From Liquorilactobacillus nagelii DSM 13675 (GTDB lineage: Bacteria; Bacillota; Bacilli; Lactobacillales; Lactobacillaceae), in contig NZ_CP049305.1 of the NCBI RefSeq assembly GCF_019444005.1, positions 12,181-76,180 of the forward strand: 64,000 nucleotides of DNA. Reading direction: 5' to 3'. The translations under genes were made by a program, and so were the position numbers. Below the pieces are notes generated by a model. It was not told the DNA's origin. It searched no databases and saw only the letters and a program-made list of their open reading frames with translations. This document shows, piece by piece, positions 1 to 64,000 of this stretch; the stretch's first letter is position 1; the number at the start of each line of letters is the position of its first letter.

Positions 1-119
1 TCTGCCAATTCGGTTTGAAGCAGCTGGTTAATCGCAATTTCGAGGTGGTGACGAAAAACTTCGTCCAAATCTTGCTTTTGGGCTAGTGCAGCGATAATTT
101 CTGTGGTAAGTTCATTCAT
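1..119 (-). CDS. IS256-family transposase, N-terminal fragment at window edge
   Basis: The first 39 codons of the mutator-type transposase are read on the minus strand from an ATG at 119-117. The remaining codons lie at 49470-50525, where the gene also carries a frameshift. The cut here comes only from the window boundary. Confidence 0.85.
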   Translation of the reverse strand, partial: MNELTTEIIAALAQKQDLDEVFRHHLEIAINQLLQTELA

Positions 120-236
120 GGGGAATGCCTCCTGTGATGTTTTCTGTGGTTACTAAATATCATAAGGGAAGGCATTCCCTATTTCTATACAATTCAGAAA
201 TCTTTTATGCATTTACACAAGATATTTTACGCTCTC
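1..236. mobile_element. IS256-family element, right end (continues at 49411-50761)
   Basis: This is the right end of the element that is complete at 49411-50761; the window starts inside it because the circle was opened here. The terminal inverted repeat lies at 210-236 and pairs with 49411-49437 at 22 of 27 positions. Bases 120-209 are the transposase upstream region. Confidence 0.85.
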
Positions 237-703
237 TTTTGTTTACAAAATTCAACTATTTGAGTTTTTATGTTGATTAGATCTATAATAAAGTTTAGAT
301 GGGGGTAAGTATAATATAGATTCTTTAGTTTCTGTATTGTCATATCAGTTCAACAACCATTTGGATAAGGTTATTGTACCTTTATTTTTTTTATTATTTA
401 AATAATGCCATTCTTATGTATCCAACTAGCCATAAGTAAACTATTTTCTTTGTTGATAAAATGAAAGCCGGGTGAATTTTAAAATCGAGTTCTGCATTTG
501 TTTGAAACAAAATCACATACCTTAGCTGTCTGTACTTTTGTTACAACTGCATTATTGTGTTTTAAATTTTTTATAATTAACAAATGCGGTGTAACTATTT
601 TTAGAATTTTTAAGTTAATTAACAATTACTGACTCACTAATACAACTTATTTAAGATTACATCAGATTAATGTTGGCTTCATAAAATGAAAGGATGAATT
701 ATC
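237..703. other. AT-rich intergenic stretch, no gene seen
   Basis: No open frame with a ribosome binding site and no clear hairpin terminator are visible. The stretch holds only the AAAGGATG-type ribosome binding region just before the GTG start at 704. Confidence 0.6.
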
Positions 704-1798
704 GTGAAAATAACATTAATAACACAGTATTTAGAGGGACATGGCGGTACCGAAAGAGTCATTTCGAACTTGGTCAACGAAGATTTAAAAAATGAATATC
801 AGGTTTTGATCCCTAAAAGCGGAAAACCTGAATGGCTCCAATGGATTACACGTACTACCGGCTACCAACTTAAAATTTGCCATGCACAAGATACACAAGC
901 ACAAAAAGAGTTTATTGAAAAAAATGTTTTAGCAGCAGAACCAGATATCGTTTTGGGACTCGAAGGCAGAGCTTGTGTAACTGCCTATCAGATCAGGAAA
1001 AAATATGACCTTCATTATAAAATTGTTTCTTGGGGACATACCTCCATTGCTGAATCAAACATTTTTGCTCGTCAAGAACTTGCTTTCTCAGAATATCATC
1101 TTGCAATTAGTACAGGGATAAAAAAACAGTTGATCAAACTCGGGGTCCCAGCCCAAAAAATCTTTCTGATCTATAATCCTATCCGCACTGTAAATAAGAA
1201 AACAATCAGCACACCTAAAGCTAACGCTCCTTTCCATGCAATTTTTATTGGAAGAATATTGTTGGATGATCAAAAAAATGTACGTATGCTTCTTGAATCA
1301 ATGGCACAGCTTAATATTCCTTGGAAACTGGACATCTTTGGCAAGGGAGCTGATCTTCCAAAAGCAAAAACATTAGCAAATGATTTGCATATTTCACAAA
1401 ACATTAACTGGCAAGGTTGGATGCCTAATCCTTGGGAAGCAATTAATGAAGCTGATTGCCTGCTGCTCTGTTCAAAATATGAGGGATTCCCAATGGTTGT
1501 TATTGAAGCTGCTTCTTATGGCTTGCCAATTGTTTCAACAAACTGTCCTACTGGACCGGCAGACATCATTAATTCCCACAATGGAATTTTAACTCCAATG
1601 AACGACCAAAAAGCTTTTATAGCTGCATGCCGGCAAATCTATCGTTTGCGTGGTAAATATAATCATACAGATATCAAAAAAACAGTTTTGAAATTTGATA
1701 TTTCTCGCTATATTAAGCACATAGAAAACATCTATAACTTAATTGCTGCTGATAATAAAAACACAGATAAATCAGCCATTAAACTTTCTTCTTTATAA
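704..1798 (+). CDS. Family 4 glycosyltransferase
   Basis: The 364-residue protein has a GT-B fold layout. An N-terminal glycine-rich loop with GGTER (about residues 14-18) opens the acceptor domain. The C-terminal domain holds EGFPMVVIEA (about 260-269), the GT4 E-x7-E nucleotide-sugar motif. Such enzymes transfer a sugar from an activated donor to a cell-surface glycan or glycolipid; this sequence resembles LPS galactosyltransferase-like members, but donor and acceptor cannot be read. There is no signal peptide or membrane segment, so it probably acts at the inner face of the membrane. The GTG start is chosen from the upstream purine-rich site. It stands alone between an IS256-type end and an ISL3 element whose left end lies 3 bp after its stop, so it may be passenger cargo. 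A second glycosyltransferase lies at 9014-10102. Confidence 0.82.
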   Translation: MKITLITQYLEGHGGTERVISNLVNEDLKNEYQVLIPKSGKPEWLQWITRTTGYQLKICHAQDTQAQKEFIEKNVLAAEPDIVLGLEGRACVTAYQIRKKYDLHYKIVSWGHTSIAESNIFARQELAFSEYHLAISTGIKKQLIKLGVPAQKIFLIYNPIRTVNKKTISTPKANAPFHAIFIGRILLDDQKNVRMLLESMAQLNIPWKLDIFGKGADLPKAKTLANDLHISQNINWQGWMPNPWEAINEADCLLLCSKYEGFPMVVIEAASYGLPIVSTNCPTGPADIINSHNGILTPMNDQKAFIAACRQIYRLRGKYNHTDIKKTVLKFDISRYIKHIENIYNLIAADNKNTDKSAIKLSSL

Positions 1799-1800
1799 TA

Positions 1801-3336
1801 GGTTCTTTATCAAGTGGTACTGATGAAATGAATTATTAAAAATAATAAGCAATTGGTCTACTTGGTCAAGCTGCTTGTTCCTGAATGGAATGAGCAGCTT
1901 TTTTAATGTGACTATGAAAATTCAAACTGACATAACTATTCTTTAATTCGATGAGAAGACGTAAACGGAAGTTTTCAAAGTTCCGGAAACCGTAAGCAGT
2001 CTTTTTAATGGCTTTGATCTTGTTGTTTGTTCCTTCCACGGGTCCATTAGAAAAGGTCGTCTGAAAGCTGTTCTTGATTTCTTGTAGATGTTTACGCAAG
2101 GTACGATTAGTTTTTTTGATGGGCTCAGGCATGCCTGCAGCTGAACGTGTTAGACTTTCTAAGAGCCTTGGATCTCGCTGCTGGACAGCTTGTAAAAGTG
2201 TTTGATAATAAACGTAAGCTTGTCGCAAAGCGGAGGACATATTTAATAAACGCTCCACAATATCCTGTTCACATAACTGCATATTACGAAAGTTTCTGCT
2301 TTTACGATAGGTTTTAAAATCAAGTTTGGTCGAGTCTTTAGTTAACAATTTCCAATAATGTTTCAAAGCACGTGCGTTGTGCGAACCCTGTCCCGCCTGT
2401 TTCATGGTTTGTGTCCGAACTAAGTTTAAGGCCCGATAAGCTTGGGTTACGACATGGAAGCGGTCGGCAATGATCAGCGCTTGCGGAAAGATCTCATGGA
2501 TCAAGGATCGATAAGGCGAGTACAGATCAACTGTGACCGTTTGGACTGCCCAGCGAGCTTGACGGTCATATTGTAAAAAGTAACTTCGTAAGTATGTATT
2601 ATGCCGAGAACGCACGATATCTAACGTGCGGCGTGTCGCAATGTCCATGACAATGATACTCATGCCGCTACTAGAAAAGTTGCCCGCTTTAAAGTCGTCA
2701 AAAGCGATATTTTGCGGTAAGAAATGATGATTGGGCCTTAAGTAAGTTGAGAGCTCTTGCGCAAAGCGCATCACTGTCATTCCAGAGATCCCAAAATCAG
2801 CGGCAATATCTTTTTGTGAGATATTCTGGTCTAATTTAGAAATAGCCTGATATTTAACGGCTTGTGAGATTTGGTCGTTAGCCTTGACGTCCTTGATCTC
2901 CGCAAGTTTTGTAATAGTTTTAGGGCAGGCAGCTGAAGCCGGGCAGAGATATTTTTGTTTGCGGATCGAAAAAACATTTGTGATCCCACCCGAAGGCAAA
3001 CCGAGCATCTCAACGGTTTTAAAACCGTTGTAGCGCATTTTTTGACCACAAACTGGGCAAGCACAAGGATAAGATTGCCGCAAATGGATCTTGCGGACTT
3101 TTTTATGTTGGTAAAATCCTGCAGCTATCACTTTATTCTTATATTTTGGATCAAATTCCAGGTGTGAGTCTTTAATTCCCAATAGATCCAGTGTACAATT
3201 CTTCATGTAGGACATTCCTTTCAGTGTAGGGATTGTTTCTTTGAGATGAAGTGTGTCTTCATCTCTATTTTTTTATCATAAAACAAAATTGGTACTGAGA
3301 GAAGATTTTTCTATCAGTACCAAATATTATAGAACC
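1801..3336. mobile_element. ISL3-family insertion sequence
   Basis: Imperfect terminal inverted repeats lie at 1801-1827 and about 3308-3336; both start GGTTCT and share the inner block GGTACTGAT. The 1536-bp element carries one minus-strand transposase. No direct target repeat was found, and the right flank is a gene that lost its 5' part, so the insertion was followed by deletion or recombination. Confidence 0.85.
1866..3215 (-). CDS. ISL3-family transposase
   Basis: The 449-residue DDE transposase has an N-terminal zinc-ribbon-like region with CPVCGQKM (about residue 54 onward) and CPASAACP. A helix-turn-helix follows (DIAADFGISGMTVMRFAQ), then the catalytic region with AFDDFK, IADRFHVV and the C-terminal GPVEGTNNKIKAIKK block typical of ISL3 (Tnp_ISL3). 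The length matches the family, and the gene is unbroken in both readings of the plasmid, so it is probably active. Confidence 0.93.
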   Translation of the reverse strand: MSYMKNCTLDLLGIKDSHLEFDPKYKNKVIAAGFYQHKKVRKIHLRQSYPCACPVCGQKMRYNGFKTVEMLGLPSGGITNVFSIRKQKYLCPASAACPKTITKLAEIKDVKANDQISQAVKYQAISKLDQNISQKDIAADFGISGMTVMRFAQELSTYLRPNHHFLPQNIAFDDFKAGNFSSSGMSIIVMDIATRRTLDIVRSRHNTYLRSYFLQYDRQARWAVQTVTVDLYSPYRSLIHEIFPQALIIADRFHVVTQAYRALNLVRTQTMKQAGQGSHNARALKHYWKLLTKDSTKLDFKTYRKSRNFRNMQLCEQDIVERLLNMSSALRQAYVYYQTLLQAVQQRDPRLLESLTRSAAGMPEPIKKTNRTLRKHLQEIKNSFQTTFSNGPVEGTNNKIKAIKKTAYGFRNFENFRLRLLIELKNSYVSLNFHSHIKKAAHSIQEQAA

Positions 3337-3809
3337 CAGTTTTAAGACAATCCGTTGGTGTTAAGAAGGGATCGGGTACTACATGGTTTTGTAAATGTGA
3401 TTGTGGTAATTATACCGACGTGGCAAGCACAAAACTTATTCAAGGAACTACCAAGAGTTGTGGTTGTCAATTAAAGAAGGCACGAGAAAAATGGAAAAAT
3501 ATTTACAAAGATGAAAAGATACAAGAGAAGATAAAAAAAACTTTTAGAAAAAATGACGGTCGTGAAAAAAATACTAAACTATCTATATTGGAACTAGCAA
3601 CAAGCGACAAATTAAAGGCAAATAATTCTAGTGGTGTAACAGGGGTTTCTTATAGTAAACGTGATAAGAGGTGGCGTAGCTATATCACAGTAAAACATAT
3701 ACGCTACGAGCTAGGATATTTTAAAGATAAGGAAAGTGCAATCCAAGCTCGAAAAAAAGCTGAAAAAGAATTAGTTGAACCCATTTTAAAAAAATACAAA
3801 AATAAATAA
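3337..3809 (+). pseudogene. AP2-domain (HNH/homing-endonuclease-like) protein, 5'-truncated
   Basis: The open frame starts directly at the ISL3 right end, with no start codon. It reads a Cys-rich zinc-binding block (WFCKCDCGNY, then SCGCQLKK) followed by a C-terminal AP2-like DNA-binding module (SSGVTGVSYSKRDKRWRSYI, then ELGYFKDKESAIQARKKAE). This is the usual order of phage and plasmid AP2/HNH-type proteins. The N-terminal part is missing, removed by the ISL3 event. An internal GTG at 3420 could still start a 129-residue product. The last codons of a sister copy survive at 39101-39157, again directly upstream of a holin-like toxin module. Confidence 0.7.
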
Positions 3810-3911
3810 AAAATTCATAGCCTTTATAAGACACGAAATAGATTTGTTATAAAAAATAAGCTGAAAAATACCTTACTACCCAATTTTTTACAGACATGAT
3901 ATAATAGAAGC

Positions 3912-4028
3912 AGAAAAAGAAGCCTTGCTTGAACAAGACTTCCCATGTAGAACCGTTTAAGACGGTGGCATAACTTAATACGATTAAATAACCGCTAGCT
4001 TGCCAGAGCTAAGGCGGTTATTTTTTTT
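3912..4028 (+). ncRNA. Antisense RNA (type I antitoxin candidate), copy A
   Basis: A TATAAT -10 box at 3900-3905 precedes a short transcript region with two small hairpins, GAAGCC...GACTTC and ACCGTTTAAGACGGT. It ends in a GC-rich hairpin (4001-4020) with an eight-T run. Its 3' end overlaps the end of the toxin gene on the other strand, the arrangement of type I toxin-antitoxin pairs. The same hairpin order occurs at 26134-26258 and 39212-39333. Confidence 0.65.
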
Positions 4029-4122
4029 GCTGATTTTTAATCAACTCAACAACTAATGCGATTAAGGCCACGATAAAAGTACCGAAAGCCAGCATTAATT
4101 GTAAAGCGTCCGAAACGGACAC
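4018..4122 (-). CDS. Putative holin-like toxin (type I TA), copy A
   Basis: The 34-residue peptide has one membrane span (LMLAFGTFIVALIALVVELI) and a charged end (KNQQKK), matching the Hol_Tox family of small membrane toxins that depolarise the cell when not repressed. The GTG start at 4122 follows AAAGGAG at 9-bp spacing. A minus-strand TATAAT lies at 4229-4224, and a strong SD-ATG leader (ATG GTG TAA, from 4169) lies between promoter and toxin. The antisense RNA overlaps the 3' end. Confidence 0.7.
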   Translation of the reverse strand: MSVSDALQLMLAFGTFIVALIALVVELIKNQQKK

Positions 4123-4354
4123 TTGGGCTACTCCTTTCCTAGAATGTGAGTTTATAGTTTTTACACCATAAGCACCACCCCCTTTAAGGAAATAGTCACC
4201 GCCTTAACTTCTCTACTTGAACTATTATACAGGATAACTAGTAATTTACCTATTGATGATTAATGTTATATTACCTTAATAGGCATTGAAACATTGCATT
4301 TAAGTTTTATTGTGTATAACGATGTTACACAAATTAAATCGGTGGTGGTTTAAA

Positions 4355-4771
4355 ATGAAAAAAATTTATTTTTTATGTACAGGAAATTCTTGTCGCAGTC
4401 AAATGGCTGAAGGATATGCCAAAAGTATACTATCGCCCGATATTTTTGAGATAGAAAGCGCGGGTATTGAAACGCATGGACTAAATCCAAATGCTGTTAA
4501 AGTTATGGCTGAAGACGGAGTAGATATTAGTAGCCACTACTCTAAATTAATTGATCTAAGGTATTTTAATACTTCAGATTTAGTTATTACTTTATGTGGT
4601 GATGCAAAGGATAAATGTCCTATGCTTCCCCCGCAAACAAAAAGTTTACACTGGCCTTTATCTGACCCAGCGCAAGCAACAGGAACATTAGAAGAGCAAC
4701 TAGAAGTATTCCGTAAGGTTCGTGACGAGATTAAAAAATTAATTATAGATTTAAATGACCACTTTCATTGA
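4355..4771 (+). CDS. arsC: Thioredoxin-type arsenate reductase
   Basis: The 138-residue protein belongs to the low-molecular-weight phosphatase-like ArsC family, which reduces arsenate to arsenite in the cytoplasm using thioredoxin. The P-loop CTGNSCRS supplies Cys8, Cys13 and Arg14. CGDAKDKC supplies the relay cysteines Cys81 and Cys88, corresponding to Cys82 and Cys89 of the staphylococcal enzyme, so all catalytic residues are present. ATG 4355 is preferred over upstream starts because GGTGGTGG lies just before it. No arsR, arsB or acr3 gene is nearby, so export of arsenite must rely on other genes. A terminator follows at once. Confidence 0.9.
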
Positions 4772-4779
4772 TTACAGAA

Positions 4780-4813
4780 AAGCGACATAACTCAACGATT
4801 GTGTCGCTTTTTT
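4780..4813 (+). terminator. Rho-independent terminator of arsC
   Basis: The stem AAGCGACA / TGTGTCGCTT closes a 12-nt loop and is followed by a T run. Confidence 0.85.
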
Positions 4814-4924
4814 AATACCATGTAATTAATGGTCTTAGCATATGTTATAATTTATCGCCCTAATTATGATAGGAAAACTTATGCAAAATCTAATAAACTT
4901 GATGTCAAAATACAGTATAGTAAC

Positions 4925-4956
4925 AAAAAAGATACTCTGAAAATTAAGCAGAGTAC
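4925..4956 (-). terminator. Terminator of the parA-repC operon
   Basis: Read on the minus strand, TACTCTG and CAGAGTA form a stem followed by TCTTTTTT. It lies 190 bp past the end of the partition genes. The rest of 4814-5146 holds no credible gene. Confidence 0.7.
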
Positions 4957-5146
4957 CTTTCTGTTGATATTAGTGGATGTTTTTCGGATGATGAGGATTA
5001 ATCATATTTTGAATGTAGTTAGTTACCTAATATTTTTTTCTTCACGATTCAAAACTTTAACCTGATTTGCTTGATTTGGGTGTTTCTTGAGATAACTTAT
5101 TATTTATAACTGAATGCTTATTCTCATTGATTTTGTTTGTTGAATT

Positions 5147-5425
5147 TTATTTTTCATTTTGTTTTAACATAAGCAGGATCGTTTCTTTTTGCCGTTGAGA
5201 AACATTATTATCCAAGTAGGTTTTACACATCTGATTAACTAAATCGTACATCTTAGTATCGGTAACGACAGACATACTTTTAATTAAGTCATATACAGGT
5301 GGATCAACCTTAATGGTCTTTCGTTCGTTAGCCTTATATTCTTTTTTGATTGAAAGATTTCTGCTAACATCGGCAGTATTTTTGATGTTTGGTTGAACAT
5401 TGTTATCCCTCTTCAGTAAAGCCAC
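5147..5425 (-). CDS. RepC/DUF5388-type partition or replication accessory protein
   Basis: The 92-residue basic protein resembles the small second gene of lactobacillar parA cassettes (annotated RepC or DUF5388). An unstructured N-terminus (MALLKRDNNVQP) leads into a ribbon-helix-helix-like part with ERKTIKVDPPVYDLIK and a helical tail. Such proteins bind centromere repeats and pair with ParA. The GTG start at 5425 lies inside the end of parA (23-bp overlap) with AAAGGGG upstream, so translation is likely coupled. Confidence 0.65.
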   Translation of the reverse strand: MALLKRDNNVQPNIKNTADVSRNLSIKKEYKANERKTIKVDPPVYDLIKSMSVVTDTKMYDLVNQMCKTYLDNNVSQRQKETILLMLKQNEK

Positions 5426-6308
5426 TAAGCGTCAGCCCCTTTCCTTTTTCAGTGAGCCTATTATTATTAATAAATTCATGTTCATATTTAAAATCTACGA
5501 CATCACCAGTTTTTTCAAAAGATTTGATTCTTAATAATAATTCTTTGAATATATCTGCATATAGTGCAAAAATTCTTTTATCATGAAAGTCTTCAAATTG
5601 AATTCCTTGTGCTGTGTACCATTCCAATCTAGCATGATTGTTAATAATGTTATTAAATACGTTATCACGGCCAAAATATTTTATGGTTTCATCAACTATT
5701 TTTTGCTGTAAAGGTCTACGCGCCTGTAAAAGAACTGGCAAGACACCAGCAACTTGAACATTAATCATATTCCCAAAATCATTTACCAAAGTTTGTAAAT
5801 ATGTAAGAATAAGACGCTTTGATCCATCGAAAGCAAATTGTTGTGTCTCTTGAATAACAATAACATAGTCGGCACAAACCATAGCATTATCGACTTTAAT
5901 ATCTGTGGAAGGTGGAACATCAATGAAAATAAATTCATAGTTATCTTTGATCTGATCTAAAAGTTTTTTTAAATAGAAGGTCTTATCTGTTAATGATTTA
6001 AACTTTTTATCCAGGAATTCGGTATAGTTACGCATGTCATAGTCGCACCCAATTAAATCTATCTTCGGAGCTAAGTGTACAATTCCTTGCGACAGGTCTT
6101 CTTTTTCCAAGCAGGCCATTAAAGTGTTTGGAATTTCAGGATTTCCGAAAGTCTTTGATAAAAACTGAGTTGCATTCCCCTGTAGATCTGTATCTATGAC
6201 TAACACTTTTTTATTAAATACGGTGGCGGCCACTACTGCTTCCATTACTGTGTCTGTTGTTTTACCTACGCCACCCTTTTGTTGAGCGTTAATTATTGTA
6301 TACGTCAT
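5403..6308 (-). CDS. parA: ParA-family partition ATPase
   Basis: The 301-residue Walker-type ATPase has the deviant Walker A KGGVGKTT at residues 11-18, DTDLQGNAT as the A' motif, and FIFIDVPPSTD as Walker B. There is no N-terminal helix-turn-helix, so it is of the small (type Ib-like) kind, which moves plasmid copies over the nucleoid. It is read with the 92-residue partner. The upstream 24-bp repeats at 6586-6657 are the likely centromere. Confidence 0.92.
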   Translation of the reverse strand: MTYTIINAQQKGGVGKTTDTVMEAVVAATVFNKKVLVIDTDLQGNATQFLSKTFGNPEIPNTLMACLEKEDLSQGIVHLAPKIDLIGCDYDMRNYTEFLDKKFKSLTDKTFYLKKLLDQIKDNYEFIFIDVPPSTDIKVDNAMVCADYVIVIQETQQFAFDGSKRLILTYLQTLVNDFGNMINVQVAGVLPVLLQARRPLQQKIVDETIKYFGRDNVFNNIINNHARLEWYTAQGIQFEDFHDKRIFALYADIFKELLLRIKSFEKTGDVVDFKYEHEFINNNRLTEKGKGLTLSGFTEEG

Positions 6309-6379
6309 TTAGACACCTCCATTAAATACATAGTAAGTCAATTTTATTTAAAAGTAAAGTAAAATGTAGTAAATCTCCT

Positions 6380-6660
6380 TTATACTTGTTTATCAAAAAG
6401 AGAAAAAGAGATTATGCTCCTAAGAGAAAAGGAGAAAAAGAGATTAATCTCCTATTCTCTTAGTACCTTAAGAGAAAAGGAGATTAAGAGAATAAACACT
6501 ATAAAAAGGCCTTCTAATCAATAATAATAATTTAAAAAGGAGAAAAAGAGATTAAGAGAAAAAGAGATTAGTGTAAAAAGAGATTAAGAGAAAAGGAGAA
6601 TAGTGTACTAAGAGAAAAGGAGAATAGTGTACTAAGAGAAAAGGAGAATAGTGTACTAAA
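6380..6660. repeat. Purine-rich direct repeats: candidate parS or iterons
   Basis: Three perfect 24-bp units, each AAGAGAAAAGGAGAA plus TAGTGTACT, lie at 6586-6609, 6610-6633 and 6634-6657. Degenerate AGAGAAAAGGAGA and AAAAAGAGATTA units extend back to about 6380. The position upstream of parA fits a centromere. Iterons of an origin are the alternative, since unit length and number also fit Rep_3-type origins. Confidence 0.7.
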
Positions 6661-6732
6661 TTATCAAAAGGTGATTTTTTGCATAATAGCTTTACACTAG
6701 AGATGAAAAGGAGTAATCTATAAATAACAAAA

Positions 6733-6768
6733 AGAAGCTTATCTATTGATAGATAAGCTTCTACATAA
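6733..6768 (-). terminator. Near-perfect palindrome, minus-strand terminator
   Basis: AGAAGCTTATCTAT and its exact complement flank a 2-nt loop (6733-6762). On the minus strand the hairpin is followed by TTTTTGTT, so it would stop transcription heading toward the repeats and parA. Confidence 0.6.
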
Positions 6769-6839
6769 AAGAAAAAGCCACCCAATATTGGCGTATTGGA
6801 ATGACCCGAACTAAGTCTTTATTTATGGTCTCATTGTAG

Positions 6840-7937
6840 CACATTTTACTAGTGTGTTCAATGTGGTGATTTTCAAAACTCAGGAGACAAGCTGAGTAGT
6901 AGGTTAGTAGTACATAGGTTTCATATTTCGATATGCGACAGCTGCTTATGGATGAACGCTAAAAAGTAGACATCTGGTGAACTCAGCCAGAACTTCACAA
7001 AAATAATTGAGTAGTCTATGGATTCTGTAATCTGATCTGTAGGCTGGGTTCAGAGCCGACCTGCAGACATAGAAGCTGCTGACTAATGGCTAGAGTGGTA
7101 ACATGAATGGAGTCTTAACATACAGTAAGGGCATGTTTTTGCTGGTGAGTAAAAAACTTAATTGTTAAGATAGCTGTAAGAAGCTGAAACTAGATTACTT
7201 GTGAGTGAAGCGAGGGGAAACCTCAAAAACTGAGCTGCACGTTATTTTTTTGTTTTTCTCTGCAAAATTAAGGGAAAAACTTTGCTCATATCGCTTCAGG
7301 CTTCCTAAAAACTAAGCCAGCCAAGAACAGAAGTCAACTAAAGGTATTCATATTTATTGAATAACTTGTTAAGAATGTAAGTGAGGTTTCAAAGTAGGGG
7401 ATTTGAAATTCACAAGTTCAGAAAGTTAGGTTAATAAGAATCTTGCGAAGTAAAATAACTATACCAATTTTAGTTAAGAAATTGGTAAAATTAGTAAGTT
7501 GATTTTAAGTTGCTGAGTAGGGTAGTTGCGAGTATACAGCGGTATACTTAGATTAAGATGCATTATGTAAATTAAAAAGTTTTTTAACTAGTAAACATGC
7601 ATGTTAATATATAAAAACACCAGGATAACTAAATCCCAGTATTTTTGTATCTACTTCTTGTTATTTCTAAATATCAAGTATATGATAAATAGTTGAATAA
7701 CTAGAGAAACAGATAAAGTAAATGTTACTTGCAAAGCGTAGCATACAGTTTAATTAAAGGCAACCAGCCTTGTGTTGTAGCCATTTACCAGTATAGCATA
7801 CTGGACTTGATAGCTATGAAATGATAATACGTAGGTAAGGTAAATGGAAAACAAGGGGTTTTATCCTTTTAAGTGGACTTAATCAACCCACGTCACTCAC
7901 GGGCTCTCAGACTTAACTCTCTGAGGGCCTATTTTTT
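6840..7937 (+). ncRNA. Candidate large structured noncoding RNA (about 1.1 kb)
   Basis: No frame here carries a plausible gene on either strand. Local hairpins are dense: CTCAG/CTGAG (6879-6896), CTGTAGG/CCTGCAG (7037-7066), GAGG/CCTC (7212-7224), TTTCAAA/TTTGAAA (7387-7408), ACCAATTT/AAATTGGT (7463-7486), AGTATAC/GTATACT (7531-7548), and CCATTTACC/GGTAAATGG (7781-7847) enclosing CAGTAT/ATACTG. It ends in a rho-independent terminator at 7902-7937. A second T-rich stop near 7235-7257 could yield a shorter 400-nt form. Size, lineage and lack of ORFs recall the GOLLD and ROOL classes of giant RNAs, but membership cannot be judged by eye. The 5' end is a guess, as no convincing promoter was found. 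An origin region is the alternative. Confidence 0.45.
7902..7937 (+). terminator. Terminator closing the ORF-free structured region
   Basis: The 9-bp stem GGCTCTCAG / CTGAGGGCC (one G-U pair) is followed by TATTTTTTG on the plus strand only. It serves the plus-strand transcript, not the convergent corA-like gene. Confidence 0.75.
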
Positions 7938-7968
7938 GTATTAATTTTCTTTTATTTACCTCATGGTT

Positions 7969-8919
7969 TCAAAGGTATTTTATATGCTTTAGTACAATGT
8001 AACATGTTAGGGTAGCAATAACGGTAATTATGGATACAATAAAGAAACCAGGCATTGAAGATTGGAAGGGAACCTTAGTATTAACACCCCAAAGGCCAAC
8101 TATGATAGTGGGAATAGTGATAATAATTGATAGTTCTGTTAAAATTTTCATAATGATATTTAACTGATATGAAATGATATTGCTGAACATGTCACTTAAT
8201 TGGGAAATTAAGGTAGTTAGGGTTTTTGCTAATTTTAGCGTTTGCAATCTTTGGATACGTAGTTGGTATTGCTTGTCCTTATACTTAGCGTTGTTTAAAA
8301 AGAGTTTTTCACAGTGTTCTAAAATATATTGGAAGGTTTTTTCATTACTTTCTAAAGCGCTTTCTAAAAACACGATGCTTTTTTGACAAGCAGCAAGCCT
8401 GTCTAACCCAGCGCTGTTAGTTTGGAGCTTATGAATATTTCTTTCTATTCCTATTATTTCACTTTCTATTTTTAGAAGCTGTTTTTTAAATTCTTCGTAA
8501 ACTGAACTTATAAGGTGTATGGCTAACTCTTCTTTATTATTATTAACTTCGCCTAATTTTTTTGGGGGGGCTATGAAAGGTAAAATAATGTCAGTAACGG
8601 TTATTATGGTACTATCAACTAGCAGTATTAGTAATGGATAGCCCGTAGTAACATTATTTTTCCCAAATGTACCTTCTCCAGCACATAACAATAATATTTC
8701 AGTAATTTGCTGCTGTTTTAGATTAGTAATGTAATTAATGTGAGAGGCTGTATTTAAATTAGAACTTTCGCGAATAATATCTCTAGGTAAAAAATATTTT
8801 GACGTAATGTATTTTATTTCCTCCTCAGTCGGTTTTATTAAACTAACCCAGTCGATCCGTTCTTTTTCTTGTGCCACAAGTATTTTCTTATTTTTAAAAA
8901 TATAGTTTTTTAAAATCAT
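7969..8919 (-). CDS. CorA-family divalent cation transporter
   Basis: The 316-residue protein has a long cytoplasmic, coiled-coil-rich N-terminal domain and two C-terminal membrane helices. The pore signature after the first helix is GVN (about residues 278-280, in GLWGVNTKVPF) instead of the usual GMN. CorA proteins are pentameric Mg2+ channels; GVN variants exist among ZntB/CorA-like members, so the ion is uncertain. ATG 8919 is chosen because GGAGGTG lies 5-11 bp upstream, inside a longer possible start at 8931. The gene is intact here but has a one-base deletion in the second reading at 58861. Confidence 0.85.
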   Translation of the reverse strand: MILKNYIFKNKKILVAQEKERIDWVSLIKPTEEEIKYITSKYFLPRDIIRESSNLNTASHINYITNLKQQQITEILLLCAGEGTFGKNNVTTGYPLLILLVDSTIITVTDIILPFIAPPKKLGEVNNNKEELAIHLISSVYEEFKKQLLKIESEIIGIERNIHKLQTNSAGLDRLAACQKSIVFLESALESNEKTFQYILEHCEKLFLNNAKYKDKQYQLRIQRLQTLKLAKTLTTLISQLSDMFSNIISYQLNIIMKILTELSIIITIPTIIVGLWGVNTKVPFQSSMPGFFIVSIITVIATLTCYIVLKHIKYL

Positions 8920-9013
8920 GTTCACCTCCATAAAGAATAAAAACTCTTCATATTATACCTACTTGGTCCCAAACAAATCCATATTTGGCCATATGAATAG
9001 GGAAAATTTAAAT

Positions 9014-10102
9014 TTAATTTTGCTCATTTAATTGACTAAAAAGTAAATTCCATTTTTCATTAATATAAGGTAGTCGGAAGTCGTGTGACCGTTGTGTTGC
9101 AAGGTTTCCAAATTTTTGTCGCAAGTCAATATTTTTCAATAATGGTAATAGTTTTCTGTAGAGATGCTCTGTATTATGGTCTGCGATTATTATTCCATAT
9201 TTTCCACTTTGTAAATATTCTTGTGAACCTGTATTCCACATACTCACAATTGGCAGCCCAAAGTTCATAGCTTCACCGATAACTAATGGAAATCCCTCCC
9301 ACCTAGAAGTTATTACAAAGATTGAGCCATTTCTATAATGTTCTTGTAATTCCTCGTCGGGTAAGGAATCTAAAATAATAAATTGTTTCTCTATTTTTTT
9401 GCTATGAACCTCATTTTTTAACCATTCTTTGTCAGGCCCATCACCAGCCAACTTTATTTGCCAATTATCGGGCAAGCGTTGCGCCAATTCTAACAAATAG
9501 TCAAGTCCTTTATGTTTTACATCTGTTCTGCAAACAGCTACAATAACATTTTTATTCAAGTTACTTTTATGATTAGACACCAGCGTAACTGGGTTATGGA
9601 TCTTTATTGTATTAACATTATGTTTTGAAAATTTTAAAAGGTCGCTTTCTGTTAAAGTTACGACTGTATCCACCGCTTCAAGTCCAGCAATAAATTCAAC
9701 CCGCATATCCTGATAGTATTCTTTCATATAAGTCTTATAATTATTGTGCATCCAAGCGATTAATTTAGTGGTAGGATTTGCTTCCTTTATTAACGGACTA
9801 AAGCTAGTAAAGAGTCCTGCATTCAGAAGAACAATATCGATCTTCTCTTTTTTTATGGTTGTGTTTAAATCTGCAATCTGTAACTTGAATTTTTTTAGTG
9901 GGAGATCTTCACGGAAACTTTTTCCTGAATTTATTGGATGTTTGGCTTTAATCAAAGGAGCTTCTAAATGGAAAAAAGAACCTGCTGAGGACAATGAATA
10001 ATAAAAGATATTGTGTTGTTTAGCTAAGCTATTACCAACAACGGTGGCAACTCTTTTAACCCCATCCATTTTTAAGTTTTCTATACAAATTAAAATGTTC
10101 AT
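9014..10102 (-). CDS. Family 4 glycosyltransferase
   Basis: The 362-residue GT-B enzyme starts MNILICIENLKMDGVKRV, a donor-independent N-terminal loop. It carries VAVCRTDVKHKG at the start of the C-terminal Rossmann domain and EGFPLVIGEAMNFGLPIVS, the GT4 E-x7-E motif. It probably adds sugar to a cell-envelope polymer, with donor and acceptor unknown. It has only distant similarity to the enzyme at 704-1798. The start at 10102 follows AAGGAAGG at good spacing. It is transcribed toward corA with a 94-bp gap, possibly one unit. Confidence 0.8.
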   Translation of the reverse strand: MNILICIENLKMDGVKRVATVVGNSLAKQHNIFYYSLSSAGSFFHLEAPLIKAKHPINSGKSFREDLPLKKFKLQIADLNTTIKKEKIDIVLLNAGLFTSFSPLIKEANPTTKLIAWMHNNYKTYMKEYYQDMRVEFIAGLEAVDTVVTLTESDLLKFSKHNVNTIKIHNPVTLVSNHKSNLNKNVIVAVCRTDVKHKGLDYLLELAQRLPDNWQIKLAGDGPDKEWLKNEVHSKKIEKQFIILDSLPDEELQEHYRNGSIFVITSRWEGFPLVIGEAMNFGLPIVSMWNTGSQEYLQSGKYGIIIADHNTEHLYRKLLPLLKNIDLRQKFGNLATQRSHDFRLPYINEKWNLLFSQLNEQN

Positions 10103-10376
10103 ACTATTAACCTTCCTTAGTGACAAGTTAAGAACTTGCTTTAAATTTTAGAGCTTGGGAAAATTAAATTTAAAAAAGAAGCAGTGCAGCTAAGCTTTCA
10201 CCGTCTTTACTGCTTTATATAGTAGGTTATTGAATATAAGTAGAGCTTAACAATAAATGTTTACCAAAACAAATAATTTGTATTTAAAAAGCTAAACCAT
10301 TACGCTTGGATTAAGTTTTAAATACACGTTCCGTTTTTGAAACCAATATTTTTTAACCCTATTAAGGAGGCTGATT

Positions 10377-11237
10377 GTGGTGGTAAAAGACCAAGAACCT
10401 AAAAAAGATTATTTGATAAACGATACGGAAAAGGAGTTGAAGCATGCACCCTTACTGGAAGATCCAAATTATATTCCAGCTCACAAACTTGAAGGGAAAG
10501 TTGCAATAATTACAGGAGGAGATAGTGGTATCGGAGCTGCAACTGCGATTTTGTTTGCTAAAGAAGGCGCAGATATTGTAATAGTGTATTATGAATCTGA
10601 TAAAGATGCTAATAATATAGCTAAAAGAATACGGGAAATAGGCCGCCAAGTTTTAGTTTTATCGGGGGACATTGCTGATGAAGGCTTTATTAAAAAAATA
10701 ACAGCAGAAACTTCACAGAAGTTTGGTCATGTTGACATACTTGTCAATAATGCTGGTGAACAACATGTTCACGAACATTTTTTAGATATTCCAATGAGTG
10801 AAGTCACAAGAATTTTCAAAACAAATGTTATAGGTATGTTTATGTTGACTAAAGCAATATTTCCTCTATTTCGAGAGGGTGGCTCAATAATAAACACTAC
10901 TTCTATTACGGCATATGCAGGCTCACCTGTCCTTGTTGATTATTCTGCAAGCAAAGGAGCAATCTTATCTTTTACTCGGTCATTAGCGCAGAATGAAGAC
11001 ATATTAGAAAAAAAGATTAGGGTAAACGCAGTAGCACCGGGGCCAATCTGGACACCACTAATTCCTGCAACTTTTACTTCTGAACAACTAAAAACATGGG
11101 GCAAAAGTAATGCACTTAAAAGGCCAGGTCAGGCTTTCGAAGTAGCTCCAAGTTATTTATTTTTAGCAGCTGAAGAAAATAAATATATTACTGGACAAAC
11201 TATCCATGTTAATGGTGGTTCTGTTGTTAACGGATAA
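10377..11237 (+). CDS. Short-chain dehydrogenase/reductase (long N-terminal type)
   Basis: The 286-residue classical SDR has the NAD(P) motif GGDSGIG at residues 47-53, NNAG, and the catalytic pair Tyr189/Lys193 in YSASK. It begins with a 40-residue extension (KHAPLLEDPNY) typical of the general-stress SDR group that includes Bacillus YhdF/YdaD-like proteins. The substrate is unknown. The GTG start follows AAGGAGG. With the CorA, glycosyltransferase and KGG genes around it, it forms a stress-like group. The second reading has several indels in it. Confidence 0.88.
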   Translation: MVVKDQEPKKDYLINDTEKELKHAPLLEDPNYIPAHKLEGKVAIITGGDSGIGAATAILFAKEGADIVIVYYESDKDANNIAKRIREIGRQVLVLSGDIADEGFIKKITAETSQKFGHVDILVNNAGEQHVHEHFLDIPMSEVTRIFKTNVIGMFMLTKAIFPLFREGGSIINTTSITAYAGSPVLVDYSASKGAILSFTRSLAQNEDILEKKIRVNAVAPGPIWTPLIPATFTSEQLKTWGKSNALKRPGQAFEVAPSYLFLAAEENKYITGQTIHVNGGSVVNG

Positions 11238-11378
11238 CGCTTAATTAGTTGAATTATAAGCGCTCCTTTTATTCTCACAATTTTGCTTAGTGTTTTAGCT
11301 TCACTAGCATAAAAATGCTCACTATACTTGTCCAATCTATGTGCACTGTGTACTAGCTATAATAACAACTTGAAATTA

Positions 11379-11419
11379 AAGTAACCCCTTAGTGATCGGT
11401 GATCACTAAGGGGTTACTT
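11379..11419. repeat. 41-bp near-perfect palindrome between convergent genes
   Basis: AAGTAACCCCTTAGTGATC and its exact complement flank GGT. It lies between the SDR and KGG genes, which converge. No T run follows on either strand. It may act as a bidirectional stop or as a protein site. Confidence 0.65.
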
Positions 11420-11498
11420 AGTTGGCAATTTATTTTAACTAGGTGACCGATATTAATTAATAATTATTTTTTAGGTTTATTTTATATTTGTCTAAAGG

Positions 11499-11870
11499 TT
11501 ATTTATTTCGTTGTTCTCCGCCTTTTTTTCCAATCTTTTCATAAAAATCTTTATCATGTGACTTAGCAGTTGTTTTTCCGCCTTTTTTCCCAATTTTTTC
11601 GTAATGGTCTTTATCATGTGACTTAGCGGTTGCTTCTCCGCCTTTTTCCCCAATTTTTTCGTAATGGTCTTTATCATGTGACTTAGCGGTTGCTTCTCCG
11701 CCCTTTTCACCATTTTTTTCGTAAAAGTCATCACCATGAGAATCGGCAGTTGCTTTTCCGCCTTTTTTCCCAATTTTTTCATAATAATCTTTATCATGTG
11801 ACTTAGCAGCTGCTTCCCCGCCCTTTTTTCCGGCTTCTGAACGAGTTAATTTATCATCTTTATTACTCAT
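11499..11870 (-). CDS. KGG-repeat stress protein (GsiB-like)
   Basis: The 123-residue, very hydrophilic protein is built from about five 20-residue repeats, each KGG(E/K)A(T/A)AKSHDKD(H/Y)YEKIG. It matches the KGG family of Bacillus GsiB and plant LEA-like proteins, linked to desiccation and general stress. The underlying DNA is a 60-bp tandem repeat at about 11525-11830. The start at 11870 follows AGGAGG. No membrane segment or cysteine is present. Confidence 0.85.
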   Translation of the reverse strand: MSNKDDKLTRSEAGKKGGEAAAKSHDKDYYEKIGKKGGKATADSHGDDFYEKNGEKGGEATAKSHDKDHYEKIGEKGGEATAKSHDKDHYEKIGKKGGKTTAKSHDKDFYEKIGKKGGEQRNK

Positions 11871-12322
11871 AACTTGTTCCTCCTTATCATGATATTTTTT
11901 ATTAAGCATAAGGTATTACTAATGCATATCATTACCTTTAGGCTTATAGTCATAGTACAGCCTATAGAATTTAAAGTCAAAACATCTGTTTTATTTATTT
12001 TGATTGAAATTATTGCCAAAATAACATACTTTAAATTCTCTTTACTTAGAAGGCTAATTATTTTATTTTAAAACACTGGCCATAATTTGAGGTTTTTCCC
12101 GAATGTATAAATAATTTTAGAAGAGACTACAATTTGCCGTAAAATTTAAAAAAGAATGTTAACAAGGTGAAAGCGCCATTATTATGTAGTATAATTAAAA
12201 ACACTTTTATATAGATAATAAAAAATCTGGATAACCAAAATTTTACAAACTATAATTATCGAAAAAAACAATTTCTTTGGTTTTTAGAATGTTGTTTAGC
12301 TTTTAAAGTGTTTCTTTTAAGT
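11871..12322. other. AT-rich intergenic stretch, no gene seen
   Basis: A 65-codon open frame from about 11874 lacks a ribosome binding site and is composed mostly of hydrophobic AT-driven codons. No feature can be supported before the resolvase control region. Confidence 0.5.
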
Positions 12323-12397
12323 GTACCCTAGTGGTACATTTTTTTAGTTGTGTTATACTAAGAAAAACGTCTGTACCATTTAGATGTACCAAGGAGG
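12323..12397 (+). promoter_or_regulatory. Resolvase promoter and inverted-repeat operator
   Basis: GTACCCTAGTGGTAC (12323-12337) is an inverted repeat. It is followed by a TATACT -10 box at 12354-12359, another GTACC pair near 12375-12390, and AAGGAGG. The same order (palindrome, T run, TATACT) stands before the second resolvase at 39795-39835, so self-binding by the recombinase is likely. Confidence 0.6.
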
Positions 12398-12405
12398 ATT
12401 CAGAA

Positions 12406-13011
12406 GTGAAAGTCGGATATGCACGGGTTAGTACCGCTGAACAGAACTTAGATCGTCAATTAGAGGCACTCAAAAAAGCTGGTGTGCAAAAAATCTTTGC
12501 CGAAAAAATTTCGGGGAAGAATGCAGACCGGCCTCAATTAAAAGTTATGTTGGAATATATTCATGATCAAGATGAGATTGTCGTCTTGAGTTTGGATCGT
12601 TTAGGTCGAAGTTCACGTGACTTGACGGAAATTATTGAAGAAGTCCGCCATAAGGGAGCTGTGCTAAATATTTTGGACTTACCAAGTTTCGCAGGGGTCG
12701 AAGACCAAAATTTGAAGGCTTTATTATCTAACCTAGTATTGGAGATCTATAAATACACGGCTGAAGAAGAACGGCGCAAAATCCGCGAACGCCAACGGCA
12801 GGGAATTGAGCTGGCTAAACAACGTGGCGCTTATAAAGGCGCTGTCCGTTTGTATGCACCAGATTCACCTGACCGCCGGAAACGTTATCTGTATCATCAG
12901 ATAGTGCAAATGCTGCAGCAAAATCCACCAGTGCCGATTGCACAGATTGCTAGAACAATTGGGACTTCAAGGTCACAGATTTATCGGATTAAGAAGTTTT
13001 CCAACCTTTGA
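12406..13011 (+). CDS. Serine recombinase (resolvase/invertase family)
   Basis: The 201-residue protein starts MKVGYARVSTAEQNLDRQL, with catalytic Ser9 and the conserved YxRVS and DRxxR patterns, LDRLGRSSRDL, and a C-terminal helix-turn-helix (IAQIARTIGTSRSQIYRI). Such proteins resolve plasmid multimers or invert DNA. The GTG start at 12406 is set by AAGGAGG 8 bp upstream. It is about 55-60% like the second resolvase at 39882 by eye. The plasmid thus has two multimer-resolution candidates. Confidence 0.9.
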   Translation: MKVGYARVSTAEQNLDRQLEALKKAGVQKIFAEKISGKNADRPQLKVMLEYIHDQDEIVVLSLDRLGRSSRDLTEIIEEVRHKGAVLNILDLPSFAGVEDQNLKALLSNLVLEIYKYTAEEERRKIRERQRQGIELAKQRGAYKGAVRLYAPDSPDRRKRYLYHQIVQMLQQNPPVPIAQIARTIGTSRSQIYRIKKFSNL

Positions 13012-13070
13012 TCGAGTAAAAGTGATGCTACATATATTATGGTGGTTGAAAAGAGTTGTTGATGTACTAA

Positions 13071-13385
13071 ATTGGAGTTAGCATAAGAAAGAGTAAAGAA
13101 GAACTAGCTGCAGCTTATTTTTTAATATTAGAAAGAAAAGATACAAACGACTTCTCACAAGGACAATTTCAAGATGAACGTCAAAAGCTTTTCAATATTC
13201 AGCATAATAGTGAACTAACAGATTAAGAGAAATGGCGTGCAACGGATAAAGTTAAGGGACTACCACTAGGGTCCATTGAAAAACAAGCTTTAGCTGAACA
13301 GCAGATTGAACACGATAAAAAGATCAGAGATCAAGCGAGACAAGAAGCACTTGCTGAACTCCGAAAGGGTTTGGAAATAATGCCT
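13071..13385 (+). pseudogene. repB: C-terminal remnant of Rep_3 replication initiator
   Basis: The frame reads ERKDTNDFSQGQFQDERQ, then FNIQHNSELTD, a TAA stop, and EKWRATDKVKGLPLGS up to EALAELRKG. This matches, from memory of the family, the C-terminal tail of lactobacillar Rep_3 initiators, which ends by overlapping the start of a DUF536 gene exactly as here. Only about 100 of some 300 codons remain, an internal stop is present, and no N-terminal DNA-binding half is found. It cannot supply initiator function. Confidence 0.65.
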
Positions 13386-13859
13386 AAAACTATTAGAGAA
13401 CTTGCTAACGAATTTGGTGTATCAAAACAAGCCATTAGGAAAAAACTAGATGCAAACTTTAGAGCAAACTATGTGCAAACAGTTCCTAGGAACGGAGTAC
13501 AAACCTTAGTTGTCAGTAACTCAGGATATTTGCTGTTAAAACAACATTTTGGTGGTAACAACCAGGAACTTGGAAAGGAAACATTTACTAGTAACACTGG
13601 TAACATAAGTATAAATACAATAGAATTGCTCAACCAGCAATTATTAACCAAGGATAACCAAATTAAAGAAAAAGATGAACAAATAAAATTAATGCAAAAA
13701 TTATTGGATCAGTCACAACAATTGCAATTGATGGCTGAAAAGAAAATTGAAAAATTTGAGGCTATTCCTTCTGAAAAATATTCGGTTGATAAAAATATTA
13801 ATGCTAATGATATAGAGAACAAAAGTTTGAAGTCTCGCTGGTGGCATTTTTGGAAATAA
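13380..13859 (+). CDS. DUF536 replication-associated protein
   Basis: The 159-residue protein has an N-terminal helix-turn-helix (IRELANEFGVSKQAIRKKL, residues about 4-22), a short beta part (VQTLVVSNSGYLLL) and a long coiled coil (LLTKDNQIKEKDEQIKLMQK). This is the usual DUF536 pattern found directly downstream of Rep_3 genes in lactococcal and lactobacillar theta plasmids, often called RepB or OrfX and not essential for replication. ATG 13380 sits in the end of the rep remnant. It is intact although its partner is dead. An IS3 element starts 6 bp after the stop. Confidence 0.8.
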   Translation: MPKTIRELANEFGVSKQAIRKKLDANFRANYVQTVPRNGVQTLVVSNSGYLLLKQHFGGNNQELGKETFTSNTGNISINTIELLNQQLLTKDNQIKEKDEQIKLMQKLLDQSQQLQLMAEKKIEKFEAIPSEKYSVDKNINANDIENKSLKSRWWHFWK

Positions 13860-13943
13860 TGGAGATGCTCCTATACTGAAATTTGGTACCAAAATCATTA
13901 GATTTTGTGTCATAATGATAAAAATCAGAATAGGAGTTTTTTT

Positions 13944-14207
13944 ATGAAATATTATTCAGATGAATTTAAAAACAACATCGTTAAGCTTTATCACAATGAA
14001 AATCGTTCAAAGAAATCCTTAGCCAATGAATATGGGGTTCATCCAACCACCATCAGTCATTGGATCAAGCGGGCCAAATTAGTTGAACTACCTGACGGTG
14101 GCGTAACGAGTGTTGAAGCCTTCAAGCAACTACAGAAAGAAAACCAGCAGTTAAAAGAAGAAAATGAAATTTTAAAAGCAGCGGCGGTGTTACTGGGAAG
14201 GCATTAG
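13944..14207 (+). CDS. IS3-family transposase OrfA
   Basis: The 87-residue DNA-binding subunit has a helix-turn-helix (KSLANEYGVHPTTISHWIKR) and a leucine-zipper-like tail (LQKENQQLKEENEILK). ATG 13944 follows TAGGAG. The downstream OrfB frame is open through the OrfA stop and lies at -1, so a fusion made by programmed frameshift is expected. Confidence 0.9.
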   Translation: MKYYSDEFKNNIVKLYHNENRSKKSLANEYGVHPTTISHWIKRAKLVELPDGGVTSVEAFKQLQKENQQLKEENEILKAAAVLLGRH

Positions 14208-14269
14208 GCAAAGTTAAAGCCATAGACTTTATCAACGAACAATTATGTAAACACCGCCTCTGGATAATC

Positions 14270-15013
14270 TTGAAAGCCTTAGGGCTTTCTAAAAGTACGT
14301 ATTATCATTGGAAACACTATCAGACAAGTCGTCATGATAAACAAGATACGATTTTAAAAAGCCAGATCTTTGAAATTTGGAAAAATAATTATAAAGCCTA
14401 TGGGTACCCTCGGATCACAATTGCCATGAGAAGACTTGGTGTAGTCATTGGCCCCAATCGTGTCTACCGATTAATGCAGGAGTTAGGCATTCGATCACTA
14501 ATGGGGCGGCGTTTTAAGAAGCCAGGCACTCATGTAGATTATTCTCAACGGCCTAACTTGATTAAGAACCATCCAATCGGAACTATTTGGCGTGCTGACA
14601 TAACCTACCTAGAACTAAGACCAGGCACTTGGGTTTATCTAAGTACCATCTTTGACCAAGCTAGTAAGCAAATCATCGCTTTCAACATTGGCAAGGAGAT
14701 GGCATCGAAACTGATTATTAAGACATTGTTGCAAGCCTTGAGCAGGGCTTCTAAGCCAACCTTTTTGCACTCTGATATGGGTTCACAATACACCAGTATT
14801 GCTTATGAAGGCCTGTTAAAGCGGCACCTGATTAGGCATTCATATTCCAAACAAGGTTATCCATATGATAACGGTCCGCTCGAAGCTTTCCATTCGCTAC
14901 TTAAACGAGAATTTATTTTTCAAACACGTTTTACTAGTTTTGAGGACTTAGTCCTCAGAGTTGAAAATTACATTAACTGGTATAACACCGAAAGAATTAG
15001 GATAAACGGCTAA
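14270..15013 (+). CDS. IS3-family transposase OrfB (DDE integrase domain)
   Basis: The 247-residue catalytic part has TIWRADITYLE with the first Asp, LHSDMGSQYTS with the second and GPLEAFHSLLKRE with the Glu. It begins with an HTH_21-like segment (SKSTYYHWKHY). The TTG at 14270 may not be used; production by -1 frameshift from OrfA is more likely. Confidence 0.9.
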   Translation: MKALGLSKSTYYHWKHYQTSRHDKQDTILKSQIFEIWKNNYKAYGYPRITIAMRRLGVVIGPNRVYRLMQELGIRSLMGRRFKKPGTHVDYSQRPNLIKNHPIGTIWRADITYLELRPGTWVYLSTIFDQASKQIIAFNIGKEMASKLIIKTLLQALSRASKPTFLHSDMGSQYTSIAYEGLLKRHLIRHSYSKQGYPYDNGPLEAFHSLLKREFIFQTRFTSFEDLVLRVENYINWYNTERIRING

Positions 15014-15047
15014 TTTTTTTAGTACCAAAACTTGACGTAGGAGCAAA

Positions 15048-15422
15048 CGAAGAAGAGTTAAACGAAGTTTCTCAGTTGAGTTTAAAGTTGATGTGATAAA
15101 CTACTATCAAACTCATGATGAAACTTTAGCCGAAGTATCCGCAAAATTTGATGTTAATTCTTGTCAAATCAGTCTTTGGAGGACAGCCTTCAATCAGTAT
15201 GGTATAGAAGCCTTGAAGCCTCATCCGAAAGGCAGAAAAACCAAAGTGAAACATAATAAGAAGAAATTACGTAAGTTAGTAAACAAGAACGAAATCGATC
15301 AACTTCGTGAAGAATTGACGAAAAAGAATCAAGAATTATATGATGCAAAATTGGAGAACGAAATCTTAAAAAAATCAATGACCCTGTTCGGAACCTCAAA
15401 GGACGAAAGAAAACACAAATAG
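15048..15422 (+). pseudogene. IS3-family OrfA, 5'-truncated
   Basis: The frame is open from the junction (RRRVKRSFSVEFKVDVINYY) without the original start. It has a helix-turn-helix and a coiled coil (REELTKKNQELYDAKLENEI), and an A7 slippery run at 15368-15374 before the OrfB frame. Confidence 0.75.
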
Positions 15423-16318
15423 TTGATCAGATCAGGGTCGAACAAGAGTCTCTTCCGAAATCTAACCGGTATAAAGTCGGCGATATTCTTAAGACCATTG
15501 GACTTAAGAAAGCGACTTATCATGATGAACGTAAACGTATCAAAAATTATGTAGATAAGTATGAAGATGTAAAAGTAGAGATACTAAAAATTGCCGAAAG
15601 CGGAAGATATCGCGGACGTCTAACCTACGGTTATCGTCGCGTTCAAGAAGAGCTCATTAAATTAGATATCCATCTATCAGACGCCGTAGTGCGTCGTTTG
15701 ATGGATGAATTAAATGTTCAAGTAAGCCTTTATAACCGCCACAGAAATGGTAGATATTCATCTTATAAAGGTACAGTTGGAAAAGTGGCCCGTAACGTTC
15801 TACATCAGCATTTTAATGAAACCGTACCTTTCAAAGTATTACATACCGATGTTACACAAGTACGCTTGGCCGATACTAAGTGGGCTTACGTTTCAGCTAT
15901 TACTGACGAAGCAAGCAAGGAAGTTTTAGCATTTCAAGTAAGTAATAGTCCTAACAGTAAACTAATTATGGATACACTCGATGAACTCACAGAAAATATT
16001 CCGGAAGGAATAAAACCAATAATTCATTCAGATCAAGGTTGGCATTATCAATTGAATTACTATACCGATAAACTCTCTGAAAAAAAATTTATACAAAGCA
16101 TGTCTCGTAAGGGAAACTGTCTTGATAATGCGCCAATTGAAAGCTTCTTTCATCTTCTTAAAACAGAATGTCTTAATGGATTTCCACAGTGTAAAGATAT
16201 TGGAGAATTCAAGGAAATCACAAAGAATTACGTCGATTGGTTTAACAATCGACGAATATCACAGAAAACAAAAGTCATGACTCCCTGCGAATACAGGGAA
16301 CATGCCTTAGCAGTTTAA
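15419..16318 (+). CDS. IS3-family transposase OrfB
   Basis: This frame is open from about 15350, at -1 to OrfA, so it is made by frameshift. The catalytic residues lie in VLHTDVTQVR, IIHSDQGWHYQ and APIESFFHLLKTE. The product is complete at the C-terminus, but expression would need the truncated OrfA. Confidence 0.85.
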   Translation: MVDQIRVEQESLPKSNRYKVGDILKTIGLKKATYHDERKRIKNYVDKYEDVKVEILKIAESGRYRGRLTYGYRRVQEELIKLDIHLSDAVVRRLMDELNVQVSLYNRHRNGRYSSYKGTVGKVARNVLHQHFNETVPFKVLHTDVTQVRLADTKWAYVSAITDEASKEVLAFQVSNSPNSKLIMDTLDELTENIPEGIKPIIHSDQGWHYQLNYYTDKLSEKKFIQSMSRKGNCLDNAPIESFFHLLKTECLNGFPQCKDIGEFKEITKNYVDWFNNRRISQKTKVMTPCEYREHALAV

Positions 16319-16438
16319 AAATATTCAATTTTGTCTAACTTTTGTGTTGCACTTTAAACCGCAGAATGTTTGACGACTTTTTTTATATTTTAGAGGAGGA
16401 TCTGAATTTGTTTGAATGTGTGAATGTATTTAAATCAA

Positions 16439-17404
16439 TTAAATCAAGTTAGCTACTTGCATTAAGATTGGCACAACAATTACGAACAAGACAGTTGATG
16501 TTGTAACAAGGTTAGTAGCGTAGTCAACATCACCATGTGATTGATCAACTAGAATAGGTAGGACAGCTAAACCAGGAGCAGCTGATTGAATGATGAATGA
16601 GTTTGATTCGATAGTTGGTAATGAAGTACCCATCATTGAACCACCAATAAGAATAATGCTAATCATGATTGCAGGAGCAACCACAAATCTACCTAATAGA
16701 GCTAGGATTGTATCACGGTCGAATCTGATTGATTTCAAACCTGCATCGGCTAAGATAATACCGATGTAGATCAATGACATTGGTGTAACGATACCACCGA
16801 CCATGTCCAAAGTCTTGTTGATCCAGTCAGGAACTGGGATAGCAAGTAGTAAGAAAACAAGTGATACTAAGAAACCAACAAGTGGAGCAGGAAGTAATTT
16901 TTTCCAGTTAAAGTCTTTCTTAGCACCCTTTTCAACGGTTGGATCATCACTTGAGATGAAGAAGATACCAACAGCCCAAGTTGAAATTGTATTCATAACA
17001 TAGTAGATAAGGAAGTAAGGTAAACTCTTAGTTCCAAATAAAGCCATGTTTAGAGGTAAACCGATAAAGATGGTATTAGCATTAACGAATATGTTAATGA
17101 AAGTACCACGACGGCCCTTTCTAATACGGAAGACCTTTGTTAAGATCCATGCAATGATGTAACCAATCGTGAAACTGGCGAAGGTAAAGATCAGTCCGCC
17201 GGACAAACTTGCTAATTTATCTCTGTTCAAATATTTAAGAACAGAGACGAAGATTGAAGCAGGTAAAGCAATTTTCATAATGATAAATGAAATATTGCCT
17301 TTAAATTCGTCGCCTAAACGTCCTGATCCTCTTAGCCAATACCCCAAAGCAATGACAAGAACGATTTCAGCAACACTTTCAAGTGAAGTGATAAATGCAG
17401 CCAT
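16439..17404 (-). CDS. mleP: Malate permease (AEC family)
   Basis: The 321-residue membrane protein has about ten hydrophobic helices in the two five-helix halves of the auxin-efflux-carrier/AEC family (start ITSLESVAEIVLVIALGYWL). Its ATG lies 34 bp after the malolactic enzyme stop, with AAGGGG upstream. By that context it is the malate carrier of the malolactic pathway, taking up malate and supporting proton motive force as malate(-)/lactate exchange or uniport does in related bacteria. The order enzyme then permease matches the mle operon of Oenococcus. No LysR-type mleR gene is adjacent. Confidence 0.9.
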   Translation of the reverse strand: MAAFITSLESVAEIVLVIALGYWLRGSGRLGDEFKGNISFIIMKIALPASIFVSVLKYLNRDKLASLSGGLIFTFASFTIGYIIAWILTKVFRIRKGRRGTFINIFVNANTIFIGLPLNMALFGTKSLPYFLIYYVMNTISTWAVGIFFISSDDPTVEKGAKKDFNWKKLLPAPLVGFLVSLVFLLLAIPVPDWINKTLDMVGGIVTPMSLIYIGIILADAGLKSIRFDRDTILALLGRFVVAPAIMISIILIGGSMMGTSLPTIESNSFIIQSAAPGLAVLPILVDQSHGDVDYATNLVTTSTVLFVIVVPILMQVANLI

Positions 17405-17438
17405 GAATAAATTCCCCTTTATTTAACAAAAATTTTAA

Positions 17439-19061
17439 TTAATATTTAGGTTCCCACTTAAGATCAGCAACTGCTTTTTTAGCGTCTGTAGCAGTTGTTA
17501 ATTTTTCGTCAATAGCTTGTTGAGCAACACCATTGGCAACAGTCATACTGAACTTGTCTAGTTGTGAAACTGGAGGAAGAACAGCAGCACCAGGTTGTGT
17601 AGGATCAACGATACCACCCAATGAGTGAGCAGCTTTGTTGATCATGCCATCTGAAAGAATCTTAGCATTAACAGCCATAGAACCAAGACCAAGACCTGGG
17701 TAAACTAAAGCGTTATTTGCTTGACCGATATGATATGTAACACCATTGTATTCAACGGGTTCAACAGGAATACCAGTAGCAATAAGAGCCTTGCCATCAG
17801 TCCATTTCAAAAGGTCTTCAGCCTTAGCTTCAGCAAGCTTTGTAGGATTTGACAATGGGAAGATAATTGGACGTTCTGTATGAGCGGCCATTTCCTTGAT
17901 AACAGCTTCTGTAAAGGTACCAGGTTGTGTTGAAGTACCAACAAGAATAGTAGGGTGAACAGCTTTAACAACAGCTTCTAAGTTTGTTAATTTATCAGCA
18001 TTAGCAAATTCACTACGTTTTCTTGTAAATGGCTTTTGTTCTGGTGTTAAATCTTCAGTATCATCGAACAAAAGACCTTGTTTGTCGACTAGGTAGAAAT
18101 GTTTTCTAGCTTCATCTTCAGAAAGTCCTTCTTCAACCATTGCATCGAAGATTCTCTTAGTAATACCAGCACCGGCAGTACCAGCACCAAATGATAGATA
18201 AACTTGATCTGTAAGTTTTTCCTTGGAAATATTCAAAGCACCAAGAATACCAGCAAGAGTAATAATACCTGTACCTTGAATGTCATCATTGAAGGTAAGA
18301 ATATTATCTTTGTACTTATTTAAGATGTTAGCAGCATTGCTACGGCCAAAGTCTTCAAAGTGAAGATACATATCAGGGAATAAGTTTTCAGCAGTTTCAA
18401 CAAATTTGTCAACGAAGTTGTAGTACTTGTCGCCAGTAACACGTTCGTGATGATTACCCATGTATAGATCATCAGCTAATAATTCTTTTCTGTTTGTACC
18501 TACATCAAGGACAACAGGAAGAACTGATTTAGGATCAACACCAGCAGCAGCTGTGTAAACCATTAATTTACCAACAGAGATGTCAACACCTTGAACACCC
18601 CAGTCACCAATACCAAGGATACCCTCACCATCAGTAACAACGATTAACTTGATATCGCGACCAGCAGATGCATTCTTCAATGATGCTTCAATATCATCTT
18701 GATCATCGATTGATAAGAAAGCGGCATTTTGTGGATCTAAGAAGAGGTGACTGTAGTTTTCAATTGTGTCAGCGATTGTTGGATCATAAACAACTGGCAT
18801 AAATTCATTAACATGTTGACTGAATAACTTGTAGAATAAAGTAACATTTTCATTGAAAAGATCCATCAAATACATTCTCTTAGCCAAGAATGTATCCTTA
18901 TTAGAATAGTTTTCATAAGCTTGTTCGACTTGTTGATCCAAAGTTTGCACGAATGGTGGCAACAAACCTTCGATGTGATTTTCTTTTCTTTCTTCCTTAG
19001 TAAAGGCAGTACCTTTATTTAAGAAGTGATTGTTTAATAGATCTAAACCCTCATATTTCAT
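17439..19061 (-). CDS. mleA: Malolactic enzyme
   Basis: The 540-residue NAD- and Mn-dependent enzyme converts L-malate to L-lactate and CO2. It has the malic-enzyme N domain with [25 protein letters not shown] (about 257-266), the NAD-binding [10 protein letters not shown] and the C-terminal [13 protein letters not shown]. The malolactic type rather than malic enzyme is indicated by overall similarity to Oenococcus and Lactobacillus MleA/MleS, including [13 protein letters not shown] at the N-terminus. The start follows TAGGAGG. A minus-strand TATAAT lies near 19107. It forms an operon with mleP and gives acid resistance by raising pH. Confidence 0.95.
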
Positions 19062-19536
19062 AAAATGATTCCTCCTAATTTAATTTTCTAACCATAATCA
19101 CATTATAATAAAAAGTATGATTTGTTATATCAATATATATAAACATAATTTTCATATGTTGAATTTATAGAAAATATTAACTTAGCATATTTTTTTTTAT
19201 ATATTGTTTTCTTAACTAACTTTTAAGGAGTATCATAGACCATAATAAAAAATATAGTCAAATATATTAACTTGGTAGATTGCAAATTTAATCCGAATTT
19301 TTTCAGGATCATCTCACTCCTTTCGGTATCATTCTACGCCATTTGATACCGAAATCATATAAATGATACTGATAAAGTAAATAATATCTTTAATGGCATT
19401 GATTATAATCAAGCTAGTTAGCTTGCGCTGTTTGCGCAAAACTCGGTCTGAAGGGCTCCTGCTGAAGGCATACTTATGATGCAAAATCATTCGGCCGACA
19501 GCCCCCGTCTGGCATGCGGGTTGCTTGCCAAATTAA
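19062..19536. other. Noncoding region with IS30 scar and inverted repeats
   Basis: It holds the mleA promoter region (to about 19140), an orphan IS30 end at 19274-19302, and an 11-bp inverted repeat TTTCGGTATCA / TGATACCGAAA with a 12-bp spacer (19319-19353). A small hairpin TTGCGC/GCGCAA lies near 19426. A GC-richer patch at 19440-19530 has unknown role. No gene is seen. Confidence 0.55.
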
Positions 19537-19577
19537 AATAACCCCCAACATCTATAATTTAAATGTTGGGGGTTATT
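19537..19577. terminator. Strong bidirectional hairpin terminator
   Basis: AATAACCCCCAACAT and its exact 15-bp complement close an 11-nt loop, with T or A runs on both sides. It lies at the end of the decayed yafQ gene. A degenerate relative is at about 20440-20478. Confidence 0.8.
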
Positions 19578-19596
19578 TGTATGCTTATATTCTTTA

Positions 19597-19953
19597 TAGT
19601 CCTCACTGTGTGTGCCAATCGCTACTAGATAAAACTGATCTAGTATTTGTGCATACACCAACAAATGATCGCCATTATGGCATCGAAATATAATTCCAGA
19701 ACTTTAAATTTTACATCTTGTCGTGGAACACGCTTTTTAAGCTGTTGTATCACTTTCTTAGGCAAATTCAGTGGGTGGCATAGAAATATTCTAGAATGCT
19801 CTTATCTGTTAAAAAACAGTCAATTATGTAATTCCAAGGAGACCGTGCCTCGGTATCGAAAGGTACCTTTCGATTAAAAATTGGCTGCCATCTGGGATTC
19901 TTCACAACTTTATATTACCGTTTAGACTGAGTGGTTGGAGCTATTTTACTCAT
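19597..19953 (-). pseudogene. Decayed YafQ/RelE-type toxin
   Basis: The gene starts ATG at 19953, overlapping the antitoxin stop by 8 bp. It reads MSKIAPTTQSKR, then a TAA stop, and later pieces such as RKVPFDTEARSPWNY and HLLVYAQILDQFYLVAIGTH in different frames. The last piece is the usual LLVY...THS end of YafQ mRNA interferases. Several stops and frame changes make it non-functional. Confidence 0.6.
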
Positions 19954-20224
19954 TTAACAACTGCTCCAAGTCTTGCTTATTGGTCGCGCTCTTTAACTCT
20001 GTAGTCCCTGCAAGGTCGTCTGCCACCTCAGTTAATGACCTGGCAACCTGATTGTTTGGGAAACCATAATATTATGGTTTCCCATTGTTAGCCACGGTTG
20101 TCACAACTACCCGCATGAATTCGGACATAGTTAACCCATGTTGAGCCAGTTGTTCCTGGGCCTTTTTCTTAATTGCTGGGTCGATTCTAGTGTTAATTCT
20201 GGAACTAGTTGCTGTGTTAGTCAT
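19946..20224 (-). pseudogene. DinJ/RelB-type antitoxin broken by a stop codon
   Basis: The frame reads SSRINTRIDPAIKKKAQEQL (ribbon-helix-helix) and SEFMRVVVTTVANNGKP, then TAA. It continues in the same frame with NQVARSLTEVADDLAG to LEQLLNE, 93 codons in all, the family length. The nonsense codon lies in a perfect palindrome. Only a 50-residue DNA-binding half could be made. Confidence 0.75.
20058..20083. repeat. Perfect 26-bp palindrome inside the antitoxin gene
   Basis: GGGAAACCATAAT is followed directly by its exact complement. The stop codon that ends the antitoxin is in its centre. No T run follows. Confidence 0.7.
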
Positions 20225-20289
20225 TATCATCAGTCCTTTTTTTAAAACTGTACGCCATTTGTCACACAAAGTAAAAAAGGAGTGTTCTT

Positions 20290-20397
20290 ATGCAACAAAT
20301 TGTTCTACCAATCAAAGATTCGAATGTTCTCAAAGAGGTTCAAGATGCCTTACTAGATAGCTTCAAAGCTGGTTGTCGTAACTATAGATTTTTATAA
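20290..20397 (+). pseudogene. Tyrosine recombinase (integrase), N-terminal stump
   Basis: A 35-codon frame starts MQQIVLPIKDSNVLKEVQDA with AAAAAGGAG upstream and stops after CRNYRFL. It resembles the first residues of plasmid XerC/D-like integrases of lactobacilli. The catalytic domain is missing; the following 370 bases do not continue it. Confidence 0.55.
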
Positions 20398-20712
20398 GTA
20401 ATCATAATTACCAATAACCCTTCAAAAACATCACAAAAATGACCTCTAATATCTATAAGTTAGATGTTGTAGGCTATTTTACAAGTATTGTAATTATCAG
20501 TCAGTATTTGTAGATGGAAAATTAAGATTTAATCATTATCTTTTGATTTATTCACTTTAAGAGAGAATATAAAATAATTCATTTGGCAGTTATAGTTAGT
20601 TGTTCTAAGTCGACTTTAAAATTCGTCTATGAGTGTTTTAGAGGAGTTACATTCATTGCCATTACTAAAAGGGCAGCAAACTCAAATTCACAGTTTTTAA
20701 AGCCTTATTTAA
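20398..20712. other. Intergenic region, no gene seen
   Basis: A weak hairpin at about 20440-20478 resembles the terminator at 19537-19577 in degenerate form. Nothing else can be supported before the antitoxin promoter. Confidence 0.5.
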
Positions 20713-20741
20713 TTGAATTGGTACTCAAAAGTTAGTATAAT
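20713..20741 (+). promoter_or_regulatory. Promoter of the RelB/epsilon/zeta-like operon
   Basis: TTGAAT (20713-20718) and TATAAT (20736-20741) are separated by 17 bp. The first gene starts 31 bp downstream. Confidence 0.75.
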
Positions 20742-20772
20742 GTGAGTAGTAAATGAAAGAGGCGAGACAATC

Positions 20773-21054
20773 ATGGCAGTTAAGGAAAAGAAACGGGTAC
20801 AAGTCCAGATTGACAAAGACTTGGCCGATAATACCGAAGCCGTTTTAAGTGAGTTGGGTCTAAACCAAACCACAGCGATTAACATGTTTTACAAGCGGAT
20901 TGTGGCAGACGGAGCATTACCGTTTACACCAGCCTTAAGTGAAGCAGAAAAAGCTAATTTAGGCTTTTTAAAGGCTACCAAAGATACGCCAGTAATAGAG
21001 TTCAAAGACACTAAAGAAGTCACTGATTGGGTCAATGATCCGGAACAGGACTAG
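20773..21054 (+). CDS. RelB/DinJ-family antitoxin
   Basis: The 93-residue protein has an N-terminal ribbon-helix-helix (KRVQVQIDKDLADNTEAVLS, then LGLNQTTAINMFYKRIV) and an acidic C-terminal tail (EVTDWVNDPEQD), the usual RelB/DinJ design: DNA-binding plus toxin-neutralising part. No RelE-like toxin follows; the next genes are epsilon- and zeta-like. It may repress the three-gene operon. Confidence 0.85.
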   Translation: MAVKEKKRVQVQIDKDLADNTEAVLSELGLNQTTAINMFYKRIVADGALPFTPALSEAEKANLGFLKATKDTPVIEFKDTKEVTDWVNDPEQD

Positions 21055-21100
21055 TTGTTTATCAGATTAAATAAATTAATAACTAGGGAGTATGATTAAC

Positions 21101-21286
21101 ATGAAAGATACAATCACAATTAACGACTTTTTAGAAACCGCAAAAGAAACGGATTTAAAAGATTTACTCGATAAGTCATTACATGATCCAGACCCGGAAA
21201 AGCGCAAGGTATATGACGCTTTATATACCTACCTTTTAGATAAAAGGCAAGATGAGGTTATTAAGCGAAAGGATTTTGTCCGTTGA
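21101..21286 (+). CDS. Small acidic protein, epsilon-antitoxin-like by position
   Basis: The 61-residue helical protein (TITINDFLETAKETDLKDLL, then KRKVYDALYTYLLDKRQDEV) lies directly before and overlaps (4 bp) the zeta-type kinase gene, as epsilon antitoxins do. Sequence identity to classical epsilon is not obvious. The ATG at 21101 is preferred because AGGGAG lies 10 bp before it; the ATG at 21092 is too close. Confidence 0.6.
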   Translation: MKDTITINDFLETAKETDLKDLLDKSLHDPDPEKRKVYDALYTYLLDKRQDEVIKRKDFVR

Positions 21287-21963
21287 TAAACAAACCCCAA
21301 TATATTATTGTTGCCGGTATTAACGGAGCAGGAAAGAGTACTCTTTACGATACGTTACCCATATTGTTTGATAAAACAAAACGGATTAACGCTGATGAAA
21401 TTTTAAGACAAATGGGTGGCGATTGGCATAAAGACAGTGACAACTTAAAAGCCATGCGAGAGGAAATAAAGCAACTACACTATTCCTTAGATAACCGCCA
21501 AAGTATTCACGTAGAAACGACACTTGCAGGCAGAGGTAAAGCTCAACTAAATTTGATTGATAAAGCTCACGAAAATGGCTTTGAAGTGACTTTATTGTAT
21601 GTTGCCTTGCGAGATGAAAATTTAGCCATCAAGAGAGTAAAAGAACGGGTACAAAAGGGTGGACATGGTGTACCAGCAGAGACTATCAAAAAACGTTATC
21701 GGCAATCGAATCATAACTTGCCAGAAGTGGCTTTTAAAGTTGATAAGGTAATGATCTATGATAACAGTGAAAAATTTACTCCTGTTTATGTAAGAGAAAA
21801 AGAACAAATAATTAAGAATAATTTGAGCCATTTTCCTTGGATAAATCAAAATATTACTTGTTCAGAAAATGTGCAAAAGCAGTTAAAGAATTTTGCAGAT
21901 CAGAACCCAGAAGTTAAACCTAAAAATGATCCAGAAAATAAAAACGATCGGCCTAGTTATTAG
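21283..21963 (+). CDS. Zeta-type toxin (UDP-GlcNAc kinase family)
   Basis: The 226-residue P-loop kinase has the Walker A GINGAGKST at residues 12-20, INADEIL, and HVETTLAGRGK, the zeta/PezT arrangement. Zeta toxins phosphorylate UDP-N-acetylglucosamine and block wall synthesis if the antitoxin is lost. The TTG start overlaps the upstream stop (TTGA), so translation is coupled. Its last codons overlap the end of the convergent gene at 21953 and contain the shared terminator stem. Confidence 0.88.
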   Translation: MINKPQYIIVAGINGAGKSTLYDTLPILFDKTKRINADEILRQMGGDWHKDSDNLKAMREEIKQLHYSLDNRQSIHVETTLAGRGKAQLNLIDKAHENGFEVTLLYVALRDENLAIKRVKERVQKGGHGVPAETIKKRYRQSNHNLPEVAFKVDKVMIYDNSEKFTPVYVREKEQIIKNNLSHFPWINQNITCSENVQKQLKNFADQNPEVKPKNDPENKNDRPSY

Positions 21964-21977
21964 GTTGATCGTTTTTT
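21941..21977. terminator. Terminator shared by convergent genes, inside coding ends
   Basis: AAAACGATC / GATCGTTTT form a stem with T and A runs on both sides. It overlaps the last codons of the zeta gene and of the minus-strand gene. Confidence 0.75.
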
Positions 21978-22231
21978 AGTTTATCCGGTTTATGTTCATT
22001 AACATAATCAGCAAATATTTTTAAAAGTTCCTCGGTTTGTTCAACTGATAAATTATCGGCCTGAAAGTATTTTTCTAATAAAGCGCCCTTTTGAATTAAA
22101 CGTCGAGAACGGGCTTTACGAGCTTGACGTTTGTTATAGTATTTTGATTGACGAAGTTGAAAATCTTCTCGCTCTATTTTCTGTTTTAATCTTGCTTGTT
22201 GTTCAACTAGCTTTTCATATTGATTAGCCAT
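21953..22231 (-). CDS. Basic coiled-coil protein, mobilisation accessory candidate
   Basis: The 92-residue protein is highly basic and helical (ANQYEKLVEQQARLKQKIER, then RQARKARSRRLIQKGALLEK). I do not recognise a named family with certainty. It is the second gene of a pair divergent from the MobA/MobL relaxase, where MobC-like relaxosome proteins commonly sit. The short acidic C-terminus overlaps the zeta gene end. Confidence 0.6.
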   Translation of the reverse strand: MANQYEKLVEQQARLKQKIEREDFQLRQSKYYNKRQARKARSRRLIQKGALLEKYFQADNLSVEQTEELLKIFADYVNEHKPDKLKNDQPNN

Positions 22232-22247
22232 AACACAACCCCATTAT

Positions 22248-22463
22248 TTATAACTGATTATGTGCTTGATTTTCTTTTAAAAACTCGGCCACTTTTTTGG
22301 ATAAAGACTTGATATTATCATTAGACAAATCAGCATAATCTAAATTTGCTTGACTGATAATCTGTTTACCCAGCCTTTGTTCAATCTTATTTTTTTCGTC
22401 CTTGATTTTCTGATTAAGGGCTTTTAATTTAGCTTCTTGTTTTTGAATTGATGTTTGAGCCAT
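22248..22463 (-). CDS. Small coiled-coil protein, mobilisation accessory candidate
   Basis: The 71-residue protein starts MAQTSIQKQEAKLKALNQKI, a long basic amphipathic helix of the kind seen in DUF3847/MobC-like proteins, and ends with a helix containing LSNDNIKSLSKKVAEFL. It is preceded by GGAGG and divergent from the relaxase, with the candidate oriT between. The function is inferred from position only. Confidence 0.6.
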   Translation of the reverse strand: MAQTSIQKQEAKLKALNQKIKDEKNKIEQRLGKQIISQANLDYADLSNDNIKSLSKKVAEFLKENQAHNQL

Positions 22464-22594
22464 AAGATAACCTCCAAGTTCAATTAAATATAATTATTGT
22501 TTATAATATCATAATTCCATTATATGGTCAATAAAAAAAGTTGAAAAAGTAAAGCTACAATAGTACACTAAATGTAATAAAAAGGGATCAGCAG

Positions 22595-22700
22595 ACCGAA
22601 TGAAATGAGGTCAATGTGCACTTACACATAGAATGAATTCTATGTTGTACTAACCCCAAAATCCTGTATTAGAAGTCGCCGATGGCGACAACAAAGTCAA
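22595..22700 (+). other. Candidate origin of transfer (oriT)
   Basis: A 9-bp inverted repeat ACATAGAAT/ATTCTATGT (22626-22645) is followed by TGTACTAACCCC, and a second hairpin GTCGCC/GGCGAC lies near 22675-22689. The location directly upstream of the relaxase is where MobQ-type oriT sites lie. No exact match to a known nick site could be made by eye. Confidence 0.5.
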
Positions 22701-22732
22701 GCCCATAGAATCAAAGTAAAGAGGTGACTAAC

Positions 22733-24793
22733 ATGGCAATATTTCATATGAGTTTTAGTAATATTAGTGCTGGTAAAGGACGCAGTGCCATTGCCAGTGC
22801 CGCTTATCGAAGTGGTGAAAAATTATTTGATAATCAAGAAGGTCGCCGATATTTCTATGCCCGATCGGTAATTCCAGAAAGCTTTATTTTGACCCCAAAA
22901 AATGCACCAGCATGGGCCAGTGATCGAGAAAAATTATGGAATGAAGTAGAAAGAAAAGATCGGCGAGCAAATTCTCGGTATGCAAAAGAATTTAACGTGG
23001 CTTTGCCAGTTGAATTAAGTGAATCCGAACAGAAAGAATTACTGACAAAATATGTGCAAGAAAATTTTGTCGATCAAGGTATGGTAGCTGACGTAGCAAT
23101 TCATCGCGATCACCCAGACAATCCGCATGCACATGTGATGTTAACCAATCGCCCATTTAACCCCGATGGTAGTTGGGGATTAAAAGCAAAGACGCAGTAC
23201 ATTAAAGATGAAAATGGCAAGCAACTTTTAACCAAAAGCGGGTTTCCAAAACAAAGAAAAATTTGGTTGGTTGATTGGGATAAAAAGGAAAAAATTAATG
23301 AGTGGCGAAAAAATTGGGCGTTGAGTGTTAATCAGTTCTTAGCACAAAAAAATATTCCGGATCGGATTAGTGAAAAATCGTTTGTCGATCAAGGGATTCA
23401 AGAGACACCTACCCAACACGAAGGCATTAACAGCCAAAGAAAAAATCGAAAAGCATTTAATCAACAAGTTAGAGCGCAAAGAAACGCTCAAGCTAAATAT
23501 CATAATCTTGACGAAAAGATAAGAAATCATGAACATTTTGACGCGTTAACTGACGAGCTATTGTTCTCTGAAAAACACACAATTAGTCATCTAAGTCAGC
23601 AATTGAAAACCTATGTCGATTTAGAACATTTAGATGATAAACAGCGCATGCTGTTTAATTGGAAAAACAGCTTATTAATCAAACATGCCATTGGTGAAGA
23701 TATAACCAAGCAACTGCTGACTATTGACCAGCAAACGACATCACTAGAACAAGCTAATCAGTTGTTAAATAAAGTGGTGGAACGAGCAACGAAAAAGCTT
23801 TATCCGGAACTTAATTTTGAACAGACAACCGCAGCTGAACGACGGGAACTGATTAAAGAAACTAATAGTGAACAAACGATTTTCAAAGGTAGCGAATTGG
23901 CAGAACGGTTAGCGGATATTCGAAACGACTTATTAACCCAGCAATTATTGACGTTTACCAAGCGGCCATATACCAGCTGGCAGTTAGTTAATCAGCAAGC
24001 CCAAACAATTGAGAAGCAATTAACCACGGTACTAGCCAAACATGGTCACCAGTTAGACGATTTGAAGCATACTGATCGGGGCATGCTAGCCGCTTATCAA
24101 CCTAACGAACTCGAATTCATTTCTAAAGCGGTCAAAGATTTACGGGTCATGCGGGAAGTTAAAGCCGTGGTGCAAACCCAATACGACAGCATTCTAACGA
24201 CTGCTTTTCCGGACAGTGACCTCGATAAGCTAGAGACGATTGACAAGGAGCAAATCTATACCGCTGTGGTTTACTATGATCCAGAATTAAAGCCATTAAG
24301 CGCCAATGATCTTAGTCAATTGCAACAGCAGCCACCGGTCGTCTTTACTAGTCAGCAACACCAAGCTGGTTTGAATTACCTGTTAGGTAAAATGGAATTA
24401 AAAGATATTCAGAACCACCGATTACAACGGGTCTTAAAACATGATGGCACTCGGCAACTGTTTATCGGCGAATGTGGCCAAGATCCTAAGTTGGATCACA
24501 AACAAATTGAAATGGTGCAAACCCGTTTGAAACAACAGACAACGCGGTTTGATCAATATAGGCAGGCTCAAGTTAAAGACTATCGGGCCATTAATTACCA
24601 CCCAACTAGCCCGAAAAACTACCTGACTAATATTTTGGACGAAGCCTTAATAACCATTTTATATGCGAAGAACACGGACTATCTAAGAAAGCAGCAACTA
24701 CGTGGCTTAAAAGAGACCGAGTGGGCAATGACGAAAAAGCAGCGGCAACATCAAACTCGAAACCGGCATGAAGATGGGGGCATGCACTTGTAA
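22733..24793 (+). CDS. mobA: MobA/MobL-family relaxase
   Basis: The 686-residue relaxase nicks oriT and leads the strand during mobilisation. The N-terminal domain (to about residue 230) starts [20 protein letters not shown] and carries AAYRSGE and the metal-binding histidine motif [13 protein letters not shown] (His124 onward). The long helical C-terminus resembles that of plasmid MobA/MobL proteins. ATG 22733 with AAGAGGTG is preferred to the GTG at 22724. No type IV secretion genes are in the plasmid, so it is mobilisable, not self-transmissible. Confidence 0.92.
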
Positions 24794-24796
24794 TCT

Positions 24797-24973
24797 AAAT
24801 GTAAAATTAAAAGCGCCTATAAGTATTTAAAAGAAATTACTGAAAATGGGGCTTATTATCAAGTGGCTTGGCAAAAATTAGCCGATGGCTACGTTGCCCT
24901 TTATGGCACGACCCCGATTCAAATAAGATCATTGCCAACATTGAATGATATTTTTGAAGATGAGGAGGGGTAA
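24797..24973 (+). CDS. Short conserved-looking frame after the relaxase, no start codon
   Basis: The frame reads KCKIKSAYKYLKEITENGAY, YQVAWQKLADGYVALYGTTP and NDIFEDEEG and ends 3 bp before ardC. It is in the same frame as the relaxase, separated only by the relaxase TAA. No ATG, GTG or TTG lies at its beginning. Either it is a small gene whose start was mutated, or it is the lost end of a longer protein. Confidence 0.5.
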   Translation, partial: KCKIKSAYKYLKEITENGAYYQVAWQKLADGYVALYGTTPIQIRSLPTLNDIFEDEEG

Positions 24974-24976
24974 CTT

Positions 24977-26101
24977 ATGCCAAATAAAGCAGATGTTAAG
25001 GCTTGGAAAGCACAATTAGTCGCCCAAGCCGAACAACAAATCCTAAAATTAACCGATAGTGACCGATTTAAACAGTATCTCAATACCCTGGCTAAATTTC
25101 ATCATTATAGCGCCAGAAACATTGATTTGATTTATGCGCAAAATCCGCAAGCTACTCAAGTCGCGGGCTTTAAGCAATGGCAGACGGCTTTTAACCGCAC
25201 CGTCAAACGAGGCGCAAAAGCGATTCGGATTGCGGCCCCGATTATTAAGAAGTTAACACCAGCCGAGAAAAAGCGTCTTGATACCACCGATGAACGCGCC
25301 ATTGTCGGTTACCGTTATCTACCCGTCTTTGACGTGTCACAAACTAGCGGTGAGCCAGTGTTAAGTGCCAAGGATTTTGTCAAAGAAAATTTAGCCGATC
25401 ATCAGAATGTGACAAGCTTATATAATGCGTTCAAAGATTATTTAAACCAGCAAACCGACCTTAAAGTCAGCGAAGTGCCTTTAGCGACGCTAAATGGGGC
25501 TAAGGGGTATTTTCAACCCAGCACTAATGAAATCGTCATTGGTGGCGATGAGCCCGACAATGCTTTGAAACTAAAGACGTTATATCACGAATATGCGCAT
25601 AGCCAGCTACACGGATTAAAATCAGCCTTTAAAGATCGGCCACGAGCTTATCAGGAAACCCAAGCCGAAGCGGTTGCATATGTTGCCATGCAAAATATTG
25701 GGGTTGATACGGGCAATTACTCCCTCGGTTATGTAGCTACCTGGGCCAAAGATAAAGCTGTGATCCATAGTGCTTTAAGTGAGATCCAGCAAGTGAGCAA
25801 CAAAGTGATTGAGCTTAGCGACGGGTTAACCAAACAATTAGGCTTACAAGAAGCCCAAAAAGAGCCTGAGCATGATCTAAAAAAGTTATCAGCCCATGAT
25901 CTTAATAAGTCCTACCAAAGCTTGCAGCAACAAGTTCAGCAAGCAAGGAACCCACAACAAAAATCAGAACTAAAAAATAAACTAAATGATATACACCATG
26001 AAATCAGTAATCGAACACAAAAACAGCTACAAGCATTTGCTGAAGAAAATCCAGAAATTAAACAACCAGATTCTGAACCCGATCAAAGCCTAAAACGTTA
26101 G
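24977..26101 (+). CDS. ardC: ArdC-like antirestriction protein
   Basis: The 374-residue protein combines an ArdC N-terminal ssDNA-binding domain (KFHHYSARNIDLIYAQNPQA, then KRGAKAIRIAAP) with a zinc-metallopeptidase-like domain carrying YHEYAHSQLHG (His204 and His208) and ETQAEAVAY as the distal Glu. Such proteins protect incoming single-stranded plasmid DNA from host restriction and are often transferred with relaxases. The GAGGAGGGG site supports the ATG. The C-terminus is a charged tail (ENPEIKQPDSEPDQ). Confidence 0.88.
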   Translation: MPNKADVKAWKAQLVAQAEQQILKLTDSDRFKQYLNTLAKFHHYSARNIDLIYAQNPQATQVAGFKQWQTAFNRTVKRGAKAIRIAAPIIKKLTPAEKKRLDTTDERAIVGYRYLPVFDVSQTSGEPVLSAKDFVKENLADHQNVTSLYNAFKDYLNQQTDLKVSEVPLATLNGAKGYFQPSTNEIVIGGDEPDNALKLKTLYHEYAHSQLHGLKSAFKDRPRAYQETQAEAVAYVAMQNIGVDTGNYSLGYVATWAKDKAVIHSALSEIQQVSNKVIELSDGLTKQLGLQEAQKEPEHDLKKLSAHDLNKSYQSLQQQVQQARNPQQKSELKNKLNDIHHEISNRTQKQLQAFAEENPEIKQPDSEPDQSLKR

Positions 26102-26133
26102 CCAGTTTTTAAGGGACATGCTATAATGTAATA

Positions 26134-26258
26134 AGAAAGGGAAGCCCTGCGCTAACAAGACTTCCCATGCAAGCCGCTTCAAAGGCGGTGGCATTAGTTA
26201 ACTAAACGATACTGTCGTCCCGTAACTCGCCAAAGTTATGATCGGGGCGGCTTTTTTA
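26134..26258 (+). ncRNA. Antisense RNA (type I antitoxin candidate), copy B
   Basis: TATAAT at 26122-26127 precedes the GGAAGCC/GACTTCC and GCCGC..GGCGG hairpins and a terminator (CGTCCCGTAACTC region to CGGGGCGGCTTTTTT). Compared with copy C the terminator arms covary while the shape is kept. Confidence 0.65.
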
Positions 26259-26345
26259 TTTGTGGTGCTTGTCGATATAGCTGAGTAGCGCAATTAAAAA
26301 CGTGCCAAACAGCAACATCAACGAGAGTGTCTGGAAGACGCTCAT
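26256..26345 (-). CDS. Putative holin-like toxin (type I TA), copy B
   Basis: The 29-residue peptide reads MSVFQTLSLMLLFGTFLIAL plus LSYIDKHHK: one membrane span and a charged tail. It is identical in protein to copy C. AGGAAGG precedes the ATG. Homology to copy C stops near 26411, before the place where copy C has its toxin TATAAT, so this copy may have no promoter. Confidence 0.7.
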   Translation of the reverse strand: MSVFQTLSLMLLFGTFLIALLSYIDKHHK

Positions 26346-26411
26346 TGACTGTGAAACCTTCCTGAAGATTATTCCATGTTCCCATGGGCCTCACCTCGCA
26401 AGGGAAAAGAC

Positions 26412-26645
26412 AGCTAATCCTTGGAGTATCTCAATTAAGTAATAATCTCGAAAATGCAATTAGTAATGTAGTAAAAAAGATAGCAAATTTCGACAATAAC
26501 CAATCTAACGAAATGGTATTGGCTAATGACATAGTTGATCGTTCAATTATTTATACACAATTTGGAGAAAGTAAGAGTAAGGCCATTATTAAGTTGATAG
26601 CGCCAACAGAAACCGATTTTGAAGATATTGCTTCATATTGCTTAT
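26412..26645 (+). pseudogene. Orphan gene fragment cut by IS3
   Basis: The frame carries VSQLSNNLENAISNVVKKIA and AIIKLIAPTETDFEDIASYC, coherent protein-like sequence that I cannot assign. It begins at the end of the toxin-module homology and is cut by the IS3 end at 26646. An apparent 119-codon frame from 26384 is a chimera of toxin leader antisense, this fragment and IS DNA. Confidence 0.45.
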
Positions 26646-26677
26646 TGCTCCTACGTCAAGTTTTGGTACTAAAAAAA

Positions 26678-27421
26678 TTAGCCGTTTATCCTAATTCTTT
26701 CGGTGTTATACCAGTTAATGTAATTTTCAACTCTGAGGACTAAGTCCTCAAAACTAGTAAAACGTGTTTGAAAAATAAATTCTCGTTTAAGTAGCGAATG
26801 GAAAGCTTCGAGCGGACCGTTATCATATGGATAACCTTGTTTGGAATATGAATGCCTAATCAGGTGCCGCTTTAACAGGCCTTCATAAGCAATACTGGTG
26901 TATTGTGAACCCATATCAGAGTGCAAAAAGGTTGGCTTAGAAGCCCTGCTCAAGGCTTGCAACAATGTCTTAATAATCAGTTTCGATGCCATCTCCTTGC
27001 CAATGTTGAAAGCGATGATTTGCTTACTAGCTTGGTCAAAGATGGTACTTAGATAAACCCAAGTGCCTGGTCTTAGTTCTAGGTAGGTTATGTCAGCACG
27101 CCAAATAGTTCCGATTGGATGGTTCTTAATCAAGTTAGGCCGTTGAGAATAATCTACATGAGTGCCTGGCTTCTTAAAACGCCGCCCCATTAGTGATCGA
27201 ATGCCTAACTCCTGCATTAATCGGTAGACACGATTGGGGCCAATGACTACACCAAGTCTTCTCATGGCAATTGTGATCCGAGGGTACCCATAGGCTTTAT
27301 AATTATTTTTCCAAATTTCAAAGATCTGGCTTTTTAAAATCGTATCTTGTTTATCATGACGACTTGTCTGATAGTGTTTCCAATGATAATACGTACTTTT
27401 AGAAAGCCCTAAGGCTTTCAA
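26678..27421 (-). CDS. IS3-family transposase OrfB, copy 2
   Basis: The protein is identical to that at 14270-15013, with all three catalytic acidic residues present. Confidence 0.9.
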   Translation of the reverse strand: MKALGLSKSTYYHWKHYQTSRHDKQDTILKSQIFEIWKNNYKAYGYPRITIAMRRLGVVIGPNRVYRLMQELGIRSLMGRRFKKPGTHVDYSQRPNLIKNHPIGTIWRADITYLELRPGTWVYLSTIFDQASKQIIAFNIGKEMASKLIIKTLLQALSRASKPTFLHSDMGSQYTSIAYEGLLKRHLIRHSYSKQGYPYDNGPLEAFHSLLKREFIFQTRFTSFEDLVLRVENYINWYNTERIRING

Positions 27422-27483
27422 GATTATCCAGAGGCGGTGTTTACATAATTGTTCGTTGATAAAGTCTATGGCTTTAACTTTGC

Positions 27484-27747
27484 CTAATGCCTTCCCAGTA
27501 ACACCGCCGCTGCTTTTAAAATTTCATTTTCTTCTTTTAACTGCTGGTTTTCTTTCTGTAGTTGCTTGAAGGCTTCAACACTCGTTACGCCACCGTCAGG
27601 TAGTTCAACTAATTTGGCCCGCTTGATCCAATGACTGATGGTGGTTGGATGAACCCCATATTCATTGGCTAAGGATTTCTTTGAACGATTTTCATTGTGA
27701 TAAAGCTTAACGATGTTGTTTTTAAATTCATCTGAATAATATTTCAT
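27484..27747 (-). CDS. IS3-family transposase OrfA, copy 2
   Basis: The protein is identical to the subunit at 13944-14207, with ATG at 27747 after TAGGAG. Confidence 0.9.
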   Translation of the reverse strand: MKYYSDEFKNNIVKLYHNENRSKKSLANEYGVHPTTISHWIKRAKLVELPDGGVTSVEAFKQLQKENQQLKEENEILKAAAVLLGRH

Positions 27748-27960
27748 AAAAAAACTCCTATTCTGATTTTTATCATTATGACACAAAATCTAATGATTTT
27801 GGTACCAAATTTCAGTATAGGAGCAATTTTACGCTAACTCGGACTTTTTCCAGCGGGCCTAAGCTGGCTGCTTTTGGATTTAAAAAATAGCACGTTTTAA
27901 TCATAATCACTGTCAGCAATAATCAGCCCATCCGAAATTAATACTGTTATTTTGCAAAAC

Positions 27961-28002
27961 TTGACGCCTATCAAGTTGCCCTCAAGCTGAACTCACTATA
28001 CT
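27961..28002 (+). promoter_or_regulatory. Flp/Fnr-type box and promoter of the P-type ATPase gene
   Basis: TTGACGCCTATCAA (27961-27974) matches the TTGA-N6-TCAA form bound by Crp/Fnr proteins. The -10 TATACT starts at 27997, 29.5 bp from the box centre, which puts the box at about -41.5 (class II activator position). The weak -35 (TTGCCC, short spacing) fits activator dependence. Confidence 0.65.
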
Positions 28003-28035
28003 AGGGTCATCAAATCAAATAAGGAGTTGCAAATT

Positions 28036-29940
28036 ATGAAATTCCAATTATTTCTCACTAAACATACGAATCAAATTACATTAGTTACGGGGATTCTGAT
28101 TGTCCTTGGGATGCTCAGTAAATATCTCTTACAATTTACGCTCGGTTACCAAGTCATTTTAGCAGTTGCTTCAATTATTGCCGTCATTCCGATTGCGGTT
28201 CGTGCTTGGAGCGCACTTCGGAACAAAGTTTTCAGTATTGAACTGTTAGTTAGTATCGCAGTGATTGGGGCATTCATTATTGGTGAATTCAACGAATCCG
28301 CAATCGTTACTTTCCTCTTCTTGTTTGGCTCCTATCTCGAAAGCAAGACCTTGCAGAAGACGCGGACCGCAATCAAAGGCTTGACTGACATGTCACCAAC
28401 TACCGCAACTTTAGTTACTGATGATGGCACCGAAGAAGTCGACGTTGATGATGTGGACGAAGGTGACGTTGTCCTAGTTAAAACTGGGAGTCAGGTTCCC
28501 GTTGACGGGATTGTTGTTGAAGGTAACGGCTACCTTAACGAAGCCTCAATTACGGGTGAAGCACGCCAAATCAACAAGCAACTCAAGGACTCGGTTTACT
28601 CCGGAACAATGGTTGAAAATGGCTATCTGAAGATCAAAGCGACTCAGGTTGGCGACGACACGACTTTTGCCAAAATTATTGAATTGGTCGAAGAAGCTCA
28701 AGATACCAAGTCCAAAGCTGAAAAGTTCATCGACCGCTTTGCTCAATATTATACGCCTGCCGTCCTCGTTTTAGCAGTCTTAGTCTTCGCCTTCTCCCGT
28801 GACTTCCGCTTAGCAATCACGGTACTGGTTCTCGGTTGCCCAGGTGCCTTAGTTATCGGCGCCCCAGTGTCAAACGTTGCCGGAATCGGGAATGGTGCCA
28901 AGCGTGGTATCCTGATCAAGGGTGGTGAAGTCGTCGATACTTTTGCCAAAGTCGATACCCTGGTCTTCGATAAGACCGGTACTTTAACGGAAGGTAACAC
29001 TGCCGTTACAACCATGCACACTTACACAAACAATGCGGATAATCAACTAGCTCTCGCTGCCGCTATTGAGGGCTTTTCCGACCATCCGTTAGGCCAAGCA
29101 ATCGTCAGTTATGCCGACCAGCAGTCAGTGGGGGTCGCTCCCGTCCTAGATGACACTGGAACCGTTAAGGGTCAAGGAATCTGTGCACAAGTCGGTAAGC
29201 AAGAAGTTGTCATTGGTAATCAAAAAATGTTGACGGCTCATAATATCAAACTAAATCCTAATCAACTCAAAGATCTCAATGATTTACAAGCTGGTGGTCA
29301 ATCAACCGTTATCATGGCAGTCGACGGACAAGTTCAACTCATCTTCGGGATTGCCGATACGATTCGTCCAGGCGTGAAGGACTCCCTCGCCGCATTAAAA
29401 GCCCAAGGAATCAAGAAACTCGTTATGTTAACTGGAGACAATGAACTCACCGCTCAAGCCGTTGCCAACGAATTGAACCTAGATGAAGTTCACGCCAACC
29501 TCTTGCCAGAAGAAAAAGTCGAATACGTTAAGAAACTAAAAGCAGCCGGTAACACGGTCGCCTTTATTGGGGATGGAATCAACGACAGTCCTTCAATCGC
29601 TAACGCCGATATCGGAATCGCAATGGGTAGTGGGACTGACGTTGCCATCGATACATCCGATGTCGTCTTGATGCAATCAAGCTTCCCCGCATTAGTACAC
29701 GCCCACGGTCTCGCCAAGAAAACTGTCTCGAACACTCGTGAAAACATCTTCATCGCCATTGCCACCGTGGCCTTCCTACTGATTGGGCTAATCTTCGGTT
29801 ATATCTACATGGCCAGTGGGATGTTTGTCCATGAAGCTAGTATCTTAGTCGTTATCTTCAACGCTATGCGGTTAATCAATTTCCAAACCAAGTTCGACAA
29901 ACAACAACCAACTAAAACCATTCAAGCAGCCACAGCTTAA
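28036..29940 (+). CDS. Heavy-metal P1B-type ATPase with CPG motif
   Basis: The 634-residue transporter has about eight membrane helices, no N-terminal metal-binding domain, TGE in the actuator domain, DKTGT with phospho-acceptor Asp312, SDHPLG (the P1B HP dipeptide) and GDGINDSP. The metal-site motif in helix 6 is Cys268-Pro-Gly rather than CPC, CPH or SPC, so the ion cannot be inferred. ATG 28036 follows AAGGAG. A separate CopZ-like protein at 32813 may act as the missing metal-binding domain. An Flp-type box controls it, so it is likely induced by redox or metal stress. Confidence 0.9.
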   Translation: MKFQLFLTKHTNQITLVTGILIVLGMLSKYLLQFTLGYQVILAVASIIAVIPIAVRAWSALRNKVFSIELLVSIAVIGAFIIGEFNESAIVTFLFLFGSYLESKTLQKTRTAIKGLTDMSPTTATLVTDDGTEEVDVDDVDEGDVVLVKTGSQVPVDGIVVEGNGYLNEASITGEARQINKQLKDSVYSGTMVENGYLKIKATQVGDDTTFAKIIELVEEAQDTKSKAEKFIDRFAQYYTPAVLVLAVLVFAFSRDFRLAITVLVLGCPGALVIGAPVSNVAGIGNGAKRGILIKGGEVVDTFAKVDTLVFDKTGTLTEGNTAVTTMHTYTNNADNQLALAAAIEGFSDHPLGQAIVSYADQQSVGVAPVLDDTGTVKGQGICAQVGKQEVVIGNQKMLTAHNIKLNPNQLKDLNDLQAGGQSTVIMAVDGQVQLIFGIADTIRPGVKDSLAALKAQGIKKLVMLTGDNELTAQAVANELNLDEVHANLLPEEKVEYVKKLKAAGNTVAFIGDGINDSPSIANADIGIAMGSGTDVAIDTSDVVLMQSSFPALVHAHGLAKKTVSNTRENIFIAIATVAFLLIGLIFGYIYMASGMFVHEASILVVIFNAMRLINFQTKFDKQQPTKTIQAATA

Positions 29941-29979
29941 TCAAGTCTCCCCAACTTGGTTACAGGCCTAGCAACCAAT

Positions 29980-30026
29980 AACGGTCCGCCGACTAGTCTT
30001 CCCCAGCTAGTTGGCGGACCGTTTTA
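29980..30026. terminator. Terminator after the P-type ATPase gene
   Basis: GGTCCGCCGACTAG and CTAGTTGGCGGACC form a long stem followed by GTTTT. Confidence 0.85.
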
Positions 30027-30093
30027 GCATATTGCAATCAAAAATGATAGACCAATAATAATTTCATAAATACGCTCGGTTAATTAATTGCGA

Positions 30094-30846
30094 TTACAAA
30101 CCAAAAAAGATCTTATAAATCCAAATTCCAATAACGGCACCAATAATTGGGGCAACCACGGGAACCCAACTATATTCCCAGTGAGAACTACCCTTGTTCG
30201 GTACTGGTAATAACGCGTGTACTAGCCGTGGTCCCAAGTCACGGGCCGGATTTAGGGCCGGACCGGTTGGACCGCCTAACGAAATAACCATGGCAGCAAT
30301 CAAAAGTCCAACGCCAATATTGGCGATATCGATATTTTGATGAAAAAACATTCCGCGATATAATCCCATGGCACCAAAAATCAGGACTGCGGTTCCTACC
30401 ATTTCCGTAACAAAACCGTTTAACTGACTGTTCGCATGATCACTATTTGCAAACGTCCCTAAGACCGCCTCATTATCAGTCGTTTGCCGATAATGGGGCC
30501 AGTACAGTGCCAAAATCAAGCATTGGCCTGCGATTGCTCCTAGAAATTGCCAGATTAAGTAAGGCGCAACGTGCGCCCAGGGAAAGATTCCAATCACGGC
30601 TTGCCCAATCGTAATCGCGGGGTTTAAATGGTTACCAGAAATCGAGCCAAACATCATGGCTGGGAGCATGACCCCCAGTCCATATCCCGATGCAACCAGG
30701 AGCCATCCTCCATTGGCGAGTCCTGGATCATCGTTACCAGTCGTGTTCTTCAGGAATGCGTTAGCGACAGCACCATTACCTAGTAGTACTAGGATCAGCG
30801 TGCCAAAAAATTCAGCGGCGTAGCGTGCTTCCCATGAACCTGTCAT
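30094..30846 (-). CDS. glpF: Glycerol facilitator (aquaglyceroporin)
   Basis: The 250-residue MIP-family channel has six helices and two NPA loops, HLNPAITIG and ALNPARDLGPR. The Asp after NPAR marks the glycerol-conducting GlpF class rather than strict aquaporins. Similar lactobacillar channels also pass dihydroxyacetone, lactic acid and H2O2. The ATG follows GAGGAGG. No glpK or glpD lies nearby, so a role in lactic acid or peroxide movement within this redox island is possible. Confidence 0.9.
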   Translation of the reverse strand: MTGSWEARYAAEFFGTLILVLLGNGAVANAFLKNTTGNDDPGLANGGWLLVASGYGLGVMLPAMMFGSISGNHLNPAITIGQAVIGIFPWAHVAPYLIWQFLGAIAGQCLILALYWPHYRQTTDNEAVLGTFANSDHANSQLNGFVTEMVGTAVLIFGAMGLYRGMFFHQNIDIANIGVGLLIAAMVISLGGPTGPALNPARDLGPRLVHALLPVPNKGSSHWEYSWVPVVAPIIGAVIGIWIYKIFFGL

Positions 30847-30913
30847 CTGTAAATCCTCCTCGTATGGTACCGAGCATCTATGATAATTTGAAGATACCAG
30901 ATAAAACTATTTA

Positions 30914-30927
30914 TGTAAACGTTTTAT
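30914..30927 (-). promoter_or_regulatory. Possible cre site upstream of glpF
   Basis: TGTAAACGTTTTAT partly fits the CcpA operator consensus, lacking the final CA. It lies 70 bp upstream of the start. Confidence 0.3.
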
Positions 30928-31164
30928 TTTGCTTAAATAAGCGGTTTCTAATAATTCAACATAATTCTACCAAATACCCTGGGTTGTATAATTATGAAGC
31001 GCTAGTATAACACGCTCGCGTCAACATGAGATCTTCAACGTTAATGCTCGCGATCACAACTAGTGGATTCTCAGGAGCCGCTAGCTTCCATAACGAATCG
31101 TTATTATCTAATCACCCAATACATCAGTCCTTTTTAAATCCCTCCACGGCCAGAAGCAGAACAC

Positions 31165-31193
31165 TTGCTCGTATATACCTATGGGGGTATATT
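31165..31193 (+). promoter_or_regulatory. trx-csoR promoter with CsoR-type operator
   Basis: TTGCTC (31165-31170) and TATATT (31188-31193) have a 17-bp spacer. The G-tract inverted repeat TATACCTATGGGGGTATA (31174-31191) fills the spacer and -10, the layout of CsoR-family repression sites. Confidence 0.75.
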
Positions 31194-31230
31194 ATTTAGT
31201 GACAAATACTTACTAAAGGAGTCAGCTAAA

Positions 31231-31551
31231 ATGATTAAAGAAATACATGATCAAGATTTTGCCAAAGAAACAGATACTGGTATCGCCGTTATTGATTTTC
31301 GCGCGGACTGGTGCCCACCATGTCGCATGATGGACCCAATTCTTAAGTCCCTTTCTGAAGACCCCGCTTACAAGGACCAGGTCAACTTCGTTTCATTGAA
31401 CATTGACCATGACCAAGCTACGGCCAGTCAATTCCAAGTTCAAGGAATTCCAACCTTCCTGATTAAGAAAGATGGCCAAGTCGTCAGTCACATGGTCGGA
31501 GCACGTCCTAAGCCTGATTTTGAAGTCGAACTCAAAAAAGCACTTGCCTAA
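31231..31551 (+). CDS. trxA: Thioredoxin
   Basis: The 106-residue protein has the thioredoxin fold pattern and an active site WCPPCR (residues about 28-33) in place of the common WCGPC; Pro at that position usually lowers reducing power. GIPTFLIKKDG carries the cis-Pro. AAAGGAG supports the ATG. It is the first gene of an operon with the CsoR-type repressor and may serve protein disulphide or persulphide reduction; ArsC at 4355 also needs a thioredoxin. Confidence 0.9.
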   Translation: MIKEIHDQDFAKETDTGIAVIDFRADWCPPCRMMDPILKSLSEDPAYKDQVNFVSLNIDHDQATASQFQVQGIPTFLIKKDGQVVSHMVGARPKPDFEVELKKALA

Positions 31552-31574
31552 TTACGAAGGGGGCATCATGAATC

Positions 31575-31844
31575 ATGGCAACTACTGAAGAATATGTCAC
31601 TAACAAGCAGATCAAGACCCGGCTGAAACGCTCGGCTGGTCAACTGGACGGCGTTTTACGTATGATGGACGAAAATCGTCCTTGCGAAGATGTCTTAGTT
31701 CAACTTTCAGCAGTGAAATCAAGTATCGACAAGGCCATGAAACTCGTCATCGCCCGTAATATTAATAATTGTGTAGATGCGATGACCACGGCTGATGTTC
31801 AGAATCTTGAACACTCCTTGGATCTACTGCTAAAAACCAAATAA
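31575..31844 (+). CDS. CsoR/CstR-family transcriptional repressor
   Basis: The 89-residue all-helical protein matches the metal-sensitive repressor family (DUF156). The two cysteines Cys37 and Cys66 are spaced 29 apart as in CsoR and CstR. The position of the copper-ligand His (four before the second Cys) is Asn62. Loss of this His argues against Cu(I) sensing and for a thiol- or persulphide-sensing, CstR-like role, which is inference. It lies 23 bp after trxA and probably represses their common promoter through the G-tract operator. Confidence 0.88.
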   Translation: MATTEEYVTNKQIKTRLKRSAGQLDGVLRMMDENRPCEDVLVQLSAVKSSIDKAMKLVIARNINNCVDAMTTADVQNLEHSLDLLLKTK

Positions 31845-31847
31845 CGC

Positions 31848-31893
31848 CAAAAAAGACGGTGTCGCCAATCTCAGTTGGTTATACCGTCTTTTT
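31848..31893. terminator. Bidirectional terminator after the repressor gene
   Basis: AAAAAAGACGGT / ACCGTCTTTTT flank a 20-nt loop; T runs occur on both strands. Confidence 0.85.
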
Positions 31894-31943
31894 AGTGCCA
31901 GTTGACTCAGTTAAGCACCGTATCCGTCAGGCAACTTATCGAG

Positions 31944-32117
31944 TCAATCTTTCCAATCGCCCTTTTTCCAGTCATCGTCGTCATCACTGTGGGACTGCTC
32001 GGCATCCTTGGGCGCTCGTTTTGCTCGCTTCAACAGGACCGCCGTTGAAACCACCGTTACGAACCCAGTCGCAATAATAAAGACAAATGTCCACATCACA
32101 ATGTCGCTAATCGCCAT
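31944..32117 (-). CDS. Small single-span membrane protein
   Basis: The 57-residue protein has one hydrophobic helix (IVMWTFVFIIATGFVTVVST) and a charged cytoplasmic tail (RAKRAPKDAEQSHSDDDDDW). GGAGG lies 8 bp before the ATG at 32117. I do not recognise it. The Asp-rich, His-containing tail could bind metal. It lies between divergent metal-related genes. Confidence 0.6.
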   Translation of the reverse strand: MAISDIVMWTFVFIIATGFVTVVSTAVLLKRAKRAPKDAEQSHSDDDDDWKKGDWKD

Positions 32118-32177
32118 CTCGGGGCCCTCCAATATAATTTAATTGTCGTTAGTATAGCGCAGGCCCGTTGTAATAGC

Positions 32178-32225
32178 AAAAACGCCCTGGATAGTTTGCC
32201 CACACAATCGCTATCCAGAGCGTTT
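32178..32225 (-). terminator. Terminator of the copZ-like/dps operon
   Basis: CGCTCTGGATAG / CTATCCAGGGCG on the minus strand is followed by TTTTTGC. Confidence 0.75.
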
Positions 32226-32245
32226 AATTCTTCAGCGAGAACGAC

Positions 32246-32800
32246 CTAATCGTCGTCATCCTCATCTTCTTCCTCCAAACCAGTTCGAGCATCGTTACCA
32301 AGATAAGCTTGTAATTCCCGAATATTGTGATTGTTACTGCCACGATAAGCAACTAACCAAGCCGCCAGTGCCGGCCGGGTTTCTTTTTCAGCAAGCTTGA
32401 TAGCCCGGTCAACGAATAGGTTTTCCGTATCAAAATCCTTGATTGTTGCGGCCACGAGTTCATCAGCAGATTGATACTTGAAAGCCCCATTTTCTTCCAA
32501 CATGGAATACTTGGTTAATTCAGCCGTTGTGGAAGATGGCTTCTGGTTTTCATCTAGGAGTAATTCGCCTAATTCAGCAAACTGACGGACATTCTGATCT
32601 AACAAACGTTGATATGCTGTCCGCAATGCCAATGATTGTGGTCCTTTAACGTACCACTTCACTTGGGTCAACTTAACGTAAGCAACCATTAAGTTAGATA
32701 AAATGTGATTCGTCATTGCGCCCGCTGTTGGGACATGGTGATCAATGTCACTCTGTTTTAATTCCGCTGCGTATTGTTCGTCGATCGTTAGTTCACTCAT
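32246..32800 (-). CDS. dps: Dps/ferritin-like protein with acidic tail
   Basis: The 184-residue four-helix protein carries VKLTQVKWYVKGPQSLALRT, the helix-2 motif of Dps. It lacks usual ferroxidase residues: the His of HWYVKG is Lys and the Asp of the next helix is Ala, by my alignment from memory. The C-terminus ends in an unusual acidic run (LEEEDEDDDD). DNA protection or metal binding without ferroxidase activity is plausible. It is 12 bp after the CopZ-like gene and shares the Flp-box promoter. Confidence 0.8.
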   Translation of the reverse strand: MSELTIDEQYAAELKQSDIDHHVPTAGAMTNHILSNLMVAYVKLTQVKWYVKGPQSLALRTAYQRLLDQNVRQFAELGELLLDENQKPSSTTAELTKYSMLEENGAFKYQSADELVAATIKDFDTENLFVDRAIKLAEKETRPALAAWLVAYRGSNNHNIRELQAYLGNDARTGLEEEDEDDDD

Positions 32801-32812
32801 CGTTTATTCCTC

Positions 32813-33031
32813 CTACTTAACCTTGACGTTTTCAACTTCGTAACCAAGTCCGGTAACAACTTGTGCCAAATCATCGGCATTCGTCACTTCAGGATCAAAG
32901 TTAGCCTTTACCTTGCTGGCATTGAATAGCACCTTAACATTCTCAACGCCGTCATGGTTAGCAACGGCCTTTTCGATCTTGGTCATGCATGATGGGCAAG
33001 TCAACGTTCCTAATTGCATAATAATTTTCAT
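32813..33031 (-). CDS. Heavy-metal-associated (CopZ-like) metallochaperone
   Basis: The 72-residue HMA domain has the metal-binding motif TCPSCM (Cys about 12 and 15) with Pro inside rather than the CxxC pattern MxCxxC of copper chaperones. ATG 33031 follows GGAGG. It may hand metal to the P-type ATPase at 28036, which lacks an own HMA domain. Confidence 0.85.
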   Translation of the reverse strand: MKIIMQLGTLTCPSCMTKIEKAVANHDGVENVKVLFNASKVKANFDPEVTNADDLAQVVTGLGYEVENVKVK

Positions 33032-33067
33032 AATCAATTACCTCCGTGTCGTTCATTTGATGGTTCT

Positions 33068-33137
33068 ATCATAACCGGATTTGATTGATCAGAACTTGAC
33101 GGCCGTCAAGAAATTCAAAAAAGTTTTACGCTACAAT
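33068..33137. promoter_or_regulatory. Divergent promoter pair around one palindromic Flp/Fnr box
   Basis: CTTGACGGCCGTCAAG (33095-33110) is a perfect palindrome. A -10 TATGAT lies at 33073-33068 for the minus genes and TACAAT at 33132-33137 for the regulator gene. Both start 29.5 bp from the box centre, so one site would sit at about -41.5 for both promoters. Confidence 0.7.
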
Positions 33138-33234
33138 ATAGTTATTAAAACAGTAGGAAATTTAAAACGTCAAACCCTATCTACCAAGCAAAATCTGTTA
33201 TAGTTAGGGTGAATTTATTCAGGAGATGGGCCTT

Positions 33235-33900
33235 ATGGCAGAACATGAATGTGTGCAGTTAGTCCCAATTTTTAGCGAACTCGGTAGTGAACAATTAGAC
33301 ACCATCGAATCGATCGTTCGTCACCACCACTATCCAGCCGGCAGCACTTTATTTGGTGCTGACGATCCACTGGATTCACTGATGATTGTTGCCAATGGGC
33401 AGGTTAAAGTCTATCAGCTAGCTGCCAATGGTCGCGAGCAGTTACTATACCTATTACAAACTGGTGATATCGATGGCGAAGCTGCCTTATTTGAAAATCA
33501 ACGGCGAACCTCATTCGGTGAAGCCTTAGTACCGACGGATGTTTGCAGTATTCGCCGTTCAGACTTTCAAGACTTGATGCAAAAATATCCCAGTATCAGC
33601 ATCAACGTCTTAAACGTCTTTGGCAAACGTCTCAGTCAACTGGAACGTCAAACAACCAGCACGGCCACTGAATCCGTCGAAGCCCGTTTAGCGAACTATA
33701 TCACTGAAACAGCGGCAGCGCTCAAAACCGACACGTTTAAACTACCATTAAAGAAAAAGGACCTGGCGACGTTCCTCGGCACCACCCCTGAAAGCATCAG
33801 CCGTAAGCTCGCCTTATTCGAGCGTCAAGGCCTAATTACGCAAAAGCCTGGCAAGGTCATCGAAATTAACGATGCCGACCAGCTATTATTAACTGAATAA
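33235..33900 (+). CDS. flp: Crp/Fnr-family regulator (Flp type)
   Basis: The 221-residue regulator has a cyclic-nucleotide-binding-like beta roll (about 15-125), a long dimer helix and a C-terminal winged helix (KKDLATFLGTTPESISRKLA). It lacks the four-Cys iron-sulphur cluster of true Fnr but has two cysteines, Cys6 and Cys104, as in the Flp protein of Lactobacillus casei, where a disulphide switches DNA binding. AGGAG favours ATG 33235. It likely controls its own gene, the CopZ/Dps operon and the P-type ATPase through TTGA-N6-TCAA boxes. Confidence 0.85.
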   Translation: MAEHECVQLVPIFSELGSEQLDTIESIVRHHHYPAGSTLFGADDPLDSLMIVANGQVKVYQLAANGREQLLYLLQTGDIDGEAALFENQRRTSFGEALVPTDVCSIRRSDFQDLMQKYPSISINVLNVFGKRLSQLERQTTSTATESVEARLANYITETAAALKTDTFKLPLKKKDLATFLGTTPESISRKLALFERQGLITQKPGKVIEINDADQLLLTE

Positions 33901-33908
33901 TGACTACT

Positions 33909-34950
33909 GGTAGATTGCAAATTTAATCCGAATTTTTGGACAAATTTGTCAGCATAACCTGATACGGTGTTTGCCAGTCGAGTATTTTAAGCGGTCGCTG
34001 GTTAATTTGGAGTAACGTCGTCGTTAAATCTTGAGCGCTAATGTGCTCAAAACGAGTCCCTTTAGGATAAAAATAACGTAAATTCCGATTAAAGCGTTCA
34101 TTACTACCACGTTCAGCTGGAGTATAAGCATGGCAGTAATAGGTCTTAATACCATATTGTGATTCAAGTGATACTAGCCCACTAAACTCAGTGCCACGGT
34201 CCACAGTAAAGCTGTGCACCGGACCATTAAAAGTGGTTAGGAACTTAGTTAGTGCTTCATTAACAGTCGCTGTCGTCCGATCTTTTAACCGGTATGCCCA
34301 AAGGAACCGTGATTTGCGATCGATTAAAGTTAATAAAACTGCCTTACTATGCCCACGAGGACTAACGACTGTATCTAGTTCAAAATCGCCGATGCGATTA
34401 CGTTGATTAATCATCATGGGACGCTGTTCAATTGATCGCCCCAAAGATTGATTATATTTGGATCGTTGGTCAACGTTACGCCGTTGGCGTACGCCATGTT
34501 CAGGTAGATCATTCAAGGAGAAACCAATTCTCCCCTGATTTAGCCAATTATAAATAGATTTAGTAGCTAGTTTAAATTCGTGAGCAATCATTCCTGGTGA
34601 CCAGCTTAGACGTAAATGGTTGAGAATTTTTTGCTTTAAGTCATCGCTCAGCTTAGTTTTCCGACCACATCGTGATCGCTTGTATTCGGCATCTGTTTGT
34701 GCTAATTCAGCCTGATAAGGTTGACATCGAGATAATTCATAAGAAATTGTTGACGGTGATCGGTTCAGCCGAACGCCCATTTGGATATTGGACAGCCCTA
34801 GTTCACAAAAAGTTTCGATTTTAATTCGTTCAGAAAGGTTATACTAGACAAAAGATCAGCTCCTAAAAGATGGGTTTGTGGTAAACACCATTTTAAAGGA
34901 AGCTGATCTTTTTTGTCCGAACAGCGTTCGGATTAATTTTACAATCTACC
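33909..34950. mobile_element. IS30-family element (ISLpl1 type)
   Basis: The 1042-bp element has ends GGTAGATTGCAAATTTAATC and GGTAGATTGTAAAATTAATC in inverted order. Single ends of the same IS are left at 19274-19302 and 35408-35419, and a truncated copy at 42249-42842. Confidence 0.9.
33923..34780 (-). CDS. IS30-family transposase, N-terminus frameshifted
   Basis: 285 residues are open from an internal ATG (MGVRLNRSPSTISYELSRCQ) with the catalytic DDE blocks (DFELDTVV, VDRGTEFSG, SNERFNRNLR). The full gene probably begins near 34852 (SSITF-type start), but one T is missing around 34835, shifting the first 24 codons. Either it is inactive or this is a sequencing error; the truncated N-terminus keeps most of the helix-turn-helix. 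Confidence 0.85.
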   Translation of the reverse strand: MGVRLNRSPSTISYELSRCQPYQAELAQTDAEYKRSRCGRKTKLSDDLKQKILNHLRLSWSPGMIAHEFKLATKSIYNWLNQGRIGFSLNDLPEHGVRQRRNVDQRSKYNQSLGRSIEQRPMMINQRNRIGDFELDTVVSPRGHSKAVLLTLIDRKSRFLWAYRLKDRTTATVNEALTKFLTTFNGPVHSFTVDRGTEFSGLVSLESQYGIKTYYCHAYTPAERGSNERFNRNLRYFYPKGTRFEHISAQDLTTTLLQINQRPLKILDWQTPYQVMLTNLSKNSD

Positions 34951-35381
34951 ATATATATGATTTTGATGATTTGATCGAAGAAAATGGAAAAATTCAAACA
35001 AATGGATTGTTATTATTTTTAGGAACAATGGCTGGAGTAAATGGATCAGCTTCTTTGTTGCGGGTGTCAAGTTCTAATGCTATAAAGTATGCTTCTAAAC
35101 AAATATTAGGGAAACCTTTAATGAAAACTTTGTGGTACCCATTATTAAAAAAAATAACTAGTATAGTTGCTGGCAAAACACTAACCAAAAAGGGACTAGC
35201 CTCTGGAATTGCGAAAATTGTTCCAGTCGTTGGTGGGGTTACTTCGGGAAGTATAACTATGATTGGAATGGAAATGTCAGGTAAGAAACTAAATTCAGAG
35301 TTATTAAGGGGATTTGAACAGAATTATTCAGAAAGAGATTATGAAAAAGATATAAAAATTATTGAAGCAGAAATAATATAA
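34951..35381 (+). pseudogene. C-terminal fragment of a membrane-associated (EcsC-like?) protein
   Basis: Coherent coding sequence begins at the IS30 end (YDFDDLIEENGKIQTNG) and includes LASGIAKIVPVVGGVTSGSI, a Gly-rich hydrophobic segment resembling the end of EcsC-family proteins. Its start was lost with the IS30 insertion; an apparent start at 34878 lies in IS DNA. The family call is weak. Confidence 0.4.
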
Positions 35382-35424
35382 ATAGGGTTCTTGCCAAGAA
35401 ACTATAAGGTAGATTGTAACGTTT

Positions 35425-35682
35425 ATGGAACAATATCAGTGGCAAGACAAAACAATCTATCCGGTCTATACCCATGAAGGTAGCCGCTTTGGTGACAGTT
35501 TGAATGAACTATCAGAGATTGCCCAAGGAGCCTCGATTGAACGTGGATTGGCAGTTCGTGGGGTATGTGCTTACGACACTGATCAAGCCATCAAAAATTG
35601 GTTAAATAATTACGATCAAAAAGCAGATGACCAACCGCTGGGAACGGTATCATATTGGCATCCACAATATAAAGATGAATAA
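35425..35682 (+). pseudogene. Flavodoxin, C-terminal half
   Basis: The 85-residue frame reads WQDKTIYPVYTHEGSRFGDS and GLAVRGVCAYDTDQAIKNWL, the second half of Flavodoxin_4-type proteins of lactobacilli (usual length near 150-180). The N-terminal FMN-phosphate loop is absent. A 12-bp remnant of an IS30 end lies 6 bp upstream (35408-35419), marking the recombination point. Confidence 0.65.
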
Positions 35683-36069
35683 GTTAGAAACAGGTAACAA
35701 TGACAATTCCTGATAGATAATCATAGTACGACTATATTTTTAAGGTTCATCATAGAAAAGAAGAATTACACCAGCCTCAAACAAGAAATCAATGATGTTT
35801 TGGTCGCTGCTAGTTTGGATTCCTTGGACCTGATAATATACCTACGGTGTCTTTTTAGCTCGGTTATGTATCCAGCATGATTTATAGCTGGAGAAAACGA
35901 TCCAGATATTTAAAATAGATAAAGAAAATTCAGAAATCACTTTTAAAGTTGGCGGTGTCTGTGTTTCGAATAAGTAACTAAATGTGACAACTTATCGTTA
36001 CTTGAATATTTTTGATTAGTTTGCTAGCATATAAGAAGTATTATTAAAACATGAATAAATAAATCAGTT
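35683..36069. other. Noncoding region of scrambled remnants
   Basis: No complete gene is present. The stretch near 35770-35860 resembles degenerate transposase coding DNA with stops, but I cannot assign it. A possible promoter (TTGAAT at about 36003) precedes the hairpin at 36070. Confidence 0.4.
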
Positions 36070-36131
36070 GACGTAAGCTCAAGGTGTTCTCTTTCAGGGG
36101 TGTGTAAGAGGTATCTGGGTTTACGTTTTTT
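36070..36131 (+). terminator. Structured terminator in the leader of the antiporter gene (attenuator candidate)
   Basis: ACGTAAGCTCA pairs over 11 bp with TGGGTTTACGT (two G-U pairs). The 36-nt interior can form a further hairpin, and TTTTTT follows. It ends only 19 bp before the TTG start and before GAGGAGG, so it lies in the leader of the antiporter gene rather than after an upstream gene. Confidence 0.6.
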
Positions 36132-36149
36132 GTATGAGGAGGTTTTTGT

Positions 36150-37304
36150 TTGGAATTTTTAGGTACCTTGGTGATCATCTTGATTACAACTAGTCTATTT
36201 GGCCATCTAGCCTCTAGGGTTGGTATCCCAGCAGTGATCGGTCAATTATTTGTTGGAATTATTCTTGGCCCTGCGTTGTTGAATTGGGTTCACGCCAATG
36301 ATTTCATCCATATTTTTTCAGAGATTGGGGTTATCATCTTAATGTTTATCGCCGGACTTGAGAGTGATCTTACATTGCTTAAAAAATATTTGCGTCCTAG
36401 CATAATTGTCGCGTTGTTAGGAGTTTTGATTCCGATGGTACTGATCTATCCAGTTGGTATTGTTTTTGGCTTGACACAATTTGAAAGCTTGTTTTTGAGC
36501 GTTATTTTTGCCGCAACGTCGGTTTCAATTTCAGTTGCTGTCATGAAAGAACTAAATTTACTTGATAGTAAGAGCGGTTCAACAGTCCTCGGTGCCGCGG
36601 TGGTTGACGATGTGCTAGCTGTCGTTTTACTTAGCATTATGGTCAGTTTAATAGGTACAAAGGCTGGTACGGATACCCAGATACCGCTAGCTCTGACTTT
36701 TTTAGAGCAGCTAATTTACTTTGCCGCAATTTATTTCGTGATGCGTTTTATCGCCCCTCTCCTCGCTAGACTAGGCACCAAATTATTGAATCCAGTGGGA
36801 CCTACTATAATGGCGATGATTTTGTGTTTTGGTATGGCATATATTGCAGATCTGATTGGACTGAGTGCAGTGATTGGGGCCTTTTTTGCAGGAATTGCGA
36901 TTGCACAAACTCATGTAGCTCATGAAGTTGATCAAAGTATCGAACCAATCGGTTATGCGATTTTCATTCCTGTATTCTTCGTTTCAATTGGTTTAAATAT
37001 GTCACTAGCTGGCATAGAACACGATTTGTTATTAATTATCGTATTGACGATTGTGGCAACACTGACAAAACTATTAGGAGCGGGAAGTGGGGCTAAATGG
37101 GCCGGATTCAGTTCGAATGAAGCTTACCTCGTTGGTGCGGGGATGGTCTCGCGTGGGGAAATGGCCTTGATTATCGCTCAAATAGGCTACCAATCCAAAC
37201 TAATCAGTGATGATTACTATTCGGCAATTATCACTGCCATTATCCTAACAACGTTATTAGCACCATTACTACTCAAACATGCGGCTCGTCATATAAACTA
37301 CTAA
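36150..37304 (+). CDS. CPA2-family cation/proton antiporter (NapA/KefB-like)
   Basis: The 384-residue membrane protein has about 12-13 helices and no C-terminal TrkA domain. It starts EFLGTLVIILITTSLFGHLA and holds VVDDVLAVVLLS, the double-Asp-containing helix of CPA2 exchangers, plus MVSRGEMALI. It probably exchanges Na+ or K+ for H+ at the membrane. The TTG start follows GAGGAGG at 7-bp spacing. Paired with the downstream ClC gene (122-bp gap), it suggests pH or salt stress tolerance. Confidence 0.88.
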   Translation: MEFLGTLVIILITTSLFGHLASRVGIPAVIGQLFVGIILGPALLNWVHANDFIHIFSEIGVIILMFIAGLESDLTLLKKYLRPSIIVALLGVLIPMVLIYPVGIVFGLTQFESLFLSVIFAATSVSISVAVMKELNLLDSKSGSTVLGAAVVDDVLAVVLLSIMVSLIGTKAGTDTQIPLALTFLEQLIYFAAIYFVMRFIAPLLARLGTKLLNPVGPTIMAMILCFGMAYIADLIGLSAVIGAFFAGIAIAQTHVAHEVDQSIEPIGYAIFIPVFFVSIGLNMSLAGIEHDLLLIIVLTIVATLTKLLGAGSGAKWAGFSSNEAYLVGAGMVSRGEMALIIAQIGYQSKLISDDYYSAIITAIILTTLLAPLLLKHAARHINY

Positions 37305-37426
37305 AACATCTTAGCGGTATGACACCCCTTCTCTGTGAAAAATAACTACTAGATTTCATCGAGATATTGCCTAGTTTAATTAAGCACTAAATTATATAAT
37401 ATTGGTTATAATGGAGGATTAGTTAT

Positions 37427-38989
37427 TTGATACAGCTTGTAAAAGAAAAATTTGACGTTACTCGTTTGCGATTTGTTTTACTCGGCCTGCTTGTGGGTTT
37501 AATGAGTGGCACCGTTGTTAGCTTATTTCGCTATTGTATTGAGATAGGGCTGCACTATAGTCGATTGGTATATAGATACTTACGAATCGCGCCATTTGTT
37601 TGGTGGGAATGGGCATTGTTGATTGGCATCAACCTTGGTTTAGCTTTAATTGTGGCTCGACTTCTCAAGAGAGAACCTTATATCTCTGGTTCCGGAATTC
37701 CGCAAGTTGAAGGTCAATTGGCTGGCGAATTGGAAATGCACTGGTGGTCAATTCTTTGGCGAAAATTTATCGGTGGTATTCTGGCATTGGGACCCGGATT
37801 ATTTCTCGGACGAGAAGGACCGTCGATTCAATTAGGTGCGTCAGTTGGTCAAGGTTTCGCTGCTGGGTTTAAGTTATCAGGAACTGATCGCCGACTGCTA
37901 ATTGCATCAGGCGCCGCTGCTGGATTAGCAGCGGCGTTTAATGCTCCCATTGCTGGAACTCTATTTGTCTTAGAAGAGATTTACCATAATTTTTCACCGC
38001 TGGTTTGGTTAACAGCATTAGCCGGAGCAATTGGTTCAAATTTTATCTCGCTGAATGTTTTCGGACTTGTTCCCGTGTTACATTTAAATTATTCACGTAG
38101 TTTACCAGTATCAAATTATTGGCACTTAATTTTACTCGGCATTGTTTTGGGATTGTTTGGTTACTTATATCAACGGGTCTTGTTAGTTATGCCTCGGTGG
38201 TATCATCAACTGACACATTTGCCACGCCCAATACAAGGTATCGTACCATTTCTGCTGGTAATCTTAGTTGGTTACTTTTCGCCAAATTTACTCGGTGGTG
38301 GTAATGGATTAATTGTTGGATTTGGCCAGTATGTTCCACCTTTGTTTGTACTAATTGCAATTTTTATTATACGATTCGTCTTTTCAATGATTTCATATGG
38401 TTCCGGATTACCTGGCGGTATTTTTTTGCCGATTCTTTCTTTAGGTGCTGTGATTGGTGCGGTTTATGGCGTCTTAATGAATCAATTAGGATTATTATCG
38501 CATGTCTATATCATGAACCTAATCATTTTTTCCATGGCCGGTTACTTTGCTGGAATTGGAAAAGCTCCCTTCACAGCTATCTTGCTGGTAACAGAAATGG
38601 TTGGCAATTTAACACATTTAATGCCATTAGCAGTCATATCGTTAACTGCTTACCTTGTTGTTGATTTATTAGGCGGTGCACCAATCTATGAAGCATTGCT
38701 TAAGCAGATGACAATGCCTAAAACTGTTCAGCAACTTCATCGACCTGATCATTTGGAAATACCGGTTTTCTTTGGCAGTCCCTTAAACGGCAAAATGGTC
38801 CGAGACATGCCATGGCCTAAAGAAGCACTGCTCATTGGAATCCGGCGTGGTGAACAAGAAGTGATTCCACATGGTGACACCTTGATTCATGAAGGTGATA
38901 CGTTAGTACTGTTAACTGATACAACCCAACGAACCCGAGTTAAACAACGGATTGATGCATTATTAGCAACTTTAGAAAAAAAACACTGA
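37427..38989 (+). CDS. ClC-family chloride channel/exchanger with RCK_C domain
   Basis: The 520-residue ClC protein has the three anion-pore signatures: GSGIP (88-92), GREGP (128-132, Glu130 equals the gating Glu148 of E. coli ClC) and GGIFLP (330-335). A C-terminal RCK_C/TrkA_C domain (about 440-512) is fused to it. Canonical motifs argue for Cl-/H+ exchange, used in extreme-acid resistance, not for fluoride export. The TTG start follows GGAGG at 9-bp spacing. Confidence 0.9.
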   Translation: MIQLVKEKFDVTRLRFVLLGLLVGLMSGTVVSLFRYCIEIGLHYSRLVYRYLRIAPFVWWEWALLIGINLGLALIVARLLKREPYISGSGIPQVEGQLAGELEMHWWSILWRKFIGGILALGPGLFLGREGPSIQLGASVGQGFAAGFKLSGTDRRLLIASGAAAGLAAAFNAPIAGTLFVLEEIYHNFSPLVWLTALAGAIGSNFISLNVFGLVPVLHLNYSRSLPVSNYWHLILLGIVLGLFGYLYQRVLLVMPRWYHQLTHLPRPIQGIVPFLLVILVGYFSPNLLGGGNGLIVGFGQYVPPLFVLIAIFIIRFVFSMISYGSGLPGGIFLPILSLGAVIGAVYGVLMNQLGLLSHVYIMNLIIFSMAGYFAGIGKAPFTAILLVTEMVGNLTHLMPLAVISLTAYLVVDLLGGAPIYEALLKQMTMPKTVQQLHRPDHLEIPVFFGSPLNGKMVRDMPWPKEALLIGIRRGEQEVIPHGDTLIHEGDTLVLLTDTTQRTRVKQRIDALLATLEKKH

Positions 38990-39100
38990 GACTAAGTTAA
39001 TAGGCAAATTGGTCTATCATAATAATAAATATTAGATTAAGTGGGTCCGTTGCCAGACATAAACATATTGGGAAACTATATACAAATACGGCGAAGTACG

Positions 39101-39157
39101 AAAAACGCTGAAAAAGAATTAGTTGAACCTATTTTTGAAAAATACAAAGATAAATAA
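39101..39157 (+). pseudogene. Last codons of a second AP2-type gene
   Basis: NAEKELVEPIFEKYKDK and a stop match the end of the gene at 3337-3809 (14 of 17 residues). Upstream homology stops abruptly. It stands in the same position before a holin-like toxin module. Confidence 0.7.
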
Positions 39158-39211
39158 TAAGCTGAAAATGCCTTGCTACCCAATTTTTCATAGTCATGCT
39201 ATAATGAAAAA

Positions 39212-39333
39212 GAAAAAGGAAGTCCCACGTGAACAGGACTTCCCGTGTAGAGCCGTTAAAGACGGTGGCAGATATTAAAACAACACTAGTTCGCCCCATA
39301 ACCGGTCAAAGTTATGTGGGGCGGCTTTTTCAT
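39212..39333 (+). ncRNA. Antisense RNA (type I antitoxin candidate), copy C
   Basis: TATAAT lies at 39200-39205. The transcript would hold GGAAGTCC/GGACTTCC, GCCGTTAAAGACGGT and a terminator CGCCCCATAAC/GTTATGTGGGGCG with a T run. Paired changes relative to copies A and B keep the stems. Confidence 0.65.
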
Positions 39334-39419
39334 TTGTGGTGTTTGTCGATATAGCTGAGTAGCGCGATTAAAAACGTGCCAAACAGCAACATCAACGAGA
39401 GTGTCTGAAAGACGCTCAT
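39330..39419 (-). CDS. Putative holin-like toxin (type I TA), copy C
   Basis: The protein is the same 29 residues as copy B, with synonymous DNA changes. Unlike copy B it keeps a minus-strand TATAAT near 39522-39517. A strong leader start (GAGGTGAGG, ATG at 39459) opens an overlapping frame that covers the whole toxin gene. Confidence 0.7.
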   Translation of the reverse strand: MSVFQTLSLMLLFGTFLIALLSYIDKHHK

Positions 39420-39548
39420 TGACTGTGAAGCCTTCCTGAAGATTATTCCATGTTCCCATGAGCCTCACCTCGCAAGGGAAAAGACAATCATTGCCATTAA
39501 AGCTTCTTGCTTAATCTATTATACAGGGAAATGGGGATAGAATAGTGT

Positions 39549-39776
39549 CTATGCATAATCAGCTTTCTTTAATCTTCGAGCCATAAATAGCCAAGCTATT
39601 AACGAAAACAACAGGACTATAAATACCGTGATGTAACTCGTGTTTCCGTGATAAGTTAAAGATTCGATCCAAAAAAAATTAAGACAACTAGGATATTCAC
39701 GAGAAACCTTGTTTCCAGATGAAAAAACATTTGATGGTAAATACAGGGAAACGATAAATTCAATTAATAATTCGCA
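39549..39776 (-). pseudogene. C-terminal fragment of a membrane protein
   Basis: The frame without a start reads ELLIEFIVSLYLPSNVFSSG to a final membrane span ITVFIVLLFSLIAWLFMARR. It looks like the end of a permease (ABC-2 type possible). It is cut upstream by the resolvase control region. Confidence 0.4.
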
Positions 39777-39794
39777 CTAAGCTTAAAGGCCACT

Positions 39795-39835
39795 AGGGTA
39801 TACCCTAATGGTCTTTTTTATTTCTGTGCTATACT
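39795..39835 (+). promoter_or_regulatory. Promoter and palindromic operator of resolvase 2
   Basis: AGGGTATACCCT (39795-39806) is a perfect palindrome. A T run and TATACT (39830-39835) follow, as before the first resolvase. Confidence 0.6.
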
Positions 39836-39881
39836 AGGAATTACAAGTGTTCATTAGAACTGTCCAAAAGGAGAATTGGAA

Positions 39882-40469
39882 ATGGCTAAAATCGGTTATG
39901 CGCGTGTGAGTTCCAAGGAGCAACATTTAGATCGACAGTTAGCGGCTTTAAAAGACGTTGATAAATTATTTACGGATAAATTAAGTGGGGCTAACACTAA
40001 TCGGCCAGAACTGCAAAAAATGCTGGCCTATATTCGTGAGGGTGATATTGTAATGGTCACTGAATTAGATCGTTTAGGCAGAAACAACCATGATTTGACT
40101 AAGATCATGAACTCCATTCAAAATAAGGGTGCCACCCTAGATGTGTTGAATTTACCGTCCATGACAGGGATTGCTGACCCCAATTTACGTCAACTCATGA
40201 CCAACCTCATTATTGAACTTTATAAATACCAAGCTGAAAGTGAACGTAAGCGGATCATCGAACGTCAGCAACAAGGCATTGCCCTGGCTAAACAACAAGG
40301 CAAATATCATGGGCGCAAACCCCAATACACCCAAGGCGATCCCCGCTTGCAACATGCTTTTAAGCTTTATCGAGCAGGCATGAGTGACATTGATGTGTCC
40401 CAAAATACAGGTATTAAACGGACGACCTTTATTCGATACCGTGTGAAATACGGTATTAAAAGAAAATAG
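39882..40469 (+). CDS. Serine recombinase (resolvase/invertase family)
   Basis: The 195-residue protein begins MAKIGYARVSSKEQHLDRQL with catalytic Ser10, LDRLGRNNHDL and a C-terminal helix-turn-helix (SDIDVSQNTGIKRTTFIRYR). AAAGGAG 8 bp before supports ATG 39882. It is a relative of the resolvase at 12406, with clearly different DNA, so it came from another replicon. Confidence 0.9.
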   Translation: MAKIGYARVSSKEQHLDRQLAALKDVDKLFTDKLSGANTNRPELQKMLAYIREGDIVMVTELDRLGRNNHDLTKIMNSIQNKGATLDVLNLPSMTGIADPNLRQLMTNLIIELYKYQAESERKRIIERQQQGIALAKQQGKYHGRKPQYTQGDPRLQHAFKLYRAGMSDIDVSQNTGIKRTTFIRYRVKYGIKRK

Positions 40470-40529
40470 GGCCCCCCTTTTGGTTGGCGCTGGTCCGTGT
40501 CAAGTAGACAGGTCAAATAATTAAAGTTC

Positions 40530-41409
40530 CTATGCAATTTCTTTTACGGCATGATTCCGATATTCCATCGGCGTCATGCCGTTTGGTGTTTCTTGGCGTC
40601 GTTCATAGTTATACCAGTGAATGGTGTCTTCAATCTGTTTCATCATCTCAACTTCAGATAAAGCTTGTTCAAATGCAAAGCGTTCGGTTTTCAGATGACT
40701 CCAGAAGCTTTCCATCGGGCTGTTATCCCCTGGAGTGCCTGGGCGAGACATACTATGAATAATGCCTTCTCCAGCCAAAAATGTATTGTACTCGCCACCT
40801 GTGTACGCCGATCCTTGATCACTATGCATCGTCTTGGGCTTAATGCCATTATTGTTCTTAAGGGCCAATTTGATGGTATCTGTCACTAGTTGTGCAGTCT
40901 CAGTTGGCGCGACGCGCCAGGCAATAATGCTATGATCATACAGATCTTTTACGGCACTGAGTCGAAGCTTCTTCTCGTTCTTGATTCCATAGGTTAACTC
41001 TGAACAATCGGTGACCATGACTAAATTAGGCCTGACTGGATGGAACGCATGTCCAGCGTCCACAGTGTACAGCTTGTTGGCAAGGAGATACTCTTTCTTC
41101 TCGGCTCTGCGATCATGCTTCGCGACGCGAAGAAGAGGCCCGTATGTGACCTTTGCGCATAATTCGACGAACACGGCCGTGACTGACATGATACGGCGTT
41201 TCGACGTTGATGTAGGTCACGAGTCGCTTAACGCCGAAGATGTAATGATTATTTTCTTCAAGCTCAATAATATATTCGAGAATCGCCTGATTCTCTAATT
41301 GATGTATCGTTGGTTTACGATTCAACCACTTGTAATATGCGGCACGCGAAATATCAAGAGCACGGCACGCAGTGCTAATGCCATAAGGCTTGGCCGAATC
41401 TGGATTCAT
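40530..41409 (-). pseudogene. IS3-family OrfB, frameshifted
   Basis: The first part (ISTACRALDISRAAYYKWLN) is open to about 41113 and the catalytic part (VMVTDCSELTYG, TMHSDQGSAYTGG, SPMESFWSHLKTE) continues in another frame from about 41150. One indel near 41130-41150 separates them, either a true mutation or a base-calling error. Confidence 0.85.
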
Positions 41410-42131
41410 TTCTTGTGCGAGTTGTTGAATGGTCTGATATTGCTCGTCTGAGCGGCATTCCTTCTTTCTATTTCCTGAAGTTTTTTTAGAACGGCGGCCT
41501 CCGTTGAGACGTATTCAAGTCGCGCCTTAAGGCGTTTGATCTCAAGATCCTTCTTCTCAAGTTCGGTCAGTTGATCATTATTTTCCTTGGATTTACCACG
41601 CCGATCGGCAAGTGACGATTCACCACTTCGCTTGAATTTCTTGACCCAGGCATAGACTTGTCCATACGAAACGTCGAAGTGCTTTGTCGCTTCAACGTAA
41701 TTCAATTCATTGGCGATAGTCCATTGTGCAATCTCGATACGTTCAGCTTGCGTCGTCTTAAGGCCATCCTTCATGGGTGCAGCCCTCCTAGCGGATTTAA
41801 GTAATTTACCACCATTATACAGGGAAACCCATTGAACTATGACACCACTATTGGGAATACCGAATTCTCTGGCTAACTTGGGATATGAGGTACTACCTCC
41901 AAGATACTTCTGAACGACCTCAAGTTTGAATTCTTGAGAGTAGACTCGATTGGTTCGTTTTCGCTTAAGCCCGTCCACACCATCTGACTCGTAACGTTCT
42001 AACCATTGCTGGATTTGTGAATCATGAACACCATACTGTCTATGAATTGAATTAGCAGACTGGCCCTTTTGGACCAGACCAATATAAAAGAGCTTCTCAT
42101 CTAACGTATATCTAGAACCTTTTCGGCCCAT
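41406..42131 (-). CDS. IS3-family transposase OrfA (two HTH domains)
   Basis: The 241-residue protein has three helix-turn-helix-like segments (ANSIHRQYGVHDSQIQQWLE, LAREFGIPNSGVIVQWVSLY, TKHFDVSYGQVYAWVKKFKR) and a coiled-coil end. This long OrfA is typical of IS150-like elements. Its stop overlaps the OrfB frame by 4 bp. Confidence 0.88.
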   Translation of the reverse strand: MGRKGSRYTLDEKLFYIGLVQKGQSANSIHRQYGVHDSQIQQWLERYESDGVDGLKRKRTNRVYSQEFKLEVVQKYLGGSTSYPKLAREFGIPNSGVIVQWVSLYNGGKLLKSARRAAPMKDGLKTTQAERIEIAQWTIANELNYVEATKHFDVSYGQVYAWVKKFKRSGESSLADRRGKSKENNDQLTELEKKDLEIKRLKARLEYVSTEAAVLKKLQEIERRNAAQTSNIRPFNNSHKK

Positions 42132-42248
42132 ACAAAAACTCCTTTCTAGGAAGACAAGCTTTAATTATTTGCTTGTCTACCCAAGAAGGAGTATAGCCTT
42201 AACTGAAAGGGTCCCTATTTTCTTTACTTAATAAGTCTAATTAAATTA

Positions 42249-42842
42249 GGTAGATTGCAAATTTAATCCGAATTTTTGGACAAATTTGTCAGCATAACCT
42301 GATACGGTGTTTGCCAGTCGAGTATTTTAAGCGGTCGCTGGTTAATTTGGAGTAACGTCGTCGTTAAATCTTGAGCACTAATGTGCTCAAAACGAGTCCC
42401 TTTAGGATAAAAATAACGTAAATTCCGATTAAAGCGTTCATTACTACCACGTTCAGCTGGAGTATAAGCATGGCAGTAATAGGTCTTAATACCATATTGT
42501 GATTCGAGTGATACTAGCCCACTAAACTCAGTGCCACGGTCCACAGTAAAGCTGTGCACCGGACCATTAAAAGTGGTTAGGAACTTAGTTAGTGCTTCAT
42601 TAACAGTCGCTGTCGTCCGATCTTTTAACCGGTATGCCCAAAGGAACCGTGATTTGCGATCGATTAAAGTTAATAAAACTGCCTTACTATGCCCACGAGG
42701 ACCAACGACTGTATCTAGTTCAAAATCGCCGATGCGCTTACGTTGATTAATCATCATGGGACGCTGTTCAATTGATCGCCCCAAAGATTGATTATATTTG
42801 GATCGTTGGTCAACGTTACGCCGTTGGCGCACGCCATGTTCA
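42249..42842. mobile_element. IS30-family element, truncated by IS5
   Basis: It is near-identical to 33909-34502, with a few substitutions. It keeps one end and the last 189 transposase codons (42263 onward); the rest is missing, cut where the IS5 element begins, and does not resume beyond it. Confidence 0.88.
42263..42842 (-). pseudogene. IS30-family transposase, C-terminal part
   Basis: The DDE domain is intact (DFELDTVVGPRGH, with Gly where the copy at 33923 has Ser) but the helix-turn-helix half is lost, so it should be unable to transpose. Confidence 0.85.
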
Positions 42843-43698
42843 GAAGCTGTCCAAGATCTATGATTTTTGATATACTTCTATGTAAAAAGCGAGTTTAAGC
42901 TATGAAAAATTATCCCAGCAATATTACTCGGCAACAATTTGAATTAATTCGACCAGCTTTAGAAAATTTTCGTAAGCGAACTAAGCCTCGAAAATATGAC
43001 CTCTACGAGGTCTTCTGTGCGGTCCTATATGTCTTGAAAACCGGTTGCCAACGGCGTCAAGTCCCCGGTGATTTCCCAGAATGGCGGTCAGTTTACAACT
43101 ATTACAAAATTTGGTCAACTAAAGCTGAGCCTACGGCTGATTCTTTATTGGAACAAGTTTTAAAAAAATTGTCATTGCTCGGCGAACTTACCAAGGACGT
43201 TCAGCTTTAACTTCCTTTATTATCGTTGACGCTCAGAGCGTCAAAAACACCGCTACTGCTGAAAACAAAGGTTACGACGCTGGTAAGAAAATCTCGGGGA
43301 TTAAGCGCCATCTGGCAGTTGATATCAATGGCTTTCCGCAGGCCATTCACATGACGCGAGCGAACGTCTCTGATCGAGACGGGGCCAGTGCAATGATCGC
43401 TTTACATGCCATGCATTTACGCCAGGTTCAAAATGTCTTAGTTGATGGTGGTTATTCAGGCGTTAATTTTCAGCTCGATGTAGCCAGTAATTTAAACGCA
43501 ACCGTGCAGGTTGCGAAGCGCAATGAGTTGCATCGATTCGAAGTCATGCCCCAACGTTGGGTAGTCGAACGATCTTTTAGTTGGCTAGAGAATTGTCGGC
43601 GACTTTGGAAAAATTGTGAGCGTCAATTAACCACCAGTCTGCAAATGGTCGTTTTAGCGTTTTTAGCACTATTACTTAAGAGATTTTAGACAGCTTCT
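42843..43698. mobile_element. IS5-family element (IS427-like group)
   Basis: The ends AGAAGCTGTCCAAGATCTAT and AGAAGCTGTCTAAAATCTCT are inverted repeats. It carries two overlapping frames and sits between a truncated IS30 and a truncated gene, so one flank was deleted. Confidence 0.85.
42902..43689 (+). CDS. IS5-family transposase made by frameshift (OrfAB)
   Basis: OrfA (42902-43210) carries the DUF4096-like N-terminus (NITRQQFELIRPALENFRKR, then KTGCQRRQVPGDFPEWRSVY). OrfB in the -1 frame (ends 43689) carries FIIVDAQSVKNTATAENKGY, LVDGGYSGVNF and VVERSFSWLENCRRL, the DDE residues. An A7 run at 43162-43168 is a good slippage site for the programmed shift. Confidence 0.85.
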
Positions 43699-44003
43699 TA
43701 CAACTTTTAGTTAATAATATTAGAGAAAAAATTAGGGTAGCTGTCCCACCGAAGGGAGATCATGTTGTCACTCTATGTACTCAACAAAATCTTCAAATTT
43801 ATTATGTAAAATCGAATGGTATAACTGATAATCGTGTTCGACATGTTACGAAAATTATTACCATCCATTTTTTATTAATAGCTATAATAATTCTAGGCTT
43901 TTTCCTTTTAGCCTTGTTTATTCTTAAGTTAAGAATAAATTACTTACAAAGAACACAAGAATTGACAGATATACATGCAAAAAATGCTAGTCGGGGAAAA
44001 TAA
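43698..44003 (+). pseudogene. Truncated single-span membrane protein gene
   Basis: The frame is open from the IS5 end (NNIREKIRVAVPPKGDHVVT), contains one membrane segment (IITIHFLLIAIIILGFFLLA) and a short charged tail, then stops. No start codon remains. The family is not recognised. Confidence 0.5.
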
Positions 44004-44064
44004 CAGATTCCGTTCTTTTCCGTGTTATTATTGAGTCAAATCAATATATAAGGTAGTGATTTTA

Positions 44065-44628
44065 ATGCCCTCTCTTTTCCTGGTTTCACAAAATCAAAGT
44101 CATAAATATGAATTTCAGCACAAATTACTTTGGTCTCCTAAATTAAATCGGAAACATGGTAGAAATCCCGGGTATGTAAACATGTCTCATGTCAGAAGAG
44201 GAGATATTATTTTTCATGTTTTTAACCAAAAGATTCATGCTGTAAGTGTTGCTAAATATGACGTTTATAGCTCCCCCAAGCCATTAGCATATGATGGAAA
44301 TATTTGGGACGATGATGGTTGGAGGGTTGATTGTGATATGTATAAACTTGAAATTCCCTTATCTGATCATCGAGAATGGTTAAATGCACATAAGGGTGAA
44401 GTCTTTGATAAGAATGGGCGATTAAAGCAACAATATCTTTTTGAACTAAACCAAGAACAAAAAAATTATTTTTGGCATTTGATTCCAAGTAAACTAATGG
44501 AATCACTTTTGATTGATAGTACTACATCAACTACAAAAGTTCCAAATTTAAGAGAAGTAGGTAAAAGTTTATCAAAAAAAAGAGTTATCGGTAATAACCA
44601 GATATGGATTCATGATCTCATTCAATGA
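44065..44628 (+). CDS. EVE/PUA-like domain protein, possible truncated restriction endonuclease
   Basis: The 187-residue protein starts MPSLFLVSQNQSHKYEF and has VNMSHVRRGDIIFHVFNQKI followed by WDDDGWRVDCDMYKLEIPLS. This pattern resembles the modified-base-reading N-terminal domain of HNH-type (type IV-like) restriction endonucleases. No HNH or other nuclease motif follows before the stop, so it is either a stand-alone reader or has lost its nuclease. ATG 44065 is chosen, as AAGG lies 11 bp upstream. It adjoins the AraC gene (19 bp). Confidence 0.5.
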   Translation: MPSLFLVSQNQSHKYEFQHKLLWSPKLNRKHGRNPGYVNMSHVRRGDIIFHVFNQKIHAVSVAKYDVYSSPKPLAYDGNIWDDDGWRVDCDMYKLEIPLSDHREWLNAHKGEVFDKNGRLKQQYLFELNQEQKNYFWHLIPSKLMESLLIDSTTSTTKVPNLREVGKSLSKKRVIGNNQIWIHDLIQ

Positions 44629-44647
44629 TCCTCGGAGGTGATTTTCA

Positions 44648-45664
44648 ATGTTATCCAACCAGCACTTTCAATCGACACCCGCGGTAAACTTCGACTTGCT
44701 CGCCTATACGATTGGTAGTTACCACTACAATTGGCATCCGCAAATCGAATTATTTTGGCTCCTGCAAGGCCACGTGGAAGTCAACGTTGACGGCCGCCGG
44801 TATGATTTAAAAGCCAACGACTTAATTTTAATCAACACCAACTGCGGTCACGCCACGTTTGCCCTGGATCCAGAATGTCTGGCGCTGCGCTTACATATCG
44901 CCCCTGCATTCTACACCAGCCAAGGACTCGACTTGTCACACGGAGCTTTTCACCTAAACAGCGTGACAGCACCGCAACATCGCGACTACCAGACCATCCG
45001 GCAAATTCTGGCACAGCTCTATACGGGACTGCATCAATCAAGTTGGTCCGCATTCGAGCTAAACGCGGCCTATTTCCAGCTGACCAACTTGTTACATCAT
45101 GACTTTTTTGACACTCAGGCAACGATTGCCTATCCACAGCCGAAAAAACAAAGCTCGCTCAGCCGGGTCATCGACAATCTCAATCAGCACTACGATCAGC
45201 CCGTCACGCTCGAATCGGCAGCCGCCATCAGTCACTACTCCACGGCCTATTTGTCCCGTATTTTTAAAGCTGAGCTCGGCATCAATTTTTACGAATACCT
45301 GACCCGCTGCCGCCTTCAACACGCGATTGCCGACTTGGAGGACCCTAATCTAAAAATTGCAGACGTTGCACCCAAAAATGGGTTCCAGGAGGTCAAGTCA
45401 TTTAATTTGATGTTCAAACGGCATTTCGGTCAGACGCCTTCGAACTACCGCGAGCACCTCTCAAATGGGCCGCGTTCAGCATTCAAACAACCACTGACGC
45501 CCACGCAAACCGCCTGGGTCCAAGCACAAATGACGCACTGGGCGCAACTGGCGACGGTCGATCAACTGAGTGCCTGTGAGAGTTGTGCTTACAAATTACA
45601 CTTTGAAGAATACCAAGCACTCAAAACTAAGGTCACACAATTAAAAAATCTGCTCAATCAATAA
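44648..45664 (+). CDS. AraC-family transcriptional regulator
   Basis: The 338-residue protein combines an N-terminal cupin sensor (HYNWHPQIELFWLLQGHVEV, His-rich) with a C-terminal pair of helix-turn-helices (TLESAAAISHYSTAYLSRIF, then IADVAPKNGFQEVKSFNLMF). A further 70-residue tail ends in CESCAYKLHFEEY and a leucine-rich helix. CGGAGGTG supports the ATG. It lies upstream of the tartrate dehydratase operon in the same direction, so it is the likely tartrate-responsive activator. GC-rich codon use differs from the AT-rich genes before it. Confidence 0.88.
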   Translation: MLSNQHFQSTPAVNFDLLAYTIGSYHYNWHPQIELFWLLQGHVEVNVDGRRYDLKANDLILINTNCGHATFALDPECLALRLHIAPAFYTSQGLDLSHGAFHLNSVTAPQHRDYQTIRQILAQLYTGLHQSSWSAFELNAAYFQLTNLLHHDFFDTQATIAYPQPKKQSSLSRVIDNLNQHYDQPVTLESAAAISHYSTAYLSRIFKAELGINFYEYLTRCRLQHAIADLEDPNLKIADVAPKNGFQEVKSFNLMFKRHFGQTPSNYREHLSNGPRSAFKQPLTPTQTAWVQAQMTHWAQLATVDQLSACESCAYKLHFEEYQALKTKVTQLKNLLNQ

Positions 45665-45734
45665 TTAATGGCATAACAATTTTTGTGATAATGATTAGTC
45701 ACACTTGTCGGTCCGAAATATGGATTTATCGCTC

Positions 45735-45784
45735 AGTACCAGTCTAATTCAGCATTTGCAACTGAATTAGACTGGTACTTTTTT
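45735..45784. terminator. Strong terminator between araC-type gene and tartrate operon
   Basis: An exact 18-bp stem (AGTACCAGTCTAATTCAG and complement) with a 9-nt loop is followed by six T. It separates the regulator transcript from the dehydratase operon, which must have its own promoter in 45785-45900. Confidence 0.9.
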
Positions 45785-45922
45785 GTCATATCACATACCA
45801 GATTTGGTTGATTGCGTGGTTTTTCACAACGCCTCGTGCCGTCGAAGTCATCATCTAGCGGTTAGTCTGCGTGCCCAGGGTTGCCTAAAATGAAGCTGTA
45901 AATTGATAGGAGGAAATCAATC

Positions 45923-46855
45923 ATGGATACAATGACTTACGACTATACCGAACCCACACTATCGACCAAGGGGCAGCGAATGCGTGACATCTTGGCCGAC
46001 TACATTGCCCTCATCAGTCACCGCTTACCCGATGACGTGACGGCCAAACTCGAAGAACTCAGCAAAATTGAAGTCGATCCCTTACAAAAGCTCGTTTACG
46101 ATACGATGATGGAAAATCAGTTACTCGCCAACAAGCTGCAGCGGCCGAGCTGTCAAGATACTGGGGCCTTACAATTCTTCATCAAATGTGGCGCCCAGTT
46201 TCCGTTACTCGGAGAATTGAACCAGATTTTAAAGGATGCCGTTTATCGTGGCACGAAGAAGGCCCCGTTGCGGCACAACGCCGTTCAAACGTTCGACGAA
46301 TACAATACTGGCATGAACATTGGTGACGGCATCCCGTCGATTTTCTTACGAGTCGACGGCAACGGTACGGACATTTCAATGTACGTTTACATGGCTGGTG
46401 GCGGTTGTACCTTGCCTGGCGCTGCCAAAGTGCTGATGCCCGGTGAAGGCTACGAAGGCGTCGTGCGGTTTGTCATGGATCGCATGACAAGCTATGGTAT
46501 CAACGCTTGTCCACCATTACTCGTCGGCGTCGGCGTGGCAACCTCCGTTGAGACCGCCGCGTTGAATTCCAAACTCGCTTTGATGCGCCGCGTCGATAGT
46601 GAGAATCCAAATGCGAACGCCGCTAAGTTGGAACACCTCTTGGAAGACGGCATCAACCACATTGGGCTCGGGCCACAAGGCTTTGGTGGTCAAAAATCGG
46701 TCATGGGCGTCAACGTTGAAAATACGGCCCGGCATCCATCAACGATTGGCGTCGCCGTCAGCACTGGTTGCTGGTCCCATCGACGCGGTCTCATTAACTT
46801 TGACCAAGATTTGAATTACGAATTACCACTGAACAAAGGAGTCGAATTATCATGA
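45923..46855 (+). CDS. ttdA: L(+)-tartrate dehydratase alpha subunit
   Basis: The 310-residue class I fumarase-type subunit carries the iron-sulphur cysteines in PSCQDTGALQF, AGGGCTLPGAAK and NACPPLLVG. With TtdB it turns L(+)-tartrate to oxaloacetate in the cytoplasm. A short two-subunit fumarase is the alternative. The AraC regulator and DASS carrier nearby favour tartrate, matching the tartrate cluster of L. plantarum. TAGGAGG supports the ATG. Confidence 0.85.
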   Translation: MDTMTYDYTEPTLSTKGQRMRDILADYIALISHRLPDDVTAKLEELSKIEVDPLQKLVYDTMMENQLLANKLQRPSCQDTGALQFFIKCGAQFPLLGELNQILKDAVYRGTKKAPLRHNAVQTFDEYNTGMNIGDGIPSIFLRVDGNGTDISMYVYMAGGGCTLPGAAKVLMPGEGYEGVVRFVMDRMTSYGINACPPLLVGVGVATSVETAALNSKLALMRRVDSENPNANAAKLEHLLEDGINHIGLGPQGFGGQKSVMGVNVENTARHPSTIGVAVSTGCWSHRRGLINFDQDLNYELPLNKGVELS

Positions 46856-47463
46856 AAACTTATCATTTAACCACGCCCATCTCAGATGACGACATCAAAG
46901 ACATTCGAATCGGCGACATCGTGTACCTGACCGGCTCACTCACGACCTGCCGGGACGTCGCGCATCGTCGGTTAGTCGAAGAACACCGGCCGTTACCCGT
47001 CAACGTTACCGACCGTGCCATTTTACACGCTGGTCCAATCATCAAAGATCTCGGCGACGGCCACTATCAGATGGTTGCGGTCGGCCCAACCACGAGTATG
47101 CGAATGGAAAAATTCGAAGAAGCCTTTGTCAAGGAAACTCACGTTAAGTTGATCGTTGGTAAGGGTGGGATGGGCTCGGGGACAGAACGCGCCTGCAAAA
47201 AATATCACGCTCTCCATCTGGTTTATCCCGCAGGTAACGCGGTATACGCTGCGCTGCACGTTGAAAAAATCGTTGATGCACAGTGGAAGGACCTCGGCAT
47301 GCCCGAAACACTCTGGGCGTGTGAAGTCAAAGACTTTGGCCCGCTGATCGTCTCGATCGATACGAACGGTGACAACTTGTTTGAGAAGAACAAAGTCATT
47401 TTTAATGAACGCAAGGAAGCCGAAATCAAGAAAATCAACGAACAAGTCAAATTTATCAAATAA
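46852..47463 (+). CDS. ttdB: L(+)-tartrate dehydratase beta subunit
   Basis: The 203-residue fumarase C-terminal-type subunit starts MKTYHLTTPISDDDIKDIRI and carries DRAILHAGPI and VGKGGMGSGT, the substrate-phosphate-like loop of the family. Its ATG overlaps the alpha stop by 4 bp (ATGA), giving coupled equimolar synthesis. The length and motifs are complete. Confidence 0.87.
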   Translation: MKTYHLTTPISDDDIKDIRIGDIVYLTGSLTTCRDVAHRRLVEEHRPLPVNVTDRAILHAGPIIKDLGDGHYQMVAVGPTTSMRMEKFEEAFVKETHVKLIVGKGGMGSGTERACKKYHALHLVYPAGNAVYAALHVEKIVDAQWKDLGMPETLWACEVKDFGPLIVSIDTNGDNLFEKNKVIFNERKEAEIKKINEQVKFIK

Positions 47464-47468
47464 GGATT

Positions 47469-47510
47469 GCGCCCCCGTCACAGTGGCTGTCATCGCCGTG
47501 CCGGGGGCGT
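47469..47510 (+). other. GC-rich intercistronic hairpin
   Basis: GCGCCCCCG / CGGGGGCGT forms a stable stem without a T run between ttdB and the next gene. It may protect the upstream mRNA or reduce downstream expression. Confidence 0.6.
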
Positions 47511-47532
47511 CACTCAAAGGAGGTTATTTTTC

Positions 47533-47854
47533 ATGATTAAGACAAGACCACCATTTAAGGAAGCAGCGTTAACCGCCTTACGAACCGTCATCGACCCCCG
47601 AACTTGGCGTTAACATCGTCGACCTGGGGTTAATTTACGACATTGCTTATGACGCCGACCTTCAACTGTGCACCGTCACGATGACGCTCACCATTATGGG
47701 CTGCCCATTGACGGGCTATCTGGACGACCACATCAAGGCAGCACTAAGCGCGTTGAATGATGTTGACCAGGTGCTCATTAATCTTGTCTGGGAACCCGCA
47801 TGGTCAGTCGCTAAGATGTCACAGGCTGCCAAGCTAGAACTCGGTTTACAATGA
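47533..47854 (+). pseudogene. MIP18/DUF59 (SufT-like) protein with frameshift
   Basis: The gene starts ATG after AAAGGAGG and reads KTRPPFKEAALTALRTVIDP. One extra C in the run 47595-47599 then throws it into a stop. Without it the frame continues ELGVNIVDLGLIYDIAYDAD and LTIMGCPLTGYLDDHI to LELGLQ, about 106 residues. Such proteins help assemble iron-sulphur clusters, which the dehydratase needs. A C5 run is also a common sequencing error, so the gene could be intact. Confidence 0.7.
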
Positions 47855-48008
47855 CATGTCTACTCTGAGGACCGATTGGCTAGTCGAACATTCAGATATG
47901 ACCAAACTACTGGTAAGTATCTCAATTGTGATTGATATCGCACAGCTTGACCGAGCCAGTTCAGACTAGCGTGCCTCAGCTGAAGTTAATTGAAAGGCGG
48001 TTTTACGT

Positions 48009-48770
48009 ATGTCACATTTGAATCCAGTCAACTATCGAAAACTCATTTGGCCGCTCAGTTGTGGCCTGATACTTTGGCTGGCTGCCCCTCTGCGTCCAAG
48101 TGATTTGAGTTTGCTCGGATGGCAAATGTTGGCAATCTTTGTCAGTACGATCATCGGGTGTATTACCCAGCCGTTGCCCATCGCTGGGGTGGCAATCATC
48201 GGCTTGACCTGTTGTGTGCTATTAGGCGTCACGCCGATTGATACCGCGATTGCAGGATTTGGTGATAGTACGGTCTGGATGATCGCGATGGCCTACTTTT
48301 TATCTTGCGGTTTTGTCAAAACGGGTCTGGGTCGGCGAGTCGCGTTAGTGTTCGTCAAATGCTTCGGCAAACGAACACTCGGACTGGCCTACGCACTAAT
48401 TGGTGTGGACTTAGTCACGAGTCCCGCGACACCGAGTAACACGGCGCGTGCTGGTGGCATCGTCTTTCCGATTATCGAATCGCTAGCCAAAGCGTACGGT
48501 TCCGACCCGCAAGAAGGGACCCAGCGCAAAATCGGCGCGTTTCTCATGATGACCGCCTTTCATGGCAACATCGCAACCAGCGGTCTATTCATGACAGCCA
48601 TGGCGCCCAACCTAGTCGCAGTTGCTTTAGCGGCCGCTCTGCACGTTCATATTACTTGGACTGGCTGGCTGCTGGCCGCCCTGCTGCCCGGTCTCATCAG
48701 TCTGATTTGTGTGCCTGCTATCATTTACAAACTTTATCCACCTGAAATCAAAGATACGCCGAACGCCTAA
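48009..48770 (+). CDS. DASS-family dicarboxylate/tartrate transporter, C-terminal half missing
   Basis: The 253-residue protein starts NPVNYRKLIWPLSCGLILWL and carries VTSPATPSNTARAGGIVFPI, the first SNT-type substrate and sodium motif of DASS carriers such as TtdT/CitT. Family members have some 470 residues and a second repeat with its own SNT motif, absent here. The stop follows LYPPEIKDTPNA, the usual midpoint linker, and the following DNA does not continue it. Transport is therefore doubtful. Confidence 0.75.
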   Translation: MSHLNPVNYRKLIWPLSCGLILWLAAPLRPSDLSLLGWQMLAIFVSTIIGCITQPLPIAGVAIIGLTCCVLLGVTPIDTAIAGFGDSTVWMIAMAYFLSCGFVKTGLGRRVALVFVKCFGKRTLGLAYALIGVDLVTSPATPSNTARAGGIVFPIIESLAKAYGSDPQEGTQRKIGAFLMMTAFHGNIATSGLFMTAMAPNLVAVALAAALHVHITWTGWLLAALLPGLISLICVPAIIYKLYPPEIKDTPNA

Positions 48771-48858
48771 TCCTGATCCACCTGGAACTCCCATGAGCCC
48801 TTTCGTCTGTGTGCTTTATCGGCACTGGCTAACTTACTATTGCAATTTGCGTAAGCCT

Positions 48859-48904
48859 AAAAAATAAGGAAGTTGGCCTGATTGGTCAACTTCCTTATTT
48901 TTTA
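48859..48904. terminator. Bidirectional terminator
   Basis: AAAAAATAAGGAAGTTG and its exact 17-nt complement flank a 10-nt loop. It serves the tartrate operon and the convergent DUF305 gene. Confidence 0.9.
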
Positions 48905-48908
48905 TCAG

Positions 48909-49358
48909 CTATTGATCGGCAACTTTTTTCAATAATCGTTTCATCTCCGTGATCTCTTCACGTTGCGTTTTAGCGATCTTCTGTGCGAGGGCTTTGACTT
49001 CCGGATCGCTGAGTTGCGCGCGTTCACTGGTTAGAATCGCGGTCGAGTGATGGGGGATCATTTCTTGCAACCAAGCTGCATCGTGCACGGTCGCTTGGCT
49101 ACGAACTAGATAAAGCGAGCCAGCAAATATCACCGCACTACCAAGTAGGATCAGGCGGTTCAAACGTTTATTCTGGTACATTGACCACATGAATAACAGC
49201 ATTACAATGGCCATGGTGGCGCCCATAATTAGCGCCATATACAGTCGCGTTTGGCTTAGAAAAATATCATCTAATTGGAACACATTAAGGTACATTAACC
49301 CATACATAATAACTGTAGAGACAAGAATCATCAGTAAAAATTTCGTGTATTGTTTCAT
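48909..49358 (-). CDS. DUF305 membrane protein
   Basis: The 149-residue protein has three N-terminal membrane helices (FLLMILVSTVIMYGLMYLNV and two more) and an outward helical DUF305 part with MIPHHSTAILTSERAQ and a run of Glu/Lys. The HH and Met-rich features and frequent plasmid linkage to copper genes suggest a metal-related role, which is unproven. ATG 49358 follows GAGGAGG. Confidence 0.8.
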   Translation of the reverse strand: MKQYTKFLLMILVSTVIMYGLMYLNVFQLDDIFLSQTRLYMALIMGATMAIVMLLFMWSMYQNKRLNRLILLGSAVIFAGSLYLVRSQATVHDAAWLQEMIPHHSTAILTSERAQLSDPEVKALAQKIAKTQREEITEMKRLLKKVADQ

Positions 49359-49410
49359 GACGTCCTCCTCGCTTTCGCTGGCTTTATTTTGACTATAACA
49401 AAAAAAATAG

Positions 49411-50761
49411 GGTAGCGTCAAGAATCTTGTGTAAATGAAATGCCTTCGTACATATAATATGTATCTAACTTAAATAAATGATGCTTCCAAGGTGTCCTGG
49501 AGTCCTTTGAACCCTCGGTGGATCCGCTTCAGAGACTTCTCGTTATAAGCATTAAACTGAGAAACCAGGAAGCGATCCAGTGAATCTTCCGTTGGAAATT
49601 GTTCTTTGTGGTGGGTGGTGCGCTTGAGATGCTTGTTAAAGTTCTCAATCAAGTTAGTGGAGTAGAGTGATTGCCGAACGGCTGGTGGAAAGTCCATGAA
49701 AGTGAGCAGATTCGGCATTTTAAGCAGATCTTTGATTAACTTGGGATAGGTACGATGCCAGTTGTTGGCGAACTCATTCAGTTTCAGTTCGGCTGCTTCA
49801 CGATTGGCAGCTCGATGAACTTGTTTAAGTCATTGATCACGGCCTTACGGTCTTTCACACGAACTTTGTTCATCAAATTACGCCCAACATGAACCAGGCA
49901 ACGTTGTCGTTTGGCTTTAGGGAAATGCCGATTCAAGCCTTCATCCAAACCAACTAACCCATCGGCCACAAACAACAGCACATCTTTAACGCCCTGCTTG
50001 ATCAAGGTTCCCAGCAGTTCAGTCCAGATTCCAGTCGATTCCGTTGGCGCCACTTGGTAGTTCAGCACTTCTTTCGTACCATCTGGACGAATGCCAATCG
50101 CAATATGAACGGCTTCTTTTTGAACGGTATCCCGCTTTAACGGCAAGTAAGTGGCATCTAAGAAGATGGCCGCATATTGTGAAGCCAGTCGACGTTGCTG
50201 GAAAGCTTGAACCTGTTCATTGACGGCTTTAGTCATGTTGGAAACCGTGGCTTTGGAGTAGTGAGCACCGTACATTTTCTCAATGAGTTCGGCAATTTCA
50301 GCAGTGGTAATTCCCTTGGTATACAACTGAATGACCGTTGTTTCTAAATTATCACTGTGCCGACCGTAGGCTGGCAAGGTATGATTTTCAAACCGGCCAT
50401 TGCGATCTCGAGGAATGGTTAAGTTAAGTTGGCCGTACTTCGTATCAAACGAGCGCTCATAACTGCCGTTGCGGTTATTACCAGTGTTAATCCCAGCGTA
50501 TGAGTAGCGTTCGTAACCCAAAAACTCTGCCAATTCGGTTTGAAGCAGCTGGTTAATCGCAATTTCGAGGTGGTGACGAAAAACTTCGTCCAAATCTTGC
50601 TTTTGGGCTAGTGCAGCGATAATTTCTGTGGTAAGTTCATTCATGGGGAATGCCTCCTGTGATGTTTTCTGTGGTTACTAAATATCATAAGGGAAGGCAT
50701 TCCCTATTTCTATACAATTCAGAAATCTTTTATGCATTTACACAAGATATTTTACGCTCTC
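49411..50761. mobile_element. IS256-family insertion sequence
   Basis: The 1351-bp element has 27-bp terminal repeats at 49411-49437 and 50735-50761 with the shared core ATCTTGTGTAAATG. No clear target duplication is seen. In the circular molecule it joins the tartrate/DUF305 segment to the glycosyltransferase segment. Confidence 0.88.
49470..50644 (-). pseudogene. IS256-family (mutator) transposase with frameshift
   Basis: The N-terminal 280 residues (ELAEFLGYERYSYAG, FLDATYLPLKRD, LFVADGLVGLDEGL, QRCLVHVGRN) include two catalytic Asp and the CxxH block. Around 49815-49825 one base seems missing, and the frame moves to the C-terminal part (FANNWHRTYPKL, then STNLIENFNKHLKR with the Glu). 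The break lies in an A run, so true inactivation and sequencing error are both possible. Confidence 0.85.
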
Positions 50762-51228
50762 TTTTGTTTACAAAATTCAACTATTTGAGTTTTTATGTTG
50801 ATTAGATCTATAATAAAGTTTAGATGGGGGTAAGTATAATATAGATTCTTTAGTTTCTGTATTGTCATATCAGTTCAACAACCATTTGGATAAGGTTATT
50901 GTACCTTTATTTTTTTTATTATTTAAATAATGCCATTCTTATGTATCCAACTAGCCATAAGTAAACTATTTTCTTTGTTGATAAAATGAAAGCCGGGTGA
51001 ATTTTAAAATCGAGTTCTGCATTTGTTTGAAACAAAATCACATACCTTAGCTGTCTGTACTTTTGTTACAACTGCATTATTGTGTTTTAAATTTTTTATA
51101 ATTAACAAATGCGGTGTAACTATTTTTAGAATTTTTAAGTTAATTAACAATTACTGACTCACTAATACAACTTATTTAAGATTACATCAGATTAATGTTG
51201 GCTTCATAAAATGAAAGGATGAATTATC

Positions 51229-52323
51229 GTGAAAATAACATTAATAACACAGTATTTAGAGGGACATGGCGGTACCGAAAGAGTCATTTCGAACTTGGTC
51301 AACGAAGATTTAAAAAATGAATATCAGGTTTTGATCCCTAAAAGCGGAAAACCTGAATGGCTCCAATGGATTACACGTACTACCGGCTACCAACTTAAAA
51401 TTTGCCATGCACAAGATACACAAGCACAAAAAGAGTTTATTGAAAAAAATGTTTTAGCAGCAGAACCAGATATCGTTTTGGGACTCGAAGGCAGAGCTTG
51501 TGTAACTGCCTATCAGATCAGGAAAAAATATGACCTTCATTATAAAATTGTTTCTTGGGGACATACCTCCATTGCTGAATCAAACATTTTTGCTCGTCAA
51601 GAACTTGCTTTCTCAGAATATCATCTTGCAATTAGTACAGGGATAAAAAAACAGTTGATCAAACTCGGGGTCCCAGCCCAAAAAATCTTTCTGATCTATA
51701 ATCCTATCCGCACTGTAAATAAGAAAACAATCAGCACACCTAAAGCTAACGCTCCTTTCCATGCAATTTTTATTGGAAGAATATTGTTGGATGATCAAAA
51801 AAATGTACGTATGCTTCTTGAATCAATGGCACAGCTTAATATTCCTTGGAAACTGGACATCTTTGGCAAGGGAGCTGATCTTCCAAAAGCAAAAACATTA
51901 GCAAATGATTTGCATATTTCACAAAACATTAACTGGCAAGGTTGGATGCCTAATCCTTGGGAAGCAATTAATGAAGCTGATTGCCTGCTGCTCTGTTCAA
52001 AATATGAGGGATTCCCAATGGTTGTTATTGAAGCTGCTTCTTATGGCTTGCCAATTGTTTCAACAAACTGTCCTACTGGACCGGCAGACATCATTAATTC
52101 CCACAATGGAATTTTAACTCCAATGAACGACCAAAAAGCTTTTATAGCTGCATGCCGGCAAATCTATCGTTTGCGTGGTAAATATAATCATACAGATATC
52201 AAAAAAACAGTTTTGAAATTTGATATTTCTCGCTATATTAAGCACATAGAAAACATCTATAACTTAATTGCTGCTGATAATAAAAACACAGATAAATCAG
52301 CCATTAAACTTTCTTCTTTATAA
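51229..52323 (+). CDS. Family 4 glycosyltransferase (repeat of 704-1798)
   Basis: The sequence is identical to the first copy; here the full upstream IS256-type element is in place, 467 bp away. Confidence 0.82.
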   Translation: MKITLITQYLEGHGGTERVISNLVNEDLKNEYQVLIPKSGKPEWLQWITRTTGYQLKICHAQDTQAQKEFIEKNVLAAEPDIVLGLEGRACVTAYQIRKKYDLHYKIVSWGHTSIAESNIFARQELAFSEYHLAISTGIKKQLIKLGVPAQKIFLIYNPIRTVNKKTISTPKANAPFHAIFIGRILLDDQKNVRMLLESMAQLNIPWKLDIFGKGADLPKAKTLANDLHISQNINWQGWMPNPWEAINEADCLLLCSKYEGFPMVVIEAASYGLPIVSTNCPTGPADIINSHNGILTPMNDQKAFIAACRQIYRLRGKYNHTDIKKTVLKFDISRYIKHIENIYNLIAADNKNTDKSAIKLSSL

Positions 52324-52325
52324 TA

Positions 52326-53861
52326 GGTTCTTTATCAAGTGGTACTGATGAAATGAATTATTAAAAATAATAAGCAATTGGTCTACTTGGTCAAGCTGCT
52401 TGTTCCTGAATGGAATGAGCAGCTTTTTTAATGTGACTATGAAAATTCAAACTGACATAACTATTCTTTAATTCGATGAGAAGACGTAAACGGAAGTTTT
52501 CAAAGTTCCGGAAACCGTAAGCAGTCTTTTTAATGGCTTTGATCTTGTTGTTTGTTCCTTCCACGGGTCCATTAGAAAAGGTCGTCTGAAAGCTGTTCTT
52601 GATTTCTTGTAGATGTTTACGCAAGGTACGATTAGTTTTTTTGATGGGCTCAGGCATGCCTGCAGCTGAACGTGTTAGACTTTCTAAGAGCCTTGGATCT
52701 CGCTGCTGGACAGCTTGTAAAAGTGTTTGATAATAAACGTAAGCTTGTCGCAAAGCGGAGGACATATTTAATAAACGCTCCACAATATCCTGTTCACATA
52801 ACTGCATATTACGAAAGTTTCTGCTTTTACGATAGGTTTTAAAATCAAGTTTGGTCGAGTCTTTAGTTAACAATTTCCAATAATGTTTCAAAGCACGTGC
52901 GTTGTGCGAACCCTGTCCCGCCTGTTTCATGGTTTGTGTCCGAACTAAGTTTAAGGCCCGATAAGCTTGGGTTACGACATGGAAGCGGTCGGCAATGATC
53001 AGCGCTTGCGGAAAGATCTCATGGATCAAGGATCGATAAGGCGAGTACAGATCAACTGTGACCGTTTGGACTGCCCAGCGAGCTTGACGGTCATATTGTA
53101 AAAAGTAACTTCGTAAGTATGTATTATGCCGAGAACGCACGATATCTAACGTGCGGCGTGTCGCAATGTCCATGACAATGATACTCATGCCGCTACTAGA
53201 AAAGTTGCCCGCTTTAAAGTCGTCAAAAGCGATATTTTGCGGTAAGAAATGATGATTGGGCCTTAAGTAAGTTGAGAGCTCTTGCGCAAAGCGCATCACT
53301 GTCATTCCAGAGATCCCAAAATCAGCGGCAATATCTTTTTGTGAGATATTCTGGTCTAATTTAGAAATAGCCTGATATTTAACGGCTTGTGAGATTTGGT
53401 CGTTAGCCTTGACGTCCTTGATCTCCGCAAGTTTTGTAATAGTTTTAGGGCAGGCAGCTGAAGCCGGGCAGAGATATTTTTGTTTGCGGATCGAAAAAAC
53501 ATTTGTGATCCCACCCGAAGGCAAACCGAGCATCTCAACGGTTTTAAAACCGTTGTAGCGCATTTTTTGACCACAAACTGGGCAAGCACAAGGATAAGAT
53601 TGCCGCAAATGGATCTTGCGGACTTTTTTATGTTGGTAAAATCCTGCAGCTATCACTTTATTCTTATATTTTGGATCAAATTCCAGGTGTGAGTCTTTAA
53701 TTCCCAATAGATCCAGTGTACAATTCTTCATGTAGGACATTCCTTTCAGTGTAGGGATTGTTTCTTTGAGATGAAGTGTGTCTTCATCTCTATTTTTTTA
53801 TCATAAAACAAAATTGGTACTGAGAGAAGATTTTTCTATCAGTACCAAATATTATAGAACC
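52326..53861. mobile_element. ISL3-family element (repeat of 1801-3336)
   Basis: Identical in sequence, with terminal repeats at 52326-52352 and about 53833-53861. Confidence 0.85.
52391..53740 (-). CDS. ISL3-family transposase (repeat of 1866-3215)
   Basis: The protein is identical to the first copy and unbroken. Confidence 0.93.
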   Translation of the reverse strand: MSYMKNCTLDLLGIKDSHLEFDPKYKNKVIAAGFYQHKKVRKIHLRQSYPCACPVCGQKMRYNGFKTVEMLGLPSGGITNVFSIRKQKYLCPASAACPKTITKLAEIKDVKANDQISQAVKYQAISKLDQNISQKDIAADFGISGMTVMRFAQELSTYLRPNHHFLPQNIAFDDFKAGNFSSSGMSIIVMDIATRRTLDIVRSRHNTYLRSYFLQYDRQARWAVQTVTVDLYSPYRSLIHEIFPQALIIADRFHVVTQAYRALNLVRTQTMKQAGQGSHNARALKHYWKLLTKDSTKLDFKTYRKSRNFRNMQLCEQDIVERLLNMSSALRQAYVYYQTLLQAVQQRDPRLLESLTRSAAGMPEPIKKTNRTLRKHLQEIKNSFQTTFSNGPVEGTNNKIKAIKKTAYGFRNFENFRLRLLIELKNSYVSLNFHSHIKKAAHSIQEQAA

Positions 53862-54334
53862 CAGTTTTAAGACAATCCGTTGGTGTTAAGAAGGGATCGG
53901 GTACTACATGGTTTTGTAAATGTGATTGTGGTAATTATACCGACGTGGCAAGCACAAAACTTATTCAAGGAACTACCAAGAGTTGTGGTTGTCAATTAAA
54001 GAAGGCACGAGAAAAATGGAAAAATATTTACAAAGATGAAAAGATACAAGAGAAGATAAAAAAAACTTTTAGAAAAAATGACGGTCGTGAAAAAAATACT
54101 AAACTATCTATATTGGAACTAGCAACAAGCGACAAATTAAAGGCAAATAATTCTAGTGGTGTAACAGGGGTTTCTTATAGTAAACGTGATAAGAGGTGGC
54201 GTAGCTATATCACAGTAAAACATATACGCTACGAGCTAGGATATTTTAAAGATAAGGAAAGTGCAATCCAAGCTCGAAAAAAAGCTGAAAAAGAATTAGT
54301 TGAACCCATTTTAAAAAAATACAAAAATAAATAA
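53862..54334 (+). pseudogene. AP2-type gene remnant (repeat of 3337-3809)
   Basis: Identical to the first copy, again starting directly at the ISL3 end. Confidence 0.7.
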
Positions 54335-54436
54335 AAAATTCATAGCCTTTATAAGACACGAAATAGATTTGTTATAAAAAATAAGCTGAAAAATACCTTA
54401 CTACCCAATTTTTTACAGACATGATATAATAGAAGC

Positions 54437-54553
54437 AGAAAAAGAAGCCTTGCTTGAACAAGACTTCCCATGTAGAACCGTTTAAGACGGTGGCATAACT
54501 TAATACGATTAAATAACCGCTAGCTTGCCAGAGCTAAGGCGGTTATTTTTTTT
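54437..54553 (+). ncRNA. Antisense RNA of toxin copy A (repeat of 3912-4028)
   Basis: Identical sequence, with TATAAT at 54425-54430 and the same terminator. Confidence 0.65.
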
Positions 54554-54647
54554 GCTGATTTTTAATCAACTCAACAACTAATGCGATTAAGGCCACGATA
54601 AAAGTACCGAAAGCCAGCATTAATTGTAAAGCGTCCGAAACGGACAC
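54543..54647 (-). CDS. Holin-like toxin copy A (repeat of 4018-4122)
   Basis: Identical 34-residue peptide with the same GTG start and leader ATG (54694). Confidence 0.7.
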   Translation of the reverse strand: MSVSDALQLMLAFGTFIVALIALVVELIKNQQKK

Positions 54648-54879
54648 TTGGGCTACTCCTTTCCTAGAATGTGAGTTTATAGTTTTTACACCATAAGCAC
54701 CACCCCCTTTAAGGAAATAGTCACCGCCTTAACTTCTCTACTTGAACTATTATACAGGATAACTAGTAATTTACCTATTGATGATTAATGTTATATTACC
54801 TTAATAGGCATTGAAACATTGCATTTAAGTTTTATTGTGTATAACGATGTTACACAAATTAAATCGGTGGTGGTTTAAA

Positions 54880-55296
54880 ATGAAAAAAATTTATTTTTTA
54901 TGTACAGGAAATTCTTGTCGCAGTCAAATGGCTGAAGGATATGCCAAAAGTATACTATCGCCCGATATTTTTGAGATAGAAAGCGCGGGTATTGAAACGC
55001 ATGGACTAAATCCAAATGCTGTTAAAGTTATGGCTGAAGACGGAGTAGATATTAGTAGCCACTACTCTAAATTAATTGATCTAAGGTATTTTAATACTTC
55101 AGATTTAGTTATTACTTTATGTGGTGATGCAAAGGATAAATGTCCTATGCTTCCCCCGCAAACAAAAAGTTTACACTGGCCTTTATCTGACCCAGCGCAA
55201 GCAACAGGAACATTAGAAGAGCAACTAGAAGTATTCCGTAAGGTTCGTGACGAGATTAAAAAATTAATTATAGATTTAAATGACCACTTTCATTGA
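54880..55296 (+). CDS. arsC: Arsenate reductase (repeat of 4355-4771)
   Basis: Identical to the first copy, all four cysteines present; the terminator follows at 55305-55338. Confidence 0.9.
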
Positions 55297-55671
55297 TTAC
55301 AGAAAAGCGACATAACTCAACGATTGTGTCGCTTTTTTAATACCATGTAATTAATGGTCTTAGCATATGTTATAATTTATCGCCCTAATTATGATAGGAA
55401 AACTTATGCAAAATCTAATAAACTTGATGTCAAAATACAGTATAGTAACAAAAAAGATACTCTGAAAATTAAGCAGAGTACCTTTCTGTTGATATTAGTG
55501 GATGTTTTTCGGATGATGAGGATTAATCATATTTTGAATGTAGTTAGTTACCTAATATTTTTTTCTTCACGATTCAAAACTTTAACCTGATTTGCTTGAT
55601 TTGGGTGTTTCTTGAGATAACTTATTATTTATAACTGAATGCTTATTCTCATTGATTTTGTTTGTTGAATT

Positions 55672-55950
55672 TTATTTTTCATTTTGTTTTAACATAAGCA
55701 GGATCGTTTCTTTTTGCCGTTGAGAAACATTATTATCCAAGTAGGTTTTACACATCTGATTAACTAAATCGTACATCTTAGTATCGGTAACGACAGACAT
55801 ACTTTTAATTAAGTCATATACAGGTGGATCAACCTTAATGGTCTTTCGTTCGTTAGCCTTATATTCTTTTTTGATTGAAAGATTTCTGCTAACATCGGCA
55901 GTATTTTTGATGTTTGGTTGAACATTGTTATCCCTCTTCAGTAAAGCCAC
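55672..55950 (-). CDS. RepC/DUF5388-type protein (repeat of 5147-5425)
   Basis: Identical to the first copy, overlapping parA by 23 bp. Confidence 0.65.
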   Translation of the reverse strand: MALLKRDNNVQPNIKNTADVSRNLSIKKEYKANERKTIKVDPPVYDLIKSMSVVTDTKMYDLVNQMCKTYLDNNVSQRQKETILLMLKQNEK

Positions 55951-56833
55951 TAAGCGTCAGCCCCTTTCCTTTTTCAGTGAGCCTATTATTATTAATAAAT
56001 TCATGTTCATATTTAAAATCTACGACATCACCAGTTTTTTCAAAAGATTTGATTCTTAATAATAATTCTTTGAATATATCTGCATATAGTGCAAAAATTC
56101 TTTTATCATGAAAGTCTTCAAATTGAATTCCTTGTGCTGTGTACCATTCCAATCTAGCATGATTGTTAATAATGTTATTAAATACGTTATCACGGCCAAA
56201 ATATTTTATGGTTTCATCAACTATTTTTTGCTGTAAAGGTCTACGCGCCTGTAAAAGAACTGGCAAGACACCAGCAACTTGAACATTAATCATATTCCCA
56301 AAATCATTTACCAAAGTTTGTAAATATGTAAGAATAAGACGCTTTGATCCATCGAAAGCAAATTGTTGTGTCTCTTGAATAACAATAACATAGTCGGCAC
56401 AAACCATAGCATTATCGACTTTAATATCTGTGGAAGGTGGAACATCAATGAAAATAAATTCATAGTTATCTTTGATCTGATCTAAAAGTTTTTTTAAATA
56501 GAAGGTCTTATCTGTTAATGATTTAAACTTTTTATCCAGGAATTCGGTATAGTTACGCATGTCATAGTCGCACCCAATTAAATCTATCTTCGGAGCTAAG
56601 TGTACAATTCCTTGCGACAGGTCTTCTTTTTCCAAGCAGGCCATTAAAGTGTTTGGAATTTCAGGATTTCCGAAAGTCTTTGATAAAAACTGAGTTGCAT
56701 TCCCCTGTAGATCTGTATCTATGACTAACACTTTTTTATTAAATACGGTGGCGGCCACTACTGCTTCCATTACTGTGTCTGTTGTTTTACCTACGCCACC
56801 CTTTTGTTGAGCGTTAATTATTGTATACGTCAT
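55928..56833 (-). CDS. parA: ParA-family ATPase (repeat of 5403-6308)
   Basis: Identical 301-residue protein. Confidence 0.92.
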   Translation of the reverse strand: MTYTIINAQQKGGVGKTTDTVMEAVVAATVFNKKVLVIDTDLQGNATQFLSKTFGNPEIPNTLMACLEKEDLSQGIVHLAPKIDLIGCDYDMRNYTEFLDKKFKSLTDKTFYLKKLLDQIKDNYEFIFIDVPPSTDIKVDNAMVCADYVIVIQETQQFAFDGSKRLILTYLQTLVNDFGNMINVQVAGVLPVLLQARRPLQQKIVDETIKYFGRDNVFNNIINNHARLEWYTAQGIQFEDFHDKRIFALYADIFKELLLRIKSFEKTGDVVDFKYEHEFINNNRLTEKGKGLTLSGFTEEG

Positions 56834-57110
56834 TTAGACACCTCCATTAAATACATAGTAAGTCAATTTTATTTAAAAGTAAAGTAAAATGTAGTAAATC
56901 TCCTTTATACTTGTTTATCAAAAAGAGAAAAAGAGATTATGCTCCTAAGAGAAAAGGAGAAAAAGAGATTAATCTCCTATTCTCTTAGTACCTTAAGAGA
57001 AAAGGAGATTAAGAGAATAAACACTATAAAAAGGCCTTCTAATCAATAATAATAATTTAAAAAGGAGAAAAAGAGATTAAGAGAAAAAGAGATTAGTGTA
57101 AAAAGAGATT

Positions 57111-57182
57111 AAGAGAAAAGGAGAATAGTGTACTAAGAGAAAAGGAGAATAGTGTACTAAGAGAAAAGGAGAATAGTGTACT
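57111..57182. repeat. Three 24-bp partition/origin repeats (repeat of 6586-6657)
   Basis: The units are identical and in the same number as in the first reading, which argues against slippage during assembly. Confidence 0.7.
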
Positions 57183-57364
57183 AAATTATCAAAAGGTGAT
57201 TTTTTGCATAATAGCTTTACACTAGAGATGAAAAGGAGTAATCTATAAATAACAAAAAGAAGCTTATCTATTGATAGATAAGCTTCTACATAAAAGAAAA
57301 AGCCACCCAATATTGGCGTATTGGAATGACCCGAACTAAGTCTTTATTTATGGTCTCATTGTAG

Positions 57365-58461
57365 CACATTTTACTAGTGTGTTCAATGTGGTGATTTTCA
57401 AAACTCAGGAGACAAGCTGAGTAGTAGGTTAGTAGTACATAGGTTTCATATTTCGATATGCGACAGCTGCTTATGGATGAACGCTAAAAAGTAGACATCT
57501 GGTGAACTCAGCCAGAACTTCACAAAAATAATTGAGTAGTCTATGGATTCTGTAATCTGATCTGTAGGCTGGGTTCAGAGCCGACCTGCAGACATAGAAG
57601 CTGCTGACTAATGGCTAGAGTGGTAACATGAATGGAGTCTTAACATACAGTAAGGGCATGTTTTGCTGGTGAGTAAAAAACTTAATTGTTAAGATAGCTG
57701 TAAGAAGCTGAAACTAGATTACTTGTGAGTGAAGCGAGGGGAAACCTCAAAAACTGAGCTGCACGTTATTTTTTTGTTTTTCTCTGCAAAATTAAGGGAA
57801 AAACTTTGCTCATATCGCTTCAGGCTTCCTAAAAACTAAGCCAGCCAAGAACAGAAGTCAACTAAAGGTATTCATATTTATTGAATAACTTGTTAAGAAT
57901 GTAAGTGAGGTTTCAAAGTAGGGGATTTGAAATTCACAAGTTCAGAAAGTTAGGTTAATAAGAATCTTGCGAAGTAAAATAACTATACCAATTTTAGTTA
58001 AGAAATTGGTAAAATTAGTAAGTTGATTTTAAGTTGCTGAGTAGGGTAGTTGCGAGTATACAGCGGTATACTTAGATTAAGATGCATTATGTAAATTAAA
58101 AAGTTTTTTAACTAGTAAACATGCATGTTAATATATAAAAACACCAGGATAACTAAATCCCAGTATTTTTGTATCTACTTCTTGTTATTTCTAAATATCA
58201 AGTATATGATAAATAGTTGAATAACTAGAGAAACAGATAAAGTAAATGTTACTTGCAAAGCGTAGCATACAGTTTAATTAAAGGCAACCAGCCTTGTGTT
58301 GTAGCCATTTACCAGTATAGCATACTGGACTTGATAGCTATGAAATGATAATACGTAGGTAAGGTAAATGGAAAACAAGGGGTTTTATCCTTTTAAGTGG
58401 ACTTAATCAACCCACGTCACTCACGGGCTCTCAGACTTAACTCTCTGAGGGCCTATTTTTT
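57365..58461 (+). ncRNA. Candidate large structured RNA (repeat of 6840-7937)
   Basis: It differs from the first copy by one T fewer at 57661-57664, the first discrepancy of the overlap. All hairpins listed for the first copy are kept. Confidence 0.45.
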
Positions 58462-58492
58462 GTATTAATTTTCTTTTATTTACCTCATGGTT

Positions 58493-59442
58493 TCAAAGGT
58501 ATTTTATATGCTTTAGTACAATGTAACATGTTAGGGTAGCAATAACGGTAATTATGGATACAATAAAGAAACCAGGCATTGAAGATTGGAAGGGAACCTT
58601 AGTATTAACACCCCAAAGGCCAACTATGATAGTGGGAATAGTGATAATAATTGATAGTTCTGTTAAAATTTTCATAATGATATTTAACTGATATGAAATG
58701 ATATTGCTGAACATGTCACTTAATTGGGAAATTAAGGTAGTTAGGGTTTTTGCTAATTTTAGCGTTTGCAATCTTTGGATACGTAGTTGGTATTGCTTGT
58801 CCTTATACTTAGCGTTGTTTAAAAAGAGTTTTTCACAGTGTTCTAAAATATATTGGAAGGTTTTTCATTACTTTCTAAAGCGCTTTCTAAAAACACGATG
58901 CTTTTTTGACAAGCAGCAAGCCTGTCTAACCCAGCGCTGTTAGTTTGGAGCTTATGAATATTTCTTTCTATTCCTATTATTTCACTTTCTATTTTTAGAA
59001 GCTGTTTTTTAAATTCTTCGTAAACTGAACTTATAAGGTGTATGGCTAACTCTTCTTTATTATTATTAACTTCGCCTAATTTTTTTGGGGGGGCTATGAA
59101 AGGTAAAATAATGTCAGTAACGGTTATTATGGTACTATCAACTAGCAGTATTAGTAATGGATAGCCCGTAGTAACATTATTTTTCCCAAATGTACCTTCT
59201 CCAGCACATAACAATAATATTTCAGTAATTTGCTGCTGTTTTAGATTAGTAATGTAATTAATGTGAGAGGCTGTATTTAAATTAGAACTTTCGCGAATAA
59301 TATCTCTAGGTAAAAAATATTTTGACGTAATGTATTTTATTTCCTCCTCAGTCGGTTTTATTAAACTAACCCAGTCGATCCGTTCTTTTTCTTGTGCCAC
59401 AAGTATTTTCTTATTTTTAAAAATATAGTTTTTTAAAATCAT
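58493..59442 (-). pseudogene. CorA-family gene, frameshifted repeat of 7969-8919
   Basis: A T6 run has become T5 at about 58861, splitting the frame into 203- and 92-residue pieces. The intact first copy shows the true sequence. Confidence 0.8.
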
Positions 59443-59536
59443 GTTCACCTCCATAAAGAATAAAAACTCTTCATATTATACCTACTTGGTCCCAAACAAA
59501 TCCATATTTGGCCATATGAATAGGGAAAATTTAAAT

Positions 59537-60626
59537 TTAATTTTGCTCATTTAATTGACTAAAAAGTAAATTCCATTTTTCATTAATATAAGGTAGTCGG
59601 AAGTCGTGTGACCGTTGTGTTGCAAGGTTTCCAAATTTTGTCGCAAGTCAATATTTTTCAATAATGGTAATAGTTTTCTGTAGAGATGCTCTGTATTATG
59701 GTCTGCGATTATTATTCCATATTTTCCACTTTGTAAATATTCTTGTGAACCTGTATTCCACATACTCACAATTGGCAGCCCAAAGTTCATAGCTTCACCG
59801 ATAACTAATGGAAATCCCTCCCACCTAGAAGTTATTACAAAGATTGAGCCATTTCTATAATGTTCTTGTAATTCCTCGTCGGGTAAGGAATCTAAAATAA
59901 TAAATTGTTTCTCTATTTTTTTGCTATGAACCTCATTTTTTAACCATTCTTTGTCAGGCCCATCACCAGCCAACTTTATTTGCCAATTATCGGGCAAGCG
60001 TTGCGCCAATTCTAACAAATAGTCAAGTCCTTTATGTTTTACATCTGTTCTGCAAACAGCTACAATAACATTTTTTATTCAAGTTACTTTTATGATTAGA
60101 CACCAGCGTAACTGGGTTATGGATCTTTATGTATTAACATTATGTTTTGAAAATTTTAAAAGGTCGCTTTCTGTTAAAGTTACGACTGTATCCACCGCTT
60201 CAAGTCCAGCAATAAATTCAACCCGCATATCCTGATAGTATTCTTTCATATAAGTCTTATAATTATTGTGCATCCAAGCGATTAATTTAGTGTAGGATTT
60301 GCTTCCTTTATTAACGGACTATAAAGCTTAGTAAAGAGTCCTGCATTCAGAAGAACAATATCGATCTTCTCTTTTTTTATGGTTGTGTTTAAATCTGCAA
60401 TCTGTAACTTGAATTTTTTAGTGGGAGATCTTCACGGAAACTTTTTCCTGATTTATTGGATGTTTGGCTTTAATCAAAGGAGCTTCTAAATGGAAAAAAG
60501 AAACCTGCTGAGGACAATGAATAATAAAAGATATTGTGTTTGTTTAGCTAAGCTATTACCAACAACGGTGGCAACTCTTTTAACCCCATCCATTTTTAAG
60601 TTTTCTATACAAATTAAAATGTTCAT
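59537..60626 (-). pseudogene. Glycosyltransferase gene, multiply frameshifted repeat of 9014-10102
   Basis: At least eight indels lie between 59630 and 60550 (for example T5 to T4 near 59636, T5 to T6 near 60071, and three inserted bases near 60320). Only a 155-residue middle piece stays open. Confidence 0.8.
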
Positions 60627-60893
60627 ACTATTAACCTTCCTTAGTGACAAGTTAAGAACTTGCTTTAAATTTTAGAGCTTGGGAAAATTAAATTTAAAAA
60701 AGAAGCAGTGCAGCTAAGCTTTCACTTTACTGCTTTATAGTAGGTTATTGATATAAGTAGAGCTTAACAATAAATGTTTACCAAAACAAATAATTTGTTT
60801 TTAAAAAGCTAAACCATTACGCTTGGATTAAGTTTTAAATACACGTTCCGTTTTTGAAACCAATATTTTTTAACCCTATTAAGGAGGCTGATT

Positions 60894-61746
60894 GTGGTGG
60901 TAAAACCAGAACCTAAAAAAGATTATTTGATAAACGATACGGAAAAGGAGTTGAAGCATGCACCCTTACTGGAAGATCCAAATTATATTCCAGCTCACAA
61001 ACTTGAAGGGAAAGTTGCAATAATTACAGGAGGAGATAGTGGTATCGGAGCTGCAACTGCGATTTTGTTTGCTAAAGAAGGCGCAGATATTGTAATAGTG
61101 TATTATGAATCTGATAAAGATGCTAATAATATAGCTAAAAGAATACGGGAAATAGGCCGCCAAGTTTTAGTTTTATCGGGGGACATTGCTGATGAAGGCT
61201 TTATTAAAAAAATAACAGCAGAAACTTCACAGAAGTTTGGTCATGTTGACATACTTGTCAATAATGCTGGTGAACAACATGTTCACGAACATTTTTTAGA
61301 TATTCCAATGAGTGAAGTCACAAGAATTTTCAAAACAAATGTTATAGGTATGTTTATGTTGACTAAAGCAATATTTCCTCTATTTCGAAGAGGTGGCTCA
61401 ATAATAAACACTACTTCTATTACGGCATATGCAGGCTCACCTGTCTTGTTGATTATTCTGCAAGCAAAGGAGCAATCTTATCTTTTACTCGGTCATTAGC
61501 GCAGAATGAAGACATTAGAAAAAAAGATTAGGGTAAACGCAGTAGCACCGGGGCCAATCTGGACACCTAATTCCTGCAACTTTTACTTCTGAACAACTAA
61601 AAACATGGGGCAAAAGTAATGCACTTAAAAGGCCAGGTCAGGCTTTCGAAGTAGCTCCAAGTTATTTATTTTTAGCAGCTGAAGAAAATAAATATATTAC
61701 TGGACAAACTATCCATGTTAATGGTGGTTCTGTTGTTAACGGATAA
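60894..61746 (+). pseudogene. Short-chain dehydrogenase gene, frameshifted repeat of 10377-11237
   Basis: It lacks three bases near the start (harmless to frame), one C near 61444, two bases near 61515 and two near 61567. The open part ends after 201 codons, past Tyr of the active site region. Confidence 0.8.
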
Positions 61747-62006
61747 CGCTTAATTAGTTGAATTATAAGCGCTCCTTTTATTCTCACAATTTTGCTTAGT
61801 GTTTTAGCTTCACTAGCATAAAAATGCTCACTATACTTGTCCAATCTATGTGCACTGTGTACTAGCTATAATAACAACTTGAAATTAAAGTAACCCTTAG
61901 TGATCGGTGATCACTAAGGGGTTACTTAGTTGGCAATTTATTTTAACTAGGTGACCGATATTAATTAATAATTATTTTTTAGGTTTATTTTATATTTGTC
62001 TAAAGG

Positions 62007-62380
62007 TTATTTATTTCGTTGTTCTCCGCCTTTTTTTCCAATCTTTTCATAAAAATCTTTATCATGTGACTTAGCAGTTGTTTTTCCGCCTTTTTTCCCA
62101 ATTTTTTCGTAATGGTCTTTATCATGTGACTTAGCGGTTGCTTCTCCGCCTTTTTCCCCAATTTTTTCGTAATGGTCTTTATCATGTGACTTAGCGGTTG
62201 CTTCTCCGCCCTTTTCACCATTTTTTTCGTAAAAGTCATCACCATGAGAATCGGCAGTTGCTTTTCCGCCTTTTTTCCCAATTTTTTCATAATAATCTTT
62301 ATCATGTGACTTAGCAGCTGCTTCCCCGCCTTTTTTTTCCGGCTTCTGAACGAGTTAATTTTATCATCTTTATTACTCAT
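62007..62380 (-). pseudogene. KGG-protein gene, frameshifted repeat of 11499-11870
   Basis: Homopolymer changes near 62329-62337 and an extra T near 62360 move the frame; the repeats themselves are unchanged. Confidence 0.75.
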
Positions 62381-62912
62381 AACTTGTTCCTCTTATCATG
62401 ATATTTTTTATTAAGCATAAGGTATTACTAATGCATATCATTACCTTTAGGCTTATAGTCATAGTACAGCCTATAGAATTTAAAGTCAAAACATCTGTTT
62501 TATTTATTTTGATTGAAATTATTGCCAAAATAACATACTTTAAATTCTCTTTACTTAGAAGGCTAATTATTTTATTTTAAAACACTGGCCATAATTTGAG
62601 GTTTTTCCCGAATGTATAAATAATTTTAGAAGAGACTACAATTTGCCGTAAAATTTAAAAAGAATGTTAACAAGGTGAAAGCGCCATTATTATGTAGTAT
62701 AATTAAAAACACTTTTATATAGATAATAAAAAATCTGGATAACCAAAATTTTACAAACTATAATTATCGAAAAAACAATTTCTTTGGTTTTTAGAATGTT
62801 GTTTAGCTTTTAAAGTGTTTCTTTTAAGTGTACCCTAGTGGTACATTTTTTTAGTTGTGTTATACTAAGAAAAACGTCTGTACCATTTAGATGTACCAAG
62901 GAGGATTCAGAA

Positions 62913-63517
62913 GTGAAAGTCGGATATGCACGGGTTAGTACGCTGAACAGAACTTAGATCGTCAATTAGAGGCACTCAAAAAAGCTGGTGTGCAAAAAAT
63001 CTTTGCCGAAAAAATTTCGGGGAAGAATGCAGACCGGCCTCAATTAAAAGTTATGTTGGAATATATTCATGATCAAGATGAGATTGTCGTCTTGAGTTTG
63101 GATCGTTTAGGTCGAAGTTCACGTGACTTGACGGAAATTATTGAAGAAGTCCGCCATAAGGGAGCTGTGCTAAATATTTTGGACTTACCAAGTTTCGCAG
63201 GGGTCGAAGACCAAAATTTGAAGGCTTTATTATCTAACCTAGTATTGGAGATCTATAAATACACGGCTGAAGAAGAACGGCGCAAAATCCGCGAACGCCA
63301 ACGGCAGGGAATTGAGCTGGCTAAACAACGTGGCGCTTATAAAGGCGCTGTCCGTTTGTATGCACCAGATTCACCTGACCGCCGGAAACGTTATCTGTAT
63401 CATCAGATAGTGCAAATGCTGCAGCAAAATCCACCAGTGCCGATTGCACAGATTGCTAGAACAATTGGGACTTCAAGGTCACAGATTTATCGGATTAAGA
63501 AGTTTTCCAACCTTTGA
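62913..63517 (+). pseudogene. Resolvase gene, frameshifted repeat of 12406-13011
   Basis: One C is missing at about 62941 just after the catalytic Ser codon; from 62990 on the frame is open for 175 codons. Confidence 0.8.
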
Positions 63518-63885
63518 TCGAGTAAAAGTGATGCTACATATATTATGGTGGTTGAAAAGAGTTGTTGATGTACTAAATTGGAGTTAGCATAAAAAGAGTA
63601 AAGAAGAACTAGCTGCAGCTTATTTTTTTTAATATTAGAAAGAAAAGATACAAACGACTTCTCACAAGGACAATTTCAAGATGAACGTCAAAAGCTTTTC
63701 AATATTCAGCATAATAGTGAACTAACAGATTAAGAGAAATGGCGTGCAACGGATAAAGTTAAGGGACTACCACTAGGGTCCATTGAAAAACAAGCTTTAG
63801 CTGAACAGCAGATTGAACACGATAAAAAGATCAGAGATCAAGCGAGACAAGAAGCACTTGCTGAACTCCGAAGGGTTTGGAAATA

Positions 63886-64000
63886 ATGCCTAAAACTATT
63901 AGAGAACTTGCTAACGAATTTGGTGTATCAAAACAAGCCATTAGGAAAAAACTAGATGCAAACTTTAGAGCAAACTATGTGCAAACAGTTCCTAGGAACG
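63886..64000 (+). CDS. DUF536 protein, cut by window end (repeat of 13380 onward)
   Basis: The first 38 codons (IRELANEFGVSKQAIRKKL) are present, then the window ends. The preceding rep remnant (63577-63890) has further indels. Confidence 0.75.
   Translation, partial: MPKTIRELANEFGVSKQAIRKKLDANFRANYVQTVPRN

Follow-up and report, generated by a model that had tools for sequence, protein, structure and literature searches.

Replication without a Rep protein has been described for ColE1, in which a long primer-like RNA (RNAII) is combined with a short antisense RNA (RNAI), and antisense-controlled leaders of rep genes are common. How large plasmids of lactic acid bacteria replicate without a recognised Rep gene is the question addressed here. 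The p256 replicon of Lactiplantibacillus plantarum (NC_006278.1) was reportedly treated by Sorvig et al. in 2005; it is a common Lactobacillus vector replicon and, in the present analysis, was seen to carry an RNAI/RNAII-like promoter pair. One report gives no replication-protein gene for pTC7, a plasmid five nucleotides away from p256, and notes that a theta mode was proposed for p256 (PMC8346141). According to two further reports, the copy number of p256 is 3-5 (PMC9934402), and its mini-origin works in a 1690-bp plasmid that also holds a CAT gene (PMC3526553). For the long non-coding RNA (lncRNA) of Lactobacillus salivarius, the highest expression goes with a high megaplasmid copy number (PMC5643018). 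In the case of ColIb-P9, UUGGCG is the target-loop motif named in the title of Asano et al. 1998, a paper cited in PMC10724649 and PMC4374534.

The window, i.e. the whole 64-kb stretch of DNA analysed here, is held by a contig (C2) of 76,180 bases. The first 6.7 kb of the window are repeated without change at an offset of +50,525, and later parts are repeated with small indels, so that the contig represents a circle of about 50.5 kb, a plasmid whose sequence overlaps itself at the contig ends; the redundancy concerns window positions 1-13400 and 50526-64000, the circle being read one and a half times. The RNA region is present twice in the window owing to these redundant ends. A near-identical locus (99.8% over 1301 bases) has been identified in NZ_CP045036.1 of Liquorilactobacillus mali LM596, for which PLSDB gives no replicon type. 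RatA antitoxin RNAs over cut-off are located in the window at 3902-3990, 26124-26213, 39202-39290 and 54427-54515, representing three distinct RNAs on the plasmid, one of them repeated in the redundant end. Together with an rli28 RNA, also over cut-off (4056-4238, again at 54581-54763 in the redundant end), they indicate several type I toxin-antitoxin loci on one plasmid. A 119-aa ORF (window 26384-26740) with a partial HamA (Hachiman defence) domain adjoins transposase genes. The features of the RNA locus and of the partition genes beside it are as follows:

5150..5425, minus strand: parB-like gene (PrgO in the near-identical plasmid, DUF5388-type in relatives)
5406..6308, minus strand: parA gene, annotated as PrgP in the near-identical plasmid
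6398..6666, no strand: AAGAGAAAAGGAGA-type repeats in tandem, separating parA from the RNA locus; putative partition site
6691..6719, plus strand: position of promoter P+ of the long RNA, TTTACA-17-TAATCT, weak in the window
6726..7575, plus strand: module A, an RNAII-like long RNA with conserved structure, given as its conserved span with putative ends
6733..6762, minus strand: second minus-strand terminator, 14-bp hairpin with T run, seen in the window
6765..6826, minus strand: predicted short antisense RNA (RNAI-like), its ends placed from promoter and terminator
6767..6799, minus strand: terminator hairpin of the antisense RNA, with the plus-strand loop TTGGCG at 6788-6793
6833..6861, minus strand: promoter P-, TTGAAC-17-TACAAT, in 11/11 aligned loci
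6879..6896, plus strand: covarying hairpin CTCAG-GAGACAAG-CTGAG, loop invariant in 14 alignment rows
6922..6935, plus strand: covarying hairpin CATAT-TTCG-ATATG, with a UUCG loop on the plus strand
6973..6991, plus strand: covarying hairpin TCTGG-TGAACTCAG-CCAGA, loop and following ACTTCACA invariant in 11 rows
57225..58524, plus strand: second copy of the RNA region in the redundant contig end (1300 against 1301 bases)

The original prediction concerned positions 6840-7937, read as a single hairpin-rich unit of 1.1 kb free of coding frames. The ORF-free stretch is real, no ORF of at least 50 aa being present on either strand of 6786-7968; the longest ORF in 6840-7937 has 36 aa, against a dinucleotide-shuffle mean of 57.5, and equally short ones were obtained in 2 of 200 shuffles. 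The plus-strand terminator was also found as described, with a hairpin at 7901-7929, a T run and an end at 7937. The seven or more exact inverted repeats were not recovered: six were counted (arm of 7 or more, loop of 3-40) against a shuffled mean of 3.4, and since at least six occur in 27 of 200 shuffles, a count of hairpins does not by itself set the region apart from random sequence. The folding energy does so, and the covariation even more clearly. The limits of the unit were set wrongly, the start lying near 6690, and the unit is not single: a plasmid module, A, which ends at about 7517-7575, is joined to a dispersed one, B, at 7617-7937. A single 1.1-kb transcription unit is doubtful, because the 3' third (module B) also exists on chromosomes without A, and the two modules meet at a recombination joint.

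Module A, together with the upstream promoter position, spans about 6690-7575 and is well supported as a conserved structured RNA; the large structured RNA that had been proposed is thus borne out by covariation across relatives. In a 14-row alignment, RNAalifold predicted 59 pairs, with both sides changed in 29 of them. The covariation analysis comprised 72 predicted pairs in 10 helices, with 98.2% of 822 cells paired and double changes in 29 pairs (74 cells); any of the five measures was reached by 0 of 500 shuffles, in a test where related alignment rows can exceed shuffles. Helices slid by 1-3 columns gave at most four double-change pairs, a control which leans towards the structure because the 72 pairs were derived from the tested rows. 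The plus strand is favoured by the consensus folding energy (RNAalifold, 11 distinct full-length rows: -64.2 kcal/mol for plus vs -38.9 for minus), and the G-U vs A-C cells in pairs common to both strands (5 vs 4) leave the strand undecided. Single-sequence folding of 6728-7620 gave a z of -5.25 on the plus strand (0/20 shuffles) and of -5.26 on the minus strand. The loop of the TCTGG-TGAACTCAG-CCAGA hairpin differs in two genomes (G155 and G105). P+ passes a strict scan in 6 of the 11 aligned loci, the window itself failing it, and reads TTGACA-17-TATATT in one relative. The Rfam scan gave no family over cut-off in the region of modules A and B; RefA9 at 6703-6761 (34.6 bits, cut-off 49), which corresponds to the hairpin beside P+, was rejected. 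No published description of this locus was found in the literature searched.

Within the first ~100 nt of the long RNA, a short antisense RNA is predicted. Its promoter P- has a score of 10 or more and a 17-base spacer in all 11 aligned loci (TTTACA-TATAAT in three of them), and the terminator hairpin follows about 60 bases on. The stem of this hairpin covaries, forming helix 2 of the module A structure. The loop is UUGGCG in the window and UUGGUA, UUGGAA, CUACCA or CGGCAA in other plasmids, further loops among the plasmids being CUGCAA, CUCCAA and GUGGAA (all read by eye). Among 10 pairs of co-resident plasmids, none has the entire hairpin in common and one has the loop in common; because shuffles also give 0 shared hairpins in 27% of cases, this exclusion is consistent, not significant, and was set aside as evidence.

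The 3' part of the region is organized differently, and comprises the following elements:

7517..7542, no strand: recombination joint where backbone A meets the B-CorA cargo, located through comparison with loci L057 and L070
7617..7937, plus strand: module B, dispersed element of ~310 nt with a covarying 5' hairpin at 7617-7640
7802-7830, plus strand: promoter-like site of module B, found in relatives; fails the scan in the window
7873-7891 and 7901-7937, plus strand: hairpin and conserved terminator, respectively, within module B

Window positions 7642-8950 share 90% identity with a second L. oeni B, which goes with a CorA gene, but only 70% with the L. oeni B that follows A, and from 7542 the window is 99% identical to an L. 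uvarum contig (C116); B and its cargo have therefore recombined onto A. Module B is found in 8 of 14 genomes of the genus and, by profile mapping, without A on several contigs between 91 kb and 2.5 Mb in size. Copies are present on contig C1 of the source genome (G000:C1) at 2167777-2168115, 966022-966114 and 2293579-2293659, and internally deleted or partial copies occur on chromosomes. The fold of module B has a z of -3.19, with RNAalifold energies about equal on both strands (-31.9 plus, -36.0 minus). Module B is a separate inserted element that supplies a terminator and would lie outside the proposed replicon, possibly an sRNA or a MITE-like repeat; the promoter-like sites inside it are suggestive only.

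The proposed comparison with related plasmids by blastn yielded seven plasmid records, all from Liquorilactobacillus, and no phage record. The matches are unannotated except in CP045036, where the match end touches the CorA gene. Among 397 Lactobacillaceae genomes, a clear match was obtained in 9 of the 14 of the own genus; eight further matches were dropped as pieces of 27-38 nt with E above 1e-4. A model of the A core found 10 of the 397 family genomes (8 of the own genus, 2 of another genus) and 1 of 345 genomes drawn from the order, namely the source genome itself. Profile mapping placed A with B in the L. mali twins of the window, in L. uvarum (two contigs) and in L. oeni; A without B is present in L. 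hordei plasmids, L. mali plasmid 2, G208, UCMA15818 and others, some of them cut by contig ends. L. sucicola carries an A fragment and B copies in a 294-kb contig, and one A fragment lies on a chromosome-size contig. Module A ends after ~550-610 nt in pL11822-1 of L. hordei and in plasmid 2 of L. mali LM596, and after ~320 in one LM596 copy. The exact pattern TGAACTCAGNNNNNACTTCACA occurs in 35 genome and 7 viral stretches, and only 9 of these 42 score as A (nhmmer, E below 1e-77); the remaining stretches (E of 1e-4 or worse) look like chance or coding matches and were rejected. On a 39.6-kb contig (L113, IMG/VR UViG_2548876975_000001), A stands beside parA and a LysM-domain, endolysin-like ORF (by eye), and this contig is a probable phage-plasmid using the same module A locus.

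A divergent parA adjoins A, with A upstream, in 23 of the 24 loci checked, a count which includes some near-twins and hence not only independent cases; the exception is the L. sucicola fragment. A motif identified the parA gene in 13 of these loci, annotation in a further 6 and tblastn in another 4. The ParA of the window shares 27-32% identity with the ParA proteins found by tblastn (L062-L064, L070), whereas A in more distant plasmids is 75-92% identical to that of the window; it is thus A that stays constant and ParA that varies. The genes downstream of A differ (CorA, RepA remnants, a replication-relaxation gene, other ORFs), and with a downstream neighbour that varies from one plasmid to the next, A is not a leader belonging to any single gene.

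The claim that the plasmid has no intact Rep has held for the families searched and listed. The genome-wide initiator search, which covered the RepA_N, Rep_3 and RepA_C families, gave 0 matches in the source genome (G000), so that the RepA_N initiator gene typical of RepA_N plasmids was not found. Pfam analysis of 44 of the 49 plasmid ORFs of at least 90 aa revealed no Rep among the families listed (25/45 and 25/40), these being MobA, Zeta toxin, Resolvase, CorA, transposases and metabolic genes; ten proteins rescanned singly added no Rep, and the five ORFs outside the scan look by eye like transposase pieces. The plasmid may carry an unrecognised Rep family. In five further A plasmids, neither RepA_N nor Rep_3 exceeded the cut-off (0/5), and four of them (4/6 records searched) carry a RepA C-terminal piece only, which in L. 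hordei pL11822-2 and pL11822-3 lies downstream of A. A weak, putative PF06970 remnant with two stops (11.5 bits, under cut-off) is located downstream of A in NZ_CP018179 (36891-36956).

Of the 10 related genomes with A, 6 have RepA_N somewhere, with stop-free matches over cut-off, and 4 have Rep_3. Relatives of the own genus carry these genes on contigs other than that of A. Separate contigs need not mean separate plasmids here, because G225, G271 and others are drafts in small contigs, and a Rep on another small contig could belong to the A plasmid. In the three-contig genome G208, A is carried by a 55-kb contig and RepA_N by contig C1 only, and neither RepA_N nor Rep_3 was found in G066 and G122. 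In G105, of another genus, a Rep_3 gene lies on the contig carrying two A copies. G155 has a short, degenerate A ahead of an intact RepA (L176, G155:C6, 5900-8064); this short A-like RNA lies between parA and the intact RepA_N gene, possibly as an intermediate or hybrid replicon.

Since module A occupies the replicon slot, looks like an antisense-controlled replication RNA and lies on a plasmid without a recognised Rep, it is probably an RNA-controlled replication and copy-control locus without a plasmid-encoded initiator. The observations behind this reading are the conserved covarying structure of A, the sequence of the P- promoter and terminator, the synteny and the absence of a recognised Rep; from them we infer transcription, priming and antisense control by A. 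A long plus-strand RNA (RNAII-like), from ~6726 to beyond 7500, would fold into the conserved multi-helix structure and supply a primer or open the origin to enzymes of the host. From P-, an RNAI-like short RNA of ~60-95 nt would be antisense to a portion of the long RNA's first ~100 nt, and loop-loop pairing at UUGGCG would keep the copy number down and set incompatibility. Module A would work like p256 and, in logic, like ColE1, and the inserted module B would be no part of the replicon. More tentatively, and with slightly less than even chances, A may represent a second, sequence-unrelated class of Rep-less RNA replicon in Lactobacillaceae, in which an RNA of 0.8-1 kb serves as the replicon of partitioned plasmids of ~50-60 kb, trades places with RepA and p256-type RNA beside parA, and is counted by a UUGGCG kissing-loop antisense RNA.

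Three identities had been offered for the RNA: a giant RNA of the GOLLD/ROOL kind, a new class, or replication control beside the partition cassette. The last is the best supported, and the GOLLD option is without support, the GOLLD model (RF02032) having no match in the region; in six records searched directly its best match, on a chromosome, reached 14 bits and was under cut-off. ROOL is not among the Rfam matches for 6300-8100 at E up to 10, in a library whose inclusion of the ROOL model is unconfirmed. Module A could be some other plasmid RNA, either partition-linked or a GOLLD/ROOL-like giant, that is dispensable for replication. A size near 0.8-1.2 kb, the parA neighbour in 23/24 loci, the copy on the probable phage-plasmid contig and the fragment on the chromosome-size contig would suit such an RNA, but the parA partners are dissimilar, so that no one partition system goes with A, and neither GOLLD nor any other Rfam family exceeds cut-off in the region. 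Moreover, the opposed promoter-terminator pair and the kissing-loop motif suit replication control, and slot and anatomy are common to p256; a dispensable RNA is accordingly held to be improbable.

A little more weight, though still that of an unlikely explanation, is given to A as an antisense-controlled leader that formerly belonged to a RepA_N gene and is now a control or incompatibility remnant, replication being done otherwise. The RepA C-terminal pieces on 4/6 records, downstream of A in pL11822-2 and -3, and the intact RepA after the short A of G155 are in line with it. Against this, the long covarying A is kept on plasmids without any RepA match, it precedes different genes, and the sole intact-RepA case (G155) is one with A shortened. 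Very improbable is a decayed coding gene or chance sequence, the former having been raised in the original prediction as the reading that would overturn it: RepA decay is perhaps seen downstream of A in a relative (the weak PF06970 remnant of NZ_CP018179), but compensatory changes in 29 pairs contradict such a reading of A, and an equally short longest ORF occurs in only 2/200 shuffles. Should the replicon reading of module A be right, RNA-only initiation would extend past small ColE1-like plasmids, plasmid typing by Rep genes would miss a class, and p256-based Lactobacillus vectors would gain a testable RNAI/RNAII mechanism and a tunable copy number.

Compared to the known systems, A is like GOLLD in its size class and mobile-element setting. 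It resembles the L. salivarius lncRNA in being a plasmid-borne long non-coding RNA; that RNA, however, has 520 nt, is reported as L. salivarius-specific and adjoins PTS and HTH genes instead of parA (PMC5643018), and was rejected as the identity of A for its different size and setting. The antisense Inc RNA of ColIb-P9 and the I-complex plasmids has the target loop UUGGCG in common with A; its target is the rep mRNA according to PMC10724649, whereas no rep gene follows A. ColE1 is like A in logic, with a long primer-like RNA, a short antisense RNA over its 5' part and no Rep. In contrast to ColE1, A belongs to a Gram-positive, partitioned plasmid of ~50 kb and matches no Rfam family over cut-off.

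The p256 RNA lies in an ORF-free region (5600-6480) that contains the reversed primer p256miniori_for (6229-6247), and has the promoters P+ TTGTAT-17-TATAAT and P- TTGAAA-16-TATAAT; no Rfam match was obtained for this region (L122 5600-6480) at E up to 1. Complete or partial matches to the region occur in 141 plasmid records, of which 26 cover 80% or more of its length, and its core model found 21/397 genomes in 11/40 genera, some at E near 1e-4. The p256-type RNA stands beside a divergent AAA ATPase in 3/8 fetched loci, two of these with DUF5388, and the loop words UUGGCG, UUGGUA or CGGCAA occur in 6/8 p256-type loci (by eye; L128 left out). Just after A, L. hordei pL11822-3 carries 228 bp that are 85% identical to p256 6518-6745 (E 4e-69). 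A Limosilactobacillus panis plasmid that already has a p256-type RNA shows a weak A-core match (L125 5424-5576).

There are also differences between A and p256. No homology of the RNA cores in sequence or structure was detected by nhmmer or two covariance models, the best cross-match (19.2 bits, E 0.041, in L125) lying away from the p256-type core, and A was rejected as a member of the p256 type by homology; the antisense unit is one hairpin in A and apparently three in p256 (by eye). The likenesses relate to the ORF-free region, with no replication-protein gene reported for the near-twin pTC7, to the opposed promoters predicting a short 5' antisense unit (for p256 also from sequence), to the loop words and the slot beside a divergent ParA-type ATPase (3/8 loci) in the p256 family, and to the 228-bp downstream segment common to p256 and the A plasmid pL11822-3. 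Judged by sequence features, A is closest in anatomy to p256, and may be classed with p256 as a variant form of Rep-less replicon, on functional grounds and not by homology.
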